NCBI GenBank assembly: GCA_017464345.1 | Contig: JAFUAH010000006.1 | Span: 124,001 to 188,000 of the forward strand | Source of the DNA: Bacteroidaceae bacterium | GTDB lineage: Bacteria > Bacteroidota > Bacteroidia > Bacteroidales > Bacteroidaceae | Length of the DNA stretch: 64,000 nucleotides | Direction of reading: 5' to 3' | Part shown: positions 1-64,000 of the stretch, one piece after another | Numbering within the stretch: the stretch's first letter is position 1 | How the letters are laid out: every line of letters begins with the position of its first letter | Position numbers and translations under genes: made by a program | The notes under the pieces: generated by a model | What the model saw: only the letters and a program-made list of their open reading frames with translations | Told to the model about the DNA's origin: nothing | Database searches by the model: none

Positions 1-1316
1 GTACCGGGGATGAAGACCAAGGGGTTAGCTTCGTTTTGATAAACATTTTTTGCAGTAGTAGTCTGCACGCCAGCAGGCAGTCCATTCCAGCCCGCTTCTG
101 TGGTGGCAGGTGCTGTGGTGGGTTCTGCTATTGTAGTATTTAACTGACAATCTGGAGCACTCCCTGCCGTAGTGATGTTGTGGGTCATTTCAGCCTTGCC
201 CGTGCCGTCTGTGATGTTTGTTGCTGTAGCAACATCTATCGTCCACTGACCTGTGGCCAAGTCAAGTACACCTTGGTTGCCTGCTTCTGTCAGATACTTA
301 TCGGCAGTGGCATCGCCATTTGTATCCACCTTAGAACGAGCCTTGATGTTGATGGCAGAAACCGTCACTTTGGTTTCAGCATTATTGTACGTGCCACCCG
401 ATTCGGAGCCATCTGCATTGTCTACATCGAGGATTATCTGTAAACCGCTGCCTGTAAAGCTGCCGCTTTCAGAGCCGCCAACCTTAGCCAGTGCATGCTT
501 AAATGCAAATTCAACCTTGCCTTCCGTCTTCATTTTGGTGAGATTGGCATTCACCTTGAAAGGACGGTCTGCCCACTCCGTCGAACCTGTCGGATTCAAG
601 GCAATATAGTCACCAGGCTGTCCCACAGACCCTGTTTGAGCCTTATAACCATTCGTTCCTGCAGTACCCCAAAGCAGATCAACAACGGCCCCCGTCGATG
701 GCATCTTGTAGGTAATGGTTGGGTTACCTTCAGCGTTTGCTGCAGACATCGCCGTGATACCTGTTGACCCTACAGTTTCCACATAAGGAGCGTATGCAAA
801 GAAACTAACCTTGCCACCTACAGAACCTTCGGCAGCCGGACTCTGGTCGTCTGCAGTGCTATTGCCGTTAGGCCAGTACTTGACAGGGGTATAACTCCAC
901 GCTGGAGTAGCGTCATCCGTACCCACAATACGCTGGTTGTACATAAAATTAGGCTTTGTGGCACTTGCCTGATCTGATGTAAGGTCGGTGGTAGGAGTTC
1001 CAGAGAGGGCTGTAGATGGAGTCTTACCACTTGCAACAGTTCCTAAATAATCCTTTTCCACGGTGTAATGAGCGAATACGCCAAAGCCCCGCTTCTGTGC
1101 CAGGGCTTGAGCTGAGGTGATAGAACCTGTGACACCGCCATTGACAGCATCAGCTATTGCGCGTGTCTGCTGGCTGCCACTCATATACGTGCCAAAGTTG
1201 ATGGCATTCTCCTGGGTGGCTTGCTCTGCGAGGTTCAGGCCCTCGAAGACTTCGTCACTCGTCGTGCAGCTGGCCATGGCCACGAGGGCGGCGGCAACTG
1301 CGATAAATTGCGATTT
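1..1316 (-). CDS. Fimbrillin-family lipoprotein, 3' end outside window, start codon missing
   Basis: An open frame runs from 1316 to the left edge of the window. It begins KSQFIAVAAALVAMASC, a lipoprotein signal with a lipobox ending in Cys at 1266-1268, and continues with the fimbrillin pattern seen in its paralogue at 27.7-29.1 kb (PNFMYNQ, then Y-P-KYWPN, FFAYAPYV, a DLLWG segment and F-FKHALAK). FimA/Mfa-type fimbrillins are exported as lipoproteins and polymerise into surface fimbriae. There is no ATG, GTG or TTG upstream in frame: the codon before AAA (1316-1314) is TAA, and this is exactly where the inverted-repeat arm of the neighbouring recombinase element begins. The only early in-frame ATG (1277) would destroy the signal peptide. 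The gene is therefore either silent or switched off in this configuration. Family assignment is strong; expression state is inference. Confidence 0.8.
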
Positions 1317-1455
1317 TTATTATTCTAATTTCTGGATTAAATTATTCTAATTATGCTAATTTCTTTCCTAACACGAATTGCCATGAATTAGACACAAATT
1401 ATTCACGAATTTTTATTATTCATGTTAGTGGATAAATCACTATTTTGCGGAGTGG
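1313..1455 (-). repeat. Left inverted-repeat arm of the recombinase element
   Basis: Read on the minus strand from 1455, this AT-rich arm starts CCACTCCGC, passes through an ATTTATCCACTAACATG block, then a 32-bp block containing GTGTCTAATTCATGG, then one copy of a roughly 64-bp block (TTAGGAAAGAAATTAGC onwards), and ends AATAATAAAAAT directly against the fimbrillin frame. The same sequence occurs inverted at 2721-2940. The 64-bp block lacks one GAAA relative to the two right-hand copies. Confidence 0.9.
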
Positions 1456-1459
1456 ATGC

Positions 1460-2467
1460 TCAACTGATGAATTTCCGATGCGACAGTTTGACATTGTTCT
1501 GGCTCACCATGGCGTAGTGTAGCGTCGTGTCTATCTTAGTGTGGCCCAAAAGGCGTTGCACCTGTTCGATGGGCATCCCCTTGTCGATGGCCATCGTGGC
1601 CATGGTGCGACGGAATTTATGGGGGTGCACTTTGCCAATGTTGGCCCGCCGTCCCAGTTGGCGCAGACGGAGTTCTATCGCACTGATGCTCAGACGGGAA
1701 TGGGGATGGGCCAACGTCACAAAAAGCGCAGGGCATACATCGGTCCGCTGGTCTAGATAACGAAGCAGGTGTATTTTTGTGCGAGCATTAAAATACACCT
1801 GACGCTCTTTGTCTCCCTTTCCGAAGACCACACATTGGCGTTCATGGAAATCGATGTCCGAACGATTCAGTTTCACCAATTCCCCCACACGCATTCCAGT
1901 AGATGCCAGTAGGTCAATAAGGGCAACGTCGCGCAATTCCGTGCAACTGTCACGAAGGCGTTCCAATTGCTCGTCGCTTATCACCTCACGGACTTGTTTC
2001 TCCGTGCGCACTTTATGGATGCGGCGGACAGGGTTCTTGGGGATGAAATCCTCGTCCTCCAGCCAACCGAAGAAACTGGAGAGGATGCGCCGCAGATTGT
2101 CCACGGTCACGCGCCCCACGCCGTGGCGGTTCTGGTAGTCGGCGAGGAAGTTGCGGATGTCGGTCGTCGAGGTCTCCGCCAGCCGCTTGTCCAGATAGGC
2201 CAGCAGCCAGTTCGCCACCTGTTCGTAGTAGTGCAGCGTCTTTGCCGAACAACCCTCTATGCGCTTGGCCGCGACGAAGGCCGCCAGCAGTTTTTCGTTC
2301 GCCTCTCTTTCGGTCGGCAGGGCTGTCTCCCGCGGCTGTATATTCAGTTTTTCCAACTCTTCCGCCATCACGCGCCGAAGTAGCCTTATCTGTGCATTGT
2401 TCAGTGTGTTAGCCATTCGGTCCGTAACCCTCTCCACCCATGTTCCATTCATGTCCATTTCTTTCAT
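1460..2467 (-). CDS. Tyrosine-type site-specific recombinase
   Basis: A 335-residue phage-integrase-family recombinase. An N-terminal SAM-like DNA-binding region (about residues 45-135, with TLHYYEQVANWLLAYL) precedes a catalytic domain with the expected residues in order: Arg in ASTGMRVGEL, Lys in FGKGDKERQV, HxxR in HPHKFRRTMAT, the second His in LLGHTKIDTT and the nucleophile Tyr in LHYAM. I chose the ATG at 2467 (MKEMDMNGTW). The longer open frame back to 2623 adds 52 residues translated from a repeat array and is not family-like. The gene sits alone between inverted repeats of 143 bp (1313-1455) and 220 bp (2721-2940), next to a fimbrillin gene. In Bacteroidales, recombinases of this type commonly invert promoters or shuffle surface genes; that role here is inference. 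A mobile integron-like or decayed element is the alternative. Confidence 0.9.
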   Translation of the reverse strand: MKEMDMNGTWVERVTDRMANTLNNAQIRLLRRVMAEELEKLNIQPRETALPTEREANEKLLAAFVAAKRIEGCSAKTLHYYEQVANWLLAYLDKRLAETSTTDIRNFLADYQNRHGVGRVTVDNLRRILSSFFGWLEDEDFIPKNPVRRIHKVRTEKQVREVISDEQLERLRDSCTELRDVALIDLLASTGMRVGELVKLNRSDIDFHERQCVVFGKGDKERQVYFNARTKIHLLRYLDQRTDVCPALFVTLAHPHSRLSISAIELRLRQLGRRANIGKVHPHKFRRTMATMAIDKGMPIEQVQRLLGHTKIDTTLHYAMVSQNNVKLSHRKFIS

Positions 2468-2573
2468 AGTGCTCTGTGTTTTTTTAGTGTAAAAGTGTGT
2501 AAAAAATTCTCTGCTTTCGCACTCCAAAATAAGAAAAAATGACACACCTCGCACCTCTCCCGCCCGTATTTTT

Positions 2574-2699
2574 GTCCTGGCCCGGGAGGGGGGCATTTCG
2601 TCCTGTATAGGATGGGCCTCCATCCTATGCGGAACGAGGCTTCATCCTGCCCGGGATTGAGCTCCATCCTATGCAGGACGAAGCCCCGTCCTATACCCC
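2574..2699. repeat. Degenerate 22-bp repeat array with palindromic cores
   Basis: Six TCCTnnnnnGGA-like cores start at 2574, 2600, 2622, 2644, 2666 and 2688; after the first 26-bp step the period is exactly 22 bp. Cores include TCCTGTATAGGA, TCCTGCCCGGGA and TCCTATGCAGGA, each close to a perfect palindrome. The array lies upstream of the recombinase start (2467) and ends in a run of nine C (2696-2704) followed by six T. Similar 22-bp-phased arrays occur at 24135-24232 and, more degenerate, at 36164-36260. Confidence 0.75.
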
Positions 2700-2720
2700 C
2701 CCCCTTTTTTGCCCCTCCCT

Positions 2721-2940
2721 CCACTGCGAAAAATAGTGATTTATCCACTAACATGAATAATAAAAATTCGTGTTAGGAAAGAAAGAAATTAGCATAATTA
2801 GAATAATTTAATCCAGAAATTAGAATAATAAAAATTCGTGAATAATTTGTGTCTAATTCATGGCAATTCGTGTTAGGAAAGAAAGAAATTAGCATAATTA
2901 GAATAATTTAATCCAGAAATTAGAATAATAAAAATTCGTG
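2721..2940 (+). repeat. Right inverted-repeat arm with an internal 68-bp duplication
   Basis: This arm is the inverted counterpart of 1313-1455. After the shared first block (2721-2772) it has an identical 68-bp unit at 2773-2840 and again at 2873-2940, separated by the 32-bp block 2841-2872. The left arm has only one such unit, so the right arm has gained a copy by duplication. The arm ends AAAATTCGTG, after which unique sequence leads to the giant gene's promoter. Confidence 0.9.
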
Positions 2941-3021
2941 ATTTTAAGGTACTATTCCGAGGCATCATGGCACTCTAAAATCGGGCATTTGTACCGATGT
3001 CCTGTTATTTAATGTTAAATA

Positions 3022-3053
3022 TTTGACAAAGTGAGCGTTTTTTCGTATCTTTG
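3022..3053 (+). promoter_or_regulatory. Promoter of the giant surface-protein gene
   Basis: A -33 TTTG (3022-3025) and a -7 TATCTTTG (3046-3053) are separated by 20 bp, matching the Bacteroidetes consensus TTTG/TAnnTTTG. Transcription should begin near 3060, giving a 5' leader of about 100 nt before the ATG at 3161. The promoter lies outside the inverted-repeat arms, so inversion of the recombinase element would not move it. Confidence 0.8.
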
Positions 3054-3061
3054 CGACCTCT

Positions 3062-3095
3062 TATATACGTACGTATGCACGCGTATGTATGTGTG
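3062..3095. other. 34-nt perfectly alternating pyrimidine-purine tract in the giant gene's leader
   Basis: Every base from 3062 to 3095 alternates pyrimidine and purine and includes the palindrome ATACGTACGTAT. Such tracts are known to favour the Z-DNA conformation under negative supercoiling. It sits immediately downstream of the expected transcription start. A second, 25-nt tract lies at 24227-24251 beyond the end of the same operon. Confidence 0.6.
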
Positions 3096-3160
3096 AGAAA
3101 TAAATAAAGAGACGAACTAACAACTATAGCGAAAGCAGACTTTATAGAATCTTTTACGAA

Positions 3161-6100
3161 ATGGAACGGAAGATGTATTCGATGACAGAGGAGGCGAGGC
3201 AACTGGATTCCAACGAACATATAAGCGGGAGCCGACGGAAGTGGCGCGGCATGGTGCTGACCCTGCTGATGCTGCTTGTGGGCGGCTTCGCCAGCGAGGC
3301 GTGGGCCGTGGATGTGACGGTGAACTATGTGATAGTGGCACTGGACGGCAGTCGTGCGCTGACCATCAAGAACCAGTCGGCTACGGTGGGCGCAGACCTG
3401 CGGATGAGCACCCAACTGGCCAAGTACAAGAGTCCGATGGTGCTGGACAGCGAGTACAGTTTCTACACGACATTTGCCAATGCTCAGGCGCGTACGTCGG
3501 CCATTACCACGGTTCCGGCTACGGTGCCCGGGGACACGATATATGTCCGTTACACCTTTGAGCCTGCTAATGCCAGCCGCATCGGGCTGACGGACGGCGC
3601 ACTGTACAACATCCGCCGCGTGGGCGATGCTGCCAAGACGGGTGGCTCGACATCCTATCTGGTGCAGGACAATTATAGCACCGACATTTGTGCTTACTTC
3701 AGTGCCGGCAATAAGGCCAGTTTATATACAGGGGAGCAGTCGCTGAGGACGGGCCGGTTCATGTGGAAACTGAACGTCAAGGACCCGTACCAACTGACCA
3801 TCCAGACGCAGCGGGCAGACGATAAAAACTATGCTGACTGGTACCTGTCGGCCACTGGTGCGGGCGATGGCTTCAAGAACATCCGCCAGGTGCAGACGCT
3901 GGCCACAGCCCAGAAGAACAAGGTCTGGGCCTATGGCATCGTCCCCGGTGATGCCGACGGTGCGTATAAGCTCATCGTGTGCGACAATGCCACAGGACTG
4001 GTCTCGGCGGGTCTGGACGAGCAAGGGCATGGCTATCTGAACAATGCCCGCAGTGAGCGTCTGGACTATGCCGGATGGTCGAACCATACGGGCAGCAATA
4101 AGGTGGCCGACTATTCCGACCTGGAGTTCAAGGCAGTCAATGTCTATCACATCATCAACAAGGCAGGCCGGAAGGCCCTGTCCCTGGCGGCCGGTACCCT
4201 GACCACCCTGGCAGTCCCAGACGAGCTGAAGACGCCCTACATCACCAGCGATGCCAGTTATAAGTTCTTCGACACCCAGGAACATGCCCAGGCCTACAGC
4301 CGCGACGGATCCACGACAGGCGAGATTACGACCGTCGGGGAGATACAGGGGACGTCGGTATACATCGGTTATCAGTGGGACGGCACTGTCCCCTCGGGGC
4401 TGCCAAGGCTCGATGGCACTTCTTGGCACCAGGTGCTCTCCGACTCCGGCAACAAGTATTTCATCACCTCCGGAGCCACCCATACCTCCACGACCAACAC
4501 CGCCACGGTGGGCACGGACTATCCCTATCTGTGGAGCTTCATGGGCGGCGACCCTTATGACATCATCCTCGCAAACCTGGCCGCCAACGAGAGCAATGGC
4601 TCCACCTATCAGCTGGCCTTGTCCGACAACTATAAGGCCTATGATACCCAGTACGGCTGGTACCGCCTCCGCATGTCGGCAAGCGGCGGTTTCTCCACGA
4701 TGATTGTAAACAGCGGCACCGCCGGCAGGTATAACCTGATAACCCTCTCTTCCGACGGCTTTGTGGGCACGGAGAACTACGTGCGTGCCCTTTGGTCCAA
4801 TAACAATGACGTGCTGTTCATTCGTCTGGGTGCCAGCTACAAAAACAATTCGGATGCCAGATACCGTTTCCAGTTCCCCGAAGTGCCCATTGCACAGGTT
4901 AAGTTCCATCTGACCACACAGCTGGGCGGTGTGGAACTGACCGCCATGCAGACCGTTGTTGACTATGCCTCCGTAACCATCGCGCTGCCAGAGAACTTGC
5001 GACGCAAGTACTGTTCCTACACGTTCTATCCGACCCCGGCTGATGCCGATGCGGGGACGAACCCCCTTACGACCTACGATGACGTGGTTGCGAACTGTAC
5101 CCCGGAGGACGGTGTATATCAGGTCTATGTGAAGTACGCCGTGGGTGTACTTCCTTTTGAGAGAAGCACGGACTATGCCACGGCTCACTGGTATCGTATG
5201 ACGGCCGAGGGGGCTGCCTATACCCGGTGGAGCGGATCGCAATTAGTGGCCGGTGGGGATGGGCTGAGCAACACCGTCTATACCCACGACTATCAGTATG
5301 CCTTCGAAGGCGACCCTTACGAACTGCGCCTGATGAACCGCGAGGGCGGCGAGGGGAACTATCTGGGCGTATCGGCATCGCCGAACAATGGTGACGACAT
5401 CACGCCGCGTTCTTCGGGTATGCTGACGTGGGAAATCGTAGATGATGGAACCACCAGCAATACCTTCCAGTTGCGTGCTTTCGGCACAGCCGGAACTGCC
5501 ACTCCCTATTACGCTGGTTATACGTCGGGTGCGGCCAAGTATTACATCAGTGCCATGACGATGGGTGTAGAGGAACTGCCCGAGCGCACTTACACCTACT
5601 ACATCGTGGACAATACAGGCCGCCTGGCCATCAGTGCCGAGGTGTCGCAGCGCGTGACCACCCCCATCACCTTCCAGAGCCTGCCTGCCACCATCCGCAG
5701 TCCCTATATTGAGGACGAGGAGCTGACGGCCTATCTGGCAAAGACATCCCTCGGCGTGTCCTATAGCCGTACCACCTACAGTCTCTCCTCTCTTACGGAC
5801 GAGACCCCCATTACGGCTGAGGGCAGCAACACCGACATCTATATCCGTTACACCACCGACCACTTGCAGGAGAAGACCCTGCGCATAAACGGCAAGCGCA
5901 GCTACAACGTCGTGAGGGTGAGCGGCAGCGAGTATGTGCACTCTGTGAGCGAATCGGCAGTAGGCTATAACTCATCGGCCACCTTGGACAATAAGCGGGA
6001 TAAGGCTTACTTGTGGAGTATGGCAGGCAATGACCCCTACGCTGTCCTGCTGCAAAACACCCAGCAGGCGGGCAAGTATTTCACGATTAATACTTCGTCC

Positions 6101-9100
6101 TATCCACCCGCATTCTCCCTGGGCAGTGTGAGCGGTACGTCCAGTGCCAATACATTCTTCATCCTGATGGCTGGCAGTTCTTCGGATGAGACACAGGTGA
6201 AGCTGATGGCAGCCACGGGCACCTCAATTACGGGTGCTGAGGAATTGCGCTTTGAGAACAACTTGCCCACAGCCCATTACTATATCATTGACCGGCAACA
6301 CAAGGTGGTCATTGATGCAGAGGCCTCCGGCGATGCCTCGGATCTGGAGGTTCCGGTGTCGATTCAGAGCCCCTTGGTGTCGCGGTATCACTACTGGAAG
6401 TTCCAGTCCTTATCGGCCAATGCTAATGGTAGCGGTACACCTAATGTCCTTGATGCCGATGCCACTTATTATGTGAAAGGCGGCGAAACTGAAATCACCA
6501 GCATCGGTGAAGCACTGGGCGGTGGCGACATCCATATTTATTGCACTTACGATGTGGCCGACGAGGACATGTTTGCTAACGCCAAGCACTATCGCGCCAA
6601 AGGCTATGACGAGGGCAAGGAGGAAGTGGATGACGGCAATGGCAACAAGGTCAATACCAATGCCACGGCGCCCATGTACCTACTGAAGTTCCTGCACGGA
6701 GAAAGTTTCTATCAGGAGGACGGCCACGATGCCCTCATGGGCACGGCCCAGAAGGCCGTCTATCCCTACAATAACGGTGATGCTGGTCTCTACGTCTATG
6801 GCCAGGAACAGTGGGAGACGCAGTTGGAGAGCGCAGCCACCACTCGTGGCCGTTGGCCGTGGTATCTGGAGAGTGAGACCCTAGACCCTTATCACGTCTA
6901 TGTATCCTCGCGTCAGTCGCAGGCCGGCAGTTATTCCTATCTCCGTACTTACAAGCCACAGGACTATAGCGAGATTGTAACGGGCGTCATCACGTTGGCC
7001 GACACGGTGAAGTTATCCAGCAAGAACCCCGACAAATACACCCGCCAGAAACCCACCGAGTACATGATACTGGGTACGACGGGCCATGGCCGCTTCGTGA
7101 CGGTGGAAAAGGTGGCCATAGACCTGAATAGCGACGGCGATACAGAAGATAGTGATGAGAACGAACGTCGTACAGTGACCAGTTTTGAGCAATACTGGAA
7201 GAACAACCCCACGGCCAATAACCTGCTGGAAGCCGCCGGAAAGGGAAGGGTCACGGCCAACGAGGAAAGTGTCAGTCTGACCTCTGCCCAACAGAACTAT
7301 TTGGAAAATACGGACATCGCACGTCGAAAGGGAGAATGGCACCAGTACAAGGCCTGGGCCAACTCTGCACCTTGGACCAAGCGAACTGACGGTACCACGA
7401 ACAAGAAGTACGAGTATAAGGACCACTGGTTCCAGACTATTTCGATGGGCGATGGCGAATTTGCCTTGGAGGAGACTTCACTCTCTGCCGTTCTGGTATT
7501 GTTGGACCAGCACGGATGGGAGATTGTCCGTTTGAATTTGCCTAACGGCCCCGACGACCCCATGCGAGCCGAGCGATATGCAGCCATGCAGAAGTACAGT
7601 AGCCCTATGGTAAAGGCTTACCACTACTGGAAGACCGGTTCCAAGGTGCCCGGCTATCACAAGTTCAAAGTATCAGACTATGCCGTGGACGAGAATGAAC
7701 AGGAATACACCTCTGCCAAACTGGGTTTCTTGGAACCCGACGAGGACGGTGTCTATCGCGGTTTGCTACCCAACTACGAACTGCAAGGTAAGGTGGGCAA
7801 CATGAGTCGTGACTGGTATGTGACCTACGAGGTGAAGGACGAGTACGCTGACAGCTATCGTGCCGCAGCCACGGAAGGGGCCACCCAAGCCTCGGCCTTC
7901 ATGTTGGGGCAGGGCAACGGCACCACGACCCTCTGGGCTACGACGACCGATGGTAATGATATCACTACCGATGTCACTCCTACCGAGTACGACGACATTA
8001 GCGACCAGATGCTTTGGTATTTGCATCCCAACTTCAACATAGACCGTGAGATGGGCTATCTCTACAAGGGTCAGGCTGGCGCGCAGGATGATGCCCTGAC
8101 CAAGGTAGAGACCGATGCTGAGAACTATGCTAATGGTGTCAATGGCTTTGACCCCTACAACGTGCAGATTCAGAACAAGGCCTATCAGAATAAGTACATC
8201 ACCACCAATGCCGCCTCTGCTGCACTGGTGGCGGGACTCTGGCAGGGCCCGGAGTCTGGTACCATCACCATCGGCTTGCAGACCCTGGATGTCCGTTTTA
8301 CGGCTATGGGACATGATCAAAAGACCATCCAGGGATCCAATGCGACCTTCATGGTTGTGGACGATGGGCATGGTAACATGCGTCTGATGCCTCGTTTCGA
8401 CCACAATCGCGTGGTGCAGGCATTGAGCACTGTGGTGGCCCAGGCTGCCGCTGCTGCTACCGGGGACAAGAAGGGTGTGCAGACTACCCTGCTGACTCAT
8501 CCGACCGAATACACTTATCACGTGGTCAATAAAAATGGGCGTGAGGCCATCACCTACAAGAAGCAATATTTCAGTCCTGATGCTTTCAGCCCTGATGAAC
8601 ACTTCCCCGACGAACTCCGTGCCTACGGGGCCAAGAATTTCCGCTACTATCCGCTGTCCGAGTTCGACCCCGACCCCCTCTCCCGTGGTGTATATCGGTT
8701 GGTATCTGGTACACCCGCATCTCTGGACACCTATGCAGTTTTCGGAAACAAGGGTGATGTGTTCGTGATGTACGACTTGGATGACTCGAAGCTGCTCAGC
8801 AGTCTCTATAACTTGAAACTCAACGACACCAACTTCCTCCACTACGATGCTTCGGGTAACACCACATCGGCAACGGCCACGAGTCTCGATACAGACGAAA
8901 CGAAGGATCAGGAAAACATCTGGCGCATTGCTACCAACAATGGCGACCCCTACGACGTGCGCCTTTACAATTTCCGTCAGCCTGATATCCCGATGAGTGT
9001 GGCCACGCTGGGCACCTCGCCCACGGCCACAGAGAATCAGACCTATCAGACCTTTATCCTTACGGCCCAGGATGCTGCCAACATGAAATTCCGCCTCTTG

Positions 9101-12100
9101 GCCACCCATTCCGAGTCTGCCACCAGCGACCTGACTCCATACGCTTATCTTGGTCTCTCAGGCACCACCCCGCAGGTGCTGACCACGTCTCCCCAGTGGT
9201 TCAAGCTTTATCCTGTGACATTGGGCTTCACCTATAAACTCTACGATCTTGCTGGTAACCTGACGCTGCAAAGCACCGTGTCCGATGTCACCGACATGAC
9301 GCCCGCTCTGCCTCAGGTGATGAAGAGTCCCCTGGTGAAACAGTACTATTATTATCGCGACGAGGCTCAGGCCATACCCATCACCTCCCTGGCTTCGACC
9401 GTAGATAACATCGTATATGTGGGTTACGAACCTTATCCTCTTGAAGAAGCTTCACTGAAGTTGGATGGCTCAGAGCCCTATACGCTCTTCGACAAAGATC
9501 ATCCCTCCAACCTCTATGCCCTGAACAACGGAACCACGGGCGACGTGCGGCGGCAAAGTTCCATTTACCTGCGTGAACCCTACTACAGATGGTACCTGAC
9601 GGCACGCCAGGTGGACGGGAAGTACGACCCCTACGATGTTACCCTCACCACCGGCTACAACAATTATGCCTGGAGTAACAATATGGTGGAATACGTGAAC
9701 GAGGCTACAACGACAGGCTCCCACAACCTCAGTTTGCAACCCACGACCAGTCACCGCTACATGATTATGACCGGTGTGAAGGAAGACGGCATACAGTATG
9801 TGGAAATCCTGCAAAAGAAAGTAGATAGCAAGGGCTATCGCCCCAACTGTACGAACCGATACCAGTACGTTTATTACAATAATGACGGTCGCCTGAATGC
9901 CGGCCAGGGAGCTTCATACGTTCACGAGAACGCTAACATGCAGTTCCGCTTCCAGCCCGCCTACACTTATCATGTGCTGAACCTGCAGGGCAAGGAGGCC
10001 GTATCCACCATTGTGGGTCGGATGCTGAAGAGCGATACCGAATTAGAGTTGGAAGATGTCATCAAGAGTCCGTTGGTGGATACCTACCACTACTATGACG
10101 CAACCTCCTTCGATGTCTCAGCCGATGGTGTCTATACGCTAAAGAGTACGGCCAAGGAACTGACCCTGCTCTCCGAAGCCAAGACGGTGGACATCTATGT
10201 CACCTATGGCAAGCATGAGATTAACAACCTCATTGACCTGAACGGGCAGACGGCCTACAATATGATTACGGGTACGCCGGCCAGTGGTACACACGGGTCC
10301 TACACATGGTACGATGCCGAGGCGCGAAGCCTGAAGGGTACCAATCAATACTACAGAAACGGAGCGTATGTGACAGATGCCAATCCCGATGCCGAAGCAC
10401 AGAAGACACGCCCCTACCTGTGGCGATTCTTCGGCGGCGACCCCTATGCCCTAACCATCCAAAATGCCCTTTACACCGACCGCTACATCTATCGTGGCAA
10501 TGGTGTGAACCAGTATGGCTCTGTTCTCAACCTCGGTACGACGAATGATGAGAATTTCCGCACCTTCATCCTTACTGGGACGAAGGACGACACCAGCACA
10601 ACCGAGGATGACGACTTCAAGTTCCAAATCATGGGTTCTGGCATCTATTCGCAGACCAACAACACTTACAAGTGCAAGTTCCAGTATCTGGGCCGCAATG
10701 TTACGGACAATCCCCATCGTAACCACACAGGCATCGAACTCTGGGGCTTCGAGTTCGGCTGGGGCGACTTCATCTATGGCACGAGCATTGTCAGGGTGAA
10801 GTTGCAACCCCAGAATCAGGGCAAGATAACGTATATCGTCCTGAACAAGCGCGGTGATGAGGCCGTCCACTATAGAGTAGATGCAACACAAAAGCTGCCG
10901 CCCGAACTCCCAGCCGCCATCAAGAGCCCATACGCCAAAAACTTCAAATACTATACCTCCGATGCCAAGACCACGGAGATTATATCGGACAACGCAGATA
11001 CCTACATGGTGGATGGCGCAGAGGTATATGTTACCTACGATGCCGACACGGATGCGCTGGCCGATGCCGCACTAGACTTGACGGGTAGCGATTCTTATAA
11101 CCTCTGGACAAACGGCGTCTATCTCTACAACGCCTCTGCCGCAGATGATGACAAGATTGTGACCGATGCCAGCCCTGCCCGCTATGACGACACGATGCAT
11201 GAGTGGTATCTTGTGGGCAACGGCAATCCGGAAAATGTGCTCGACCCTTACAATGTGCACCTGAAGAGCAAGCAAAAGCCGACGAAGTACATCGAGATGG
11301 CCACCTACGACCCAGACATGCCAGGCAACACACTGAGCTCCATAATAGCCCATAGTGACGGAAATGAGGTGCCTGCCTTCATTCTTATGGATGGGCAGCC
11401 CGGCAATCTGGAACTACTGGCAGCCACGGGAGCGAAAACCAATCAGGCAGCAGCCGATGACGAGATAGACAACCGTCTGATGTATCTGGGCTACTATGCC
11501 GAACCACAGTTGATGGGTCCGGGCAGTGACCCGCTCCACCCTGTTAATCGGAGTGGCATGAACCAGGTGCAGATTCGTCTGAAACAGCCTCTGTCAGGTG
11601 TGGTTTATCATATCATCAACCTTAATAATGTCGAGGTTGTGCAATACACGGTAGCGGCCTCCAAGGGTGATGCCCTGGCCGTGCCTGAGCCTATCCGCAG
11701 TCCTTTTGCAACTCAGTGGAATTACTACAGTGATGCCGCTTGCACACAGTCACTGTCCGCCGTGCCCAGTGCCGGTTCTGACATATATGTAACCTATGTT
11801 TATGACGATGCTACGGCCACACACCTGCAATTGGACGGCCAGCGCTTCTACAACCTCAGTGTAGCCAACGGTTACATTCAGGAGAATGAAGGTAGTATTT
11901 CAGTGTTGGAGCAAACGACACTCTCCTCCGAAGAAGCCAACGTTGCGGCTAATCTGTGGGCCTTCGACGGTCAGACGGCGAGCAAAGGCATAGACCCTTA
12001 TGGACTGAATCTGCTGAACAAACCCTACAATGACATCGTTGCCGGTGCAGCGTTGTCCTACGTGTCGGACACGGGGAACCCCATGCAGATGAGCGATGGC

Positions 12101-15100
12101 GAGACGGAAAATTTCCATTCGACTTTCTTCCTTGTCGGTTCAGATCCGGCTGGCCCCTACGAAATGGTATTGGCCTCGGGTCAGAACATTACAAACAACG
12201 TATTGGCTTACGTGAGCCGTCAGGAGGAGACCACCGTCAGTCTGACTCGCGATGCCGCCTATCAACATGAGAACGCTGCTTTGCAAATCCGGCTGACCTC
12301 TCCCGTAAATCTTTACCTCTACAAAGTGCAGGACCGCAGTGGCAATGTGGCCATCCAAGCTTGGGGCGAGGGTGTGGCCGGTGCCATACCGGAGATACCT
12401 TCCGTTATCAAAAGTCCATTAGTGTCTCGTTTCTATTACGATGTGGAATCATTGCCCTACACTACGGGAGAGGACGAAGTGGTGGTGACTTATGACGTGG
12501 ATGACGAAACAACATTGCAACCCTATCTCAATGGTGCAAAACTCTATAACCTGATGCTTCGCGATAGCTGTTACATGAAGTCGAGTGGTACGGATGTTTC
12601 TTTGGAGCAAGATACCAAGCAAAGTAACTTGGGTACACCAGCTACTGTCGTGGGCGGTGGTAATGATCCGTATATCTGGAAACCATCGGCCAACATGGGC
12701 GATGGCAGGTTGGATCCCTATGCCATCATACTGCGTCACAGCAATGACAATGTACTGTGCTCCAGCAGCAGTAGCTTAAGCCTCGGCACTAATGACATCG
12801 TCCTTGCCACTACGCCTGGTGCCGGGACATACCAGAAGTTTATTCTGCTCGAAGGTTCCGATGGTCGCTACCAGTTCATGGCTGCTACGGGCGAAGACCT
12901 AGATAGCAAACCAGATCAAAACCTGTTCGCCTATCTCGGTGTTACTGGTGACAACCAAGCCAAGCTACTCATTGGTAATACTTATGCTCAGGATCGTGCC
13001 GCCATTCAGATGGAACTGGTGCCTTTCCAGTACACTTATACCTATGTGGTGGTGAACAACAATCGCTACGAGGCCATCCGCAATGAGTCCGTACACGATG
13101 CTGGCGACCCCGTCAGTCTGCCCCTCGGCCTGAACTCGCCGTTGATAGATGCCAACAAATATACCTACTATACACCAGAAGCCTTTACGACAACTGGCGA
13201 CTGGGGCACCACCCGCTTTGAATATGCCGCAGACTCCGCTTCGCACACCATCAGTACGCTGCCTTATAACAATCAGACTATCTATGTGCGTTATAAATAC
13301 ACTCCGACGGCGGGTGGACTGGACATTGGCAATACTGGGGAAGCACCTAAAGTGAAGTATCAGGTGGGCTACATCACCAGCGATATGCAGCGCTATCTCT
13401 ATGCCAATACGGCAGGAAACGTGAAAGACATCTACACTGCCAGTGCGCCCAGTTCGAATGCCAATTACCTCTGGAAACTGGATGGTAACGGCGACCCCTA
13501 CGACGTAAGGATAATCAATATGCACGACAACCGCAGTGGCGATGTGCTTGACCTGAGAGAAGTATGGTGGTATAGCAAAAATGGTAATACCTCCTTATCG
13601 TGGAGTGGGCGTGCTCCCTATCCTCACATGTATCCGGAAGAGGGTGATCCTGTGACATATACGGTGGCCGTCGATGGCGAGAACAATGTGACGGGCACCA
13701 ATAAGACGACGCGCTTCGCCATCGTCGAACATCCTGACGGAGGCTATCGTTTGATGCTCATTGCTCCGTTCACCTGGCACGACGAACTGGATGGCGTTGA
13801 TAGGGGAAACACTAATTTCGGAACCTATTTCTTGTTTAACCTCAGCAGTAACCGCTTCACTTCCATCTCCACGAGCAGTTCGACACCTGAAAGCGGCGAC
13901 CCCATTTACTTCATTCCAGCCACTACGCACAACTACCGTTTCCACCTGACCACAAAGATTGAGGAGCGTACGCTTGTTGTAGATAAGGAGAAGCAGATGG
14001 TGCGCGACCTCTTCAGCTTGCCGGAGGAACTGCAGCGCAAATACTGCACCTACACCTATAAATACTATACGACCGACGCTGACGAAGACCATAGGGAGCC
14101 CGTGGAGAAGGGCACGTTGGGCGCAGTAGAGCGAGAGGTCGAGGCCGACAACTTCGGCATTACCTATTATCCCTATTTCCCTGCGATTGATGGCGACAAT
14201 TCCAAGTGGGTAGATATCTATGTGGATTACGAGGTCATACCCAAAGGTGAGCCTAATGGCATTCCCTTCAACTTGATGACCAGTGACCGTGCCCGTACAC
14301 AAGCACTGTTCGACCCCAGCAGTGGCATTCTGGATGTGGCCTTCGACTTGACCTCTTATGACAAGATGGTGGAAACGCTCTCGTGGACTGGCCTGCGCCG
14401 GTGCGACTACCTCTACTTTATGGTGCTGAAGACTAACAACGATTATTCGAACAATAACGGTCAGTACTTCCTGCGCCGTGAGAGCAACGGCCGCATATCA
14501 TGGTTGAACAATGATTTTCGACTTTACCAGGATAGTGAGAAGAACTACAACAAGTGGCCATACGCCCGCTGTGCCGAGGCCTATCGTGAGAACGACCACG
14601 ACCCCTTCCAGGAGAAACGATGGCTGTGGAGCTTCGCCGGCGATCCATACGACCTGTACATATTCAATACCAGTGCCGCCGTGGAGGAAACCTACAATGC
14701 AATCACGGGTGAGACAACATTCAATACCCACCGTGACCATCTGGTAAGTTACCAGACACTGGTCAGCACATCGGGCACCACCACAGAGCATATGGTGAAC
14801 ACCCCGGGCTATGAGGAACTGGCCCCGAGACGTTATCTTTGGGGATTGGCAGAAGGCCAGGGGGCGAACTCCAGTCAGACATTCAGTCTCATAACGAGCG
14901 AGTTCCAGTACGATGAGGAAGACGATGTCTATAGGAATCCTGCTATACCGAATATAGAGGAAAAGCCTCTGTATTGGCGTATGGACAAGTCAGTGGTGGA
15001 GGGTGCGACAGAGGTGATGCTACAGCCCCGTGCCCAGACCAATACCACACTGGACTATAATTTGCAGGTACTGCCCTTCGAGCCTACAAAGTTCGTGGAT

Positions 15101-18100
15101 TTGCGTTTCATTGTCAGACGTGATGACGAGGTGGGAAAGACCACCGACGACAAGAGCAAGGGCACCTATCTGGGCAACTATCCGGTGTCTGTGGCCGACT
15201 CCATCAGTTCGGGCTTAATCCTGCCCGGGGACGCTGCTGCCAAATCGCAGGCAAGTAGCCAGTTCATCGACCGTCTGTCCTCTGGTACAGTGCGCATGTT
15301 CTACGAACTCACCGACCGTATGTTTGCCGCAGGTGATGTCATTGACACCGAACATCCCGAGACATTGCCGCTTGAATTGCGGAGGCAGTTCTGTAACTAC
15401 ACAGTCTATACGGACGACTATCGCAGCACGGGAGACTATACGGTGAGTGGTGACTACTTCCGTGGTACCCCGCAGACCGACCCGGTGACGGGAGATCCCA
15501 TCTATAACGAGGCGGGTATGCTGATGTACAACTTCTTCAAGTATCAGAGAGACGGCTCAGGAAATCTAATCCTTCTGCCCTCAGGCGACCCCCTTGTCGT
15601 GGGCACTGCTCCGCAGACTATCTATGTGAAGTATGAGGTGACAACAGACAAATTCCTGAAGAAGCGTCCGACGAAGGAGGAAGTGGATGAGATGTTGGCT
15701 AACAATGACCATGTCTATTTCATGGATTTCGCCAATCCCAACCTGATGAAGGGACAGAAACTGGGCTACAACACGGGACACCATACCTACTACGACGAGA
15801 AAACTACCTTCGAAGGGCAGATAGGCCGACTATACGGAGGCTTGAGTGCTGAAAAACGAATCTGGGATGGGACTCAATTTGTGGACGATACGAACCAGCG
15901 CTTCAACTATTGCCACTACAGGACCACGACCAATCGCATGGAGTCGGTTCCCGAGAATCTGAAATGGTACTTCGTGGGCGACCCCTATAAACTGCAGGTC
16001 TATTGTACGCATGATGAGTTTAATAAGGAGACCGTCCGGTTGGATGGAGAGGATTGTACGCCAGGCACGGTGCCCTCCAACCTCTGCCGTTTCGACCCGA
16101 CGGAGAGCAATTTCCAGTTCGTGGTGGACTGCGTGCATTTCCGCACTCCAGACGAGAACTTCATCGACGAACGCAGGACGCTGGACTATATTGATGCCGA
16201 CGGAAACAACATCACGGTGGAAAATGCCAATTATGGCAAACCCTACTACGATAACTTCTACTGGGAGGTGGTGCCCACTACAACGGACGACAAGGAAGCC
16301 TTTGCCCTGCGCTTCCGTGCTGACAATCAGATTCTGGGTTACCGTAATGTATTCTATTATCTGGCCCACGATGGTCTGAAACGCACATATCGCGAAGCCC
16401 GGAGCGATAACCCCAAGGCCTACAACATCAACCTGAGTTATGACGAAAACAACACACGCCACCTGTCAGGCAGATACGTGGGTTACCATCAAGCCAATGA
16501 CGTAAATTGTGTCATTCGCCTTACGCAGCCGACGAAAATCTACTTCACAGCCTACAAAGAGACGTATGGCGGACAGCCCGTAGTGAAGGAAGAACTGTCG
16601 GAGTACTTTGGTCTCGGTGAGACGCTGACCGAGGTGCCGCGCCACTTACAGCGCAAGTTCGTAAAGTACGGCAATCTGGAGTATCAGACATCTTCGCCTG
16701 ACACGTGGCACACCGCATCGTTCCCCTTCACGATGTACAACGATTCGGCTTATAACTTAGAGAATTGTAATCTTGTAGACCCCGTCCATACCATCGCTAA
16801 TGAGTGGGTGCACCAGGAAGGGGCGTATGGGGAAAATTTGGCCGTAACAGGCAACTACACCAAGACCCGCGCTTCCTTTAAGTTCCGTGTCACTTACGAG
16901 GTGGACGACATGACAAAAGATGGCATTCACCTTTTCACTACCCCAGCTGAGTTTGCCAATGCCAGTGTGCAGCCCCAGTGGCTTGACGTGACGGTGGGGG
17001 GCAACAACTGGATGTACTACGACAAAGCCAACCTGGATGCTGAGAAAATGGAGAATGATACGCTGCGTGTCAGTCGTTATCCAACCTCAGCAATAGCCGA
17101 ACAGGCAAATTCGGGTTGGGGTACGGGTCTGAAGGGATTGCATTGGGCCTTTATTGGAGACCCCTACAAGTTCAACATCATCAACCGTCGCCGCTGGGAG
17201 GACGTGGGCAGTCCGCGCACCGAGGTCGATGGCAGCAACTTCTGGCTCGGAACAGACTATGGTCAGCACAATCAGCTAGAGGGCGGTGTGTACAAGTACT
17301 ATAATTACACCCAGCTGGGTGATACGAAGGAGAACAACGCCTATAATAGTGACGACACGGAGAATGGTAATACGGAGTGGAGTCTGATGATGTGCAAGAC
17401 GGGCGGTACGTCCGACTATTTCTTACGCACGGCCTCATTGAAGACCACTTCTGTAGATGATTTGGTGGGCGATTACAGCAATGATCATGCCCCGTCGAAC
17501 ATGACCAATAACTATGCCCGTATCGTGCGTAAGGACTTCACGAACTTGGACGGTTCGGCCGATCCTCAGAAGAGCGCCTACGTGCTGGAGACCTTCAGTC
17601 TTGACACCAAGACCAACGAGATACACAAGGCCGAAATACGTACGGCTGTAGCTAAGGACGAGGATGGAGCTAATAATGATTGCTTCGATGCCACGGTGCA
17701 CATCTACAACACCGCAGGTGAACTGAAGGCTACGCTGAAGCATGTGGAGGTTGTATACGGCGATGTAGTGAATTCCCTGCCCAAGACGCTGAAACGTTAC
17801 GGCTGTAATTACATCGAGTGTTACCAGATATACCATCTGGGCTACACTGAAGAAATGCTGAAGGATCCCACTTCGGCTGCTACTGTAGCCCGAACGGAAT
17901 ACATCAAGAACACGGTGGCCAACCTGAATAACTTCACGGGAGCCAATCTGATGGGCAGTATCAAGACATTCAGCGATGCCACGTTGGATCGCAGTAAGGT
18001 CATCACCGACATCAATGGACGCAAGTACATAGAGGTGGCTTATGTCTATGAGGTGGAAGACGATGTGGCCCGCTTCTTCACATCCGTCGAAGATGCTCAG

Positions 18101-21100
18101 CAGGACAACTATTATTGGTCCAATGCCTACTACCAGTGGGATCAAACCTATAAGGGTACCAATGTGCGTGTAGTGACCTATGAGAATGTTTTTGACCATT
18201 ACGAGTATAACTCTGACGGACACATTGTCAATGAGGTGTACAAGCAAGTGGAAAAGGTGGAATATAGGTCAGGTGAGGAAATATCCACTCCGGCCTACGG
18301 ATGGCTCAATAGCCACGTAGGCGTGAGTCAGGCTTATGGCGACGAGACAACACAGAGTGAGGACAACCGGCAGAAGTGGAGTTTCGTAGGTGACCCATAT
18401 GACTTTGAACTGAAGAACTATTCTCAGTATCTGGAGAACTCCCATTCGGCCTTCACTTATGCGAAAAACAATGATCTGAATCGTAACGAACTGAATGCTT
18501 CTGACACTCAGAACAGCCACTGGGCCATAGTGCAGGGTTTGCAGAAGACTGCGGTGGTGAACGGCAAGACCGTGAAGGTGGTGGATGAAGAGGGTAATCC
18601 TGTCTATGTCTACTATCTGGCTCTGATTGATGACGAGACGGGACTGGCCACGGACTTCGTGACCTTCGACCGTGCAGCCGAGAACCGGGATTTGCCCAGT
18701 TCTGAACAGAACCTTTTCATGAAAGGGAGTCCTCTGGAGGACGATCCTACGGGAAACTTCTATAACAATGCGACTAAGGAGGTACGCCCCTTCTATCTGG
18801 CCGATCTGCAGAGCTATGCCAACTGGGTGGTCTACCATCTGGTCATTGCTCACCAGCATTCGCTCGACTATACTGACGACTTCGACACTGAACTGACCAC
18901 AGCGGCACAGCGCACTGAGGCTAAGCGCATCATTGACCAACATCTGGTGGAGTGGCTGAAGTACAACTATCCCTCCTACATGCAGACCACCACCGTCTCG
19001 GATGGTACGAGGAACTACACGAAGGTGACCGAGCAATTTCTGCCGACCTATGTAGCAACAGGCGAAGGTAAAGTCACTGCTGATCAACCCCTGAAAGGAC
19101 AGTTGAAGACGAGCACGATAACCGAAATAGAGAAACTGCTGAAGACGGCTTCGCTGCGTGACGTCGTAAACGACAGCATTAGCGACTACAGCGTGCAGCG
19201 CGTGGGTATTGGCAACACGCTCACCGTGCCTTGGTACATGAAGCGCCAGTTCTGCAACTACAAACTCTACCAACGTGACGTTCTGCGTTCAGTCACCAGC
19301 ACACGACCGGCCTATGAGGAGGATGGCGTGACACAGAAGACCTTCATCGACCCCGAGACTGGTGAGGAGAAACCAGCTTATGAGGTAGACTGGGTGTCGG
19401 TGACAGAAGAACCTGAGGCACGCGACTATGCTACTGTCGTGGCGGAGAACGGCAATCTCATCACCAAACTCAATGCCAGCCACCGCAATCGCATGGTGGT
19501 GGTGGACGTGGTCTATACCATCAATGATGATGAATTCCGCTTCTCTGACAAGGGACGTAATACCACAGCCTGGTACTCCATGCTGACACAAAACGACAAT
19601 GACGGCCTGATGAACTTCTCCTATCGCGAAGGCATTGGTGCCCGACATGGCCGTGAAGTCCACTACACCAACAACTATCTGTGGGCCCCCGAGGGCGACC
19701 CCTATGGTTTCGTCATGCATTCACGCTATGCTACGGTGAATGGTACTGGCTGGGACGATGTGGTGGTGACCACGGCGGGCAAGCTGCCTACGGCAGTTGA
19801 TGCCGTCAAGGACAAGGTGGGTACCATCGACTATGCTACTGCCTACTCGCCTGGTGAAACGCTGGACAAGGCCGACAGCGACGGTGCTGTCTATACGGGG
19901 TACTATGGCAACATTCGCTATCTCCATGACCGCATTACTCACCCAGGGCGTGGTACTTTGCGCCCCACATGGGGAGCCCGCAATGCCGTGTATGAGATGT
20001 TTGCCGGCAATTACGAACGTACCTTCCTCATGCATCCTACCAGTGCTTATGTGGATGTCAGCGGCGACAAGTTTGGCTCCTTCTACATGGTGCACAATAC
20101 CTCGCGCCACGGTGCAGAACTGCATTACTATAATGATGCCAAGACCATACGCAGTGACAAGGATGCCAACTGGCGCATGATGACCACGCCCGAACAGCTG
20201 TTGCCCTATTTCAGTCGGTCGGGCTACGTGGGAGGTTTGGAGCCAGACATTGCCAACCGTTTCGAGAACCAGTCGCTCTACAGTACACTGCGCTACTATA
20301 AAGACAACTACCGCACCAATCCCTTGGTTATCGATTTTAAGACGATAGACAGTGCACGTGAGTTGGTCTACGGCGGCAAGTTCTACAAGAACGGCGGTGC
20401 CGAACTCGACTATACCGACCGTCGGCCCACGGAGGCTGACGACCTGCCACTGACCTTTGTCTCCAACAATCTGAAGCCTCTGCAGCAGGGCTACTATCGC
20501 ATTGTGGCCTTCTCGCGTGATGCCTTGGACAAGGATGCTGAGGATCTGGACGGTACGGGCATCACGGGCATACAGGGCCCGCGCTATATCAGTGGCTACC
20601 GATTCAAGTCGGAACGTGAGTTTGAGGGCTATGTGGATGATGACGAAAATGATGCCACCCCCATGAAACTGAAGGCGGGCAGTCGCTGTCTCCACTTCAT
20701 CGAGACTGACGAAGAGCATACTACACTGAAGACCTTCGAAGAACTGAATGCCAAAATACGCAGTCTGGAGGGCAGCAGTCACTACGAGCGCGACATCGAG
20801 CCTCATCCGGCCATGCGAGGTAACATAGAGATTCTGCCTGCCGAGTATGACCCCAGCAGTATCTTCTACTTCCAGCCCACGGGGGACAAATACAACCGCT
20901 TCCGCTTCGGCACACAGGGATTGCAGGTTGTGGGTACGGTAGGGCAGACCCGACTGGACGATATGGGAACGGGCACAGACTTCCGCATGGACGACATTGG
21001 CGGTACGGCGGTCACCATGCGTGTCCTGGCTGCTACGCCTTCCGATGCTGACAGTGACCACACGTGGGATTCTGACGTGACCAGCGGCGTGGCGCAGAAC

Positions 21101-22366
21101 TTGCAGACCCACTACCTTTGTATCGATCCCACACACCGCTATCGCATCACCGTGAATGCCAACAACGAGATGAAGGAGATAGGTGACAGCTATGGTGCCA
21201 CGACGGAGGACTACTGGAAACTCTCGGACATCAACTATGGCATCCAGGACACCAAATGGCTTCTGCAGCCCGTGGGCACGCAGACGGAGTGGCCCTATAA
21301 TGAGAAGCCACTCAGTGTCCGTGTGAACAAGGGTGGACACAAGCCCGACCCGTCGACGGGGTATGGACTGGCAGGAACGGAGAACGAGGACAACAACTAC
21401 TATGCCTCGCTCTATGTGCCCTTCGACAGCCGTCTGTCGAAGACCATCGACGCTGCCTTCACCAACACCAACGAGGCTCCGTCTCCCAAGGCTCTGACGC
21501 TGAAGTCCGTCAGCCAGCTTAACAACATGGATAACCCGCAGTTCATCCCGGCCGGCTGGCCCGTGATCTTGCGCACTAGCCAGCCCGTCACCTCCATCAC
21601 CAAGGAAGACGGTTCCATGATGAAGACAGACCCGCATGTAGACCTCTACCTGCCCAATCCCACACCTACCAGCATTCCCGAGAACTATGCCAAGATAAAT
21701 CTCTACGGACAGTATCTGGAGCAAGAGCTGACATCCGATGTCATTACGGCACAGACCAATGATGTCTGCAAGGCTGAGGCTATCCGGCGCACGATAGCTG
21801 CCGACCATCAGTTTGTGATGGTAGTGGGCCTGCCCTTTGCCGAGGAAGGTACCAATAATATGTATGGCGACGCGAACTATTCGCGCGACTTCTATGCTTA
21901 CAAGACAGCTGATGCTGTAGGCTTTTATGCTAACAAGAACTGGCAGCGAGGCTACTATGACGCTTCGTCCAAAGAGAACAACGGCGTGGGCACGGCAGAA
22001 CTGTTCGAAGCTTTGTCCCAATCGGAGCAGTCAGTACGCATCCAGAGCCACTGGGCTACGGCCCGCAAGGCCACCTCTGAGCAACGAGAAAACAAGTATG
22101 TCTATCACAACCGCGCCTACTTCGTTCACGACTACGAGCCTTCGTCGCCTGGGGTGAAGGAGGACGACTTCTTCTTCTTCCTCTTCGACGATGTCGAGCA
22201 GCCCGCGATGGAGGATGGACTGCTGCCCCTGGTGCCCCGTTGGGGTGTCTATGACCTCAGCGGTCGTCTGGTACGCAGCCGGGAGGCCGTGCTCAACGGT
22301 ACGTGGCGGCGTAACCTGCCCCCGGGCATGTACATCGTGAACGGACGCAAGATGCCAGTAAGGTAA
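3161..22366 (+). CDS. Giant 6,401-residue T9SS-secreted surface protein with 18 repeated modules
   Basis: Signal peptide: hydrophobic core MVLTLLMLLVGGF, likely cleaved after SEAWA (residue 49). The body contains 18 divergent modules of about 240-450 residues. Each has part A, a segment of the form Y-hydrophobic-N-x-x-G-x-x-A, then LP-x-x-I-K-S-P-L-V-x-x-Y-x-Y-Y and a strand IYVTY, and part B, L-D-G-x-x-Y-N-L, a W, then GDPYDV-x-L-x-N and a FILM/LMAATG stretch. DPY marks fall near residues 208, 463, 717, 957, 1241, 1663, 1928, 2155, 2426, 2695, 2943, 3184, 3444, 3827, 4273, 4666, 5077 and 5512. A YYASLYVPFD region precedes a T9SS sorting tail (GVYDLSGRLV, then PPGMYIVNGRKMPV). I recognise no named family for the module; part A recalls MucBP-like beta-grasp repeats only by layout. 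Likely a cell-surface adhesin or binding filament. It shares an operon with the lipoprotein gene 29 bp downstream. Confidence 0.88.
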   Translation: MERKMYSMTEEARQLDSNEHISGSRRKWRGMVLTLLMLLVGGFASEAWAVDVTVNYVIVALDGSRALTIKNQSATVGADLRMSTQLAKYKSPMVLDSEYSFYTTFANAQARTSAITTVPATVPGDTIYVRYTFEPANASRIGLTDGALYNIRRVGDAAKTGGSTSYLVQDNYSTDICAYFSAGNKASLYTGEQSLRTGRFMWKLNVKDPYQLTIQTQRADDKNYADWYLSATGAGDGFKNIRQVQTLATAQKNKVWAYGIVPGDADGAYKLIVCDNATGLVSAGLDEQGHGYLNNARSERLDYAGWSNHTGSNKVADYSDLEFKAVNVYHIINKAGRKALSLAAGTLTTLAVPDELKTPYITSDASYKFFDTQEHAQAYSRDGSTTGEITTVGEIQGTSVYIGYQWDGTVPSGLPRLDGTSWHQVLSDSGNKYFITSGATHTSTTNTATVGTDYPYLWSFMGGDPYDIILANLAANESNGSTYQLALSDNYKAYDTQYGWYRLRMSASGGFSTMIVNSGTAGRYNLITLSSDGFVGTENYVRALWSNNNDVLFIRLGASYKNNSDARYRFQFPEVPIAQVKFHLTTQLGGVELTAMQTVVDYASVTIALPENLRRKYCSYTFYPTPADADAGTNPLTTYDDVVANCTPEDGVYQVYVKYAVGVLPFERSTDYATAHWYRMTAEGAAYTRWSGSQLVAGGDGLSNTVYTHDYQYAFEGDPYELRLMNREGGEGNYLGVSASPNNGDDITPRSSGMLTWEIVDDGTTSNTFQLRAFGTAGTATPYYAGYTSGAAKYYISAMTMGVEELPERTYTYYIVDNTGRLAISAEVSQRVTTPITFQSLPATIRSPYIEDEELTAYLAKTSLGVSYSRTTYSLSSLTDETPITAEGSNTDIYIRYTTDHLQEKTLRINGKRSYNVVRVSGSEYVHSVSESAVGYNSSATLDNKRDKAYLWSMAGNDPYAVLLQNTQQAGKYFTINTSSYPPAFSLGSVSGTSSANTFFILMAGSSSDETQVKLMAATGTSITGAEELRFENNLPTAHYYIIDRQHKVVIDAEASGDASDLEVPVSIQSPLVSRYHYWKFQSLSANANGSGTPNVLDADATYYVKGGETEITSIGEALGGGDIHIYCTYDVADEDMFANAKHYRAKGYDEGKEEVDDGNGNKVNTNATAPMYLLKFLHGESFYQEDGHDALMGTAQKAVYPYNNGDAGLYVYGQEQWETQLESAATTRGRWPWYLESETLDPYHVYVSSRQSQAGSYSYLRTYKPQDYSEIVTGVITLADTVKLSSKNPDKYTRQKPTEYMILGTTGHGRFVTVEKVAIDLNSDGDTEDSDENERRTVTSFEQYWKNNPTANNLLEAAGKGRVTANEESVSLTSAQQNYLENTDIARRKGEWHQYKAWANSAPWTKRTDGTTNKKYEYKDHWFQTISMGDGEFALEETSLSAVLVLLDQHGWEIVRLNLPNGPDDPMRAERYAAMQKYSSPMVKAYHYWKTGSKVPGYHKFKVSDYAVDENEQEYTSAKLGFLEPDEDGVYRGLLPNYELQGKVGNMSRDWYVTYEVKDEYADSYRAAATEGATQASAFMLGQGNGTTTLWATTTDGNDITTDVTPTEYDDISDQMLWYLHPNFNIDREMGYLYKGQAGAQDDALTKVETDAENYANGVNGFDPYNVQIQNKAYQNKYITTNAASAALVAGLWQGPESGTITIGLQTLDVRFTAMGHDQKTIQGSNATFMVVDDGHGNMRLMPRFDHNRVVQALSTVVAQAAAAATGDKKGVQTTLLTHPTEYTYHVVNKNGREAITYKKQYFSPDAFSPDEHFPDELRAYGAKNFRYYPLSEFDPDPLSRGVYRLVSGTPASLDTYAVFGNKGDVFVMYDLDDSKLLSSLYNLKLNDTNFLHYDASGNTTSATATSLDTDETKDQENIWRIATNNGDPYDVRLYNFRQPDIPMSVATLGTSPTATENQTYQTFILTAQDAANMKFRLLATHSESATSDLTPYAYLGLSGTTPQVLTTSPQWFKLYPVTLGFTYKLYDLAGNLTLQSTVSDVTDMTPALPQVMKSPLVKQYYYYRDEAQAIPITSLASTVDNIVYVGYEPYPLEEASLKLDGSEPYTLFDKDHPSNLYALNNGTTGDVRRQSSIYLREPYYRWYLTARQVDGKYDPYDVTLTTGYNNYAWSNNMVEYVNEATTTGSHNLSLQPTTSHRYMIMTGVKEDGIQYVEILQKKVDSKGYRPNCTNRYQYVYYNNDGRLNAGQGASYVHENANMQFRFQPAYTYHVLNLQGKEAVSTIVGRMLKSDTELELEDVIKSPLVDTYHYYDATSFDVSADGVYTLKSTAKELTLLSEAKTVDIYVTYGKHEINNLIDLNGQTAYNMITGTPASGTHGSYTWYDAEARSLKGTNQYYRNGAYVTDANPDAEAQKTRPYLWRFFGGDPYALTIQNALYTDRYIYRGNGVNQYGSVLNLGTTNDENFRTFILTGTKDDTSTTEDDDFKFQIMGSGIYSQTNNTYKCKFQYLGRNVTDNPHRNHTGIELWGFEFGWGDFIYGTSIVRVKLQPQNQGKITYIVLNKRGDEAVHYRVDATQKLPPELPAAIKSPYAKNFKYYTSDAKTTEIISDNADTYMVDGAEVYVTYDADTDALADAALDLTGSDSYNLWTNGVYLYNASAADDDKIVTDASPARYDDTMHEWYLVGNGNPENVLDPYNVHLKSKQKPTKYIEMATYDPDMPGNTLSSIIAHSDGNEVPAFILMDGQPGNLELLAATGAKTNQAAADDEIDNRLMYLGYYAEPQLMGPGSDPLHPVNRSGMNQVQIRLKQPLSGVVYHIINLNNVEVVQYTVAASKGDALAVPEPIRSPFATQWNYYSDAACTQSLSAVPSAGSDIYVTYVYDDATATHLQLDGQRFYNLSVANGYIQENEGSISVLEQTTLSSEEANVAANLWAFDGQTASKGIDPYGLNLLNKPYNDIVAGAALSYVSDTGNPMQMSDGETENFHSTFFLVGSDPAGPYEMVLASGQNITNNVLAYVSRQEETTVSLTRDAAYQHENAALQIRLTSPVNLYLYKVQDRSGNVAIQAWGEGVAGAIPEIPSVIKSPLVSRFYYDVESLPYTTGEDEVVVTYDVDDETTLQPYLNGAKLYNLMLRDSCYMKSSGTDVSLEQDTKQSNLGTPATVVGGGNDPYIWKPSANMGDGRLDPYAIILRHSNDNVLCSSSSSLSLGTNDIVLATTPGAGTYQKFILLEGSDGRYQFMAATGEDLDSKPDQNLFAYLGVTGDNQAKLLIGNTYAQDRAAIQMELVPFQYTYTYVVVNNNRYEAIRNESVHDAGDPVSLPLGLNSPLIDANKYTYYTPEAFTTTGDWGTTRFEYAADSASHTISTLPYNNQTIYVRYKYTPTAGGLDIGNTGEAPKVKYQVGYITSDMQRYLYANTAGNVKDIYTASAPSSNANYLWKLDGNGDPYDVRIINMHDNRSGDVLDLREVWWYSKNGNTSLSWSGRAPYPHMYPEEGDPVTYTVAVDGENNVTGTNKTTRFAIVEHPDGGYRLMLIAPFTWHDELDGVDRGNTNFGTYFLFNLSSNRFTSISTSSSTPESGDPIYFIPATTHNYRFHLTTKIEERTLVVDKEKQMVRDLFSLPEELQRKYCTYTYKYYTTDADEDHREPVEKGTLGAVEREVEADNFGITYYPYFPAIDGDNSKWVDIYVDYEVIPKGEPNGIPFNLMTSDRARTQALFDPSSGILDVAFDLTSYDKMVETLSWTGLRRCDYLYFMVLKTNNDYSNNNGQYFLRRESNGRISWLNNDFRLYQDSEKNYNKWPYARCAEAYRENDHDPFQEKRWLWSFAGDPYDLYIFNTSAAVEETYNAITGETTFNTHRDHLVSYQTLVSTSGTTTEHMVNTPGYEELAPRRYLWGLAEGQGANSSQTFSLITSEFQYDEEDDVYRNPAIPNIEEKPLYWRMDKSVVEGATEVMLQPRAQTNTTLDYNLQVLPFEPTKFVDLRFIVRRDDEVGKTTDDKSKGTYLGNYPVSVADSISSGLILPGDAAAKSQASSQFIDRLSSGTVRMFYELTDRMFAAGDVIDTEHPETLPLELRRQFCNYTVYTDDYRSTGDYTVSGDYFRGTPQTDPVTGDPIYNEAGMLMYNFFKYQRDGSGNLILLPSGDPLVVGTAPQTIYVKYEVTTDKFLKKRPTKEEVDEMLANNDHVYFMDFANPNLMKGQKLGYNTGHHTYYDEKTTFEGQIGRLYGGLSAEKRIWDGTQFVDDTNQRFNYCHYRTTTNRMESVPENLKWYFVGDPYKLQVYCTHDEFNKETVRLDGEDCTPGTVPSNLCRFDPTESNFQFVVDCVHFRTPDENFIDERRTLDYIDADGNNITVENANYGKPYYDNFYWEVVPTTTDDKEAFALRFRADNQILGYRNVFYYLAHDGLKRTYREARSDNPKAYNINLSYDENNTRHLSGRYVGYHQANDVNCVIRLTQPTKIYFTAYKETYGGQPVVKEELSEYFGLGETLTEVPRHLQRKFVKYGNLEYQTSSPDTWHTASFPFTMYNDSAYNLENCNLVDPVHTIANEWVHQEGAYGENLAVTGNYTKTRASFKFRVTYEVDDMTKDGIHLFTTPAEFANASVQPQWLDVTVGGNNWMYYDKANLDAEKMENDTLRVSRYPTSAIAEQANSGWGTGLKGLHWAFIGDPYKFNIINRRRWEDVGSPRTEVDGSNFWLGTDYGQHNQLEGGVYKYYNYTQLGDTKENNAYNSDDTENGNTEWSLMMCKTGGTSDYFLRTASLKTTSVDDLVGDYSNDHAPSNMTNNYARIVRKDFTNLDGSADPQKSAYVLETFSLDTKTNEIHKAEIRTAVAKDEDGANNDCFDATVHIYNTAGELKATLKHVEVVYGDVVNSLPKTLKRYGCNYIECYQIYHLGYTEEMLKDPTSAATVARTEYIKNTVANLNNFTGANLMGSIKTFSDATLDRSKVITDINGRKYIEVAYVYEVEDDVARFFTSVEDAQQDNYYWSNAYYQWDQTYKGTNVRVVTYENVFDHYEYNSDGHIVNEVYKQVEKVEYRSGEEISTPAYGWLNSHVGVSQAYGDETTQSEDNRQKWSFVGDPYDFELKNYSQYLENSHSAFTYAKNNDLNRNELNASDTQNSHWAIVQGLQKTAVVNGKTVKVVDEEGNPVYVYYLALIDDETGLATDFVTFDRAAENRDLPSSEQNLFMKGSPLEDDPTGNFYNNATKEVRPFYLADLQSYANWVVYHLVIAHQHSLDYTDDFDTELTTAAQRTEAKRIIDQHLVEWLKYNYPSYMQTTTVSDGTRNYTKVTEQFLPTYVATGEGKVTADQPLKGQLKTSTITEIEKLLKTASLRDVVNDSISDYSVQRVGIGNTLTVPWYMKRQFCNYKLYQRDVLRSVTSTRPAYEEDGVTQKTFIDPETGEEKPAYEVDWVSVTEEPEARDYATVVAENGNLITKLNASHRNRMVVVDVVYTINDDEFRFSDKGRNTTAWYSMLTQNDNDGLMNFSYREGIGARHGREVHYTNNYLWAPEGDPYGFVMHSRYATVNGTGWDDVVVTTAGKLPTAVDAVKDKVGTIDYATAYSPGETLDKADSDGAVYTGYYGNIRYLHDRITHPGRGTLRPTWGARNAVYEMFAGNYERTFLMHPTSAYVDVSGDKFGSFYMVHNTSRHGAELHYYNDAKTIRSDKDANWRMMTTPEQLLPYFSRSGYVGGLEPDIANRFENQSLYSTLRYYKDNYRTNPLVIDFKTIDSARELVYGGKFYKNGGAELDYTDRRPTEADDLPLTFVSNNLKPLQQGYYRIVAFSRDALDKDAEDLDGTGITGIQGPRYISGYRFKSEREFEGYVDDDENDATPMKLKAGSRCLHFIETDEEHTTLKTFEELNAKIRSLEGSSHYERDIEPHPAMRGNIEILPAEYDPSSIFYFQPTGDKYNRFRFGTQGLQVVGTVGQTRLDDMGTGTDFRMDDIGGTAVTMRVLAATPSDADSDHTWDSDVTSGVAQNLQTHYLCIDPTHRYRITVNANNEMKEIGDSYGATTEDYWKLSDINYGIQDTKWLLQPVGTQTEWPYNEKPLSVRVNKGGHKPDPSTGYGLAGTENEDNNYYASLYVPFDSRLSKTIDAAFTNTNEAPSPKALTLKSVSQLNNMDNPQFIPAGWPVILRTSQPVTSITKEDGSMMKTDPHVDLYLPNPTPTSIPENYAKINLYGQYLEQELTSDVITAQTNDVCKAEAIRRTIAADHQFVMVVGLPFAEEGTNNMYGDANYSRDFYAYKTADAVGFYANKNWQRGYYDASSKENNGVGTAELFEALSQSEQSVRIQSHWATARKATSEQRENKYVYHNRAYFVHDYEPSSPGVKEDDFFFFLFDDVEQPAMEDGLLPLVPRWGVYDLSGRLVRSREAVLNGTWRRNLPPGMYIVNGRKMPVR

Positions 22367-22395
22367 AGTTTTGAAAGCTGAATTCTGAAAATCGT

Positions 22396-24117
22396 ATGAA
22401 ACGCATATTCTATACCGTATCGTTGCTTGCCGTGCTGGCAAGCTGTACTGACAATCACATTCTCCCCCCGGATGGAGGCAATGCGCGGGGGCAGGGCATA
22501 GCCTTCACTACTGCAGTTGCTCCCAGCCGTCAGGCCACGGAGGATATGACCACTCGCGCCGATGGTTCGCTGGTGAACCGTCTGGAGACACAGCTGCCCA
22601 CTACAGCTACGCGCACTTACTACCTTTGGAACAACGACACCAAGACGGTGACGGCGAAGGAGGCTGCGTACTACGTGGGTATCTACGGCTGTTACACAAA
22701 GGACAGTCTCTGGAACGACTACACCGTGGCGGGCAAGAAGCCTACGGCCAACTTCTTCTACAATCAGAAGGCCTCGGTCGGGGCGGGTGGGGTGCTCTCT
22801 TACTCTCCCGAACGCTTCTGGCCGAATGCCCTGCGTGACGGCGAGACCGACGAATACCAGCGGGCTTCCTTCTGGGCCTACTACCCTTGGAACGAGGCAG
22901 CCTCCGGCGTGGGCGACTATGGTATCAGCATCACGACGGACGAGAACGGCGTGCCCGCCGGAGGTGGCATGGGCAAGGTGAAGTTCACCATGCACCCCGA
23001 CGCTGCCGAGCAGAACGACTTCCTCATCTCGGAACTCACGGCCGACTGCTCCAAGGACCTCTATCCCCTCATTGACGACGGCGATGGCGGACTGACACCG
23101 AAGCGCGTGCCCCTGCGCTTCCACCACATGTTGGCGCAGGTCAGGCTCTATGCCTTCATCCGGGGCACCGATCGTCTGGTGTATGCCGATGCCAACGCCG
23201 ATGGCATAGATGACGTGGCCGACGGCACTTGGTTCGACAGTTGGACGCTGAACGGCACCATCATGGATGCCTATGGCAATGTCTTCACAAAGAAGGGAGC
23301 CGACCAGGTGGAACAAACCACGACGGGCAAGCCCGACCTGACCAAGGCCGAGTTCGTGGCCCTGGGGCTGAAGGTGCCCGACGAGGCGAAGTCCGTGCGC
23401 TGGAAGCGGACGAGCGTATGGGACGTGACCCACTCGCGTCGGCGTTCCGACATCCGCTACTCCATGTCGTTCAATAATATCCATACGCAGGCCATTTATG
23501 AACCGACCATTACCTACAGCGCTGGCTCCTACACCACCCGCACCAACATTACCGTGACGGATGCTGCCACGGGCTCGGCCACGGTGAACCACTACATCAT
23601 GAATCCCTACTGGTTCCGCTTCAACGATAAGGGCGAGCGCGTCATGCTCAACGAAAACTACATGTACGACTATTTCGAGGATACAAAGGGTTACAACAAG
23701 TTAGATGCCTCTGACCCGACCGAGGACGGTCGTGACTGGAGCACGTACGCCACGGGCAACATCTTGGGCTACGAAATCACAGGTACCACGGGACAGGAAC
23801 TGCTGGACCGCGCTTCCGCAACCCCCACCAAGCACTACAACTACGCCCCGGGTAACATCCTGCTGGTCGTTCCCCAACAGCTGACCGACGACGATGTGCC
23901 CAACATCGTCATCACGGCCACGGGACTGGATTCCAACGACAACCCCGTCACGGCCAAGGTCACCATCAATATGCTGCAGATGAACCTGAAGTGGGAAGCC
24001 GGCTTCATCTACTGCTATGCCTTCGTTGATGAGCTCATGCCTGGCGACGACAAGGTGCGCGGCCCGGAGACCATAACCGTCGTCTTCGACCCCACTCGGG
24101 AGACCGACCAGTGGTAA
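22396..24117 (+). CDS. Fimbrillin-like surface lipoprotein partnered with the giant protein
   Basis: A 573-residue lipoprotein: signal MKRIFYTVSLLAVLASC with lipobox Cys17. The rest has fimbrillin-family features in order: FFYNQKA, S-P-ERFWPN, SFWAYYPWN, a long acidic DGNG-rich middle, NDFLIS, and VPLRFHHMLAQVRLYAF, the element that in fimbrillins marks the donor/acceptor beta-sandwich. It starts 29 bp after the giant gene's stop with no promoter between them, so the two are almost certainly co-transcribed. In Mfa/Fim systems, accessory fimbrillin-like lipoproteins anchor or cap the fibre; by analogy this could anchor or organise the giant protein at the outer membrane, which is inference. 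It ends before a strong hairpin. The C-terminus has no T9SS tail, as expected for a lipoprotein. Confidence 0.8.
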   Translation: MKRIFYTVSLLAVLASCTDNHILPPDGGNARGQGIAFTTAVAPSRQATEDMTTRADGSLVNRLETQLPTTATRTYYLWNNDTKTVTAKEAAYYVGIYGCYTKDSLWNDYTVAGKKPTANFFYNQKASVGAGGVLSYSPERFWPNALRDGETDEYQRASFWAYYPWNEAASGVGDYGISITTDENGVPAGGGMGKVKFTMHPDAAEQNDFLISELTADCSKDLYPLIDDGDGGLTPKRVPLRFHHMLAQVRLYAFIRGTDRLVYADANADGIDDVADGTWFDSWTLNGTIMDAYGNVFTKKGADQVEQTTTGKPDLTKAEFVALGLKVPDEAKSVRWKRTSVWDVTHSRRRSDIRYSMSFNNIHTQAIYEPTITYSAGSYTTRTNITVTDAATGSATVNHYIMNPYWFRFNDKGERVMLNENYMYDYFEDTKGYNKLDASDPTEDGRDWSTYATGNILGYEITGTTGQELLDRASATPTKHYNYAPGNILLVVPQQLTDDDVPNIVITATGLDSNDNPVTAKVTINMLQMNLKWEAGFIYCYAFVDELMPGDDKVRGPETITVVFDPTRETDQW

Positions 24118-24134
24118 TTAATGGGGGGCACTCA

Positions 24135-24232
24135 GTCTCGTACAGGTTCCGCCTTCGTCCTGTACAAGATAGCGTTCCGGCCCGTACGGGATTCGACTGA
24201 AACCTGTACGGGCCGGAACGCTATCCTATATG
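24135..24232. repeat. Second 22-bp phased array of palindromic cores
   Basis: Core-like units start at 24135, 24157, 24179, 24201 and 24223, exactly 22 bp apart: TCTCGTACAGGT, TCCTGTACAAGA, GCCCGTACGGGA, ACCTGTACGGGC and TCCTATATG. The array occupies the space between two convergent genes and contains the long hairpin at 24168-24225. It belongs to the same family as 2574-2699. Confidence 0.7.
24168..24225. terminator. Long hairpin between convergent adhesin operons, probable bidirectional terminator
   Basis: GATAGCGTTCCGGCCCGTAC at 24168-24187 pairs with its reverse complement at 24206-24225, a 20-bp perfect stem (22 bp with one mismatch) around a 14-nt loop. It lies between the stops of two convergent genes (24117 and 24295). 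There is no T-run directly after either arm, so termination is inferred from position and stem strength. The hairpin may equally reflect the palindromic repeat array it sits in. Confidence 0.6.
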
Positions 24233-24251
24233 CGTGCGCATGCACGTGCGT
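24227..24251. other. 25-nt alternating pyrimidine-purine tract
   Basis: All bases from 24227 to 24251 alternate pyrimidine and purine (TATATGCGTGCGCATGCACG and on). It resembles the tract in the giant gene's leader (3062-3095) and is followed by an AT-rich stretch at 24252-24275. Confidence 0.55.
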
Positions 24252-24294
24252 TTTCCTTATATTATATATATTATAGGGAAGGGAATGATGGGGA

Positions 24295-27200
24295 TTATTC
24301 CTTCCGGGGACGGATGGGGAGGGCATCTACGTTACCCTGCTCCCAGAAGCGGACTTTGCTGTCACCAAGAGTGCTCTCTGGCTGGAAATAGAATACCTTG
24401 CCCTCCTCGGGACTTGAATGAACAGTAGTCCACAAATATCCTACGGACTGATCCTTCTGTGATGTGGACATGGTCGTCCCGTCATTCTGGTTGCCAGAGT
24501 AATAGCTCGATACAGGGATATACACGACAGGTTCGGTGCGCTGCCCGCGTGTGACGGTTGTGGTGCGAGCCTTGGTGTAGAAGTATCCGCCCTGCTTGCT
24601 ACCCACAGCATCCGTCCACATGTTGAGTTGGCTGGTTCCGCTGTAGGTGGTTGCAGCAGCGTTGCTGCTGACATACTCTGTGATGGGGCTGGAGGGGATG
24701 ACAAACGTGCCGAAGAGGTCGCGGGCAGGCACCATGAACCCTACCGGGCAGGGGTCGTAGAGGGTCTTGGTCGTGTTCCAGAAAGCGTAGTTAGGATAAC
24801 TACCTCCAGACTTGCCACCCCACCAGTGGTATGCGTTCACTTTTATCATCTTCTCTGGGGAACTGATGGCCAGGGGCACATAATTTACACTTTCCTCTGA
24901 GCGTGTTAGAATCTGGAAATTGTTGGTGATGGACGAAGAGCCAGAGGAACCATAGATGTCGCGCACGCCTTTATTGATGTAGTTTACCATCGGCAGTGCC
25001 GTGGGGCGGCCCCACTGATAGACCGTGCTAGTGCCCCTAATGAGGTCTTGCTTGGCCTCTTGACGCACCTTCAGGTAGATGACCTCGTTTGTTCCTAATT
25101 CGTCGTTAGGTTGGGTCTGTGCTATTTTCACCCACACCTCGCGCGGTTCGTACTTGCGCCATTCCATGTCATCGGGCACCCAGCCCAGATTGACGGGCAA
25201 TATTTGTGCCGTCGGGGTTCCACTGGCATCGCTGAGTTGGGCAATCTTGGAACCATTGGCATAGGAGGGATAGGACTTGTCTACATTCTCACCGCTGTTG
25301 GGGTAGACCTCATCGGTCGCCCAGATGTGCCATGTCCACAGCACTTCGGGAGAGCCGGCAGTCTGGGTCGTGACGGGATAGGTGGTGCCACCCACGGTGC
25401 TTGTGTATTCGACTGTTCCGGCATCGTCAGTGTAGGCTCTGGTGACAACGCGTGTCTTTTTCTTTCCCTTCAATGCTATGACACAGTTGCCTGGCTGGAT
25501 GTTCTGCACAGTGAACCCAATTAGTCCGATGGTACTTTCCGTAGGCTGAGGACTGGGGAGGCTTGCATCGGTGAACATGTCGTGTACATCTTGCCAGATG
25601 ATTTCTGTCGTGATGTCTGTCGTAGTCCAGAAGGTGCCGTCCTCCCATCTTCCATAGTGTTCATCCCTGATTTCCACTTTCTTTTTTATGCCTGCAGCAG
25701 TCTCCTCAGGCGTGATGCCCTTGATGGGGTCGTTGCTGATGTCGGTTATTTGGTTCTGGGGCAAGGGATTATTCACCTGTTTCAGTATGTTGGCGTATTC
25801 AATGGGGTTGCCTACATGGTCGAGGAATATGTTGCCGGGATTGCTGACGGACTCACTCCCATTCTGATAAGAGTTTCCATAGACCGCGGGGAATAGGTAG
25901 GAGCCATTTGCATTTACGATGTAGCAATTTGCTGTATTGTAGTGATTGCCGACGTAGTCTGACTTCATGGCTAATCCTTTACTGGATGCTCCGTCGGGCA
26001 GATGGGTAGAAAGGTTTAGGTCTGTAACGTTATTATTGGTGCTCAGGATGGATTTATGGTTGCGCTCGTAAACAGGACTCTGGGCCGTCATCTCGTAGGT
26101 GAAAGTCGTATAAGTCCCCGTTGTTCCAGCCTGTTCTGTGGAGGTCCCCGGATTGTTGCTGCTCCAGCCGGAAACGCTGCTTAGCCAGACGACAGCATTG
26201 GCGTCGTTCAGATTGTAACTGGCCGTGGCATAGTTGAAACTTTCGTCTTTTGGCGTGGCGAACCCCAGCACCTTCCATCCCACGGCGTGGTGCTGATTGG
26301 AGCCTTCGGAATAGCTGGAATAATTCTTATAGTTCTGAAAACTATGGATGCGGAACGAACCGCTCTGTGAGGCACTGGTATTTTGTTCGTAAGAGTCGCT
26401 GCCCTGTTGGTACAGGTTGGTGCCGTAGTTGGTGGTCTCTCCGTGTTCGGGCACATTGCTCACGGGGGAGTCCGTCTCATAGTCGCTGAGGTTAGGCTCT
26501 ACGAGCAGGTAGTAGTCGCCGGAGAGTTCACCGATGGTTATTTTGTAGGTGACGGTGTAGCCTGGGGCCCAGAGGTCACCTGTCATGCCCCCGGCGGCTG
26601 TGCGGATGGTGCGTGTCTCGAGTTCGCCGTCCTTCTGCAGAGTCACCACCAGTTGGGCCTCGCTGCCCAGGGTTTGCGGCATGAGGAACATCACTTGGCC
26701 CCCGTCGATGTAGGCATTGCTGCCGTAGGTCGTGACGTCGTGTCTGACGTCGATGGCGTAGTTGGCGAAGACGGCATCTTCCACGGCCCACGAACCCGTA
26801 GAGGGGGTAGCCGGGCTGGGTGTGTAAGTCCCCGTACTCTTGATGTGCAGCAACTGTATGTTCCGTATGGTTACGTCGGTGGGCATGTTGCCCTGGGCAA
26901 AACGAACGGCCGTGAGGATGTGGCGGAACTGCAGGGAGACCACCTTGTCATCGTCGCCCAGATGGCGTTCTTTGGGCGTGTCGCCCAGGTAACGCCCGGC
27001 TCCGGAAGGGCCGGCTTGCACGTCTATCTCGTTGGAGTAACCAAAGAGCAGGTCGCGCTGAGCTGCCACATCCCTCGGCACCACGTACTTGAAGGAGGGG
27101 GGCGTGTTGTAGGCTGGTGTGTTCATCACCTGTATGTCCATGTTCTCCAACGAAGGAGCCAGGGCAAAGAAACGCATATCTTTGGCCTTCCCGTCGTCAT

Positions 27201-27723
27201 AGGGCCAATGAACGCTGGAACGCCAGCCGCGTATCTTCTTGAGCAAAATTTGGTCGAAGAGAGTGCGGGTGTAGGGCTCCTCGGCGGTGTAGGGGGAGGT
27301 GGTGTTGTAGGCATATCCCCAGATGGTAAGCGAGTCGTGGAAGGAGAGCGCATCGCTAACGATGTCCTCAACACTGGCGCGGGTGTCACTCTCCGTCGTG
27401 GCAGGCACGCTCTTGGGATGGATGCCTACGAGAGGGAGTGCCATGCGGTGAACCTGTAGTCCCAGGGCGTCGCCCTCGAAGTGGTGGCTGCCGAAGGTGT
27501 TGGCCACCATCGTGGCACTGTCGAGTGGTGTGCCAGCAGAACGTGTGCGACCATATTCATAGAGGAAATCAGCCTGCTCCGTTACGCTCAGGCCAAACCC
27601 TATGCCGTCAGTCTCTCCTTCAGTGCGATTGCCATCAAGCAGAGCGTCAGTGCAGGCCGTGAGTAGCAGCATGCACAATATGGAATGTAGGAAGTATGCG
27701 GTGTGTTTCATCTTAGTCTTCAT
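24295..27723 (-). CDS. Large tip-type fimbrillin lipoprotein with FISUMP-like C-terminal domain
   Basis: About 1,142 residues. Lipoprotein signal MKTKMKHTAYFLHSILCMLL with lipobox TAC (Cys24). The N-terminal third is fimbrillin-like (GFGLSV at the start, DLLFGYSNE, VVSLQFRHILTAVRFAQ, then VMFLMPQTL). A long beta-rich middle follows, and the C-terminal region carries FISUMP-like marks (YDPCPVGFMVPARDLFG and the terminal LPIRPRKE). Fimbrial tip and accessory subunits of Bacteroidales (Mfa3-5 type) have this kind of size and tail. I chose the ATG at 27723, which overlaps the last 11 nt of the upstream fimbrillin gene; a second ATG at 27711 follows the upstream stop directly. Either way, translation is coupled to that gene. 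The likely role is a tip or accessory adhesin on the fibre made by the upstream fimbrillin (inference). Confidence 0.8.
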   Translation of the reverse strand: MKTKMKHTAYFLHSILCMLLLTACTDALLDGNRTEGETDGIGFGLSVTEQADFLYEYGRTRSAGTPLDSATMVANTFGSHHFEGDALGLQVHRMALPLVGIHPKSVPATTESDTRASVEDIVSDALSFHDSLTIWGYAYNTTSPYTAEEPYTRTLFDQILLKKIRGWRSSVHWPYDDGKAKDMRFFALAPSLENMDIQVMNTPAYNTPPSFKYVVPRDVAAQRDLLFGYSNEIDVQAGPSGAGRYLGDTPKERHLGDDDKVVSLQFRHILTAVRFAQGNMPTDVTIRNIQLLHIKSTGTYTPSPATPSTGSWAVEDAVFANYAIDVRHDVTTYGSNAYIDGGQVMFLMPQTLGSEAQLVVTLQKDGELETRTIRTAAGGMTGDLWAPGYTVTYKITIGELSGDYYLLVEPNLSDYETDSPVSNVPEHGETTNYGTNLYQQGSDSYEQNTSASQSGSFRIHSFQNYKNYSSYSEGSNQHHAVGWKVLGFATPKDESFNYATASYNLNDANAVVWLSSVSGWSSNNPGTSTEQAGTTGTYTTFTYEMTAQSPVYERNHKSILSTNNNVTDLNLSTHLPDGASSKGLAMKSDYVGNHYNTANCYIVNANGSYLFPAVYGNSYQNGSESVSNPGNIFLDHVGNPIEYANILKQVNNPLPQNQITDISNDPIKGITPEETAAGIKKKVEIRDEHYGRWEDGTFWTTTDITTEIIWQDVHDMFTDASLPSPQPTESTIGLIGFTVQNIQPGNCVIALKGKKKTRVVTRAYTDDAGTVEYTSTVGGTTYPVTTQTAGSPEVLWTWHIWATDEVYPNSGENVDKSYPSYANGSKIAQLSDASGTPTAQILPVNLGWVPDDMEWRKYEPREVWVKIAQTQPNDELGTNEVIYLKVRQEAKQDLIRGTSTVYQWGRPTALPMVNYINKGVRDIYGSSGSSSITNNFQILTRSEESVNYVPLAISSPEKMIKVNAYHWWGGKSGGSYPNYAFWNTTKTLYDPCPVGFMVPARDLFGTFVIPSSPITEYVSSNAAATTYSGTSQLNMWTDAVGSKQGGYFYTKARTTTVTRGQRTEPVVYIPVSSYYSGNQNDGTTMSTSQKDQSVGYLWTTVHSSPEEGKVFYFQPESTLGDSKVRFWEQGNVDALPIRPRKE

Positions 27724-29146
27724 TGAGGGTCTTGGAGGTTCCGTTCTCGCCGGTTGATTCATTATAGGGGTTGGCGAAGTCTGTCACACTGGGGTCGAAC
27801 CGCAGGGGGAAGTCCCAGTCCTCGACACTGACTACCTCGAAAGCGACATGCTCCACGCCGATATAGCAGACCAGCGTATAGCGCTTGCCTCCTTCCAGAC
27901 GGACAGGAGGGCCTGCTGAGGCGATGGTGACGGTGGAGGGCTCGCTCTGGACGTCGTGGTGCAGGATGCGGGAGTAGGGCGTGCCCTTACTGTCAGTGAT
28001 GTTCAGGGCTAGTTCGGGATCAGCGGTCACGAAACTGTAGGACACCGAGGGGGTGACGGTTACTCCACCTGTGCGAGGAATGAGCATGGTGGCATAGTCA
28101 GTGGTGGTCAGCCGCTTGCGCGTCTCGTCCACACCCTCCTTGTCGTCGAACCCGTCGAGTTCTATGTTGCGCACAGCCGTGAGGTTACTGTTCTCCTCAG
28201 TGGTGCCGCGCAGGTCGGTGGCTATCTTGTCACTGCTGATGACGAGCTCTGCCGCTGCTGCATTGGGGGTAACGGATGTCCAAGTGCCGGTGCTCAGGTC
28301 CAGGTCGCCACTGGCATTGGTAGCCCCGGCGGCCATCGACAGTTTCAGTTCGCTGACGAATATCTTTGCAGCGTCCGTGTCGGGTGTTTTGCCCGAGTAG
28401 GTCACCTCGTCGTAGATGCGCTGGACGTAGATGTCGATGCAGGCCAGAGCATGCTTGAAGAGGAAGGAGACACGCTCTGTGGTGGTTTGCTTTGTTAGGT
28501 CGGTGTTGGTGATGCTGCTCTCCGTGTTTGAGGTGCCGTCGGCCTCGGCATAGGCACTTTGTCCACGTGCTCCCCAAAGCAAATCGACCTGCTCGGAGGC
28601 TTGGGAGGCCAAGGTGTAGTGCACGAGAGGATTGCCGGTCTCTGCGTTGGTGGACAGCCCCGTGATGCCCGTAGTGAGAGGGCCGGAGGCGGGGATGCCC
28701 GTGTCGGGTGTCACCTCTACGTAGGGCGCATAGGCAAAGAAACTGAGGAAACTGTGTTCTTGACTACCAGTAGCATCTTCGTCGTCAGCAGGCTGGTTGT
28801 CGTTGGGCCAGTACTTGATGGGTTCGTAGGTCCACTGCACATCGGAAAAATAGCGCACCCATTGGTTGTACATAAAGTTCGGTCGCTTGTTTCCATCGCC
28901 CACACTGCTCCACTCCGTGCTGCTGGTGTAGTAGGCCATGACGCCAAAGCCCTGGCTGCGCAGTTCAGTGTCCGTCATGTTGCCTGTCAGGCCTGTACGA
29001 GTTTCCGTCGGGGCCATGGTGCGCGAGGTGAAGGCTACGGGCACTTGAGGTGTCATTTCGGACACATGGTCAGTGGTGCACCCGGAAAGAAAAAAGCTAG
29101 TGAAAGTCAGAAAAAGAAAACAATATACCCAATGTTTCCGTCTCAT
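27713..29146 (-). CDS. Fimbrillin-family major subunit lipoprotein
   Basis: A 477-residue lipoprotein: signal MRRKHWVYCFLFLTFTSFFL then SGC (Cys23). Motifs match the fimbrillin family and the partial paralogue at the left edge: RPNFMYNQ, YEPIKYWPN, SFFAYAPYVEV, QVDLLWGARG, SFLFKHALACIDIYVQ, and a late GGKRYTLVCYIGVEHV. The ATG at 29146 is chosen because it gives a clean lipoprotein signal and lies 43 bp below a -7 box; the upstream 72 codons of open frame run back into purN. Fimbrillins are matured at the outer membrane and polymerise by strand exchange. It forms an operon with the larger fimbrillin downstream, whose start overlaps its stop, so the pair probably encodes shaft and tip. Confidence 0.85.
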   Translation of the reverse strand: MRRKHWVYCFLFLTFTSFFLSGCTTDHVSEMTPQVPVAFTSRTMAPTETRTGLTGNMTDTELRSQGFGVMAYYTSSTEWSSVGDGNKRPNFMYNQWVRYFSDVQWTYEPIKYWPNDNQPADDEDATGSQEHSFLSFFAYAPYVEVTPDTGIPASGPLTTGITGLSTNAETGNPLVHYTLASQASEQVDLLWGARGQSAYAEADGTSNTESSITNTDLTKQTTTERVSFLFKHALACIDIYVQRIYDEVTYSGKTPDTDAAKIFVSELKLSMAAGATNASGDLDLSTGTWTSVTPNAAAAELVISSDKIATDLRGTTEENSNLTAVRNIELDGFDDKEGVDETRKRLTTTDYATMLIPRTGGVTVTPSVSYSFVTADPELALNITDSKGTPYSRILHHDVQSEPSTVTIASAGPPVRLEGGKRYTLVCYIGVEHVAFEVVSVEDWDFPLRFDPSVTDFANPYNESTGENGTSKTLNED

Positions 29147-29188
29147 ATTTGTGTATTTTCTACTTGCTATAAGCAAGTTTTCCAGCTG

Positions 29189-29196
29189 CAAAGATA
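29189..29196 (-). promoter_or_regulatory. -7 box of the fimbrillin operon
   Basis: TATCTTTG on the minus strand, a perfect match to the Bacteroidetes -7 consensus, 43 bp upstream of the fimbrillin ATG. No good TTTG lies at the usual -33 distance, so the promoter may be weak or activator-dependent. The intergenic region is shared with the divergent purN promoter. Confidence 0.6.
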
Positions 29197-29238
29197 CACA
29201 AAAAATGGCGATTATGCACGACTTTCGGCAATAATTGT

Positions 29239-29246
29239 TACCTTTG
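29239..29246 (+). promoter_or_regulatory. -7 box of purN
   Basis: TACCTTTG ends 22 bp before the purN ATG and fits TAnnTTTG. The -33 element is not convincing. Confidence 0.55.
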
Positions 29247-29268
29247 TCCCGAAAAACAGAGAAAAACG

Positions 29269-29838
29269 ATGAAAAGACTGGCTGTATTCGTGTCGGGAAG
29301 CGGGTCGAACTGCGAGAACCTGATACATTATTTCTGCAATCGCGATTGTGCTGAAGTGGCACTCGTAGTGTCCAACCGGGCCGATGCCTATGCCCTCACC
29401 CGTGCCCGCAGGCTTGGTGTGGAGTGTGTGGTGATAGACAAACAGCAGTTGGCCCAGCCCGAAGTGGTGCTGCCCATGCTTGGCAGTCGGGCCATCGACA
29501 TGGTGGTCTTGGCGGGCTTCCTGCCGCTGATTCCCAACTATCTCATTGATGCTTTTCCCCGTCGCATTGTGAATCTGCATCCGGCTTTGCTGCCTAAGTT
29601 CGGTGGCAAGGGCATGTGGGGACACCACGTCCATGAGGCTGTGAAGGCAGCAGGGGAAACAGAAACGGGCATGACCGTACATTACGTCACGCCCGTTTGT
29701 GATGGTGGCGACATCATCGCCCAGTTCTCCACGCAGCTATTGCCCTCCGACACGGTGGACGAAATTGCCGAAAAGGAGCACGAACTGGAGATGGCCCACT
29801 TCCCAGCAGTCATTGAACAACTGGTCATGCAACTGTAA
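29269..29838 (+). CDS. purN: Phosphoribosylglycinamide formyltransferase
   Basis: A 189-residue GART catalysing transfer of the formyl group of 10-formyl-THF to GAR, the third step of de novo purine synthesis in the cytoplasm. The phosphate-binding N-terminus is VFVSGSGSN; the catalytic Asn and His lie in VNLHPALLP (about residues 101-109) and the catalytic Asp in CDGGDII (about residue 145). Length is typical of bacterial PurN. It is divergent from the fimbrillin operon and convergent with the cupin gene. It stands alone here; purE lies 12 kb away on the same strand. Confidence 0.95.
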   Translation: MKRLAVFVSGSGSNCENLIHYFCNRDCAEVALVVSNRADAYALTRARRLGVECVVIDKQQLAQPEVVLPMLGSRAIDMVVLAGFLPLIPNYLIDAFPRRIVNLHPALLPKFGGKGMWGHHVHEAVKAAGETETGMTVHYVTPVCDGGDIIAQFSTQLLPSDTVDEIAEKEHELEMAHFPAVIEQLVMQL

Positions 29839-29887
29839 TCCCATTCCGGTGGAATCGGCTCATTTGGGGGGTGTTCCCGTGCGCTTG

Positions 29888-30277
29888 CTACATACTGTCC
29901 TCTGGGGCTAATGGAGCGTAGGGGCCGTCCTTCACTTCCATGATAACGCATGGTTCGGTCACTTCCACTGTGTGCCATTGCCCTTTGGGAATGTTCAGCC
30001 CGTAAGGCCCTTCTTGCGCATCCAGTGGAAACTCTTCCAGAGGTTGTCCTTTGTCGTCAAAAAATATTTCCTTCAGCCGTCCGTTAAGTACCACTACGGT
30101 CTCCGACGAAAACCTGTGCCGATGGATGGGAACGACGGTACCCGGCATCAGCCCGTTCATCATGCGTTGCGACTGATCCTCAGCTGAGTTGCGCAGGTCG
30201 AACGCTGCCCGCAGGCGTGGCGACGCTGCAGCCTGTCGTAGCAGGTCTTCCAGTAGTTTTTTGTCAATCTGTATCAT
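29888..30277 (-). CDS. WbuC-type cupin-fold protein
   Basis: A 129-residue small cupin. The metal-site pattern is visible: two His in PIHRHRFSSE followed by Glu, then a third His in PKGQWHTVEV, and GLNIPKG just before. WbuC-family proteins are found in O-antigen and polysaccharide loci, where they are thought to act on nucleotide sugars, but the reaction is not established. I start at the ATG at 30277 (MIQIDKKLLEDLLRQAA); the longer open frame back to 30463 is untypical and crosses the promoter of the divergent transporter gene. It is the only gene in its unit. A FlaA1/CapD-like dehydratase lies 3.6 kb downstream, a weak link to polysaccharide synthesis. Confidence 0.75.
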   Translation of the reverse strand: MIQIDKKLLEDLLRQAAASPRLRAAFDLRNSAEDQSQRMMNGLMPGTVVPIHRHRFSSETVVVLNGRLKEIFFDDKGQPLEEFPLDAQEGPYGLNIPKGQWHTVEVTEPCVIMEVKDGPYAPLAPEDSM

Positions 30278-30412
30278 ATATAAAATGAAGTGAACTAGAC
30301 TTATATTATGATAAACGCATGTGCTAGTCTCTTTATTGTCTTTGATTGTGTCTTTCGTTCTATAGTTTTCGCCTGCAATTGCCCACGCTCTGGTGTAAAA
30401 TATGGTGTAAAA

Positions 30413-30444
30413 TTTGGCTCGTCTCTGTCTTTTCACTATCTTTG
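30413..30444 (+). promoter_or_regulatory. Promoter of the Na/Pi cotransporter gene
   Basis: TTTG at 30413-30416 and TATCTTTG at 30437-30444 are 20 bp apart, matching the Bacteroidetes consensus. The ATG at 30466 is only 21 bp further, so the leader is short. This also argues against the upstream in-frame start at 30346. Confidence 0.8.
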
Positions 30445-30465
30445 CGACAACAATTTTTAACATTT

Positions 30466-32196
30466 ATGTCTTATTTAGTGCTTTTTAAGCTTCTGGGCTC
30501 GCTGGCTCTGCTGATGTTCGGTATGAAGTCGATGAGCGAGGCGCTGCAGAAGATGGCGGGTCCGCAGTTGCGACACGTCCTGGGTGCAATGACCACCAAT
30601 CGCTTTACTGGAGCCCTGACGGGTATGTTTGTAACCGCAGCCGTACAGTCGAGTACGGCTACTACGCTGATGACGGTGTCGTTCGTAAATGCCGGACTGC
30701 TGACGCTGGTGCAGGCCATCTCGGTCATCATGGGCGCCCACATCGGTACCACGGTGACGGCCTGGATCATGTCGCTGGGTATGGGCTTCAACATCACGGA
30801 CTTTGTCTATCCGGCCTTCTTCGTGGGTATCATTCTGATCTACATGAAGAGCAAGCGCATCATCGGCGACTTCCTTTTCGGTGTGGCTTTCCTGTTCCTG
30901 GGATTGGGCACGCTGAAGGAGACAGGCTTTGCACTTGTTGAGGACCCGGCTTCCAAGGAGATTATCAGTGCGTTCTTCTCTGAATACAGCGATGGGGGCT
31001 TTCTCGTATCCTTGCTCTTCCTGCTGATGGGTACCATCTTGACGCTCTGTGTACAGTCGTCGGCTGCCATCATGGCCATTACGATGATGCTTTGTTCTAC
31101 GGGTGTGCTGCACATCGACCAGGGCGTCATGCTCGTTCTGGGTGAGAACATCGGTACCACCATCACTTCGAACATCGTGGCCCTCTCGGCCAACACGCAG
31201 GCTCGCCGTGCCGCCTTTGCCCACATGACGACAAACGTGCTGGGTGTCTGCTGGGTTCTTGCCCTGCTGAAGCCTTTCTTTGCGATGGTCTGTCATCTTT
31301 CAGGCTTCGACCCTGCGATGTCTGCAGATGACCCAGGTTTTGCCATTAAGGCCAGCGTGGCCCTGGCCACTTTCCACTCGGCTTTCAATGTCAGCAATAC
31401 GCTACTGCTCATTTGGTTCATTCCACAGATTGAGAAGTTCGTATGCTGGGTCATCAAGCCGAAGCGTGTTGATGAGGAAGAGGACTTCCGTCTGCACTTC
31501 ATCACTTCGGGTATCATGAAGACTCCGGAATTGTCAGTGCTGGAGGCTCATAAGGAGATAGAATCCTTCTCGGAGCGTATGCAGCGCATGTTCGGCATGG
31601 TGCGTGAGTTGCTCAACCTGTCGGCATCGTCCACGCAGAAGGACAAGAAGGAGAACGAGTTCAACAAACTCTTTACGCGCATCGAGAAGTACGAGGACAT
31701 CTCCGACAATATGGAACTGGAGATAGCCAACTACCTCGACCAAGTCAGCGATGCCCATCTCTCGGACGAGACAAAGGCCAAGATTCGCGCCATGTTGCGT
31801 GAAATCAGCGAACTGGAGAGTATCGGCGATGCCTGCTACAACATGGCCCGTACCATCAGCCGCAAGTATCAGGGCAAGCAAGACCACTTCACCGATTCGC
31901 AGTACGAGCACATCCATCAGATGATGGAACTCACCGACCAGTCTCTGACGCAGATGAACCTGCTCATGGGCGGTAGGAAGGAGGCTTACGATGTCAATCG
32001 TACGCGCAATCTGGAGAACGAGATAAACAACTACCGCAATCAGTTGAAGGCGCAGAACATCAGCGACATCAACAACCATGAGTACACCTACGCCGTGGGC
32101 ACCATCTACATGGACCTTATCAATGAGTGCGAGAAGTTGGCCGACTACGTGGTGAACGTCGTGGAGGCTCGCATGGGTCTGCGCCAGCGCCTCTGA
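30466..32196 (+). CDS. Na/Pi cotransporter family protein with PhoU-like tail
   Basis: A 576-residue inner-membrane protein. The N-terminal about 330 residues are hydrophobic and carry the family's two inverted repeats, each with a QSS signature: AVQSSTATTLMTVSFVNAGL and CVQSSAAIMAITMM, each followed by GAHIGTT or GENIGTT. The C-terminal about 200 residues are charged and helical (FSERMQRMFGMVRELLNL, ISELESIGDACYNMARTISR), matching the PhoU-like domain fused to this transporter class. It should import phosphate driven by sodium; export or a signalling role for the tail is possible. The start at 30466 follows a consensus promoter. The next gene begins 14 bp after its stop. Confidence 0.9.
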   Translation: MSYLVLFKLLGSLALLMFGMKSMSEALQKMAGPQLRHVLGAMTTNRFTGALTGMFVTAAVQSSTATTLMTVSFVNAGLLTLVQAISVIMGAHIGTTVTAWIMSLGMGFNITDFVYPAFFVGIILIYMKSKRIIGDFLFGVAFLFLGLGTLKETGFALVEDPASKEIISAFFSEYSDGGFLVSLLFLLMGTILTLCVQSSAAIMAITMMLCSTGVLHIDQGVMLVLGENIGTTITSNIVALSANTQARRAAFAHMTTNVLGVCWVLALLKPFFAMVCHLSGFDPAMSADDPGFAIKASVALATFHSAFNVSNTLLLIWFIPQIEKFVCWVIKPKRVDEEEDFRLHFITSGIMKTPELSVLEAHKEIESFSERMQRMFGMVRELLNLSASSTQKDKKENEFNKLFTRIEKYEDISDNMELEIANYLDQVSDAHLSDETKAKIRAMLREISELESIGDACYNMARTISRKYQGKQDHFTDSQYEHIHQMMELTDQSLTQMNLLMGGRKEAYDVNRTRNLENEINNYRNQLKAQNISDINNHEYTYAVGTIYMDLINECEKLADYVVNVVEARMGLRQRL

Positions 32197-32210
32197 ACAG
32201 ATACATTCCG

Positions 32211-33851
32211 ATGAAACGGACTTTTTTTGCAGTACCGATGCTGCTGTTTGCGCTCTTCGCGCAAGCTCAGCATCGGTCTTTTGTTTGGTGTCCCGACCGT
32301 GGCGACAGCACTTATGTGAATCCCGTTATCTATGCCGACTACAGTGACCCCGACGTGTGCGCCGTAGGAGATGACTTCTACCTGACGGCCAGTTCTTTTA
32401 ACTGTGTGCCAGGATTGCCCATTCTCCATTCCCGCGACCTCGTAAATTGGTCCATCGTGGGCCATGCCTTGCAGGAACTGGAACCACGGGAACTCTTCTC
32501 CACTCCACAGCATGGGTGTGGTGTCTGGGCCCCCAGCATCCGTTATCATCAGGATGAATTTTACGTCTACTGAGGCGACCCCGACCGTGGCATCTTCATG
32601 GTGAAAGCGAAAGACCCGGCAGGCGAATGGAGCAAACCCGTCTGTGTGCTCTCCGGTCGTGGCATGATAGACCCCTGTCCGCTGTGGGACGATGACGGCC
32701 GTTGCTATCTCGTCCATGCTTGGGCGGCCAGTCGCAGCGGCTTCAATTCCGTGCTGACGGTGCAAGAACTCTCGGCCGACGGTACTCGGCCCATAGGCCG
32801 GCCTTCCATTGTTTTCGACGGAGGGCAGGAGAATCACACTACTGAGGGGCCGAAGTTCTATCGCCATGACGGCTACTACTGGATATTCTGCCCGGCGGGC
32901 GGTGTGCAGACGGGGTGGCAGCTGGCCATGCGTTCGCGTTCGCCTTTCGGGCCCTATGAGGCACGCCGTGTGATGGCACAGGGACGGACGTCCGTGAACG
33001 GTCCCCACCAAGGTGGCTGGGTGCGCACGGCGGAGGGAACGGACTGGTTCCTGCACTTCAACGACCGTGGTCCCTATGGGCGTGTGGTCTTCCTGCAGCC
33101 CATGACGTGGCGCGATGGTTGGCCTCTCATCGGTGTGGACGACGACGGCGACGGGGTGGGGGAACCTGTATACTCCTACCGTAAACCTGTGCAGGGACAG
33201 ACCGTCGCAAATCCACAGGAGAGCGATGAGTTTGACTCTCCCGAGCTGGGTCTGCAGTGGCAGTGGTCCGCCAACTACGATCCGCTTTGGGGGATGCCAA
33301 CAGCCAACGGCACGATGAGGCTTTACACTTGGGACTTCCCTTCAGGTAACCTCTGGCAGGCCCCGAATTTAATTTTGCAGAAGACTCCGGCCGACTGTTT
33401 CCAGGCCACTGCCCGAGTGCGTTTTGCCGCCAAGGGCGATGGGCAGTACATCGGGCTCGTGGTAATGGGGCGCGACTATTCGGCCCTTGCCGTCCGGCGG
33501 GAGGACAATCGTTTCCTGCTGCAGCAACTGACGTGCCTGGGGGCCGACGAGGGACAACCTGAGCGCGTAGCCACCTTGGCCACTTTGCCAGCTTCCGACA
33601 GCGATACGATACCTTATTCACCAGCTGTGTATCTCGACATCGACCTGCGCGTGTCCGTCGTGGCCGGACGTTGTACCTTTTCCTACAGCCGCTACAATGA
33701 GCCCTTCCGGCCCATAGGACAGACGTTCCCCCTGAGAGAGGGTAAGTGGATTGGTGCCAAGGTGGGCCTGTTCAGCGAACGTACCACCGCCGAGGGTAAC
33801 CGCGGCTGGCTGGACGTAGACTGGGTGAGGGTTGAAGGGGTGAAAAGGTGA
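32211..33851 (+). pseudogene. GH43 glycosidase interrupted by a single in-frame TGA
   Basis: Reading one frame from the ATG at 32211 (signal peptide MKRTFFAVPMLLFALFAQAQ) gives a full GH43 enzyme of about 546 residues, apart from a TGA at 32571-32573. The residue expected there is Trp (YVY-W-GDPDRGIF), so TGG to TGA at codon 121 explains the break. Family marks are the catalytic base Asp in ADYSDPDV, the pKa-tuning Asp in GMIDPCPLWDDDG and the acid Glu in TEGPKFYRHDG, followed by a concanavalin-like C-terminal domain (GLQWQWSANYDP onward). GH43 of this layout acts as xylosidase or arabinofuranosidase. A restart at the ATG at 32598 would lack the signal and catalytic base. TGA is a normal stop in neighbouring genes, so recoding is unlikely. 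A sequencing error remains possible. Confidence 0.85.
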
Positions 33852-33902
33852 AAAGATGAAAAGTTGAAGGGATGAAAAGATGAAAAGCTGAAGGGGCGAA
33901 GG
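33831..33902 (+). repeat. Short 8-bp tandem repeat at the 3' end of the GH43 gene
   Basis: ATGAAAAG/TTGAAGGG-type 8-bp units repeat about eight times. The repeat already covers the last codons of the GH43 frame (VEGVKR) and supplies its TGA stop. It fills most of the space before the convergent dehydratase gene. Confidence 0.7.
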
Positions 33903-33908
33903 ATTTTT

Positions 33909-35867
33909 TCAATCTTTCTTGTCCAGGATTTCGTACTTGGAATTATTGGATTTGAACTCTGGCACGATGAGCTTCATGGCCTTCACGATGGTCATGTCGT
34001 CATAAGTGCGTGCCGTCTCTATCAGTTGGTCGATGTCGCGACTAATCTCGTCGAAGTCGTATTCGCGTACGCTGGCGATGCGAATCTTCTCATGGAAGGT
34101 GGGCTTTGTGCTCTCCATGTCGTTCAGCACCTCCTCATAGAGCTTTTCGCCCGGGCGCAGTCCGGTGAACTTCACTTCCACGCCCTGTGCCCCGCTGAGG
34201 CGTATCATGCGCTTGGCCAGTTCGGCAATCTTGACGGGGTTGCCCATGTCGAAGACGAATATCTCGCCGCCGTTGCCTTTCGTTCCGGCCTCCAGTACGA
34301 GTTTGCAGGCTTCGGGTATGAGCATGAAGAAGCGGATGATGTTGGGGTCGGTGACCGTCACGGGGCCGCCCTTCTTTATTTGTTCGCGGAACAGGGGGAT
34401 GACCGAGCCGTTGGACCCCAGGACGTTGCCGAAGCGGGTGGTGACGAACTGGGTCTTTTTCTCGGAGCTCTCGGAGCGCTCTGAATTTTCGGAGCTTTCT
34501 GAGGTCTCCGAGATTTTTTTGTTCAGGCTCTGGACATAAATTTCGCAGATGCGCTTCGAGCAGCCCATGACATTGGTGGGATTCACAGCCTTGTCGGTGC
34601 TAATCATGACGAACTTCTGTGCACCGTACTTCACGCTCAGGTCGGCCACCACCTTGGTGCCATAGACATTGTTCAGGATGGCCTCGCCGGGGTTGTCCTC
34701 CATCATGGGCACGTGCTTGTAAGCTGCGGCGTGGAAGACGTAGTCGGGGCGGAACTCGCTGAAGATCTTTTCCATGCGGACGGGGTTGCATATGCTCGTG
34801 ACGATGGTCTCGGCTGGCACCTCGGCATACTGTTTCTGCATCATCAGGCGTATGTCGTGCTCCGGTGTCTCGGCCTGGTCGATGAGCATCATGGCGGCGG
34901 GCTTCGAGTCGGCCACCTGGCGCACGATTTCGCTGCCGATGCTGCCTGCTGCTCCGGTGATGAGCACGCGTTTCCCGGCCAGCGCACGGGCCACGCTCTC
35001 CATATCCACCTCTATCTCGTCGCGGGGCAACAAGTCCTCCACGCTCACTTCCTTCAGTGCCAAGGCTTCAGGCAGTTTGCCATCCTTGGTTTCCTGCACC
35101 TGTTCCTCCACCATGTAGAGCTTTATGCCCTTGGCAATGAGCATGTCCTGGAGGTCTTGGTCGTTGCGGAACTCGCGCTTGCGGATGGGGCTGATGAGCA
35201 CGGCCTTGACGTGCTGCTTCTCCAGCGCCTCTTGCAGTTCCTCGTTGTTGTTATACACCTTCACGCCCATCAGCATGTGGTGGGAGAGGTGCTCCTGGGG
35301 CGAAATGAATCCCTTCAGGATGAAGCGAGTGGGGCGCTGGCTGCGGATGCTCTTGGCCAGGGCCACACCGCCGTCGTGCACGCCGTAGATGAATACCTTC
35401 TGTGCACGTTCCTTGTCGCTCACCACGTCGTACAGGATTTTCACCAGCACGCGCTCGGCCCACATGAAGGCCGTGGCGATGAGGAACGTCAGTAGCAGGT
35501 GGCGCGTGGTCAGGTGGGCAAAGGTATGGCTGGGCATACGATAGACGGCGTAATGCAATGCTACGACGAGCAGCAGGGCCGATATGTTGGCGTAGGCCAC
35601 CCGTTGCAGGTCCACGAACGAAGAGTAGCGTATGATGCCCGAGTAGGTGTTGAAGACACGGAAGCACACTATGCACACTGCCAGATAGAGCAGCATGGAG
35701 TGGAGCAGAGGATAGAAGTGCTGTTGCAGTACGGCTCCGCCAAAGTAGAGCCAATAGACGAAGACGGAGGAAACGTATATAATCAGGCAGTCCAGCAGGA
35801 GGATAATCCAGTAGGGCAGGGCGCTGCGCTTGAAGTACCAACTGAATAGTTTATATGTTGATTTCAT
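33909..35867 (-). CDS. FlaA1/CapD-like membrane nucleotide-sugar 4,6-dehydratase
   Basis: A 652-residue polysaccharide-biosynthesis protein. Four N-terminal membrane segments (about residues 15-130, starting YWIILLLDCLIIYVSSVFVY) lead to a CoA-binding-like domain (VFIYGVHDGGVALAKS) and a C-terminal extended SDR with GAAGSIGSE (near residue 305), YKHVPMMEDNP and STDKAVNPTNVMG. These enzymes convert UDP-GlcNAc-type sugars to 4-keto-6-deoxy products for capsule or glycan synthesis. Residues 452-469 are an inserted x-Ser-Glu tract (ISE-TSE-SSE-NSE-RSE-SSE) made by six 9-bp repeats; related proteins have no such insert that I know of. The position, after YVQSLNKK and before QFVTTRFGNVLG, is a surface loop between catalytic segments, so activity is probably kept. 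It has its own promoter and is monocistronic. Confidence 0.9.
   Translation of the reverse strand: MKSTYKLFSWYFKRSALPYWIILLLDCLIIYVSSVFVYWLYFGGAVLQQHFYPLLHSMLLYLAVCIVCFRVFNTYSGIIRYSSFVDLQRVAYANISALLLVVALHYAVYRMPSHTFAHLTTRHLLLTFLIATAFMWAERVLVKILYDVVSDKERAQKVFIYGVHDGGVALAKSIRSQRPTRFILKGFISPQEHLSHHMLMGVKVYNNNEELQEALEKQHVKAVLISPIRKREFRNDQDLQDMLIAKGIKLYMVEEQVQETKDGKLPEALALKEVSVEDLLPRDEIEVDMESVARALAGKRVLITGAAGSIGSEIVRQVADSKPAAMMLIDQAETPEHDIRLMMQKQYAEVPAETIVTSICNPVRMEKIFSEFRPDYVFHAAAYKHVPMMEDNPGEAILNNVYGTKVVADLSVKYGAQKFVMISTDKAVNPTNVMGCSKRICEIYVQSLNKKISETSESSENSERSESSEKKTQFVTTRFGNVLGSNGSVIPLFREQIKKGGPVTVTDPNIIRFFMLIPEACKLVLEAGTKGNGGEIFVFDMGNPVKIAELAKRMIRLSGAQGVEVKFTGLRPGEKLYEEVLNDMESTKPTFHEKIRIASVREYDFDEISRDIDQLIETARTYDDMTIVKAMKLIVPEFKSNNSKYEILDKKD
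34461..34514 (-). repeat. 9-bp tandem repeat encoding x-Ser-Glu in the dehydratase
   Basis: Six 9-bp units (consensus, minus strand, nnCTCnGAn) read in frame as x-S-E. The same repeat type occurs at 39968-40039 in rpoN. Confidence 0.85.
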
Positions 35868-35887
35868 CTCTATAGTATTTTAGGCTA

Positions 35888-35919
35888 CAAAGTTACGCTC
35901 TTTTGTCGGAATGTACAAA
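35888..35919 (-). promoter_or_regulatory. Promoter of the dehydratase gene
   Basis: On the minus strand, TTTG (35919-35916) and TAACTTTG (35895-35888) are 20 bp apart, a full consensus match, 20 bp before the ATG at 35867. A run of nine C lies at about 35941-35949, upstream of the -33 element. Confidence 0.8.
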
Positions 35920-36092
35920 TTTTTTCGATGTCTTTTTCTACCCCCCCCCATTGTGAAAAATCCAAAAACGCCCATTTCATCGGGGCGCGGCGTATATATG
36001 TTTGTCCGTTTTTCCTCCGTCTTCGCCGGCTTCCTTGCCCATGGCTGTGCCCTTGCTCCCATGTCCTGTCTGGCGGGATGGCATAGGATGGG

Positions 36093-36160
36093 GTTATTCG
36101 CAGGTGAGCGTTTAATTATTCGCTCAACTACGTTTAATTAAACGCTCGTGAGTGAATAAC
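36093..36160. other. Extended imperfect palindrome in the 35.9-36.4 kb intergenic region
   Basis: GAGCGTTTAATT (36106-36117) pairs with AATTAAACGCTC (36136-36147), and outside it GTTATTC (36093-36099) pairs with GAATAAC (36154-36160). Together they make a 68-nt hairpin-forming block. No gene lies between 35868 and 36394; the rest of that stretch holds the dehydratase promoter, a repeat array and the metallopeptidase leader. Confidence 0.6.
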
Positions 36161-36163
36161 CTT

Positions 36164-36260
36164 GTCCTGTACGGGAGTGTCCTCCAGTCTGCCAGAGATT
36201 GGCCCTTCTTTCGGACGAGTGGTTCCTTCGGCAAAGCTAAGTGGCTCCTTCGGCAAAAGA
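36164..36260. repeat. Third, more degenerate 22-bp repeat array
   Basis: Units start at 36164, 36186, 36208, 36230 and 36252, each 22 bp. The first has the core TCCTGTACGGGA; the later ones share GTGGTTCCTTCGGCAAAG-like sequence and are less palindromic. A lone related core, TCCTGTCTGGCGGGA, lies at 36064. Confidence 0.5.
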
Positions 36261-36298
36261 TTTTCCGTCATTTATGCCTGCGTCTCGGAATATTTGCG

Positions 36299-36306
36299 TA
36301 CCTTTG
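36299..36306 (+). promoter_or_regulatory. -7 box of the metallopeptidase gene
   Basis: TACCTTTG fits TAnnTTTG and lies 88 bp before the ATG at 36395. The -33 element is weak. The transcript leader would contain the whole 36337-36397 tandem repeat. Confidence 0.55.
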
Positions 36307-36336
36307 TCCTAAATTTGTACTATAGTGAATGTAAAG

Positions 36337-36397
36337 AGATTTGTACGATAGTATAATGAGATTCATACGATAATATAATGAGATTTGTACGATAATG
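36337..36397 (+). repeat. Tandem 22-bp repeats that duplicate the start region of the metallopeptidase gene
   Basis: Units 36337-36358 and 36359-36380 (22 bp each) and 36381-36397 (17 bp) share AGATTTGTACGATA followed by ATAATG. Each unit ends in ATG followed by AGATT, as the real gene does. The two upstream ATGs open five-codon frames (M-R-F-I-R and M-R-F-V-R) that close at TAA just before or overlapping the next ATG. Confidence 0.75.
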
Positions 36398-37270
36398 AGA
36401 TTAGACGGACGCAGAGAGAGCAGTAATGTGGAAGACCGTCGCGGTATGGGCGGCGGTGCGAAGGCCGGCATCGGTGGTCTGGCCGGTGTCATCATCATAG
36501 CCTTGGTTACCCTGCTGAACGGGGGCGGGCTGGGTGATGTGGTCAGCAATGTGATGCAGAGCGGCATCGTGACCCAGGTGCAGGAAGAACAGCCCGACGG
36601 ACAGCGCGAGTTCACGCCCGAGGAGGAGGAACTGGCCCGCTTCTCGCGTCAGGTGCTGGCCTCCACCGAGGATGTCTGGACCGAGGTCTTCCGCCAGATG
36701 GGCAAGACCTATACGCCGCCCACGCTCGTCCTCTTCACGAACAGTGTCTCTTCGGCCTGTGGCGAGGCTTCGTCCAGCGTCGGCCCCTTCTATTGCTCGG
36801 GCGACCAGAAGCTCTACATCGACCTCTCCTTCTTCACGGAGATGAAGAGCCAGCTCGGGGCCGATGGCGATTTCTCCTATGCCTATGTCATTGCCCACGA
36901 GGTGGGCCATCACGTGGAGAACCTGCTCGGCACGCTCAACGAGGCGCACGTGCAGATGAACCGCGTCAGCCAGACGGAGGCCAACAAGATCAGTGTCCGT
37001 CTGGAACTCCTGGCCGACTACTATGCCGGCGTCTGGGGGCACTACGAGAACCAGGCCTATCAGTCGCTGGAGCCGGGTGACATCGAGGAGGCCATCGACT
37101 GCGCCGAGAAGATTGGTGACAACTATCTCCAGAAGAAGGCCCGGGGCTATGTGCAGCCCGAGAGCTTCACTCACGGCACCAGTGCCCAGCGTATGCGCTG
37201 GCTCAAGCGGGGCCTCGACACTGGCGACATGCGCACCACCACGTTTAACATACCCGAAAGTCAATTATAG
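36395..37270 (+). CDS. Putative neutral zinc metallopeptidase (YpfJ family)
   Basis: A 291-residue protein of the YpfJ/Zn_peptidase family, at normal family length. The N-terminus RLDGRRESSNVEDRRG is the family hallmark. A single membrane segment (about residues 28-48, AGVIIIALVTLLNGGG) follows, then the catalytic HEVGHH near residue 170 with IAHEVGHHVENLLG, and the downstream Glu-bearing LELLADYYAGVW. Substrates of this family are not established. The start at 36395 is the third of three tandem ATG AGA TT copies; two five-codon frames precede it, so initiation may be tuned by the leader repeats. GH51 follows 57 bp downstream on the same strand. Confidence 0.9.
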   Translation: MRLDGRRESSNVEDRRGMGGGAKAGIGGLAGVIIIALVTLLNGGGLGDVVSNVMQSGIVTQVQEEQPDGQREFTPEEEELARFSRQVLASTEDVWTEVFRQMGKTYTPPTLVLFTNSVSSACGEASSSVGPFYCSGDQKLYIDLSFFTEMKSQLGADGDFSYAYVIAHEVGHHVENLLGTLNEAHVQMNRVSQTEANKISVRLELLADYYAGVWGHYENQAYQSLEPGDIEEAIDCAEKIGDNYLQKKARGYVQPESFTHGTSAQRMRWLKRGLDTGDMRTTTFNIPESQL

Positions 37271-37327
37271 AACAGGGCTGCCTGGGATATTCCTGAAATG
37301 CCAAAGTTCCCTAAAACAACCAAGACA

Positions 37328-39772
37328 ATGAAAAAAGACATCCTGCTCTGTGGCCTCACGTTCCTCTGTGCCCTCTGTGCCCAATCCCAGGTCACTATCG
37401 ACGTAGACCTCACGTCTCCGGGCCACCCTGTCAGTCCCACGCTCTACGGCATCTTCTTCGAAGACATCAACCACGCCGCAGACGGCGGTCTCTATGCCGA
37501 ACTCATCCGCAACCGCTCCTTCGAGGAATTGCGCTCCGACCACCGTCGGGAGCGTGTGGTCTCCCCCGAAGACACCAGTGCCCCCCTGGCTTGGCAGTCC
37601 TTTGGCGGCAGCACCATAGCCCTCACCACAGAGGGTATGCTCAACGAGGCCCAGCAACACGCCCTCCAGCTCTCTGTCACCCAGCCGGGCGGTGGCGTGG
37701 AGAATCTGGGCTACTGGGGTATGCAGGCTGTGAATGGCAATCAGTACACCCTCTCTCTCTGGGTGCGTGCAGCCCAGGGTAATCCCGGACGACTGACCGC
37801 CTCCCTCGTCGGGCACGACGGACAGACGTTGGGCGAGGCCGTCATCACCGATAAAATCGGCAAAAAGTGGGCCAAGGTAGAGGCACGTTTTGTGGCTACG
37901 GGCGACGACCCAGAGGCCCGTTTCCGTCTCACGGCCGAGCGTCCGTGCCAGCTGGTGATGGACGTGGTCAGCCTCTTCCCCCCGACCTTCAAGAACCGTC
38001 CCAACGGTATGCGCCCCCAGTTGGCCCAGATGTTGGCCGACATGCACCCGAAGTTCATGCGCTTCCCCGGCGGATGTTTCGTCGAGGGGCAGGTGGGCCC
38101 GGAGAATGCCTACCACTGGCAGCGCACCGTGGGCCCCATCGAGCAGCGTCCCGGCCACCTGAATGCCAACTGGACATACTGGGTGAGCGACGGACTCGGA
38201 TTCCACGAGTATCTGCAACTGGCCGAGGACCTGGGTGCCAAACCCCTCTACGTCGTGAACGTGGGCATCTGGCACGGCGGATTCACACCCGTGGAGGAAC
38301 TTGACCCCTGGATTCAGGAGTGCCTGGATGCCCTGGAGTATGCCAACGGCGATGCCAAGACCACGAAGTTCGGCCGGATGCGTGCCGAGAACGGCCATCC
38401 CGAACCTTTCAATATCGAGTATCTGGAGATTGGCAACGAGAATGCCAACTTCTTCTTCGACAACAACCGCGACCAGAGCGAGCGCTACCACGAGCGCTAC
38501 CGCAAGTTCTACGATGCCGTCAAGGCCCGCTACCCCAATATCCAGTGCATCGGCAACGTGGAGGCCTGGGGCACCGACCGTCCGTCGTGGCGCAGCCAGG
38601 AGCCCGTGGATATGCTCGACGAGCACTACTATCGCAATCCCAGGTGGTTTACCGATGCCTACGACAAGTACGACCACTACGACCGCCAGGGCCCCAGGAT
38701 TTATGTCGGCGAGTATGCCGTCACCAGCCAGTTCGGCAAGGTGGGCAACCAGAATGCCGCCCTGGGCGAGGCCGTGTATATGCTGGGCATGGAGAATAAC
38801 AGCGACATCGTCGCCATGGCCTCCTACGCCCCCATCTTTGTGAACGACAATGCCTCCAACTGGCCCACCGACATGATTCACTTCAATGCGGAATACGCCT
38901 TCGGCACGCCGTCCTACTGGGTGCAGAACCTCTTCTCCAACCACGTCGGCACGCGCACCGTGCCCCAGACGCTTCAGTGGCGCCTCCCCGAACCGCAAGC
39001 CGTGGAGGCTACCCAGCCCCTGCACGTCGCCGTCGGCACGTGGGCCACGCAGGCCGAGTACCGAGAGCCGCAGCTCATTGTCGATGGACAGGCCTATGAC
39101 CTGCCCGACCTGTCCGCCTGGAAGCACAATCGCGGTCGCGAACCCCATCTTGAGGTATGCCCCGTCGAGTTCCAGGGCCAGAAATATACCTACCGTGTGA
39201 AGGCTCGCAAGACGGGCGGTAACGAGGGCTTCCTCTTGGTGTATAACTACCAGAACGAACGCGACTTCGACTGGTTCAACGTCGGCGGATGGGGCAACTC
39301 GCAGAATGCCATCGAACAGAGTGTCGATGGCGGTCGCATCAACATCGGCCAGGAACAGCCCTTCCGTGTGGAGGAGGGGCGCTGGTACGACCTCCGTGTG
39401 GAGGTGGACGGCGACAGCATGGCCACCTACATCGACGACCAGCTCTGCATCACTGCCCGCCACAAGAATCCCAACATGCGTGGCATCTACAGCAATTCCA
39501 CGCTCGACGAGCAGACACGCACCCTCTACATCAAGGTCGTGAACGTCGGTGAGGGGGGAGCACAGGGCTGCATCAACCTCTCTGGCGGTCTGGCCGAGCG
39601 TGCCGGCATGGTACGCCTGGCCAGTGAGAGAGGGCAGGACGAGAACACCCGTCGCGACCCTCAGGCCATCCATCCTCGCCATATCGGAGTCTTCGTGGAC
39701 CGTGGTGGTGCCCAGCTCAAGTTCCCCGTCGCCCCCTTCTCCGTCAATATCCTCACCGTCAAACTCAAGTAG
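37328..39772 (+). CDS. GH51 alpha-L-arabinofuranosidase
   Basis: An 814-residue secreted enzyme: signal MKKDILLCGLTFLCALCAQS, cut after AQSQ. The mature N-terminus VSPTLYGIFFEDINHAADGG is typical of GH51. A carbohydrate-binding-like beta-sandwich is inserted (about residues 95-230, with YTLSLWVRAA), then the TIM barrel with acid/base Glu in EIGNEN (about residue 368) and nucleophile Glu in YVGEYAV (about residue 460). The C-terminal part carries a GH51 beta domain plus a second sandwich that ends NILTVKLK. It releases arabinose from arabinan or arabinoxylan. I start at MKKDI; ten upstream residues in frame are unlikely. rpoN begins only 3 bp after its stop (TAGTAAATG), so the two are probably co-translated. 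Confidence 0.93.
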   Translation: MKKDILLCGLTFLCALCAQSQVTIDVDLTSPGHPVSPTLYGIFFEDINHAADGGLYAELIRNRSFEELRSDHRRERVVSPEDTSAPLAWQSFGGSTIALTTEGMLNEAQQHALQLSVTQPGGGVENLGYWGMQAVNGNQYTLSLWVRAAQGNPGRLTASLVGHDGQTLGEAVITDKIGKKWAKVEARFVATGDDPEARFRLTAERPCQLVMDVVSLFPPTFKNRPNGMRPQLAQMLADMHPKFMRFPGGCFVEGQVGPENAYHWQRTVGPIEQRPGHLNANWTYWVSDGLGFHEYLQLAEDLGAKPLYVVNVGIWHGGFTPVEELDPWIQECLDALEYANGDAKTTKFGRMRAENGHPEPFNIEYLEIGNENANFFFDNNRDQSERYHERYRKFYDAVKARYPNIQCIGNVEAWGTDRPSWRSQEPVDMLDEHYYRNPRWFTDAYDKYDHYDRQGPRIYVGEYAVTSQFGKVGNQNAALGEAVYMLGMENNSDIVAMASYAPIFVNDNASNWPTDMIHFNAEYAFGTPSYWVQNLFSNHVGTRTVPQTLQWRLPEPQAVEATQPLHVAVGTWATQAEYREPQLIVDGQAYDLPDLSAWKHNRGREPHLEVCPVEFQGQKYTYRVKARKTGGNEGFLLVYNYQNERDFDWFNVGGWGNSQNAIEQSVDGGRINIGQEQPFRVEEGRWYDLRVEVDGDSMATYIDDQLCITARHKNPNMRGIYSNSTLDEQTRTLYIKVVNVGEGGAQGCINLSGGLAERAGMVRLASERGQDENTRRDPQAIHPRHIGVFVDRGGAQLKFPVAPFSVNILTVKLK

Positions 39773-39775
39773 TAA

Positions 39776-41230
39776 ATGCCCCGCAGTTCCCAAGGCCAAG
39801 GCACCTATCAGGTGCAAACGCAGACGCAGCAACTCACGCCCCAACAAGTCCTGCTGGTGCGCCTGACAGAGATGCCCCTGAACGACCTGCGCGAGCGCAT
39901 CGACAAGGAACTGGAGGACAATCCCTGGCTCCAGGGCGAGAATGCAGAGTACGCGGAGGATTCCGATTTCTCTGAAAATTCTGAGACCTCTGAAAACTCC
40001 GAGTCTTCTGACTCCTCCGAGAACTCCGAACTCTCCGACTCCTACGACGACTTGGACGACGGCATCCCCCGCGACCCCAATGCCTCAGCTGACGAACGCC
40101 GGCGCGAGATGGGCGATGTCTCCGAGTCCTTCTACGACCATCTGATAGGTCAGTTAGGTGAGTATCCCCTTACGGACCACGAGGTGGAAGTGGCCAAATA
40201 CCTCATCGGCTCCTTGGCCGACGATGGCCTCCTGCGCACCCCCCTACAGCAGATAGCCGACGAACTGGACATATATCAGAACCTGCCCACCACGTCGCAG
40301 GAACTGCAACACCTGCTCACCGATGTCGTGCAGCAGATGGAGCCTGCCGGGGTGGGGGCCCGCGACCTCCGCGAGTGTCTGTCCATTCAGGCCCGTCGCA
40401 ACTACCGTGGGGCGGCTCGCGACCAGTTGCTGACCCTCTTCCAGCGCTATTGGGACGACTTCAGTCACCTCCGTTGGGGGCGCATCCAGCAGGTGCTCCG
40501 GCTCGACGACCTCCAGCTCGACCTGTTGCGGCAGCGCGTCCAGCACCTCAATCCCCGCCCCGGTGGCAGCATTGGTGGCGACCATAGCGACAACCATGCC
40601 GTGACTCCGGACTTCATCGTAGAAACCGACGAGAACGGCGAAATACACCTCACCCTGAACGAGGGCGACCTGCCACGGCTGACCGTAAGCCCGGATGCCG
40701 AGATGGAGATGCAGATGCCCGTTGTCTCTAAGAATGAGCGCGAAGCCATGCGCTATCTGCGCACCCAGGTGGCCAATGCACGCATGTTCATCGATGCCAT
40801 CGCCCAGCGGCGCGACACCATGTTACGCACCATGCGGGCCATCATCCGTCTGCAGCGGCCCTTCTTCCTGGAGGGCGACGAGACGTTGCTGCGCCCCATG
40901 AAACTGGAGGACGTGGCTCAACTGACGGGGCAGGACATCTCGACCGTCAGCCGTGTCTCCAACAGTAAGTATGTCCAGACCAACCATGGACTCTATCCCC
41001 TGCGATGGTTCTTTACCACGGCAGCCCGGCAGAATGGCGACGAGGTCACTGTGCGCAAGATACTGCAATCCCTCCGCGAGGTGGTGGATGCCGAGGACAA
41101 GGCTCATCCGCTGAGCGACGAGCGTCTGGTGGTGCTCCTCCGCGAGCGCGGTTACGATGTGGCTCGCCGTACGGTGGCCAAGTATCGCAGCCAGTTGGGC
41201 ATCCCCGACAGTCGCCTGCGGAAGTCCTAA
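39776..41230 (+). CDS. rpoN: RNA polymerase sigma-54 factor with an inserted Ser-Glu repeat
   Basis: 484 residues. Region I is present (QTQQLTPQQVLLVRLTEMPL) and interacts with core polymerase and enhancer-binding activators. The core-binding domain follows (FYDHLIGQLGEYPLTDHEVE), then the HTH (LEDVAQLTGQDISTVSRVSN) and the invariant RpoN box near the C-terminus (RRTVAKYRSQLGIP). The acidic linker between region I and the core-binding domain (residues 65-88) consists of eight x-S-E/D units encoded by 9-bp repeats, an in-frame expansion in a naturally variable linker. Sigma-54 recognises -24/-12 promoters and needs AAA+ activators; none is encoded in this window. It sits 3 bp after GH51, an unusual neighbour. 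Confidence 0.95.
   Translation: MPRSSQGQGTYQVQTQTQQLTPQQVLLVRLTEMPLNDLRERIDKELEDNPWLQGENAEYAEDSDFSENSETSENSESSDSSENSELSDSYDDLDDGIPRDPNASADERRREMGDVSESFYDHLIGQLGEYPLTDHEVEVAKYLIGSLADDGLLRTPLQQIADELDIYQNLPTTSQELQHLLTDVVQQMEPAGVGARDLRECLSIQARRNYRGAARDQLLTLFQRYWDDFSHLRWGRIQQVLRLDDLQLDLLRQRVQHLNPRPGGSIGGDHSDNHAVTPDFIVETDENGEIHLTLNEGDLPRLTVSPDAEMEMQMPVVSKNEREAMRYLRTQVANARMFIDAIAQRRDTMLRTMRAIIRLQRPFFLEGDETLLRPMKLEDVAQLTGQDISTVSRVSNSKYVQTNHGLYPLRWFFTTAARQNGDEVTVRKILQSLREVVDAEDKAHPLSDERLVVLLRERGYDVARRTVAKYRSQLGIPDSRLRKS
39968..40039 (+). repeat. 9-bp tandem repeat encoding x-Ser-Glu in rpoN
   Basis: Eight 9-bp units (nnCTCTGAA type) read FSE, NSE, TSE, NSE, SSD, SSE, NSE, LSD. The unit and reading phase match the tract in the dehydratase at 34461-34514. 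Confidence 0.9.
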
Positions 41231-41290
41231 AACGAGGCGGGGGAGGACGATGATATTCGCGCATTCAATGAAAGGAAATACAGAAAGCCC

Positions 41291-41926
41291 ATGAGTGAAA
41301 AAATGAAAGTGAAGGAGCGTACGGCCATTAACGTGGCAGCCAAGGCACTGTCCCGGGTGTTCCGTCCCTCATACTATCCCTTGGTGGGCTTCATCATCCT
41401 GCTCACTTGCACCTATCTTTCCCTGCTCCCCTGGGCTATGCGGCTGGGGTTGCTGCTGTTGGTCGCCCTGCTCACGCTCTTTGTCCCCTTTCTGGGCGTG
41501 GAAGCCTATCGGCGCATGAGGCATCTGACCCGCCAGGAACTGCTCTTGCGCAACAATCGCCTTGTGCCCTACATCCTGCACATCATTTGCTACGGCGTCC
41601 TCCTGCATTTCCTGAACTCCATCCATGCACCCACCTTCATGGGGGGGATCGTGGTCATCAGCCTGCTGGTACAGAGCGTTTGCACCGTCATCAACCTGTG
41701 GTGGAAAATCAGTATGCACTCGGCAGGTGTAGGGGCCATCATGGGGGCCCTCGTCACCTACGCCGCTGTCTTCAACTTCAATCCCGTTTGGTGGCTCTGT
41801 CTGTCCATTCTGGTCAGCGGACTGGTGAACAGCAGCCGCATGTTTCTGCGCCAGCATACCCTGTGGCAGGTGCTTGGTGGCACCGTGGTGGGATTCGTTT
41901 GCGGCCTTATAGGCCTGATACTATAA
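41291..41926 (+). CDS. PAP2-like integral membrane protein
   Basis: A 211-residue membrane protein with about six hydrophobic segments (YYPLVGFIILLTCTYLSLL, RLGLLLLVALLTLFVPF and others). Near the C-terminus, WKISMHSAGVGAIMG and SSRMFLRQHTLWQVLGG align with the SGH and SRxxxxxHxxxD motifs of PAP2 lipid phosphatases, with the His residues kept. The Asp after the second His is Gln-Val here, and the N-terminal KxxxxxxRP motif is not clear. It may be a lipid phosphate phosphatase for undecaprenyl or phosphatidic acid substrates, or a related non-catalytic protein. It lies between rpoN (60 bp) and purE on the same strand. Confidence 0.7.
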   Translation: MSEKMKVKERTAINVAAKALSRVFRPSYYPLVGFIILLTCTYLSLLPWAMRLGLLLLVALLTLFVPFLGVEAYRRMRHLTRQELLLRNNRLVPYILHIICYGVLLHFLNSIHAPTFMGGIVVISLLVQSVCTVINLWWKISMHSAGVGAIMGALVTYAAVFNFNPVWWLCLSILVSGLVNSSRMFLRQHTLWQVLGGTVVGFVCGLIGLIL

Positions 41927-41998
41927 ACCTCATGGCCCTCACCAGGGCCTCACATACAAGATAAACCTCATGTCCCCTGTGATAGGGGCCTCACATAC
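41925..41998 (+). repeat. Two tandem hairpin-bearing repeats before purE
   Basis: Two direct copies of AAACCTCATG followed by a short hairpin and CCTCACATAC lie at 41925-41957 and 41963-41998. The inner hairpins differ in sequence but not in form (GGCCCT/AGGGCC and CCCCT/AGGGG), suggesting compensating changes. There is no T-run, so terminator function is uncertain. Confidence 0.55.
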
Positions 41999-42032
41999 GT
42001 CCTATAATGCAAAATCAAAGACCCTAAGATAT

Positions 42033-42539
42033 ATGAAACCACAAGTCAGCATCATCATGGGCAGCACCAGCGACCTGCCCGTCATGGAGAAAGCAGCAAA
42101 GATTCTCGATGAAATGGGCATTTTCTTTGAGATGAATGCCCTGTCGGCCCATCGCACGCCACAGGAGGTGGAACAGTTTGCCAGCGAGGCTGAAGGGCGT
42201 GGCATCCGCGTCATCATTGCCGGTGCCGGCATGGCCGCCGCCCTGCCCGGCGTGATTGCCGCCCAGACCTCGTTGCCCGTCATCGGAGTCCCCATTAAGG
42301 GGATGCTCGACGGACTGGATGCCCTGCTCAGCATCGTGCAGATGCCTCCCGGCATTCCTGTGGCCACGGTGGGCGTGAATGCAGCCCAGAACGCAGGCCT
42401 CTTGGCCACCGAGATGCTTGCATTAGGTGACGAGGCCTTGGCCAAACGCCTGAAAAACTACAAGGCCAGTCTAAAAGAAAAAATAGTAAAGGCCAACGCC
42501 GAACTGGCTGCAATTAAATACGAACATAAGATAAACTAG
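42033..42539 (+). CDS. purE: N5-carboxyaminoimidazole ribonucleotide mutase
   Basis: A 168-residue PurE, which moves the carboxylate of N5-CAIR to C4 in purine synthesis. Hallmarks are IIMGSTSDLPVM at the N-terminus, NALSAHRTP with the substrate-contacting Ser-Ala-His, and IIAGAGMAAALPGVIAAQ. The enzyme assembles as an octamer in the cytoplasm. I start at the ATG at 42033 (MKPQVSIIMG); the open frame from 41970 reads through the hairpin repeats. The stop is followed at once by the 9-bp CTAG repeat and then ispG. Confidence 0.95.
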   Translation: MKPQVSIIMGSTSDLPVMEKAAKILDEMGIFFEMNALSAHRTPQEVEQFASEAEGRGIRVIIAGAGMAAALPGVIAAQTSLPVIGVPIKGMLDGLDALLSIVQMPPGIPVATVGVNAAQNAGLLATEMLALGDEALAKRLKNYKASLKEKIVKANAELAAIKYEHKIN

Positions 42540-42542
42540 GTC

Positions 42543-42614
42543 CTAGAAAGTCTAGCCCATCTAGCCCATCTAGCCCATCTAGTCAATCTAGCCTATCTAG
42601 CCAATCTAGAAAAT
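42543..42614 (+). repeat. 9-bp CTAG tandem repeat between purE and ispG
   Basis: Eight consecutive 9-bp units of form CTAGnnnnT, three of them exactly CTAGCCCAT. The same unit length and CTAG core occur inside the coding region at 61002-61064. Confidence 0.9.
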
Positions 42615-42641
42615 CCCTCTCCGGGGAAAAGACGAAATACT

Positions 42642-43793
42642 ATGCAAAGGAGAACAACCCACGAAGTGCGTGTCGGCAATATCGGCATCGGTGGACAGAA
42701 TCCAGTCCGCGTGCAGTCGATGTGCACCACCTCCACGATGGACACCGAAGGCTGTGTCCAACAGATATTGGCCATCGCCCGTGCCGGTGGCGAACTTGTC
42801 CGCCTGACCACCCAGGGCGTGCGTGAGGCCGAAAACCTCCGGGAGATACGTCGTCGGGTGCGCGAGGCCGGGTGTGACGTGCCGCTGGTGGCCGACGTAC
42901 ATTTCAATCCCCGTGTGGCCGAGGTAGCCGCCCTGTATTGCGAGAAGGTGCGCATCAACCCCGGCAACTATGTCGATGCCGCCCGACAGTTCAAGCACCT
43001 GGAATACACCGACGAGGAGTATCAGACCGAGCTCCGGAAGATTGAAGACCGTCTGGTGCCTTTCCTCCGAATCTGTCGCGAGCACCACACCGCCGTGCGC
43101 ATCGGCGTGAACCATGGCAGCCTCTCCGACCGCATCATGTCGCACTACGGTGACACACCCGAGGGCATCGTCGAGTCGTGCATGGAGTTCCTGCGCATCT
43201 GCATGAAGGAGCACTTTATGGATGTGGTGGTCAGCATCAAGGCCTCGAACACCGTCGTCATGGTGGAGAGTGTACGTCTCTTGGTCAAGGCGATGGATGC
43301 GGAGGGTATGACCTTCCCCCTGCACCTTGGCGTGACCGAGGCAGGTGAGGGCGAGGACGGGCGCATCAAGTCGGCCGTAGGCATCGGTGCCCTTCTGGTC
43401 GATGGCATTGGCGACACCATTCGCGTCTCCCTCTCCGAGCCCCCCGAGAACGAAATCCCCGTGGCCTACACGCTATTGCAGGCTGCCCGCCTGCGCTTCA
43501 CGAAAACAGAGTACATCAGTTGTCCGGGCTGTGGCCGCACGCTCTTCGACCTTCAGGGCACCATAGCCCGCGTAAAACAAGCCACCAGCCACTTCACGGG
43601 CCTAAAAATCGCCGTCATGGGTTGCATTGTGAACGGCCCCGGGGAAATGGCCGATGCCGACTATGGCTATGTCGGCGCCGCCCGTGGCAAGGTCAGTCTC
43701 TATCGCGGTAAGCAGTGTGTGGAAATGAACATCCCCGAGGCCGAGGCCGTCGATAAGTTAATAGAACTGATAAACAAGAATGAAAGCCTATGA
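42642..43793 (+). CDS. ispG: 4-hydroxy-3-methylbut-2-enyl diphosphate synthase, short form
   Basis: A 383-residue IspG (GcpE), the iron-sulfur enzyme converting MEcPP to HMBPP in the non-mevalonate isoprenoid pathway. The TIM-barrel part has GGQNPVRVQSM, ADVHFNP, KVRINPGN, IGVNHGSLSDR, SIKASNT and LHLGVTEAGEGEDGRIKSA. The [4Fe-4S] domain has CPGCGRT (Cys near 293 and 296) and GCIVNGPGE (Cys near 328 and the ligand Glu). Barrel sequence resembles the large three-domain IspG of Bacteroidetes and plants, yet the barrel joins the cluster domain directly (SEPPENEIPVAYTLLQ then YISCPGC) with no intervening domain, giving an E. coli-like length. purE lies upstream and cysS downstream on the same strand. 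Confidence 0.93.
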   Translation: MQRRTTHEVRVGNIGIGGQNPVRVQSMCTTSTMDTEGCVQQILAIARAGGELVRLTTQGVREAENLREIRRRVREAGCDVPLVADVHFNPRVAEVAALYCEKVRINPGNYVDAARQFKHLEYTDEEYQTELRKIEDRLVPFLRICREHHTAVRIGVNHGSLSDRIMSHYGDTPEGIVESCMEFLRICMKEHFMDVVVSIKASNTVVMVESVRLLVKAMDAEGMTFPLHLGVTEAGEGEDGRIKSAVGIGALLVDGIGDTIRVSLSEPPENEIPVAYTLLQAARLRFTKTEYISCPGCGRTLFDLQGTIARVKQATSHFTGLKIAVMGCIVNGPGEMADADYGYVGAARGKVSLYRGKQCVEMNIPEAEAVDKLIELINKNESL

Positions 43794-43799
43794 TATATT

Positions 43800-43931
43800 T
43801 TTAACCACAAATTGCACGAATTACACGAATTGGCTATGCCACAGTGTATCGCACGATACAAGTTGGTGTAATTCGCTATAAACAGTCATGCAAGAGGATA
43901 AATTCGTGTAGTTCGCGTAATTCGTGGTAAA
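43800..43931. repeat. Long imperfect inverted repeat of the CACGAATT type
   Basis: ACCACAAATTGCACGAATTA at 43804-43823 and onward is matched in inverted orientation by the block 43897-43931 (AATTCGTGTAGTTCGCGTAA and onward), giving about 30-bp arms around a loop of some 60 nt. CACGAATT and TTCGTG words are shared with the recombinase-element arms at 1371-1412 and 2841-2872. It fills the gap between ispG and cysS. Confidence 0.65.
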
Positions 43932-43963
43932 AAAAAATAATATAATTAAGTTAATTAAGTATT

Positions 43964-45466
43964 ATGAATAATCAACCGTTACTGATTTACAACACGCTCT
44001 CTCGCCAGAAAGAGCTATTCCGCCCCCTGCACGAAGGCAGAGTAGGCATGTACGTCTGCGGCCCCACGGTCTATGGTGATGCCCATCTGGGTCATGCCCG
44101 TCCCGCCATCACCTTCGACCTCCTGTTCCGCTACCTCCAGCATCTGGGCTATCGGGTGCGCTACGTCCGCAACATCACCGACGTGGGCCACTTGGAGCAC
44201 GATGCCGACGAGGGCGAGGACAAGATTGCCAAAAAGGCCCGCCTCGAACAATTGGAACCCATGGAGGTGGCCCAGTACTACACCAATCGCTTCCACGAGG
44301 CCATGACGGCCCTCAACTGTCTGCCCCCCAGCATCGAGCCCCATGCCACGGGCCACATCATCGAACAGCAGCAACTGGTGCAGGAAATCCTCGACCATGG
44401 TTATGCATACGAGTCCAACGGCTCCATTTACTTCGATGTGGAGAAGTACGACAAAGCACACCACTATGGCATCCTCTCTGGCCGCTCTCTGGAGAACATC
44501 AAGGATGCCAGTCGCGAACTGGCGGGTGTGGGTGAAAAGCGCAACCAGGCCGACTTTGCCCTCTGGAAGGCGGCACAGCCCGAGCACATCATGCGTTGGC
44601 CCTCGCCCTGGAGCGACGGTTTCCCCGGCTGGCACTGCGAGTGCACAGCCATGGGGCGCAAGTATCTGGGTGACCACTTCGACATCCACGGAGGCGGACT
44701 CGACCTCGTCTTTCCCCACCACGAGTGCGAGATAGCACAGGCCGTGGCCAGTCAGGGTGACCAGATGGTGCGCTACTGGATGCACAACAACATGATTACC
44801 ATCGACGGCAAGAAGATGGGCAAGTCTTACAACAACTTCATCACCCTGCCCCAGTTCTTCGCAGGCGACCATCCCCTGCTCTCGCAGCCCTATTCGCCCA
44901 TGACCATCCGCTTCTTCATCCTCCAGGCCCACTACCGCTCCACCGTTGATTTCTCCAACGAAGCCCTCCAGGCCGCAGAGAAGGGACTGGCCCGACTGAT
45001 GGACGGCTGGAAACTGCTCCAGCGCCTGCAGGACGGCCAGAAGACAAAGGGTGCTCCACAGGTCAGCGCCGAAGAGGTTACGACGTTATCGCAGCGCTGC
45101 TACGATGCCATGAACGACGACCTCAACTCCCCGATGGTCATTTCGGCCCTGTTCGATGCCTGTCGCCTTATCAATACCGTCAATGACCATAAGGCCTCGA
45201 TTACAGCCGAGGTAGCCCAGCAGTTGCGCGACGTGTTCCATACCTTCGCCTTCAGCATCCTGGGCCTTACCGAAGCTTCCGGCACCAGCAACAAGGCCCG
45301 TGAGGAGGCATTCGGCAAGGTGGTGGATATGATGCTCGAGCAGCGCAGTCAGGCTAAGGCCGAAAAGAACTGGGCCCTCAGCGACAAAATACGCGACGAT
45401 CTCCAGGCCCTCGGCTTTGAAGTCAAGGACACCAAGGACGGCTACGCCTGGTCGCTGAACGTCTGA
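43964..45466 (+). CDS. cysS: Cysteine--tRNA ligase
   Basis: A 500-residue class I aminoacyl-tRNA synthetase. Motifs in order: [19 protein letters not shown] with the first zinc Cys and the HIGH-type [17 protein letters not shown] with the second zinc Cys, [14 protein letters not shown] with the zinc His and Glu, and KKMGKSYNN as the KMSKS loop near residue 284. A helical anticodon-binding domain and a short C-terminal domain ([14 protein letters not shown]) end the protein. Length is normal for the family. It charges tRNA-Cys in the cytoplasm. The gene is single-copy in the window and followed by a 354-bp gene-poor stretch. Confidence 0.96.
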
Positions 45467-45541
45467 CTCCTTCTGTATAACAAGCAACCGGATTTATTCG
45501 TGGCTTGTAGTGTGATTTTTCTTTATTTTATAAAAAGTGTC

Positions 45542-45549
45542 TATCTTTG
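45542..45549 (+). promoter_or_regulatory. -7 box upstream of a short leader transcript
   Basis: TATCTTTG is a perfect -7 consensus. No clear TTTG lies at the -33 distance. It precedes a short frame with a good ribosome-binding site and a hairpin terminator, so a transcript of about 180 nt is suggested. Confidence 0.55.
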
Positions 45550-45599
45550 TAAAGTGAAATTTATAAAAGAAAGCAAAAACAGAATAAAAGGAGCAGATT

Positions 45600-45656
45600 A
45601 TGGCCATAAGTAGGGATGTCATCAGACAGTACATCGTAAGTAAACAAAGGGATTGA
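45600..45656 (+). CDS. Possible 18-residue leader peptide or small protein
   Basis: ATG at 45600 opens an 18-codon frame (MAISRDVIRQYIVSKQRD) closed by TGA. It is preceded by AAAAGGAG at a good spacing, a strong Shine-Dalgarno site that is uncommon among the genes here. A -7 box lies 50 bp upstream and a hairpin terminator 45 bp downstream. I do not recognise the peptide. It could be the leader of an attenuator for the 45.8-kb gene, a free small protein, or a remnant of a longer gene. Confidence 0.35.
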   Translation: MAISRDVIRQYIVSKQRD

Positions 45657-45700
45657 ATTTATTCATATCATAGGCGTAATATTGGGCTAAATATTGGACT

Positions 45701-45735
45701 AAAAAGGGTACTTACAGCAAAAAGGACCCTTTTTT
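45701..45735 (+). terminator. Rho-independent terminator-like hairpin
   Basis: AAAAAGGGT (45701-45709) pairs with ACCCTTTTT (45726-45734) around a 16-nt loop, and the T-run TTTTTT overlaps the 3' arm. It lies 86 bp before the ATG of the 45.8-kb gene, so readthrough could control that gene. Confidence 0.65.
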
Positions 45736-45820
45736 CTTGCCTTTTTCCCTAAATTAAGGTAATTTTACGCCGCTTTTATACCAAAAGACGAACTTTTTAA
45801 CTTAAATAACTAACTTAAAC

Positions 45821-48800
45821 ATGAAACGAAAACTACTTTTCGCGATGCTATGCATCGTGAGTGTCCTTGGATTGAGGGCACAATTGACCGACGGTACAGT
45901 GTACTGGATTCAGGACACAAGTACTGGCGAATTTCTTAGTCAGGGTGCCGATTGGGGTACTCAAGTCGCAGTAAAACCCGTTGGTGGTCTAGGCTTAGAG
46001 GCGGTCTATGTCTCTGAAGGCAAGTATAAATTAAAGAACATCATGTGGAACAAAGTCAACTCTGCAGACCGTGGCTTACGTGGTGGCGACGGCTATCTGG
46101 ATCAAGCACCGACTGAACTCGAATTAATAGCATCAGGTGACGGCTATTTGATTAAAAACCATTTAGGATACTACCTAGCCAATAATCAGTCAGCTAATGC
46201 CTACGGAGTGAAGCCAAGAGGTTTTGTAGAAACAGCAAGTGAGGCCACAGTCTGGAAGTTTCTTACCAAAACAGAATATGATGCGGCTATTCAGGCATAT
46301 AAGGATAGCAAAGCTGTAAATTTTGCCTCAACGCTGGGTTATACTGTTGCTGGTGCTTCTGATCTGGAGTCACTTATCACGAATCCGGATCAATTCATAT
46401 CCAAGGATATGACTTCCAGTATCAGTAACCCTACACTGAGTAGTGCATGGACAGATTGGACACACGGTAAACCTAACCAGCGGGCTGAAGGTGCGGGTAT
46501 TGGCAGTGGTTGCGCTGAGTTCTGGAATGGATGTGGTTATGCTACACAAACAGTGTCTGGCCTGCCTAATGGTTTATATAGAGTTGATTTTGTAGGTACG
46601 TTCCGTCCACAAAATAAAGACGAAGCATTGAGATTGACTTCGGAAAATACAAGTAGCCCAGCTTTTGTGTCGGCCAATGAAACTAGTGTAGAGTTTCTAC
46701 ACTGGATAGATGTTGCGGCGCAAGCAAATGGCCGTTCTGGGATTGTAAAGCCTGCTTATAATAATACCCTATACACTTATGTGACAGATGGAACATTAAA
46801 AATTACAGTTGTTCAGGATGTGTGGTTTGATAAGAACATGTGGTGTCCTTTTGGACAATTCACGCTTACTTATTATTCAGATCAAGTGACCGACGAGGAA
46901 GCAAGTGCCTTGCTCGCTACCATTCCTACAGCCAAGATGAGCGATGCCACACAGGAAGCACTGAATGATGCAAAGGATGCCTTTGAGGCAAATAAAACTA
47001 TTGCCAATTATAATGCTTTGTCGGCAGCGATTGATGCTGCTAAGGTTTCCATTGCCGAATATGCCATCATTGCCAGCGGCACCGTTCCTACGAATACAGA
47101 TGCCGGTTGGGCAGTTTCGACTACCAATGGTACTCTGGCTTGCAACACATGGTCTACCGAAGGTAATAGCGACGGTTCGGGCATGACCACGCCGTTCATT
47201 CAGGATTGGGTGGCCTCTGGTACGCCCCTTGCTGGTGGCAATGCCGGTGGCAAACTCTACTACACGTTCACCGACCTTACTCCTGGCGAGACATACGTGG
47301 TGACGGCCTTGGTTCGTGCCTTTAATGAATCTGGCACTGGTGTGGCTGGTGCTACCTACTTTGTCGGCAGCAACTCCAAGAGTCTGGAAACCTTTGGTGC
47401 TGCTTGCACGGGCGACTATGCCGCAAAGGGCAAGTTTGCCACGCTCAGTTGCGCTGGAACAGTAGATTCCAATGGCCAGTTGCAGTTCGGTATTGAACTC
47501 GACGACGACTCTCCCGTAAACTGGGTGGCCATTAAGAATGTCACTATTGCCACAGGCACAGGCGACGTGCCCACAGCCATTACGATGAGTCAGACCTCCG
47601 CAACCCTGACGACGGGTTCGACTATTGCCTTGACGACAACCATCACTCCCTCGACGTCTGACGACAAGACCACGCTCTGGACTTCCAGTGACCCCACCGT
47701 TGCTACCGTTTCGGGTGGTACCGTTGTGGCCTTGAAGGCAGGTACTGCCACCATCACTGCCACAGCATACGCCGGTGACGACGTTACGGCCACTTGCATC
47801 GTTACCGTAGCAGATGCTGCCGCTCCCACCTATTACACTACCACCATTGCAGCCGAAGACTACTATATCGTAAATGCCGCTACGGGTAAGTATCTCGGAG
47901 GCGGAAATGCGTGGGGCACACAGGCTTCGCTCATCGAGCATGGTATTCCCTTTGGTGCTACGGTCGGAGAAGGCGTTTATACGCTCGATTCCTATACCTA
48001 TAATAATGCGACCGAGCACTTCCTTAGCGGTACATACGTGGATGGCGCAAGCACCAACCTCTATATTACGGCTCTTGGCAGTGGCAAGTACAGCATCTCC
48101 ACAGCCGATGGTTCCGCATTCCTGACTGCAACCGCAGGTTCTACCGTTGTTGCCAACACCGCAGCAAATGCCACAAGTTCACTGGCTCAGTGGTACTTCC
48201 TCTCGAAGAAAGACCGCGACAAGGCTTTGGCAGCCGCCACGGCCCTGAATCCAGCCGATGCTACCTACTATATCAAGCAGGCCAATATCAGCCGCAACCG
48301 CTCGGCTGGTGCACTTAATGTAAATGCCTGGAGCCAGTATAATGTGGAGGGTACGCAAGATAACAGCAATTTTGCCGGACAGGTCTATAATGCAGCCGTC
48401 GATAACTACCAGACGATAGAGAACATTCCCAACGGCACCTACACCGTTACGGTTCAGGCCTTCACCAGTGGAACGGATGTCAAGTTCTATGCCAATGACC
48501 AGAAGGTGGCCGTACGTAACAACGACAGCGGTGTAGGCTCTTGCTCTGGTGCAGCAGCATTGTTCGCTCAGAAACTGTATCCCAACACTGTTACGGTAAC
48601 GGTAACCAACCGTACGCTGAAGATTGGTTTCGAGGGCGACTGCTCTAGTGCTAAGTGGCTTTGCTACGACGACTTCGAACTTTACATGACCGGCTACACA
48701 GCCAACACGGGCGTATCGGCCTCTATCGACAAGGACGAGTTCCAGATTGGCGAGACCGCAACCATCACGGCTGCCACTGTTCCTGCCACGGCTTCCTTCA

Positions 48801-50911
48801 ACGCTCTGACCTACACCTCCAGCAACGAGGCCATTGCCACTGTCGATGCAAACGGTGTCGTGACGGGTGTTGCAGAGGGTGATGCCACCATCACCATTAC
48901 AGCCAATGAAATGGAGAACTTCAGCACGACTGTGGATGTGACGGTAACGGTTATTCCTCCCACAGCCATTGCACTCTCTGAGACTACGCTTGACCTGGAC
49001 AAGGAGACTACCAGTGCTACGCTGACCGTTTCCCCGACTCCTGCCAATGCCACTCCTGCTGTTACGTGGACTTCCAGTGACCCCAGTGTTGCTACGGTTG
49101 CCGCTGGCGTTGTGACGGCTGTCAGCACGGGTTCCGCCACCATCACCGCCACCAGCGTGGTTGATGCCGGGATTACTGCCACTTGCGAAGTCACCGTAAC
49201 TTTCCCCGAATCGGAATATCCTGCCAGTTACTATGTGAACGACGGTGCAACCCGTACCATAACAACCTTGGGCGAGAACCTCATCAAGAATGGTTCGTTC
49301 GAGTATCCCAACGCCGTTTATGGCTGGAAGACTGTCGGCTACACCACCGATGCTGTTGCCAGCAACTTTACTGTCAACGCTACAGGCGGTGTAAATGATG
49401 GTGCCTATATTACCACAAACGGTGCTGGCGTTGGTTCTGATAAGACCCTCCGTCGTGCTATACCTGTTGAAATAGGTAAGAAATACTACTTCTGCGTCTA
49501 TACCAGCGGTAAGGCTCCTTCGTCTGGCAACTTCCAGTACAATGCCCTCTTCAAGATGTCCGATGCTGTCACAGAATCTGGAACCATCAAGCAATTTGAG
49601 TGGCCGCAGGGAGCAGAGAAGACTACAACTGAGTGGTCTAAGACCGAATGCACCTTTACAGCAGAAACTCCGTACGTAGGTGTCCGCATGGGGTGGAACT
49701 CCTCGACGAGTTTCGATAACTTCGTACTTGCAGAGGTAGAAGAAACGACTGTAGGTAACGTTCAGTATGCACTGGATGCCATCCCGACGGCCAACATCGG
49801 CACGGGTGCCTTCCAGTACTCGCAGGATGCCATCGACGCTGCCGGGGCTCTCGTACAGGGTACGGCTACTGTAGAAGATGTGGAGGATGCCTACGAAGCC
49901 GTGACTACAATAAATGCTCCTGAGGACGGCCAGTTGTTCAATGTAGTTCTGACCTATGCCGGATGGACTTACGACAACAAGGCCCTTACCTATTTGGCAA
50001 ATGACCGTAACGATATGGGTAACTACAACATCCAATACAAGGAGGCTGCTAACCAGAACCTGGCACAGGCATTCACGTTCACTAAGGTATCTGGTAATAA
50101 TTACAAGATGTCGCAGATTGATGCTGACGGCAATGCCCGTTACGTCTGCACAGGTGTCCCCTATAGCGGAAATACGGCCCAGATTCGTACAACGACGGAT
50201 GCTTCCAAGGCTTTGTCCGTAACTGTAATTCCGACTGCTACAGAAGGAGTCTATAACCTGCGCAATACAGAGGCTAACCAGTATATCGGCTCTCAGGATG
50301 CGGGCATGTACACAGTGAACAGTCACATCAACTTCCACATCGTGGAGACCACGAAGCCCTCTATCGAAATCAATACCACCGCTGCAGGCTGGGGCACCGT
50401 GATGCTGCCCTTCGCCGTGGATGCACTGCCCGAGGGCGTGAAGGCCTACACTTGCGCCGCCGTCAATGAGGCCACCAGTCGCGTGGCGATGGAAGAAGTG
50501 ACAGCACTCGAGGCTAACAAACCCTACATCATCGAAGGCTCCTGGAACGAGACGCTGACTGGCGATGCTCAAGGCACAGCTCTCACCTACACCGAAGGCT
50601 ATCTGACGGGTGTCTATGCCAACCAGGCAGCCCCCGTAGGCAGCTACGTGATGCAGAAGCAGGGTGGGAAGGTTGCCTTCTATATCGTAGAGGATGGTCA
50701 TCAGCCTACTGTGAAGACCAACCGCGCCTATCTGACCGTTCCTGCTGGCATGAGCGTGAAGGCTTTCTTCTTGGACGATGATGCTACGGGCATCAATGGC
50801 GTGGAGATGATTAACACTGACGAGGTCATTTACAACATGGCCGGACAGCGTGTCAGCAAGGCCACCCGTGGTGTCTACATCATTAATGGCAAGAAAGTGT
50901 TAGTAAAATAA
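45821..50911 (+). CDS. Large T9SS-secreted protein with lectin-like and Big_2 domains
   Basis: 1,696 residues. Signal MKRKLLFAMLCIVSVLGLRA. Two diverged copies of a block follow (about residues 20-350 and 670-960): a ricin/lid-like part (GTVYWIQDTSTGEFLSQGAD and the later EDYYIVNAATGKYLGGGNAW) and a sandwich part with LPNGLYRV or IPNGTYTV. Bacterial Ig-like group 2 domains are clear (SDDKTTLWTSSDPTVATVSG near residue 610; two more at about 965-1125, with TSSNEAIATVDANGVVTG and TWTSSDPSVATV). A further sandwich (NLIKNGSFEYP) precedes the AAGWGTVMLPF region and the T9SS tail (VIYNMAGQRV then GVYIINGKKVLVK). No catalytic motif is seen, so a glycan-binding or adhesive role is likely. The first 1.1 kb is visibly more AT-rich than the rest, suggesting a mosaic. 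Confidence 0.85.
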   Translation: MKRKLLFAMLCIVSVLGLRAQLTDGTVYWIQDTSTGEFLSQGADWGTQVAVKPVGGLGLEAVYVSEGKYKLKNIMWNKVNSADRGLRGGDGYLDQAPTELELIASGDGYLIKNHLGYYLANNQSANAYGVKPRGFVETASEATVWKFLTKTEYDAAIQAYKDSKAVNFASTLGYTVAGASDLESLITNPDQFISKDMTSSISNPTLSSAWTDWTHGKPNQRAEGAGIGSGCAEFWNGCGYATQTVSGLPNGLYRVDFVGTFRPQNKDEALRLTSENTSSPAFVSANETSVEFLHWIDVAAQANGRSGIVKPAYNNTLYTYVTDGTLKITVVQDVWFDKNMWCPFGQFTLTYYSDQVTDEEASALLATIPTAKMSDATQEALNDAKDAFEANKTIANYNALSAAIDAAKVSIAEYAIIASGTVPTNTDAGWAVSTTNGTLACNTWSTEGNSDGSGMTTPFIQDWVASGTPLAGGNAGGKLYYTFTDLTPGETYVVTALVRAFNESGTGVAGATYFVGSNSKSLETFGAACTGDYAAKGKFATLSCAGTVDSNGQLQFGIELDDDSPVNWVAIKNVTIATGTGDVPTAITMSQTSATLTTGSTIALTTTITPSTSDDKTTLWTSSDPTVATVSGGTVVALKAGTATITATAYAGDDVTATCIVTVADAAAPTYYTTTIAAEDYYIVNAATGKYLGGGNAWGTQASLIEHGIPFGATVGEGVYTLDSYTYNNATEHFLSGTYVDGASTNLYITALGSGKYSISTADGSAFLTATAGSTVVANTAANATSSLAQWYFLSKKDRDKALAAATALNPADATYYIKQANISRNRSAGALNVNAWSQYNVEGTQDNSNFAGQVYNAAVDNYQTIENIPNGTYTVTVQAFTSGTDVKFYANDQKVAVRNNDSGVGSCSGAAALFAQKLYPNTVTVTVTNRTLKIGFEGDCSSAKWLCYDDFELYMTGYTANTGVSASIDKDEFQIGETATITAATVPATASFNALTYTSSNEAIATVDANGVVTGVAEGDATITITANEMENFSTTVDVTVTVIPPTAIALSETTLDLDKETTSATLTVSPTPANATPAVTWTSSDPSVATVAAGVVTAVSTGSATITATSVVDAGITATCEVTVTFPESEYPASYYVNDGATRTITTLGENLIKNGSFEYPNAVYGWKTVGYTTDAVASNFTVNATGGVNDGAYITTNGAGVGSDKTLRRAIPVEIGKKYYFCVYTSGKAPSSGNFQYNALFKMSDAVTESGTIKQFEWPQGAEKTTTEWSKTECTFTAETPYVGVRMGWNSSTSFDNFVLAEVEETTVGNVQYALDAIPTANIGTGAFQYSQDAIDAAGALVQGTATVEDVEDAYEAVTTINAPEDGQLFNVVLTYAGWTYDNKALTYLANDRNDMGNYNIQYKEAANQNLAQAFTFTKVSGNNYKMSQIDADGNARYVCTGVPYSGNTAQIRTTTDASKALSVTVIPTATEGVYNLRNTEANQYIGSQDAGMYTVNSHINFHIVETTKPSIEINTTAAGWGTVMLPFAVDALPEGVKAYTCAAVNEATSRVAMEEVTALEANKPYIIEGSWNETLTGDAQGTALTYTEGYLTGVYANQAAPVGSYVMQKQGGKVAFYIVEDGHQPTVKTNRAYLTVPAGMSVKAFFLDDDATGINGVEMINTDEVIYNMAGQRVSKATRGVYIINGKKVLVK

Positions 50912-50952
50912 GTATTCATATGAAGTGAATCACAAATAATAAGAGAAAGTAT

Positions 50953-51153
50953 ATGAAAAAGACATATATTGCCCCCACCGTAGACGTTACGGAAATCCTC
51001 ATGACCCAGATGTTGCTGGAGACCAGTGGCGTGGAATTCTCTGACACGACCCCGGCCGATGAGGAGGAAGAGGTTCTGACCAAGGAAGAGAAAGGTGAAT
51101 TCCTCTGGGAAGAAGAGGAAGAGGTCGTTCCCAGCGACAATTACTGGGAATAG
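50953..51153 (+). CDS. Small acidic protein of the MKKTYIAP type
   Basis: 66 residues, starting MKKTYIAPTVDVTEILMTQM and continuing LLETSGVEFSDT, then strongly acidic with two Glu runs (ADEEEE and WEEEEEVV) and ending DNYWE. Small proteins beginning MKK-x-Y-x-x-P with a later M-L-x-x-S-G are frequent in Prevotella and Bacteroides, with unknown function, as far as I recall. There is no signal peptide or membrane segment. The conserved basic start, a hydrophobic helix and an acidic tail would suit a precursor peptide or a small regulator of the preceding gene, from which it is 41 bp away; both are inference. A strong terminator follows 35 bp after the stop. Confidence 0.7.
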   Translation: MKKTYIAPTVDVTEILMTQMLLETSGVEFSDTTPADEEEEVLTKEEKGEFLWEEEEEVVPSDNYWE

Positions 51154-51187
51154 CCCGCGCGATTCCATACGAATCCACCATACAATG

Positions 51188-51229
51188 AAATCCGGGGATG
51201 CACCATGCAAGCGGTGCGTCCCCGGATTT
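51188..51229 (+). terminator. Strong Rho-independent terminator
   Basis: AAATCCGGGGATGCACC (51188-51204) pairs with GGTGCGTCCCCGGATTT (51213-51229), 17 bp with one G-T wobble and an 8-nt loop, followed by a T-run. It ends the unit containing the 1,696-residue protein and the small acidic protein. Confidence 0.9.
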
Positions 51230-51266
51230 TTTTCTATGCTTATTTTCTTAATTCAAATTTTATTAT

Positions 51267-51357
51267 TACTTTTGTCGTGTGATAAGTTTACCCCAGCACA
51301 ATAGAGAAAGGAGTAAAACATGTTAGGAGTATATAATTGTGTCCTAAATATTTAGGA
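51267..51357 (+). other. Possible short transcript with mini-ORF and palindrome
   Basis: TACTTTTG (51267-51274) fits the -7 consensus. AAAGGAG at 51307-51313 precedes an ATG at 51320 that opens an 11-codon frame (MLGVYNCVLNI) ending in TAG at 51355, and the perfect 16-bp palindrome TCCTAAATATTTAGGA (51342-51357) overlaps its end. The layout resembles the leader at 45542-45735. It could encode a small RNA reading into the 3' end of the convergent GH128 gene. Confidence 0.3.
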
Positions 51358-51376
51358 TATTTTTAATTATATCAGT

Positions 51377-54049
51377 TTATCTCTTAACGTAGCGTTTGCG
51401 GACGGAACCGTCGGGCAAGAGCTGGATGTAGAGGCCTGGAGATAAATGTTCCGGGGATACTTGCAGGCCTGCGGTGTTATAGGTGTGGGGAAGAGACGAG
51501 TGGTGCTGTTGCACGGGGACAATGCCGTCAGTCTCGCTGGGGCCAATGAGCATGTAGCCTACCTGCTCCGCCATAGGGCGAGTGAAGGAGGTGGATTTCT
51601 CGCGGTCGCGGATAAGAGTGGCACTACCGCGGTCGCGGCGTTGGATACGCAGGGTGGAGGTGATGGTGTCGTTGGCCGTCTGCATCTGACCGAAGAACAG
51701 AGGCATGGATGAGAAGGAGGTACCGTACGTCAGTGTATATCCTCCGCTGAGGGCATCGCCGACGGCCCCCTCTGGTGTGAGCCCGACACGTACTGGGCGG
51801 CCGTCGATATGCCCTTCGCCAGGTATTACGGCTACGTAGGTGATGGTTTCGCTTGCGGTGTGGTGGCTATGCCGGCCCTCCAGTTGCAGGCACACGTCGA
51901 AGCCCTCGGGTGTGACGTTCTTAATGGCCACAGCGTAGGGATAGGGACTTCTCTGGCTGTTGGGGGAGGCCATGACGACGGGGGTGGAGGAAAAGGGAGC
52001 GGGAAAGCGGATGGTTTGCCAGGTCGGGGATACATCAGTGAGGGTATCTACGAGGGCTTCCAGTCCGTTCCAGTCATGGCGACCTGTGGGGAGTTGCAGA
52101 AGGGCTATGGTGTCGGGGTAGAGCATGGTGGGGGCCTCCTGGTAGTCCCAGGCTCCGAGGAGCAGGTCGAGAGAGTGGGAACTGATATGCCGTGCCTGTA
52201 TGGTCAGGGGCATCTTGTTGCGATAGGTGGCGATGCCGAGCAGGGTGGCTGGCTGGCATTCGAAAGGCTGACGCAGCAAGAGGGGTTGCCATCGGTTGCT
52301 GATAAGTGCTTCTCCCTTCAACGTCTCCCCTTCGGTACACTCCATCCACTGTACGTCGATGGTGTTGGACGACCGCTGTGTGCCGTTTGTGGCTTCGGAG
52401 GTGATGCGCAGTTGGGTGTTCTGCTGACCGATGGTCTCCAGTGGGATGTGGCCCGATGTGGCAGGCACGGTGGTTGTGGCAATGGTCTCGAACACTTCGC
52501 CAGTATTGCGCTCGATGCGGAAACGGTCTATCTGCTCGCCATTGTTGTCGTTCCAGGTAAGCACCAGCGTATCTGGTGTGGCCATGCCTTCGTAGCGGAG
52601 CACGGGACTGTCGAAGATGCGCCACACTGGCACCACTTCGCCCGCACGCTGGAAGAAGTAGGGAGGCGTGGTTCCGGCATAGTATTCGCCAGCCGGAGTC
52701 AGTTGGGCCGAGGAAGAGATTATCATGCGCTTGTCCTCTACCCAGTTGTAGATGGAGTATCGTTCGACGAAGGAGCAGGTGTCTAGCACCGTGAGTATGC
52801 TTTGCAGGTCGCGCAACTGTTTAGCCTGCTGTTCGGCAGTGCCCGAGGGCCATCCCTCTTTGGTCCAGTTGGCTCCGTTGTTCCATTCTTTTATCCACAA
52901 AGGTCGCCCCGTGCGCTCGTGCACTTCCTTCAGCCGCTCGTACCAGTCGGGGCCACTCAGTCCACCCCAGTAGGCATGGACAACGACGTAATCGACACGG
53001 TAGTTCAGTTGGCGGGCGTAGTTCATGAAGTTGTAGAGCCACGTGAAGTCGGTGGTGGATGGCGAACCCAGCCGCAGTCCTGTTTGCATCATCAGGGGCC
53101 ACTCCTCGATGGCCCGTGCCACGGATACATTAGACTGCTCGCTGTGGTCGGGCTCGTTGTAGCCCAGCAGATGAGATACGTCGTCCAGTGTGTATATCTT
53201 GCTCCATGTGCCGCCTGCACCCCATTTCTCGGGCACGAATTCCTGGTTCAGGCTATTGCGAATCTCGTCGGTGTTGCCTGAGGGCGTCGTGCCCCAGTTG
53301 TAGTACCAAGTGCTGTTGGTGAAGTCGGCTTGCTGGGGGGCATATTTCAGGTTGCTGGGCATGGCCGACCATGAGGAGCCGGCCCATCCCTTCTTCGAGG
53401 GGTACTGCCAGCGCATGACCCGTACATAGCTGATCTTTCCATTGAGTTCAGCTGGCAGGGACGGCAGGCGGAGGTCGGCATCGTCGGCAATGAATACGCG
53501 ACTGTATCCCATGCCGTTAGGTTCGCAGGCCAGTGTGGCCATGTAGCCACGGCGCAGGAAGAGGCTGTGGGCCCTGTTGTCCAGTGTCAGGGGGTGGCAT
53601 AAGTTAGCTGGGGCACTGTCGGGCGGGCAGTTGCTATAGTAACGGTGTGGCAACATGTGTTCCTGCTCGCCCTGGAAATCGGTCTGGGCATAAAGTGTCA
53701 GGGCTTGGAAATTGCGCGGATGAGGGATGACGACGGCCCCATGACGATAGACCACGACGCGGGCGTTGTAACCCATGTCCAGCGGTTTGCCGCCGATGCG
53801 TATGTTATCGGCATATTCCCGGACGACGGAATTGGGTTTTACATTGTCGAAGAAAAGCCAGGCGACCGTAGAACGGAGGTCGATGGTGACATCCGCGGCT
53901 ATCGCCTGTTCCGCAGCTGTCAAATGCAGGTCTATTGTGTCGGCGAGCACCACGGATGTGGTCTGCCGTTCTCGGGTCTCGGAATGCTGGCCGTAGGCTT
54001 GTGATAAGAATAGCAGGAAGCAGAGTAGGAGGTTTTGTCTTACATTCAT
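51377..54049 (-). CDS. GH128-like secreted glucanase with T9SS tail
   Basis: 890 residues. Signal MNVRQNLLLCFLLFLSQAYG. An N-terminal beta-rich region (to about residue 200) leads to a GH128/Asl1-type barrel: YYNWGTTPSG, HLLGYNEPDH with the acid/base Glu (about residue 300), YVVVHAYWGG, and WIKEWNNG with the nucleophile Glu (about residue 388). A fibronectin-like region (VLTWNDNNGEQIDRFRIER) and further sandwich domains follow, ending GLYIQLLPDGSVRKRYVKR, a T9SS sorting tail. GH128 enzymes cleave beta-1,3-glucans. It is the last gene of the minus-strand operon, 15 bp after the regulator, so the regulator may control it and respond to its products (inference). Confidence 0.82.
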   Translation of the reverse strand: MNVRQNLLLCFLLFLSQAYGQHSETRERQTTSVVLADTIDLHLTAAEQAIAADVTIDLRSTVAWLFFDNVKPNSVVREYADNIRIGGKPLDMGYNARVVVYRHGAVVIPHPRNFQALTLYAQTDFQGEQEHMLPHRYYSNCPPDSAPANLCHPLTLDNRAHSLFLRRGYMATLACEPNGMGYSRVFIADDADLRLPSLPAELNGKISYVRVMRWQYPSKKGWAGSSWSAMPSNLKYAPQQADFTNSTWYYNWGTTPSGNTDEIRNSLNQEFVPEKWGAGGTWSKIYTLDDVSHLLGYNEPDHSEQSNVSVARAIEEWPLMMQTGLRLGSPSTTDFTWLYNFMNYARQLNYRVDYVVVHAYWGGLSGPDWYERLKEVHERTGRPLWIKEWNNGANWTKEGWPSGTAEQQAKQLRDLQSILTVLDTCSFVERYSIYNWVEDKRMIISSSAQLTPAGEYYAGTTPPYFFQRAGEVVPVWRIFDSPVLRYEGMATPDTLVLTWNDNNGEQIDRFRIERNTGEVFETIATTTVPATSGHIPLETIGQQNTQLRITSEATNGTQRSSNTIDVQWMECTEGETLKGEALISNRWQPLLLRQPFECQPATLLGIATYRNKMPLTIQARHISSHSLDLLLGAWDYQEAPTMLYPDTIALLQLPTGRHDWNGLEALVDTLTDVSPTWQTIRFPAPFSSTPVVMASPNSQRSPYPYAVAIKNVTPEGFDVCLQLEGRHSHHTASETITYVAVIPGEGHIDGRPVRVGLTPEGAVGDALSGGYTLTYGTSFSSMPLFFGQMQTANDTITSTLRIQRRDRGSATLIRDREKSTSFTRPMAEQVGYMLIGPSETDGIVPVQQHHSSLPHTYNTAGLQVSPEHLSPGLYIQLLPDGSVRKRYVKR

Positions 54050-54064
54050 CGTGTGGGGTATGAG

Positions 54065-56986
54065 TCACTTTTTGACGTTGTGTTTCTGGGTAGCGTATTC
54101 CGAGGGTAACATGCCGAAGTCTTTCTTGAAGCAGGAGGAGAAGTACTTGGGGTCGCTGTAGCCCACGGCGTAGGCCACGTCGGCAATGCGCACGTCGGGA
54201 TGCTGGCGTAGCAGTTCACTGGCCGACTTCATGCGTACGGTGCGGATGAAGGCTGAGGTGGAAAGGCCTGTGGTGCTTCGCAGCTTTTTGTAGAGGGTAG
54301 ATTTGGACATGCACATGGCATCGGCAAAGCGTGGCAGGTCGAATTCCGTGTCGCTGATATGGCGTTGCATACAGGCCAGGCACTGACGCACGAAGTCCTC
54401 ATCAGTGTGCGAAAGGCTGATGCCACAGATGTCGGCAAACAGGTCCTCGCGCACCTTCTCGTAGGTCTTTTGCTTGTACTCCTCCAGTTGGTTCAGGGCA
54501 CGCTGCCGCTCCATGTGCGCCAGTTGCAGTTCCAGCCGATGCCGCTCACGCTCTTGCATATAGCGGAACAACATGTACAGGAGAGCGCCAATGATGAGTA
54601 GGTAGAGCAGGTAGGCATACCAACGCTGATAGATAGGGGCCAGCACGTGGATGACAAGCCGCTGTTCCTCCTGACTCCAGCTGCCACCCTCGTTGGTACA
54701 GCGCAGGCGGAAGGTATAGGTGCCGGCCGGCAACTGACTATAGCTGACTTGGCTCTGTGCCACGTCGGTGTAGTGCCATTCGCGATCCAGACCGTCCAGC
54801 ATGTAGGCATAGCGCACGCTTTCGCAGTTGTCAAAGTCCATCGACGAAAACTCGATGCTGAGGTCGTGCTGGTGAGGGCGCAGGGTGATTTCGTGGCCGA
54901 AGTGCCCCAGGGAGGTGTTGAACAACTTGACATCGGTGATGAGGGCCGGTGTGTCGTCACGTACATCGGGAATGTCGTTGCCGTTGAAGGTGGTGTAGGC
55001 GTAGGAACCGCTGAAGCAGAGCTCTCCCGTAGGAGATACGGCAGAGAATCCAGCGCCGAAGTAGTCGCTGCCGATGACGTTCTTGCGGTCGAAGAAACGC
55101 AGTTCGGCCACTTTGCCGTCGGCTGTAACCAGGAGCCGTATCAGGTGGTGGCGCGAGGACATCCATAGGTGACCGTCAGCCGTCTCCTCCAGACTGTACA
55201 TGTCGTCGTCGGGGATGCCGTAATTGTCGCCTACGTTGACGAAGCCGTCGCGTTCGCGGTCATAGAGCATGAGGCCCGATTCCTGCGAACAGGCCCAAAC
55301 GCGACTGAGGTGATCCACGAGGATACGGTAGATGTTGAGTACCTGGAAGTCGGTGTCGAGCAGGGTGGTGTAGCTGTTTTTCCTTATCGAACGAGGCTTT
55401 CGCACGCTGCCCTGTAGGCGGATGATGCCGGACTCCTGTGTGGCCAGCCATATCGTGCCGTCTGGCGAAAGGCCGATGTCGGCCACTTGTGCCATCTCCA
55501 GCCCTTGCAGGTTCTTGCCCTCAAGGTGGAGTCCGTGGCCGTTGGTGTATTGTACACTCAGTCCGCGCCAGGTGCCGGCTAGGAGATTCCCCTCGGCATC
55601 CTGTGCCAGGGCGAAAATACAATTATCGGCCAGCCAAGGCGTGTTATTGCGATCCTGTTGCCGAATGATGTTGCGATTGGCAATGGTGATGAGGCCGTTG
55701 CGCTGTGTACCCACCAGCAATTCGCCACTGGGTAGGGGAAGAATGGCGTTGGCCTTCGACGGTAGGGGAACGATGGAATTCTCTCTGTCCATGAGCAGGC
55801 CTGTGTGGCTTGTGCCCACGATAAGGCCCCCGTTGCGGTCGTAGGCCATGGCGGAGATGTGTTCTGAGGCCTGCATCTCGTGTGACAGGGCATGGGGAGC
55901 GAAGTTTGATGGACGCGTGCTGGTGGAGACGATGCCTCGTTCATAGGCATTCATCCACATGCGGCCCCGCTGGTCGCAGAAGAAGGAATTGACACCATGG
56001 GCGAAGAAGTCGGGTTCGGGCATTAGCGATACGGGCAGGGGGAAGATGCTTTCCATGCTGTCGTCAGGCTGTCCCTTCTTCTCGGAAAGGGGCATGAAAG
56101 AGAGCCCCTTGCTCGTGCCTATCCACAGCAGTCCCGTATAGTAGTCCTCGTTCAGGTCCCACACAATGTCGGATAGCAGTGCGCCTTGGGTCTCCACGTG
56201 GGTGTAGTGGAAGAAACGAAGTGGGCGATTGGTGTCGTGTGGATTCAGAAGGCAGTAGATGCCACGTCCCCACGTCCCCACCCATAGGTGGCCGTTGTGA
56301 TCTTCGAAGACGGCTTGCGCCGAGTTGAGGTCGTTGAACAGGGGCATCTCGTAGTAGGTGTCCTTCTTTGGGTTGTAGCGGAAAAGCCCCTTGTCCCACG
56401 TGCCAATCCAAACGTAGCCTTGCTTGTCCTCGATGAGCGAAGTGACGGAGCAGTGGGGGACCTTCGAGTTCTTGCGTTGATCGCACAATAGTTGGAACGT
56501 ATCGCACTCGGCTTCGTAGCGATACAGACCGCCTTCCGTCCCTACCCAAACCTGACCTGAATGGGTGACGAGGATGCGATTGACGACGTCGCTGTTGCCG
56601 AAGTCGCGGAAGTGGTATTCGTAGCTTCCTTCACGCGTCGCATCCATTCGGGTGACACCTTTGCGGGTGCCTATCCACAATTGATTCTGATGATCCTCAC
56701 TGATGAAGGAAACAACATTTGACGCCAGCACGTGGGGCTGTGCTGGCGTGTTGCGATACTGCTTCATACGATAACCGTCGAAACGGTAGAGCCCGTTTTG
56801 CGTCCCAATCCAGATGAAGCCCGTGTAATCCTGAAAGATGTGGCTAATCTCATTGGCGGGCAACTGATCGTTAGCCTTCAGCCGCTCAAAAACAATGCCT
56901 TGCGGCATGGGCTGGGCTTCAATTATTGTGACAAAGAGAAGCAACAGCACATGCAGCAAGGCACGTTTCCGGCAGACCGTGGTCAT
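54065..56986 (-). CDS. Transmembrane AraC-type regulator with Reg_prop and Y_Y_Y sensor, no kinase
   Basis: 973 residues. Signal (RALLHVLLLLFVTIIEAQ), then a periplasmic two-blade sensor made of Reg_prop repeats (IFQDYTGFIWIGTQNGLYRF, SFISEDHQNQLWIGTRKGVT, and many GxxWxGTxxGL copies to about residue 690), a Y_Y_Y domain (LPAGTYTFRLRC near 755), one membrane helix (AYLLYLLIIGALLYMLF, about 790-810), a short coiled coil, and a C-terminal AraC HTH (MSKSTLYKKLRSTTGLSTSA; ADVAYAVGYSDPKYFSSCFK). Hybrid two-component systems of Bacteroidetes have HisKA, HATPase and receiver domains between helix and HTH; all three are absent, so this is a one-component membrane activator. I start at 56986, 7 bp after the upstream stop. 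Likely ligand is a glycan fragment. Confidence 0.9.
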   Translation of the reverse strand: MTTVCRKRALLHVLLLLFVTIIEAQPMPQGIVFERLKANDQLPANEISHIFQDYTGFIWIGTQNGLYRFDGYRMKQYRNTPAQPHVLASNVVSFISEDHQNQLWIGTRKGVTRMDATREGSYEYHFRDFGNSDVVNRILVTHSGQVWVGTEGGLYRYEAECDTFQLLCDQRKNSKVPHCSVTSLIEDKQGYVWIGTWDKGLFRYNPKKDTYYEMPLFNDLNSAQAVFEDHNGHLWVGTWGRGIYCLLNPHDTNRPLRFFHYTHVETQGALLSDIVWDLNEDYYTGLLWIGTSKGLSFMPLSEKKGQPDDSMESIFPLPVSLMPEPDFFAHGVNSFFCDQRGRMWMNAYERGIVSTSTRPSNFAPHALSHEMQASEHISAMAYDRNGGLIVGTSHTGLLMDRENSIVPLPSKANAILPLPSGELLVGTQRNGLITIANRNIIRQQDRNNTPWLADNCIFALAQDAEGNLLAGTWRGLSVQYTNGHGLHLEGKNLQGLEMAQVADIGLSPDGTIWLATQESGIIRLQGSVRKPRSIRKNSYTTLLDTDFQVLNIYRILVDHLSRVWACSQESGLMLYDRERDGFVNVGDNYGIPDDDMYSLEETADGHLWMSSRHHLIRLLVTADGKVAELRFFDRKNVIGSDYFGAGFSAVSPTGELCFSGSYAYTTFNGNDIPDVRDDTPALITDVKLFNTSLGHFGHEITLRPHQHDLSIEFSSMDFDNCESVRYAYMLDGLDREWHYTDVAQSQVSYSQLPAGTYTFRLRCTNEGGSWSQEEQRLVIHVLAPIYQRWYAYLLYLLIIGALLYMLFRYMQERERHRLELQLAHMERQRALNQLEEYKQKTYEKVREDLFADICGISLSHTDEDFVRQCLACMQRHISDTEFDLPRFADAMCMSKSTLYKKLRSTTGLSTSAFIRTVRMKSASELLRQHPDVRIADVAYAVGYSDPKYFSSCFKKDFGMLPSEYATQKHNVKK

Positions 56987-56993
56987 TGAGGGC

Positions 56994-59900
56994 TTATTTA
57001 ATAAAAACCTTGCGCGTAATGACGGTCTGGCCATCCGTTAGGCGCAGGATGTTAATGCCCCGGCGCACGGCGGACACCTGCTTGCCTTCGGTAGTGAAGA
57101 TGGAGAGCGTATAGCCTTCGGGGAGGTCGGCCATGAGTCCGTTAATGGCAGTAATGATGCTCTTGAAGAGCTCCACGTCGCGGCGCAGCAGTTTGGCTGC
57201 ACGGTCGATGGCATCCTGATCGGTAGAGTAGAGGAAGGCGGCATTCTTCTCCAGCGAAGCTTTCAGAGCGTCGTAGTCCTCTTTCTCGCACTGGATTTCA
57301 CCGCTTTCTACAGCGGTTAGCAGGTCTTCAGCCTCCTGTACGTATTTCTCCAACAGGCTGTAGTCGTTGGCCACGCGGGCATTCTTAAAAGTCTCGATAG
57401 CTTCAGTCAACGTCTCGGTCTCTGCATCTACACCGGCCTGGTTGTGGGTATTGTTCTTCACCATGGCCTGTGCCTTGGCCAATTCGGTTTGCAGAGCTTC
57501 GAAGGCCGACTGCGGAATCTTGCCCGGTCCTTCACCCTTTTCGGATTCGGCAGCACTGAGCGCTTGCTGAGCGGCTGCTATTTGCGCATTCAGTGCCGTG
57601 TAGTTTATCTTTACGACTGCTGCGGCAAAGGCCTGTCCGGCAGCCTTCAAGGTGGCCGTTGCATCGTCTATCTCAGCCTGAGTCAGCAGAGCATCGTCCT
57701 TCTCGTTCACAGCCTTGGCAGCAGTGAGTGCCGTCTGATAGGTTTCGATAGCTTCGGCGGGATACTGCCCGTTGAGGTCACCAGCTACGGCATTGGCCAA
57801 GGTACGTTCGGCGGTGGCAATGGCGGCGGTGAGTTCGGTGTGGTTCATATAGTCGTGGTCGTGAGCTTTGGCACGGGCTGCCTCGATGTCGAGGAGGAAC
57901 TGGGCCGTGATGCTGTCCAGCGTCTCCTGATCCTTGGCCTTGTTGGCCTGCGAACGTGTGCTGGCAATGAGCTGGCGGAATGCATTGATGTCCTCCTGGA
58001 AGTACTGGCCTGTCAAGTATCCAGGTTGCATGGAGGCTAGCAGCTCGTTAGCCTGCGCCAGTACAGCATTGAAGGCTTCGCGGTCGAGCACGACGGTCAC
58101 GTAAGGTTCAATAGTCCAGTAGGCCAAGGTGTTGCCCGTTCCAGCCTTGTCGCTATAGACACTCTGTCCACTGCTCGAACCATCGGTTCCGGCATGTTGC
58201 GAACTTATTGTGAAACGCAGGCCCAGCCAGCGGCCATCCAGTTGTACAACGTTGATGCTGGTAGCATCGCCAGGCTCGTCCTGCCATACGGTGTTATAGT
58301 CACCCGAGCGAGCTAAATAGGTACCCATACCTACGGAACGGAAGTTGTAGGTCATAGCCTGCCCTTCCACCTTTTCCAGCATGACGAGCTGTTGTTCGGT
58401 GGCTCCCTCTTCACTCAGTGCCGTGATGGTTGCGTTACCCGTCTCGGTGGCGGTCAGCAGGTTACCGCTGTAGTGTGAGACGATGTAGGTCTGTCCCTCG
58501 TCGAACTCCGCCAATGGGTTGAACGAAGCCTTGAAGGTCGCAATGGCGGTATTCAGAGCCTCGGCAGCAGCAGCCCCCTCTTCGAAGGTGCTGATGGTGG
58601 GCAGTACAGCCTCTGCGGTGGCAATGGCTGCTAGCAGGGCATCCATGGCCGACTGGGGAACTTCGTAGTAAGCGGTGCCCACACTGACGGTTTCGGTCAG
58701 CGTCTTGGCCTCGGCGATGGCCTTTTCCAGTGCTGCGGTAGCAGAGTACTCCTCAATGAGCCAGCGCGAGTTGGCAGCAGAAGAGGCCTTGTCACAATAC
58801 AGAAGGCTGCCGTCGGCTACGGCATCACTGCCCAGATAGCCCTTGCCTGATGCATTTTGCAGGGCATATACACCGTCGGAGAGTACAGCTACGCCCCATT
58901 GGGCTAGGGCATCCGTGTCGTCTTCAGCCCAGTTGGTGTTCCAAGCACTGCTACTGCTCTTGGCCAAGAATTTGCCGCTGCCGTTGTTCTTGAAACTAAA
59001 ATATTCACTGCCTTGTGGCTGCGTGATGGTAAACTGCTGGGTTGGGTCGGCCGATGGTGTGCTGACGGTGGCCAGCGCCTGTTCCTCAGTATAGGAAAGG
59101 CGGTTGCCTCCGGCCTCTTGAGTGATAATGTATATCTTGTGAGGGTCGGGCTTGTTCTGCTTTGTGGCAGTGAAGGTATCCATGGCGGTCTGAAGGCGTT
59201 CGGTGGCTTCTTTCCATCCACTGGTCACCGCCTCTGCCTCGGCAATGGCGGCAGCAAAAGCATTATAGGCTTCGCGAGAGTTCATAAAGAGCCCCGTGCC
59301 TAGGCTGCTTTCGCTGACACTGGCCAGCATCTTCTGTGCCTTGCCCAGCAACTCCTCGAAGTTGTACTGGTCGTCACGCTGATCCTTGGGGACATACTCC
59401 TTCAGCGTCCAACGGTACTTGCCGTCGGTTCCGTTCTTGTTGCTATAGACAGTGCTGCCGTCGTTATTGTTGTCAGTGCCCAGGACAGAACCACTGCCCA
59501 TGTTTTGGAGTTGGATGTAGGTGTCGCGGTCAATGATCTGGAAAATGGCATTGGCTGTGGTCAGGTCCACATCGCTGCTGGCCTTGGTGTCCCACGAACC
59601 GCTGCGGGTGACAAAGGTGCCGTCGGCAGCCTCCAGGTTGTACCCCGTGGCTGAGGCTCCCGAGGGTGCCGGCACAAAGGTAAATATCTGGCCTTGGTCA
59701 TCGACGTCAGCGGTGACAATCTTCACCGTGCCTCCCGTTGTGGTCATGTAATAGCCGGAGGAGTGAACGATGTTGTACTGCTGGCCTACCACAAAGGGTG
59801 GAATCACACTTTGCTGATAAGTGGCAATGGCTGCACGGAGGGTTTCGGCAGCAGCATTGATTTCGGCCTGTGTGGTGGCCGTGGTCAGTATGGTCTCTGC

Positions 59901-60629
59901 TGCATCGATGGCAGCTTGGAGCGTGGCACGTGCCTCGGTGGTATATTGTCCGCGTTCGTTGCCTTCAACGGTGTTGGCCAGCTGTGCCTTGGCATCGGCA
60001 ATGGCCTCCTCCAGTATGGCCGTGGCCAGTTCGTTGCTGGCTTCCAGAACGCCAAGGAAGAAGCAATCGACGGCCGACCTGTTCATCCATCCCAGGTTCA
60101 CGACCAAGTAGGGCTTCTCTGCCGTGAACACAAGTTGGGTCTGAGTCCAGGTGTCGCCCTCGAATTTAACTGAACCAATCTGTGTGGTGGTTCCCGTCTC
60201 ATTGTCAGAGGCATAGATACGACTATACTGCGTATTGCTGCTCATGCCGCTGGCCGGACGGTTGGCCCACATGGAGAATAAGTATGTCTTACCGACTTCT
60301 ATGGCCCAGCCCTTCTTGATGGAACTGGCCGAGCCGCTGCCTGCCGAACCTTTGGCCTTCAGGTAGGCACCGCCGTCGGCACCACCCTCGCCGATAATCT
60401 CAAAGTTGTCTTCCGACAATTCCTGATTATTACCGGCCAGCCAATTGGCAAACCCTTCGTCGAACGAGGGGTTCAGTATCAGGTTGGGGCCCGATACCAC
60501 ATAGATGCCGTCCGTGGTCGTAATCTTGTCGCCCAATTGCGGAGTTACGTTTTGCGCCTTGAGGCTGTTTGGCAGGAAGAAGCTCATGAGCATCCATCCC
60601 AGTCCGAGGAGAAGGTTAGTTGCTTTCAT
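56994..60629 (-). CDS. Large T9SS-secreted protein with helical repeats and lectin-like domains
   Basis: 1,211 residues. Signal MKATNLLLGLGWMLMSFFL, cut near LKAQ. A sandwich domain (LILNPSFDEGFANWLAG) is followed by alternating FIVAR-like three-helix repeats (rich in ATLQAAIDAAETILTTA- or AQLANTVEGNERGQY-type heptads) and ricin/lid-like domains (YNIVHSSGYYMTTTGGTVKI, YIVSHYSGNLLTATETGNAT, with Y-x-D-K-A/N-G-T marks). Four more FIVAR-like repeats occupy about residues 890-1170. The end has SIFTTEGKQV then GINILRLTDGQTVITRKVFI, a T9SS tail. No enzyme motif is visible, so surface glycan binding or a stalk is the best guess. Its start overlaps the upstream lipoprotein gene by 14 bp, showing tight operon structure. 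Confidence 0.82.
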   Translation of the reverse strand: MKATNLLLGLGWMLMSFFLPNSLKAQNVTPQLGDKITTTDGIYVVSGPNLILNPSFDEGFANWLAGNNQELSEDNFEIIGEGGADGGAYLKAKGSAGSGSASSIKKGWAIEVGKTYLFSMWANRPASGMSSNTQYSRIYASDNETGTTTQIGSVKFEGDTWTQTQLVFTAEKPYLVVNLGWMNRSAVDCFFLGVLEASNELATAILEEAIADAKAQLANTVEGNERGQYTTEARATLQAAIDAAETILTTATTQAEINAAAETLRAAIATYQQSVIPPFVVGQQYNIVHSSGYYMTTTGGTVKIVTADVDDQGQIFTFVPAPSGASATGYNLEAADGTFVTRSGSWDTKASSDVDLTTANAIFQIIDRDTYIQLQNMGSGSVLGTDNNNDGSTVYSNKNGTDGKYRWTLKEYVPKDQRDDQYNFEELLGKAQKMLASVSESSLGTGLFMNSREAYNAFAAAIAEAEAVTSGWKEATERLQTAMDTFTATKQNKPDPHKIYIITQEAGGNRLSYTEEQALATVSTPSADPTQQFTITQPQGSEYFSFKNNGSGKFLAKSSSSAWNTNWAEDDTDALAQWGVAVLSDGVYALQNASGKGYLGSDAVADGSLLYCDKASSAANSRWLIEEYSATAALEKAIAEAKTLTETVSVGTAYYEVPQSAMDALLAAIATAEAVLPTISTFEEGAAAAEALNTAIATFKASFNPLAEFDEGQTYIVSHYSGNLLTATETGNATITALSEEGATEQQLVMLEKVEGQAMTYNFRSVGMGTYLARSGDYNTVWQDEPGDATSINVVQLDGRWLGLRFTISSQHAGTDGSSSGQSVYSDKAGTGNTLAYWTIEPYVTVVLDREAFNAVLAQANELLASMQPGYLTGQYFQEDINAFRQLIASTRSQANKAKDQETLDSITAQFLLDIEAARAKAHDHDYMNHTELTAAIATAERTLANAVAGDLNGQYPAEAIETYQTALTAAKAVNEKDDALLTQAEIDDATATLKAAGQAFAAAVVKINYTALNAQIAAAQQALSAAESEKGEGPGKIPQSAFEALQTELAKAQAMVKNNTHNQAGVDAETETLTEAIETFKNARVANDYSLLEKYVQEAEDLLTAVESGEIQCEKEDYDALKASLEKNAAFLYSTDQDAIDRAAKLLRRDVELFKSIITAINGLMADLPEGYTLSIFTTEGKQVSAVRRGINILRLTDGQTVITRKVFIK

Positions 60630-62229
60630 AGATATTATGATAATTTTGTTTGGTTATTCGTTGCGGAGTACTTATGCTGTCGGTCTCGGGCTTTTGGAGG
60701 GCCGAACCGCCGTAATGGGCCGGTTGGGCATTGCGACGGGCTGCATCGAGCAGCCTGGCCCGGCTAGGGCGCAAGGGTTGAGTCATCCATTCGGCAGCAT
60801 TATAACTGCGGAAGAGTTGCTGATAGTGCTGTGGGCTGCGCTGGGGCAGCAACACAGGTCGGTGGGCGTGCCCTGAGCGGTCGAAGTACGACAGATAGAG
60901 ACGTGTGTAGTTGCCATCGGTGCGGCGCGAAGAAAAAAGAATCCACCTTCCGTTAGACGACCAACTATGGTAACTCTCGCTCTCGGGGGAGTTCAGTGAT
61001 TCGAGGTTATCTAGTCTGTCTAGCCCGTATAGTTTATCTAGTTCTTCTAATTTTTCTAGGGAGATAGCACACAGGTCGGCGCTTCGGTGCCAGATATGGA
61101 ACTGGCCGTAGTCTGCCACGGAGAAGAGTAACCAACGACCGTCAGGCGAAACACGTGGAGTCGAAGCACTTTTGCCTAGTCTTCCGGCGTCGAATACCAT
61201 CTGGGCTGGCCCGAATTTGCGGGCTTGAGCATCGAAAGTTCGGGCGTATATATTATAGTGTAGGGATTGGTAGTTCTGGTCGAGATCTATATCGATGTCC
61301 GTACCGACGGGGGCGTGGTGAGTACTGATGTAGTAGAGCGTGCGTCCGTCAGGGCTCCAACAGGGGAAACTTTCGTAGTCGTGGCTGGTGCGGGTGATAC
61401 TTAGCACTTCGTTCTTGTCGATGTCGTAGAGAATGAGATCGCTGGCGTAGTCGATGACTTCTACCTTCTGTAGGTCGAGTGTGTGGAACACTTGCCCTGT
61501 CTCGTTTACAGAATAGACCACCAGTGGAAGGGTGGGGTGCCAGGCCGCATAGACACCAGCGGACATGGTGGAGTCGGTCTTCAGGTTCACCTTCCGTATA
61601 TCCTCGCTTTGGATGAAGAGGGTACCGCCCTTGTTCTGTCGGAGGTGGAACTGTGAGCAACCGGTCTGCCCCTGGCGTTGCGGTATGTGACAGTTCACGC
61701 ATTGACCATTGTCGCCCTTGCTCAGAGGCATGTTGTCGTAGAAAATGTGTTCGTCGAAATTCTCCATACAACGCTCGGCGAGGTATAGTTCCTCGTAGGC
61801 TACGTAGCTGGGACGTATGAGGCGGTATGTGATGTAGGGGTCAATGCTGTCGCCGACAATAGGGTTGGCGATGTGGTGAAAGTGTTGCCACCTTCCGTTT
61901 TGTCGGACATAAATGTCCGTCCATAAAGTGTCGCCCACTGCAGCAGCGAGCAACTGGTGCCACTGGGTAACGTCTATGTCCAGTGTCTGTCCGCTCATCA
62001 CCATTTCCTGGCCATTGTGAGTGCTGAAGCGTGTAACGAACTCTTCGCCTTCTTCTTGGATGCAGAAATTCAGTGGGGCAATGTTCGGCGGCAGCGTGGC
62101 TCCGCTGTTATCAGGCAGAACTTGAGCCGGACGCCCCACCTCCGTAACTTCCTTTGGCACTGAGGACGTACAGGCAGCAAGGAATGCGATGCCACAGATG
62201 ATTAGTGATATGTATCTAATTGCTTTCAA
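60616..62229 (-). CDS. Lipoprotein with CxxCH motif and TolB-like propeller
   Basis: 537 residues. Lipoprotein signal MKAIRYISLIICGIAFLAAC (Cys20). A beta-rich N-terminal part is followed by a c-type-heme-like CVNCH motif (about residue 175, in NGQCVNCHIPQ), then a WD40/PD40-like propeller: AAWHPTLPLVVYSVNET, PCWSPDGRTLYYISTHH, PRVSPDGRWLLFSVADYG and SWSSNGRWILFSSRRTDG. Only one CxxCH is present and no distal Met can be assigned, so heme binding is plausible but unproven. Residues about 389-410 (LEKLEELDKLYGLDRLDNLE) are a Leu-acidic tract encoded by 9-bp CTAG repeats inserted between blades. It ends inside the start of the next gene. Confidence 0.8.
   Translation of the reverse strand: MKAIRYISLIICGIAFLAACTSSVPKEVTEVGRPAQVLPDNSGATLPPNIAPLNFCIQEEGEEFVTRFSTHNGQEMVMSGQTLDIDVTQWHQLLAAAVGDTLWTDIYVRQNGRWQHFHHIANPIVGDSIDPYITYRLIRPSYVAYEELYLAERCMENFDEHIFYDNMPLSKGDNGQCVNCHIPQRQGQTGCSQFHLRQNKGGTLFIQSEDIRKVNLKTDSTMSAGVYAAWHPTLPLVVYSVNETGQVFHTLDLQKVEVIDYASDLILYDIDKNEVLSITRTSHDYESFPCWSPDGRTLYYISTHHAPVGTDIDIDLDQNYQSLHYNIYARTFDAQARKFGPAQMVFDAGRLGKSASTPRVSPDGRWLLFSVADYGQFHIWHRSADLCAISLEKLEELDKLYGLDRLDNLESLNSPESESYHSWSSNGRWILFSSRRTDGNYTRLYLSYFDRSGHAHRPVLLPQRSPQHYQQLFRSYNAAEWMTQPLRPSRARLLDAARRNAQPAHYGGSALQKPETDSISTPQRITKQNYHNIYESN
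61002..61064 (-). repeat. 9-bp CTAG repeat inside the TolB-like coding region
   Basis: Seven 9-bp units on the plus strand (CTAGTCTGT, CTAGCCCGT, ATAGTTTAT, CTAGTTCTT and others) read in the gene as Leu-(Glu/Asp)-x. The unit matches the intergenic repeat at 42543-42614 in length and core. Confidence 0.85.
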
Positions 62230-62245
62230 CTTTCGATTTTCAACT

Positions 62246-63718
62246 TTAATTTGTTTTCATCCCTTCCACAAAGAAGTAATAGTACCAATACGTATCGCCG
62301 AACTCGGGGCGTAGGCGATAGGCGTTGCTGGCATCGTCGCCTAGTTGCGCCGAAGCCTCCACTAGGCGGTCGAAGCGTTGGCGCACTTCGTCAGATATGG
62401 GCAGTTGGCTAGTTTCCATTCCCCCCTGTAGCTGGGTTATCATGAGGGCAGCCTCTTGATAGTGTCGGGGTATGCCTTCCTTCCACGTGGGCAAAAGAGC
62501 CATGAAGCGTGGCCAGAAGCCGTCGAGTTGTTTTGTTATCAGACTGCACATCAGGGACAGCTCCACCATCTCGCGTGAGCCGCCGTCGGTCAGGGCAAAG
62601 CTTTGCAGCAGGTAGAATTCCACCAGTCCGTCGTCGCCGTCCAGTTGATCGGTGTAGTTCAGCAGCGGGCGAATCGTCTGTGCCTCCTGCTTGATGCGAG
62701 TTCCTTCGTCGTGATAGAAGAGTGTATGCTGTAGGGCCTTAGCGTACTTCTCGGCCAGTGTTTCCTCTCCGTTCAACATGGCCACACGATGTAGGATGCG
62801 CAGGTCGGCCGGACGCATACCGTACTCCACTATGTCCTCCATAGCCCAGCGATAGGCAAAGCCCAGTTTTCCGTAGTGATAATAGAGTAGAGGAGCTCCG
62901 ATGAGGCGTAACCATTGCCGTTGTACGGGAGCGTTGTAGTTGGCCGAGCCCTCGGGATAGGCAAACAGCTGGTCGCCCATCTGCCCTGTCTTGTACAAGG
63001 CCAGACGGGTCAGGCATACTTGCAGACGAGTGGGCACGGCTTTGTTTTCACGTGCCAGGGCGAGCACGCGCTGCCAGTCATTCCGTTCGGCAGCCTGCTT
63101 CATCTCCAGAATGTTGAAGAAGGTCAGGTCCTGATAGGTCTTGCCCCAGAAATAGTAGCCCATGGCTGCAAAGACGACAATGGAAAGGACGTAGCTAGCA
63201 AGATTAGCCGAGCGGCTGAACCTTTGGCGAGTCTTGCCCTGTCGTACGTCGTGCTGATGCTTTAACAGAATCCATAACCAGCGTATGCTCCCCACTAAAA
63301 GAAGACCGAGGAGTACGGGGGTGACGACGAAGAATACAAACGCAGGTTTTTTGCTGACGTAAATTTCATAGCCTATCTCGGTGTAAGTGGATAGGAAGAA
63401 GAATGGTATAATCCAACACAGACCGAACCAAGTGTCGCTCACGCGGAGCACCCAGCGAGTGGCGTAGGCAATGGCTGTCAGCAGGGTCACGAGTAACAGG
63501 GCTCCAACCCACGGCTTGACCATGCAAGCCTGTAAGAACCATGCTACGTAGTAGAACAATCCCCATGAACTGGCGATCAGTGTTTCGCGGAAGAATACTG
63601 GGGTAGTCAGAAAAGGTGTCAGTTGGCCCGTCTCCAGAAGATATGGCTGCAAGGGCCCCATCATCACATAGAGGGCGATGATGAGGAACGCCAAGGTATA
63701 GGGTATTCGCTTCAGCAT
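62246..63718 (-). CDS. Multi-pass membrane protein, possibly DUF6057
   Basis: 490 residues. The first about 200 residues contain six or so membrane segments (YTLAFLIIALYVMMG, GLFYYVAWFLQACMV, WVGALLLVTLLTAIAYA, WFGLCWIIPFFFLSTY, FVFFVVTPVLLGLLLVGSI, YVLSIVVFAAMGYYFWG). The rest is soluble and helical, TPR-like in feel (RVLALARENKAVPTRLQVCL, AMLNGEETLAEKYAKALQHT). I think this is the DUF6057 family, which often sits beside TolB-like lipoproteins in Bacteroidales, but I cannot confirm it. Function is unknown; it could be an inner-membrane partner of the lipoprotein, whose ATG is only 16 bp below this gene's stop. Confidence 0.65.
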   Translation of the reverse strand: MLKRIPYTLAFLIIALYVMMGPLQPYLLETGQLTPFLTTPVFFRETLIASSWGLFYYVAWFLQACMVKPWVGALLLVTLLTAIAYATRWVLRVSDTWFGLCWIIPFFFLSTYTEIGYEIYVSKKPAFVFFVVTPVLLGLLLVGSIRWLWILLKHQHDVRQGKTRQRFSRSANLASYVLSIVVFAAMGYYFWGKTYQDLTFFNILEMKQAAERNDWQRVLALARENKAVPTRLQVCLTRLALYKTGQMGDQLFAYPEGSANYNAPVQRQWLRLIGAPLLYYHYGKLGFAYRWAMEDIVEYGMRPADLRILHRVAMLNGEETLAEKYAKALQHTLFYHDEGTRIKQEAQTIRPLLNYTDQLDGDDGLVEFYLLQSFALTDGGSREMVELSLMCSLITKQLDGFWPRFMALLPTWKEGIPRHYQEAALMITQLQGGMETSQLPISDEVRQRFDRLVEASAQLGDDASNAYRLRPEFGDTYWYYYFFVEGMKTN

Positions 63719-63743
63719 AGGGGGCCTACTTCTTGTTTGCTTA

Positions 63744-64000
63744 TTACTTCATGATAAACTTGCGTGTTTTGCCATCCCGGACTTCCACGTAGATGCCGTG
63801 ACGCAATGTGGCGTTTCCGGGCACTTTGCATCCCGTGGCAGCATCATAGATGCAACGGTTGCCTGACAAGGGGGCAAGGTCGGTTATGCCTACTTCCAAC
63901 TCCTGCTGAGCCATCTTTTCGCGATTGGCTGGGCGATACTCCTTACCGTACATGTTGGCCTCTTCGTAGTCGCTGTGTGCCTTCGAGTCAAAATAGAGCC
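63744..64000 (-). CDS. C-terminus of a T9SS-secreted protein, 5' part outside window
   Basis: The frame enters from the right edge (LYFDSKAHSDYEEANMYGKE) and ends with IYDAATGCKVPG, GIYVEVRDGKTRKFIMK, a T9SS type A sorting tail with the usual Y-D-x-x-G then G-I-Y pattern and basic end. The body of the protein is not visible, so its activity cannot be stated. Its stop lies 25 bp before the start of the membrane protein gene, so it is likely the first or an earlier member of the operon ending at 51377. Confidence 0.75.
   Translation of the reverse strand, partial: LYFDSKAHSDYEEANMYGKEYRPANREKMAQQELEVGITDLAPLSGNRCIYDAATGCKVPGNATLRHGIYVEVRDGKTRKFIMK

Follow-up and report, generated by a model that had tools for sequence, protein, structure and literature searches.

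The window examined here, by which we mean the whole 64,000-nucleotide stretch of DNA, is dominated by one giant gene (Table 1). Its frame is uninterrupted over 6,401 codons, the sole stop being the terminal one, and it takes up 19,206 of the 64,000 bases; the initial annotation had described a single gene, open throughout and filling 30% of the window, and this is accurate. The promoter-like motif upstream of the start codon was called from what we take to be the Bacteroidales promoter consensus behind TTTG-N20-TATCTTTG. Within the 64 kb, the pattern TTTG-N19..22-TANNTTTG occurs twice on the forward strand and once on the reverse strand.

Table 1. Features of the giant gene, its units and its neighbors (window positions unless a locus is named)
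Feature	Position	Strand	Remark
Promoter-like motif, Bacteroidales-type	3022..3053	+	Ends 107 nt 5' of start codon
Giant gene, 6,401 aa, 719 kDa, pI 4.9 (computed)	3161..22366	+	ATG start
Signal peptide region, aa 1-49	3161..3307	+	Hydropathy
Units 1-13, N-terminal array	3311..13900	+	Unevenly alignable between species
Unit 1	3311-4135	+	HMM
Unit 2	4136-4885	+	HMM
Unit 3	4889-5560	+	HMM
Unit 4	5582-6274	+	HMM
Unit 5	6263-7426	+	HMM
Unit 6	7484-8488	+	HMM
Core trio, units 4-5-6	5582..8488	+	BLAST matches/alignment with relatives
Unit 7	8501-9196	+	HMM
Unit 8	9218-9964	+	HMM
Unit 9	9953-10816	+	HMM
Unit 10	10817-11599	+	HMM
Unit 11	11591-12319	+	HMM
Unit 12	12305-13033	+	HMM
Unit 13	13028-13900	+	HMM
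Units 14-18, conserved in position	13925..20185	+	Aligned unit by unit with five other giants
Unit 14	13925-15163	+	HMM
Unit 15	15320-16570	+	HMM
Unit 16	16544-17689	+	HMM
Unit 17	17681-19096	+	HMM
Unit 18	19157-20185	+	HMM
Unit-free conserved C-terminal region, aa 5676-6300	20186..22060	+	Alignment with other giants
T9SS type A sorting signal-like tail	22247..22342	+	TIGR04183 below cut-off
LIP1, 573-aa lipoprotein	22396..24117	+	29 nt downstream of giant
LIP3, 1,155-aa lipoprotein-like protein	24295..27762	-	Counterparts beside giant elsewhere
LIP2, 477-aa lipoprotein-like protein	27713..29146	-	Counterparts beside giant elsewhere
Tyrosine recombinase gene, beside convergent pair	1460-2623	-	Phage_integrase
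RhuM-like ORFs	L033 (G002, before giant); L052 1767-2342; L053 6307-7227 and 14655-15500

The giant protein contains 18 two-part units, ordered and mostly back to back, in which a domain A of about 75 aa alternates with a domain B of about 150 aa. The units were delineated with an HMM seeded with 14 of the 18 and then iterated over nine frames, those of the giant and of eight relatives; the seed HMM gave 81 matches across the nine proteins in its first pass and 83 in later passes. Each giant unit scores 81 to 180 bits with the iterated HMM, a range that is partly circular because the model was trained on most units. Splitting the protein at its sequence marks and aligning the 18 pieces yielded a profile that recovers 18 units, so the two-part repeat proposed in the initial annotation is real. 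Its count of 18 DPY marks alternating with 18 SPLV- or RKYC-type marks in the A half is right but for two details. There are 19 literal DPY triplets, of which 18 are in register and one, at aa 3169 within unit 12, is surplus, and a regular expression finds the A mark 16 times, its forms in units 2 and 7 being degenerate (KTPYI and AYGAKN, recognized by eye). Across 333 units from the window and the fetched relatives, DPY is near-fixed (D 0.98, P 0.99, Y 1.00), and a Y close to the end of the A half reaches 0.98.

The host genome is metagenome-assembled and only 61% complete, which raises the suspicion that an assembly merge or chimera of several genes lies behind the giant frame. Five separate genomes, belonging to two genera by their database labels, nevertheless carry giants of their own, with open frames of 6,009 aa and 17 units (G252), 6,098 aa and 16 units (G002), 5,816 aa and 14 units (G343), 5,216 aa and 13 units (G355), and 5,293 aa and 13 units (G384). 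The window giant aligns with these at 34-41% identity over 4,552-5,135 columns. Three further open frames of 5,110-5,193 aa (L077, L078, and L080) have both ends within the fetched DNA. Because comparable giant frames stand in other genomes and loci, the merge that the initial annotation had allowed for is refuted, and we leave it next to no chance.

Unit matches were detected in 11 of 101 related genomes with a first profile and in 40 of 301 genomes of the family with a broader one, many of the 40 showing one or two matches, in frames about 700-1,600 aa long; a search with the last 2,813 aa of the giant found matches in 3 of 201 genomes. A profile search with alignment A3 returned 21 named loci from 20 MAGs that encode relatives, including contigs of the five genomes above. 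Their titles read Prevotella, Prevotellaceae, Bacteroidaceae or Bacteroidales in 20 cases and "uncultured bacterium" in one. Ruminant host names appear in 10 of the 21 titles, one locus comes from a rumen co-assembly, and five carry no host; another label, that of the RUG isolates (5 of 21), presumably denotes rumen origin.

We compared 135 units from 14 proteins, orthologous giants included, and found that the best BLAST match lies in another protein for 132 of them and in the same protein for 3. Since the best matches lie in other proteins, the units would have diverged before the species separated and largely kept their places; judged from these matches, the array is old and position-specific, not a young recombining repeat. 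Units 14-18 and the C-terminal region are 27-58% identical to each of the five other giants (49-58% for aa 5676-6090), and units 5 and 6 are 34-50% identical in four of these five. The trio of units 4-5-6 finds its best matches, in the same order, in units 1-2-3 of each of four 3-unit proteins and in units 3-4-5 of each of four 8-unit proteins; no such trio was detected in the G252 giant. Open frames of 7,892 and 7,859 aa encode the 3-unit proteins of G040 and G057, the rest of each showing VYGGG/VFGGG repeats in the parts read, and that of G030 spans 5,033 aa, of which 3,700 aa were read. Each of these three giant frames with VYGGG/VFGGG repeats (L031/L032, L035/L036, and L037) is directly preceded by another frame, at least 2,297-2,954 aa long, whose end is T9SS-like. 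The module is thus arranged as 13-18 or 8 units with fimbrillin-like partners, or as 3 units joined to a giant protein of VYGGG repeats. Neither the 8-unit nor the 3-unit paralogs figure in the initial annotation, which also passed over the conserved genes for fimbrillin-like partners and, immediately 5' of the giant, the inverted pair of fimbrillin-like genes.

No Pfam or NCBIfam family exceeded its cut-off on the giant, which was searched over its full length as three pieces. The C-terminal region gave nothing in Pfam at E<=1 and only NF002711 in NCBIfam (17.1 bits against a cut-off of 112). A match to LtfC at aa 76-152 (22.8 bits against 27) runs across the boundary between A and B, in unit 1 alone, and was for that reason taken as chance. 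Pfam searches with 45 units returned 27 families, almost every one of them in a single member; DnaJ_CXXCXGXG, with a best E of 1.9e-4 in one relative's unit, was taken as chance like the other single-member families. In the PDB, the first 2,000 aa of the giant found one match (E 0.067) and a profile of units 15-16 found none; units 15-16 also matched nothing in phage and plasmid collections. The alignments used comprised 45 of 83 units (A2) or 45 each of 110 picked (A4 and A5), and the comparison sets held 21 rows for PF14200 and 19 for Flg_new, with 30 loci each. The module had been said to match no family that could be named, and indeed no named family in Pfam or NCBIfam extends across the full unit.

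A match to a MucBP-like beta-grasp fold had been named as one that, with a lectin-like half, would support an adhesin. MucBP (PF06458) is absent among the matches listed for the 45 units (25 of the 27 Pfam families) and among the Pfam matches listed for 45 A domains, and it was found at E<=1e-4 in none of 148 genomes of the window's phylum; MucBP is not supported for domain A, and we set it aside. The Flg_new/InlB B-repeat family (PF09479) is close to the A half in length and gives a weak profile match, with E 0.0012 for one A alignment and 0.14 for another; with a third, none of 150 shuffles reached its score. An unrelated family, however, scores like PF09479 against that third alignment (13.5 vs 13.3), and PF09479 is not among the Pfam matches of the 45 A domains. 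We regard it as a weak lead that is indistinguishable from an unrelated control family. The A profile had six matches in the PDB, at E 0.72-9.4 and with no common theme.

For domain B, RicinB_lectin_2 (PF14200) is the Pfam family that matches the most members among the 45 units, namely three, with a best E of 0.015 that lies below the cut-off (an E of 0.024 was equivalent to 15.7 bits against a cut-off of 25.6); the giant has no PF14200 match at E<=1. In profile-profile comparisons, B scored 17.2 against PF14200 members and at most 12.0 in column shuffles (150 of 150 beaten); in a further comparison it reached 19.4-22.8, and none of the control alignments, unrelated or reversed, exceeded 13.1. 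The hhalign probability of the direct comparison is 3-5%. We also assembled a bridge set, A6, of eleven B-like domains from one- or two-copy proteins, selected by their match to the B profile. A6 matches B with 98% probability (E 1.4e-13) and aligns in register with PF14200 members over 118 columns (E 8.5e-4, hhalign probability 23.8%), with a score of 28.0 compared to at most 18.0 in shuffles (0 of 100 reach it) and 16.7 for an unrelated alignment; two of its eleven members match PF14200 directly (best E 0.019, below cut-off). In the PDB, the only match of B up to E 10 is the BEL beta-trefoil (E 9), and the only match of A6 is 7kcg, a "16 kDa salivary peptide" (E 0.037), which by its name is apparently a member of the mosquito 16 kDa salivary family. 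For the Culex 16 kDa salivary family, a beta-trefoil fold has been described (PMC10027276).

These comparisons make B a likely but unproven remote ricin-type beta-trefoil, lectin-like in character. We keep the assignment unproven because the lines of evidence are not fully independent, because the hhalign probabilities against PF14200 are low (at most 23.8%), and because column shuffles destroy beta-strand periodicity too. Of the two-part adhesin fold suggested in the initial annotation, the lectin-like half thus has a candidate in B, and the MucBP half is not supported. The near-invariant DPY sets the giant's units apart from PF14200, with which the in-register alignment is best made via A6. 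In 7 of the 11 A6 members DPY reads NPY, and P alone of the three letters is invariant, a pattern more in keeping with a turn in the structure than with a catalytic site. Elsewhere in the window, a further lectin-like protein of 1,211 aa (56994-60629, reverse strand) has RicinB_lectin_2 and CBM_4_9 above cut-off and FIVAR below. A-B or B modules also occur, singly or in twos, in frames of about 950-2,225 aa at L008, L010, L011, L021, L057, and L058; in some of these, FIVAR or a RicinB_lectin_2 match below threshold lies farther along. By profile similarity, the A-B and B modules in one- and two-copy proteins of the order constitute an unnamed domain family of wider spread.

The initial annotation had placed the giant at the cell surface on the strength of a signal peptide and a T9SS tail, and both signals find support, the tail with a score below the family cut-off. 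The most hydrophobic 15-residue stretch of the protein begins at aa 30 and is followed by ASEAWA up to aa 49, which we read, by hydropathy and by eye, as a Sec signal peptide. TIGR04183 matches aa 6363-6394 with 16.5 bits against a cut-off of 23; in a genome-wide search the tail scores 19.5 bits (E 0.0016), and six other places of the window's genome score above the cut-off. All five other giants and three 8-unit proteins share the motif order YDLSGR ... GMYIVNGRK, so a role of the tail as a T9SS signal stays likely; the motifs are missing at the ends of the 3-unit frames of G040, G057, and G254. GldL is above cut-off in 10 of 10 genomes carrying unit proteins. SprA (TIGR04189) had no match in these carriers and none in the control genomes either, so that its absence carries no weight. 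Export of the giant to the surface by the T9SS is therefore a supported, if remote, prediction.

Three lipoprotein or lipoprotein-like genes follow the giant. LIP1 is 36-47% identical to its counterparts in the five other giant loci. The G002 orthologue passes Mfa_like_1 (PF13149; 36.9 bits against a cut-off of 27), and we call the window LIP1 fimbrillin-like because it is 36% identical to that protein; LIP1 itself matches LPAM_1 only, below cut-off, and does not pass Mfa_like_1. Similarly, the G252 counterpart of LIP2 (33% identity) passes with 52.9 bits, and the window LIP2 has no Pfam match at E<=1. LIP3 has no Pfam match at that threshold in either the window or the G002 protein. Mfa_like_1 was passed by 5 of the 10 neighbor proteins scanned, and none of these five comes from the window's genome; all three of the tested neighbors of 8-unit proteins pass it (67.7-139 bits). 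None of the 10 was above an NCBIfam cut-off. The fimbrillin-like character of LIP1 and LIP2 is thus supported but remote, and the giant gene is a conserved neighbor of fimbrillin-like lipoprotein genes under a label that rests on the orthologues, not on the window proteins.

Of the 21 named loci, 17 hold the giant's end plus room for a neighbor and 4 end too early. In 15 of these 17 and in the window, a LIP1 homologue lies 3' of the giant and shares its strand; five of the 15 also supplied the LIP1 model, and ten are independent. The giant-LIP1 gap is 17-218 nt in the 11 loci with a start called by a crude rule. At L070, LIP1 is inverted and lies beyond another ORF, and at L068 no LIP1 homologue was found. 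The ORF between the giant and the inverted LIP1 (L070 17250-18320) resembles REP-associated transposases by eye, and the G002 locus has an ORF of this kind close to LIP1 (L054 6422-7717). In the other five giant loci, counterparts of LIP2 and LIP3 adjoin the giant, and at L072 the giant, LIP1, LIP2, and LIP3 all run in one direction. A second T9SS-type protein of at least 1,348-2,524 aa adjoins LIP2 in four of these five loci; a formyltransferase gene takes its place in the window. The gene on the giant's other side varies between loci (G355 and G384 share a region there, by eye), and conservation is therefore specific to the LIP side. ORF reading showed no fimbrillin-like neighbor beside the 3-unit proteins of G040, G057, G030, and G254, indicating that the module is not tied to fimbrillins everywhere.

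Upstream of the giant are two convergent fimbrillin-like genes (window 1-2941 together with L149 565-5442, C27:122064-126941). The pair is called fimbrillin-like because its left gene is 31% identical to LIP2; that gene has no Mfa_like_1 match of its own. The 5' coding ends of the pair form a 161-nt inverted repeat (95%; L149 635-795 and 3659-3819), of which the left copy has a start codon and the right copy is preceded in frame by two stops. The tyrosine recombinase gene beside them is flanked by 53-77-nt inverted repeats. Seen in one orientation, the pair and the recombinase look like a fimbrillin phase-variation switch; the promoter-like motif of the giant lies outside the pair. In three genomes, unit-bearing genes are immediately preceded by ORFs that we presume to be RhuM-like from a common N-terminal motif, the one in G002 being an open fragment in frame with the giant.

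We propose, with about an even chance of being right, that the giant is a very long secreted adhesin acting as an accessory or tip component of a type V-like fimbria together with the fimbrillin-like lipoproteins. The protein would cross the envelope via the T9SS and reach the surface, where each unit would present a small domain A alternating with a lectin-like beta-trefoil B. The 18 diverged units might then act as a multivalent arm whose sites differ, offering several glycan specificities and not 18 copies of one, a picture that the old, position-specific divergence of the units fits. Given that its conserved partners are fimbrillin-like, the giant probably works as an accessory or tip adhesin, as Mfa5 serves the Mfa1 fimbria, and from the precedent of Mfa5 as a T9SS-exported fimbria-tip protein we infer a surface adhesin system. 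The giant would be physically attached to the fimbria. It presumably binds glycans, and plant fiber, mucin or neighboring cells in the forestomach may be the ligand.

The strongest rival is a free-standing T9SS adhesin that anchors itself by type A CTD cleavage and surface glycan linkage, the lipoproteins of the same locus forming a separate structure. The giant's tail is in the type A style, T9SS cargo of Prevotella intermedia is cleaved and glycosylated at its C-terminus (PMC11969387), and the 3-unit relatives have no visible fimbrillin-like neighbor. Such independence does not sit well with a LIP1 gene that 15 of 17 testable loci and the window keep 3' of the giant and in its orientation, with the other side mostly variable, or with the conservation of LIP2 and LIP3, and we consider it possible but rather doubtful. 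A glycan-capturing scaffold for feeding, whose units would retain polysaccharide so that it can be degraded, instead of fixing the cell to a surface, appears improbable. Ricin-type trefoils often accompany carbohydrate-active enzymes, and the window contains a GH43 gene (32598-33851). This gene, however, is about 10 kb off, none was recognized by eye among the neighbors listed for the other giant loci, and Pfam found no enzyme family in the giant or in the neighbor proteins scanned.

Mfa5 of Porphyromonas gingivalis is a T9SS-exported member of the Mfa1 tip complex with clustered genes mfa1-5 (PMC5954841, PMC8313007), mfa5 is transcribed apart from mfa1-4 (PMC5954841), and Mfa5 genes measure 2.9-6.6 kb, with vWFA and Ig-like domains in genotypes A-C (PMC8313007). 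Likened by role and gene setting alone, the giant and Mfa5 are both large T9SS cargo encoded with fimbrillin lipoproteins; the giant differs in its 19.2 kb gene and 18 A-B units, and Pfam found no vWFA domain in it. SprB-type adhesins of gliding Bacteroidota are also very large T9SS surface adhesins, from which the giant is set apart, by description, by its fimbrillin-like partner genes. Outside the phylum of the window's organism, Apilactobacillus kunkeei offers a further likeness by description only, in size and surface setting. Its Giant1-5 are presented as extracellular proteins of 3,000-8,000 aa from an animal symbiont (PMC12863079). Neither the giant nor the A-B module is described in the literature searched (titles and starts of abstracts among the matches listed, outside subscription journals and preprints). 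The parts of the giant are of known kinds, namely T9SS cargo, a trefoil-like domain and fimbrillin-like partners; their combination and size are absent from that literature.

A tentative proposal, on balance unlikely, is that forestomach Prevotellaceae possess a type V-like fimbria of a new class. In place of a small tip lectin it would carry an arm exported by the T9SS, with 13-18 trefoil units each conserved individually (5,110-6,401 aa across the giants, 719 kDa in the window). The module would be reused in at least three architectures, and in the window's species the inverted gene pair beside the recombinase gene could vary the fimbria while the arm stays constant. To our knowledge, how dominant rumen Bacteroidota hold fiber, mucosa or each other is poorly known. 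The conserved locus of a giant and its lipoprotein partners, found in 20 named MAGs and ruminant- or rumen-labeled in 11 of 21 loci, provides a concrete attachment candidate, and the A-B unit is an unnamed domain family available for annotation. Mfa5 sets the precedent of T9SS cargo on a type V fimbria in one oral pathogen; if our preferred reading of the giant as a fimbrial accessory or tip adhesin is true, a family of giant proteins would join it.
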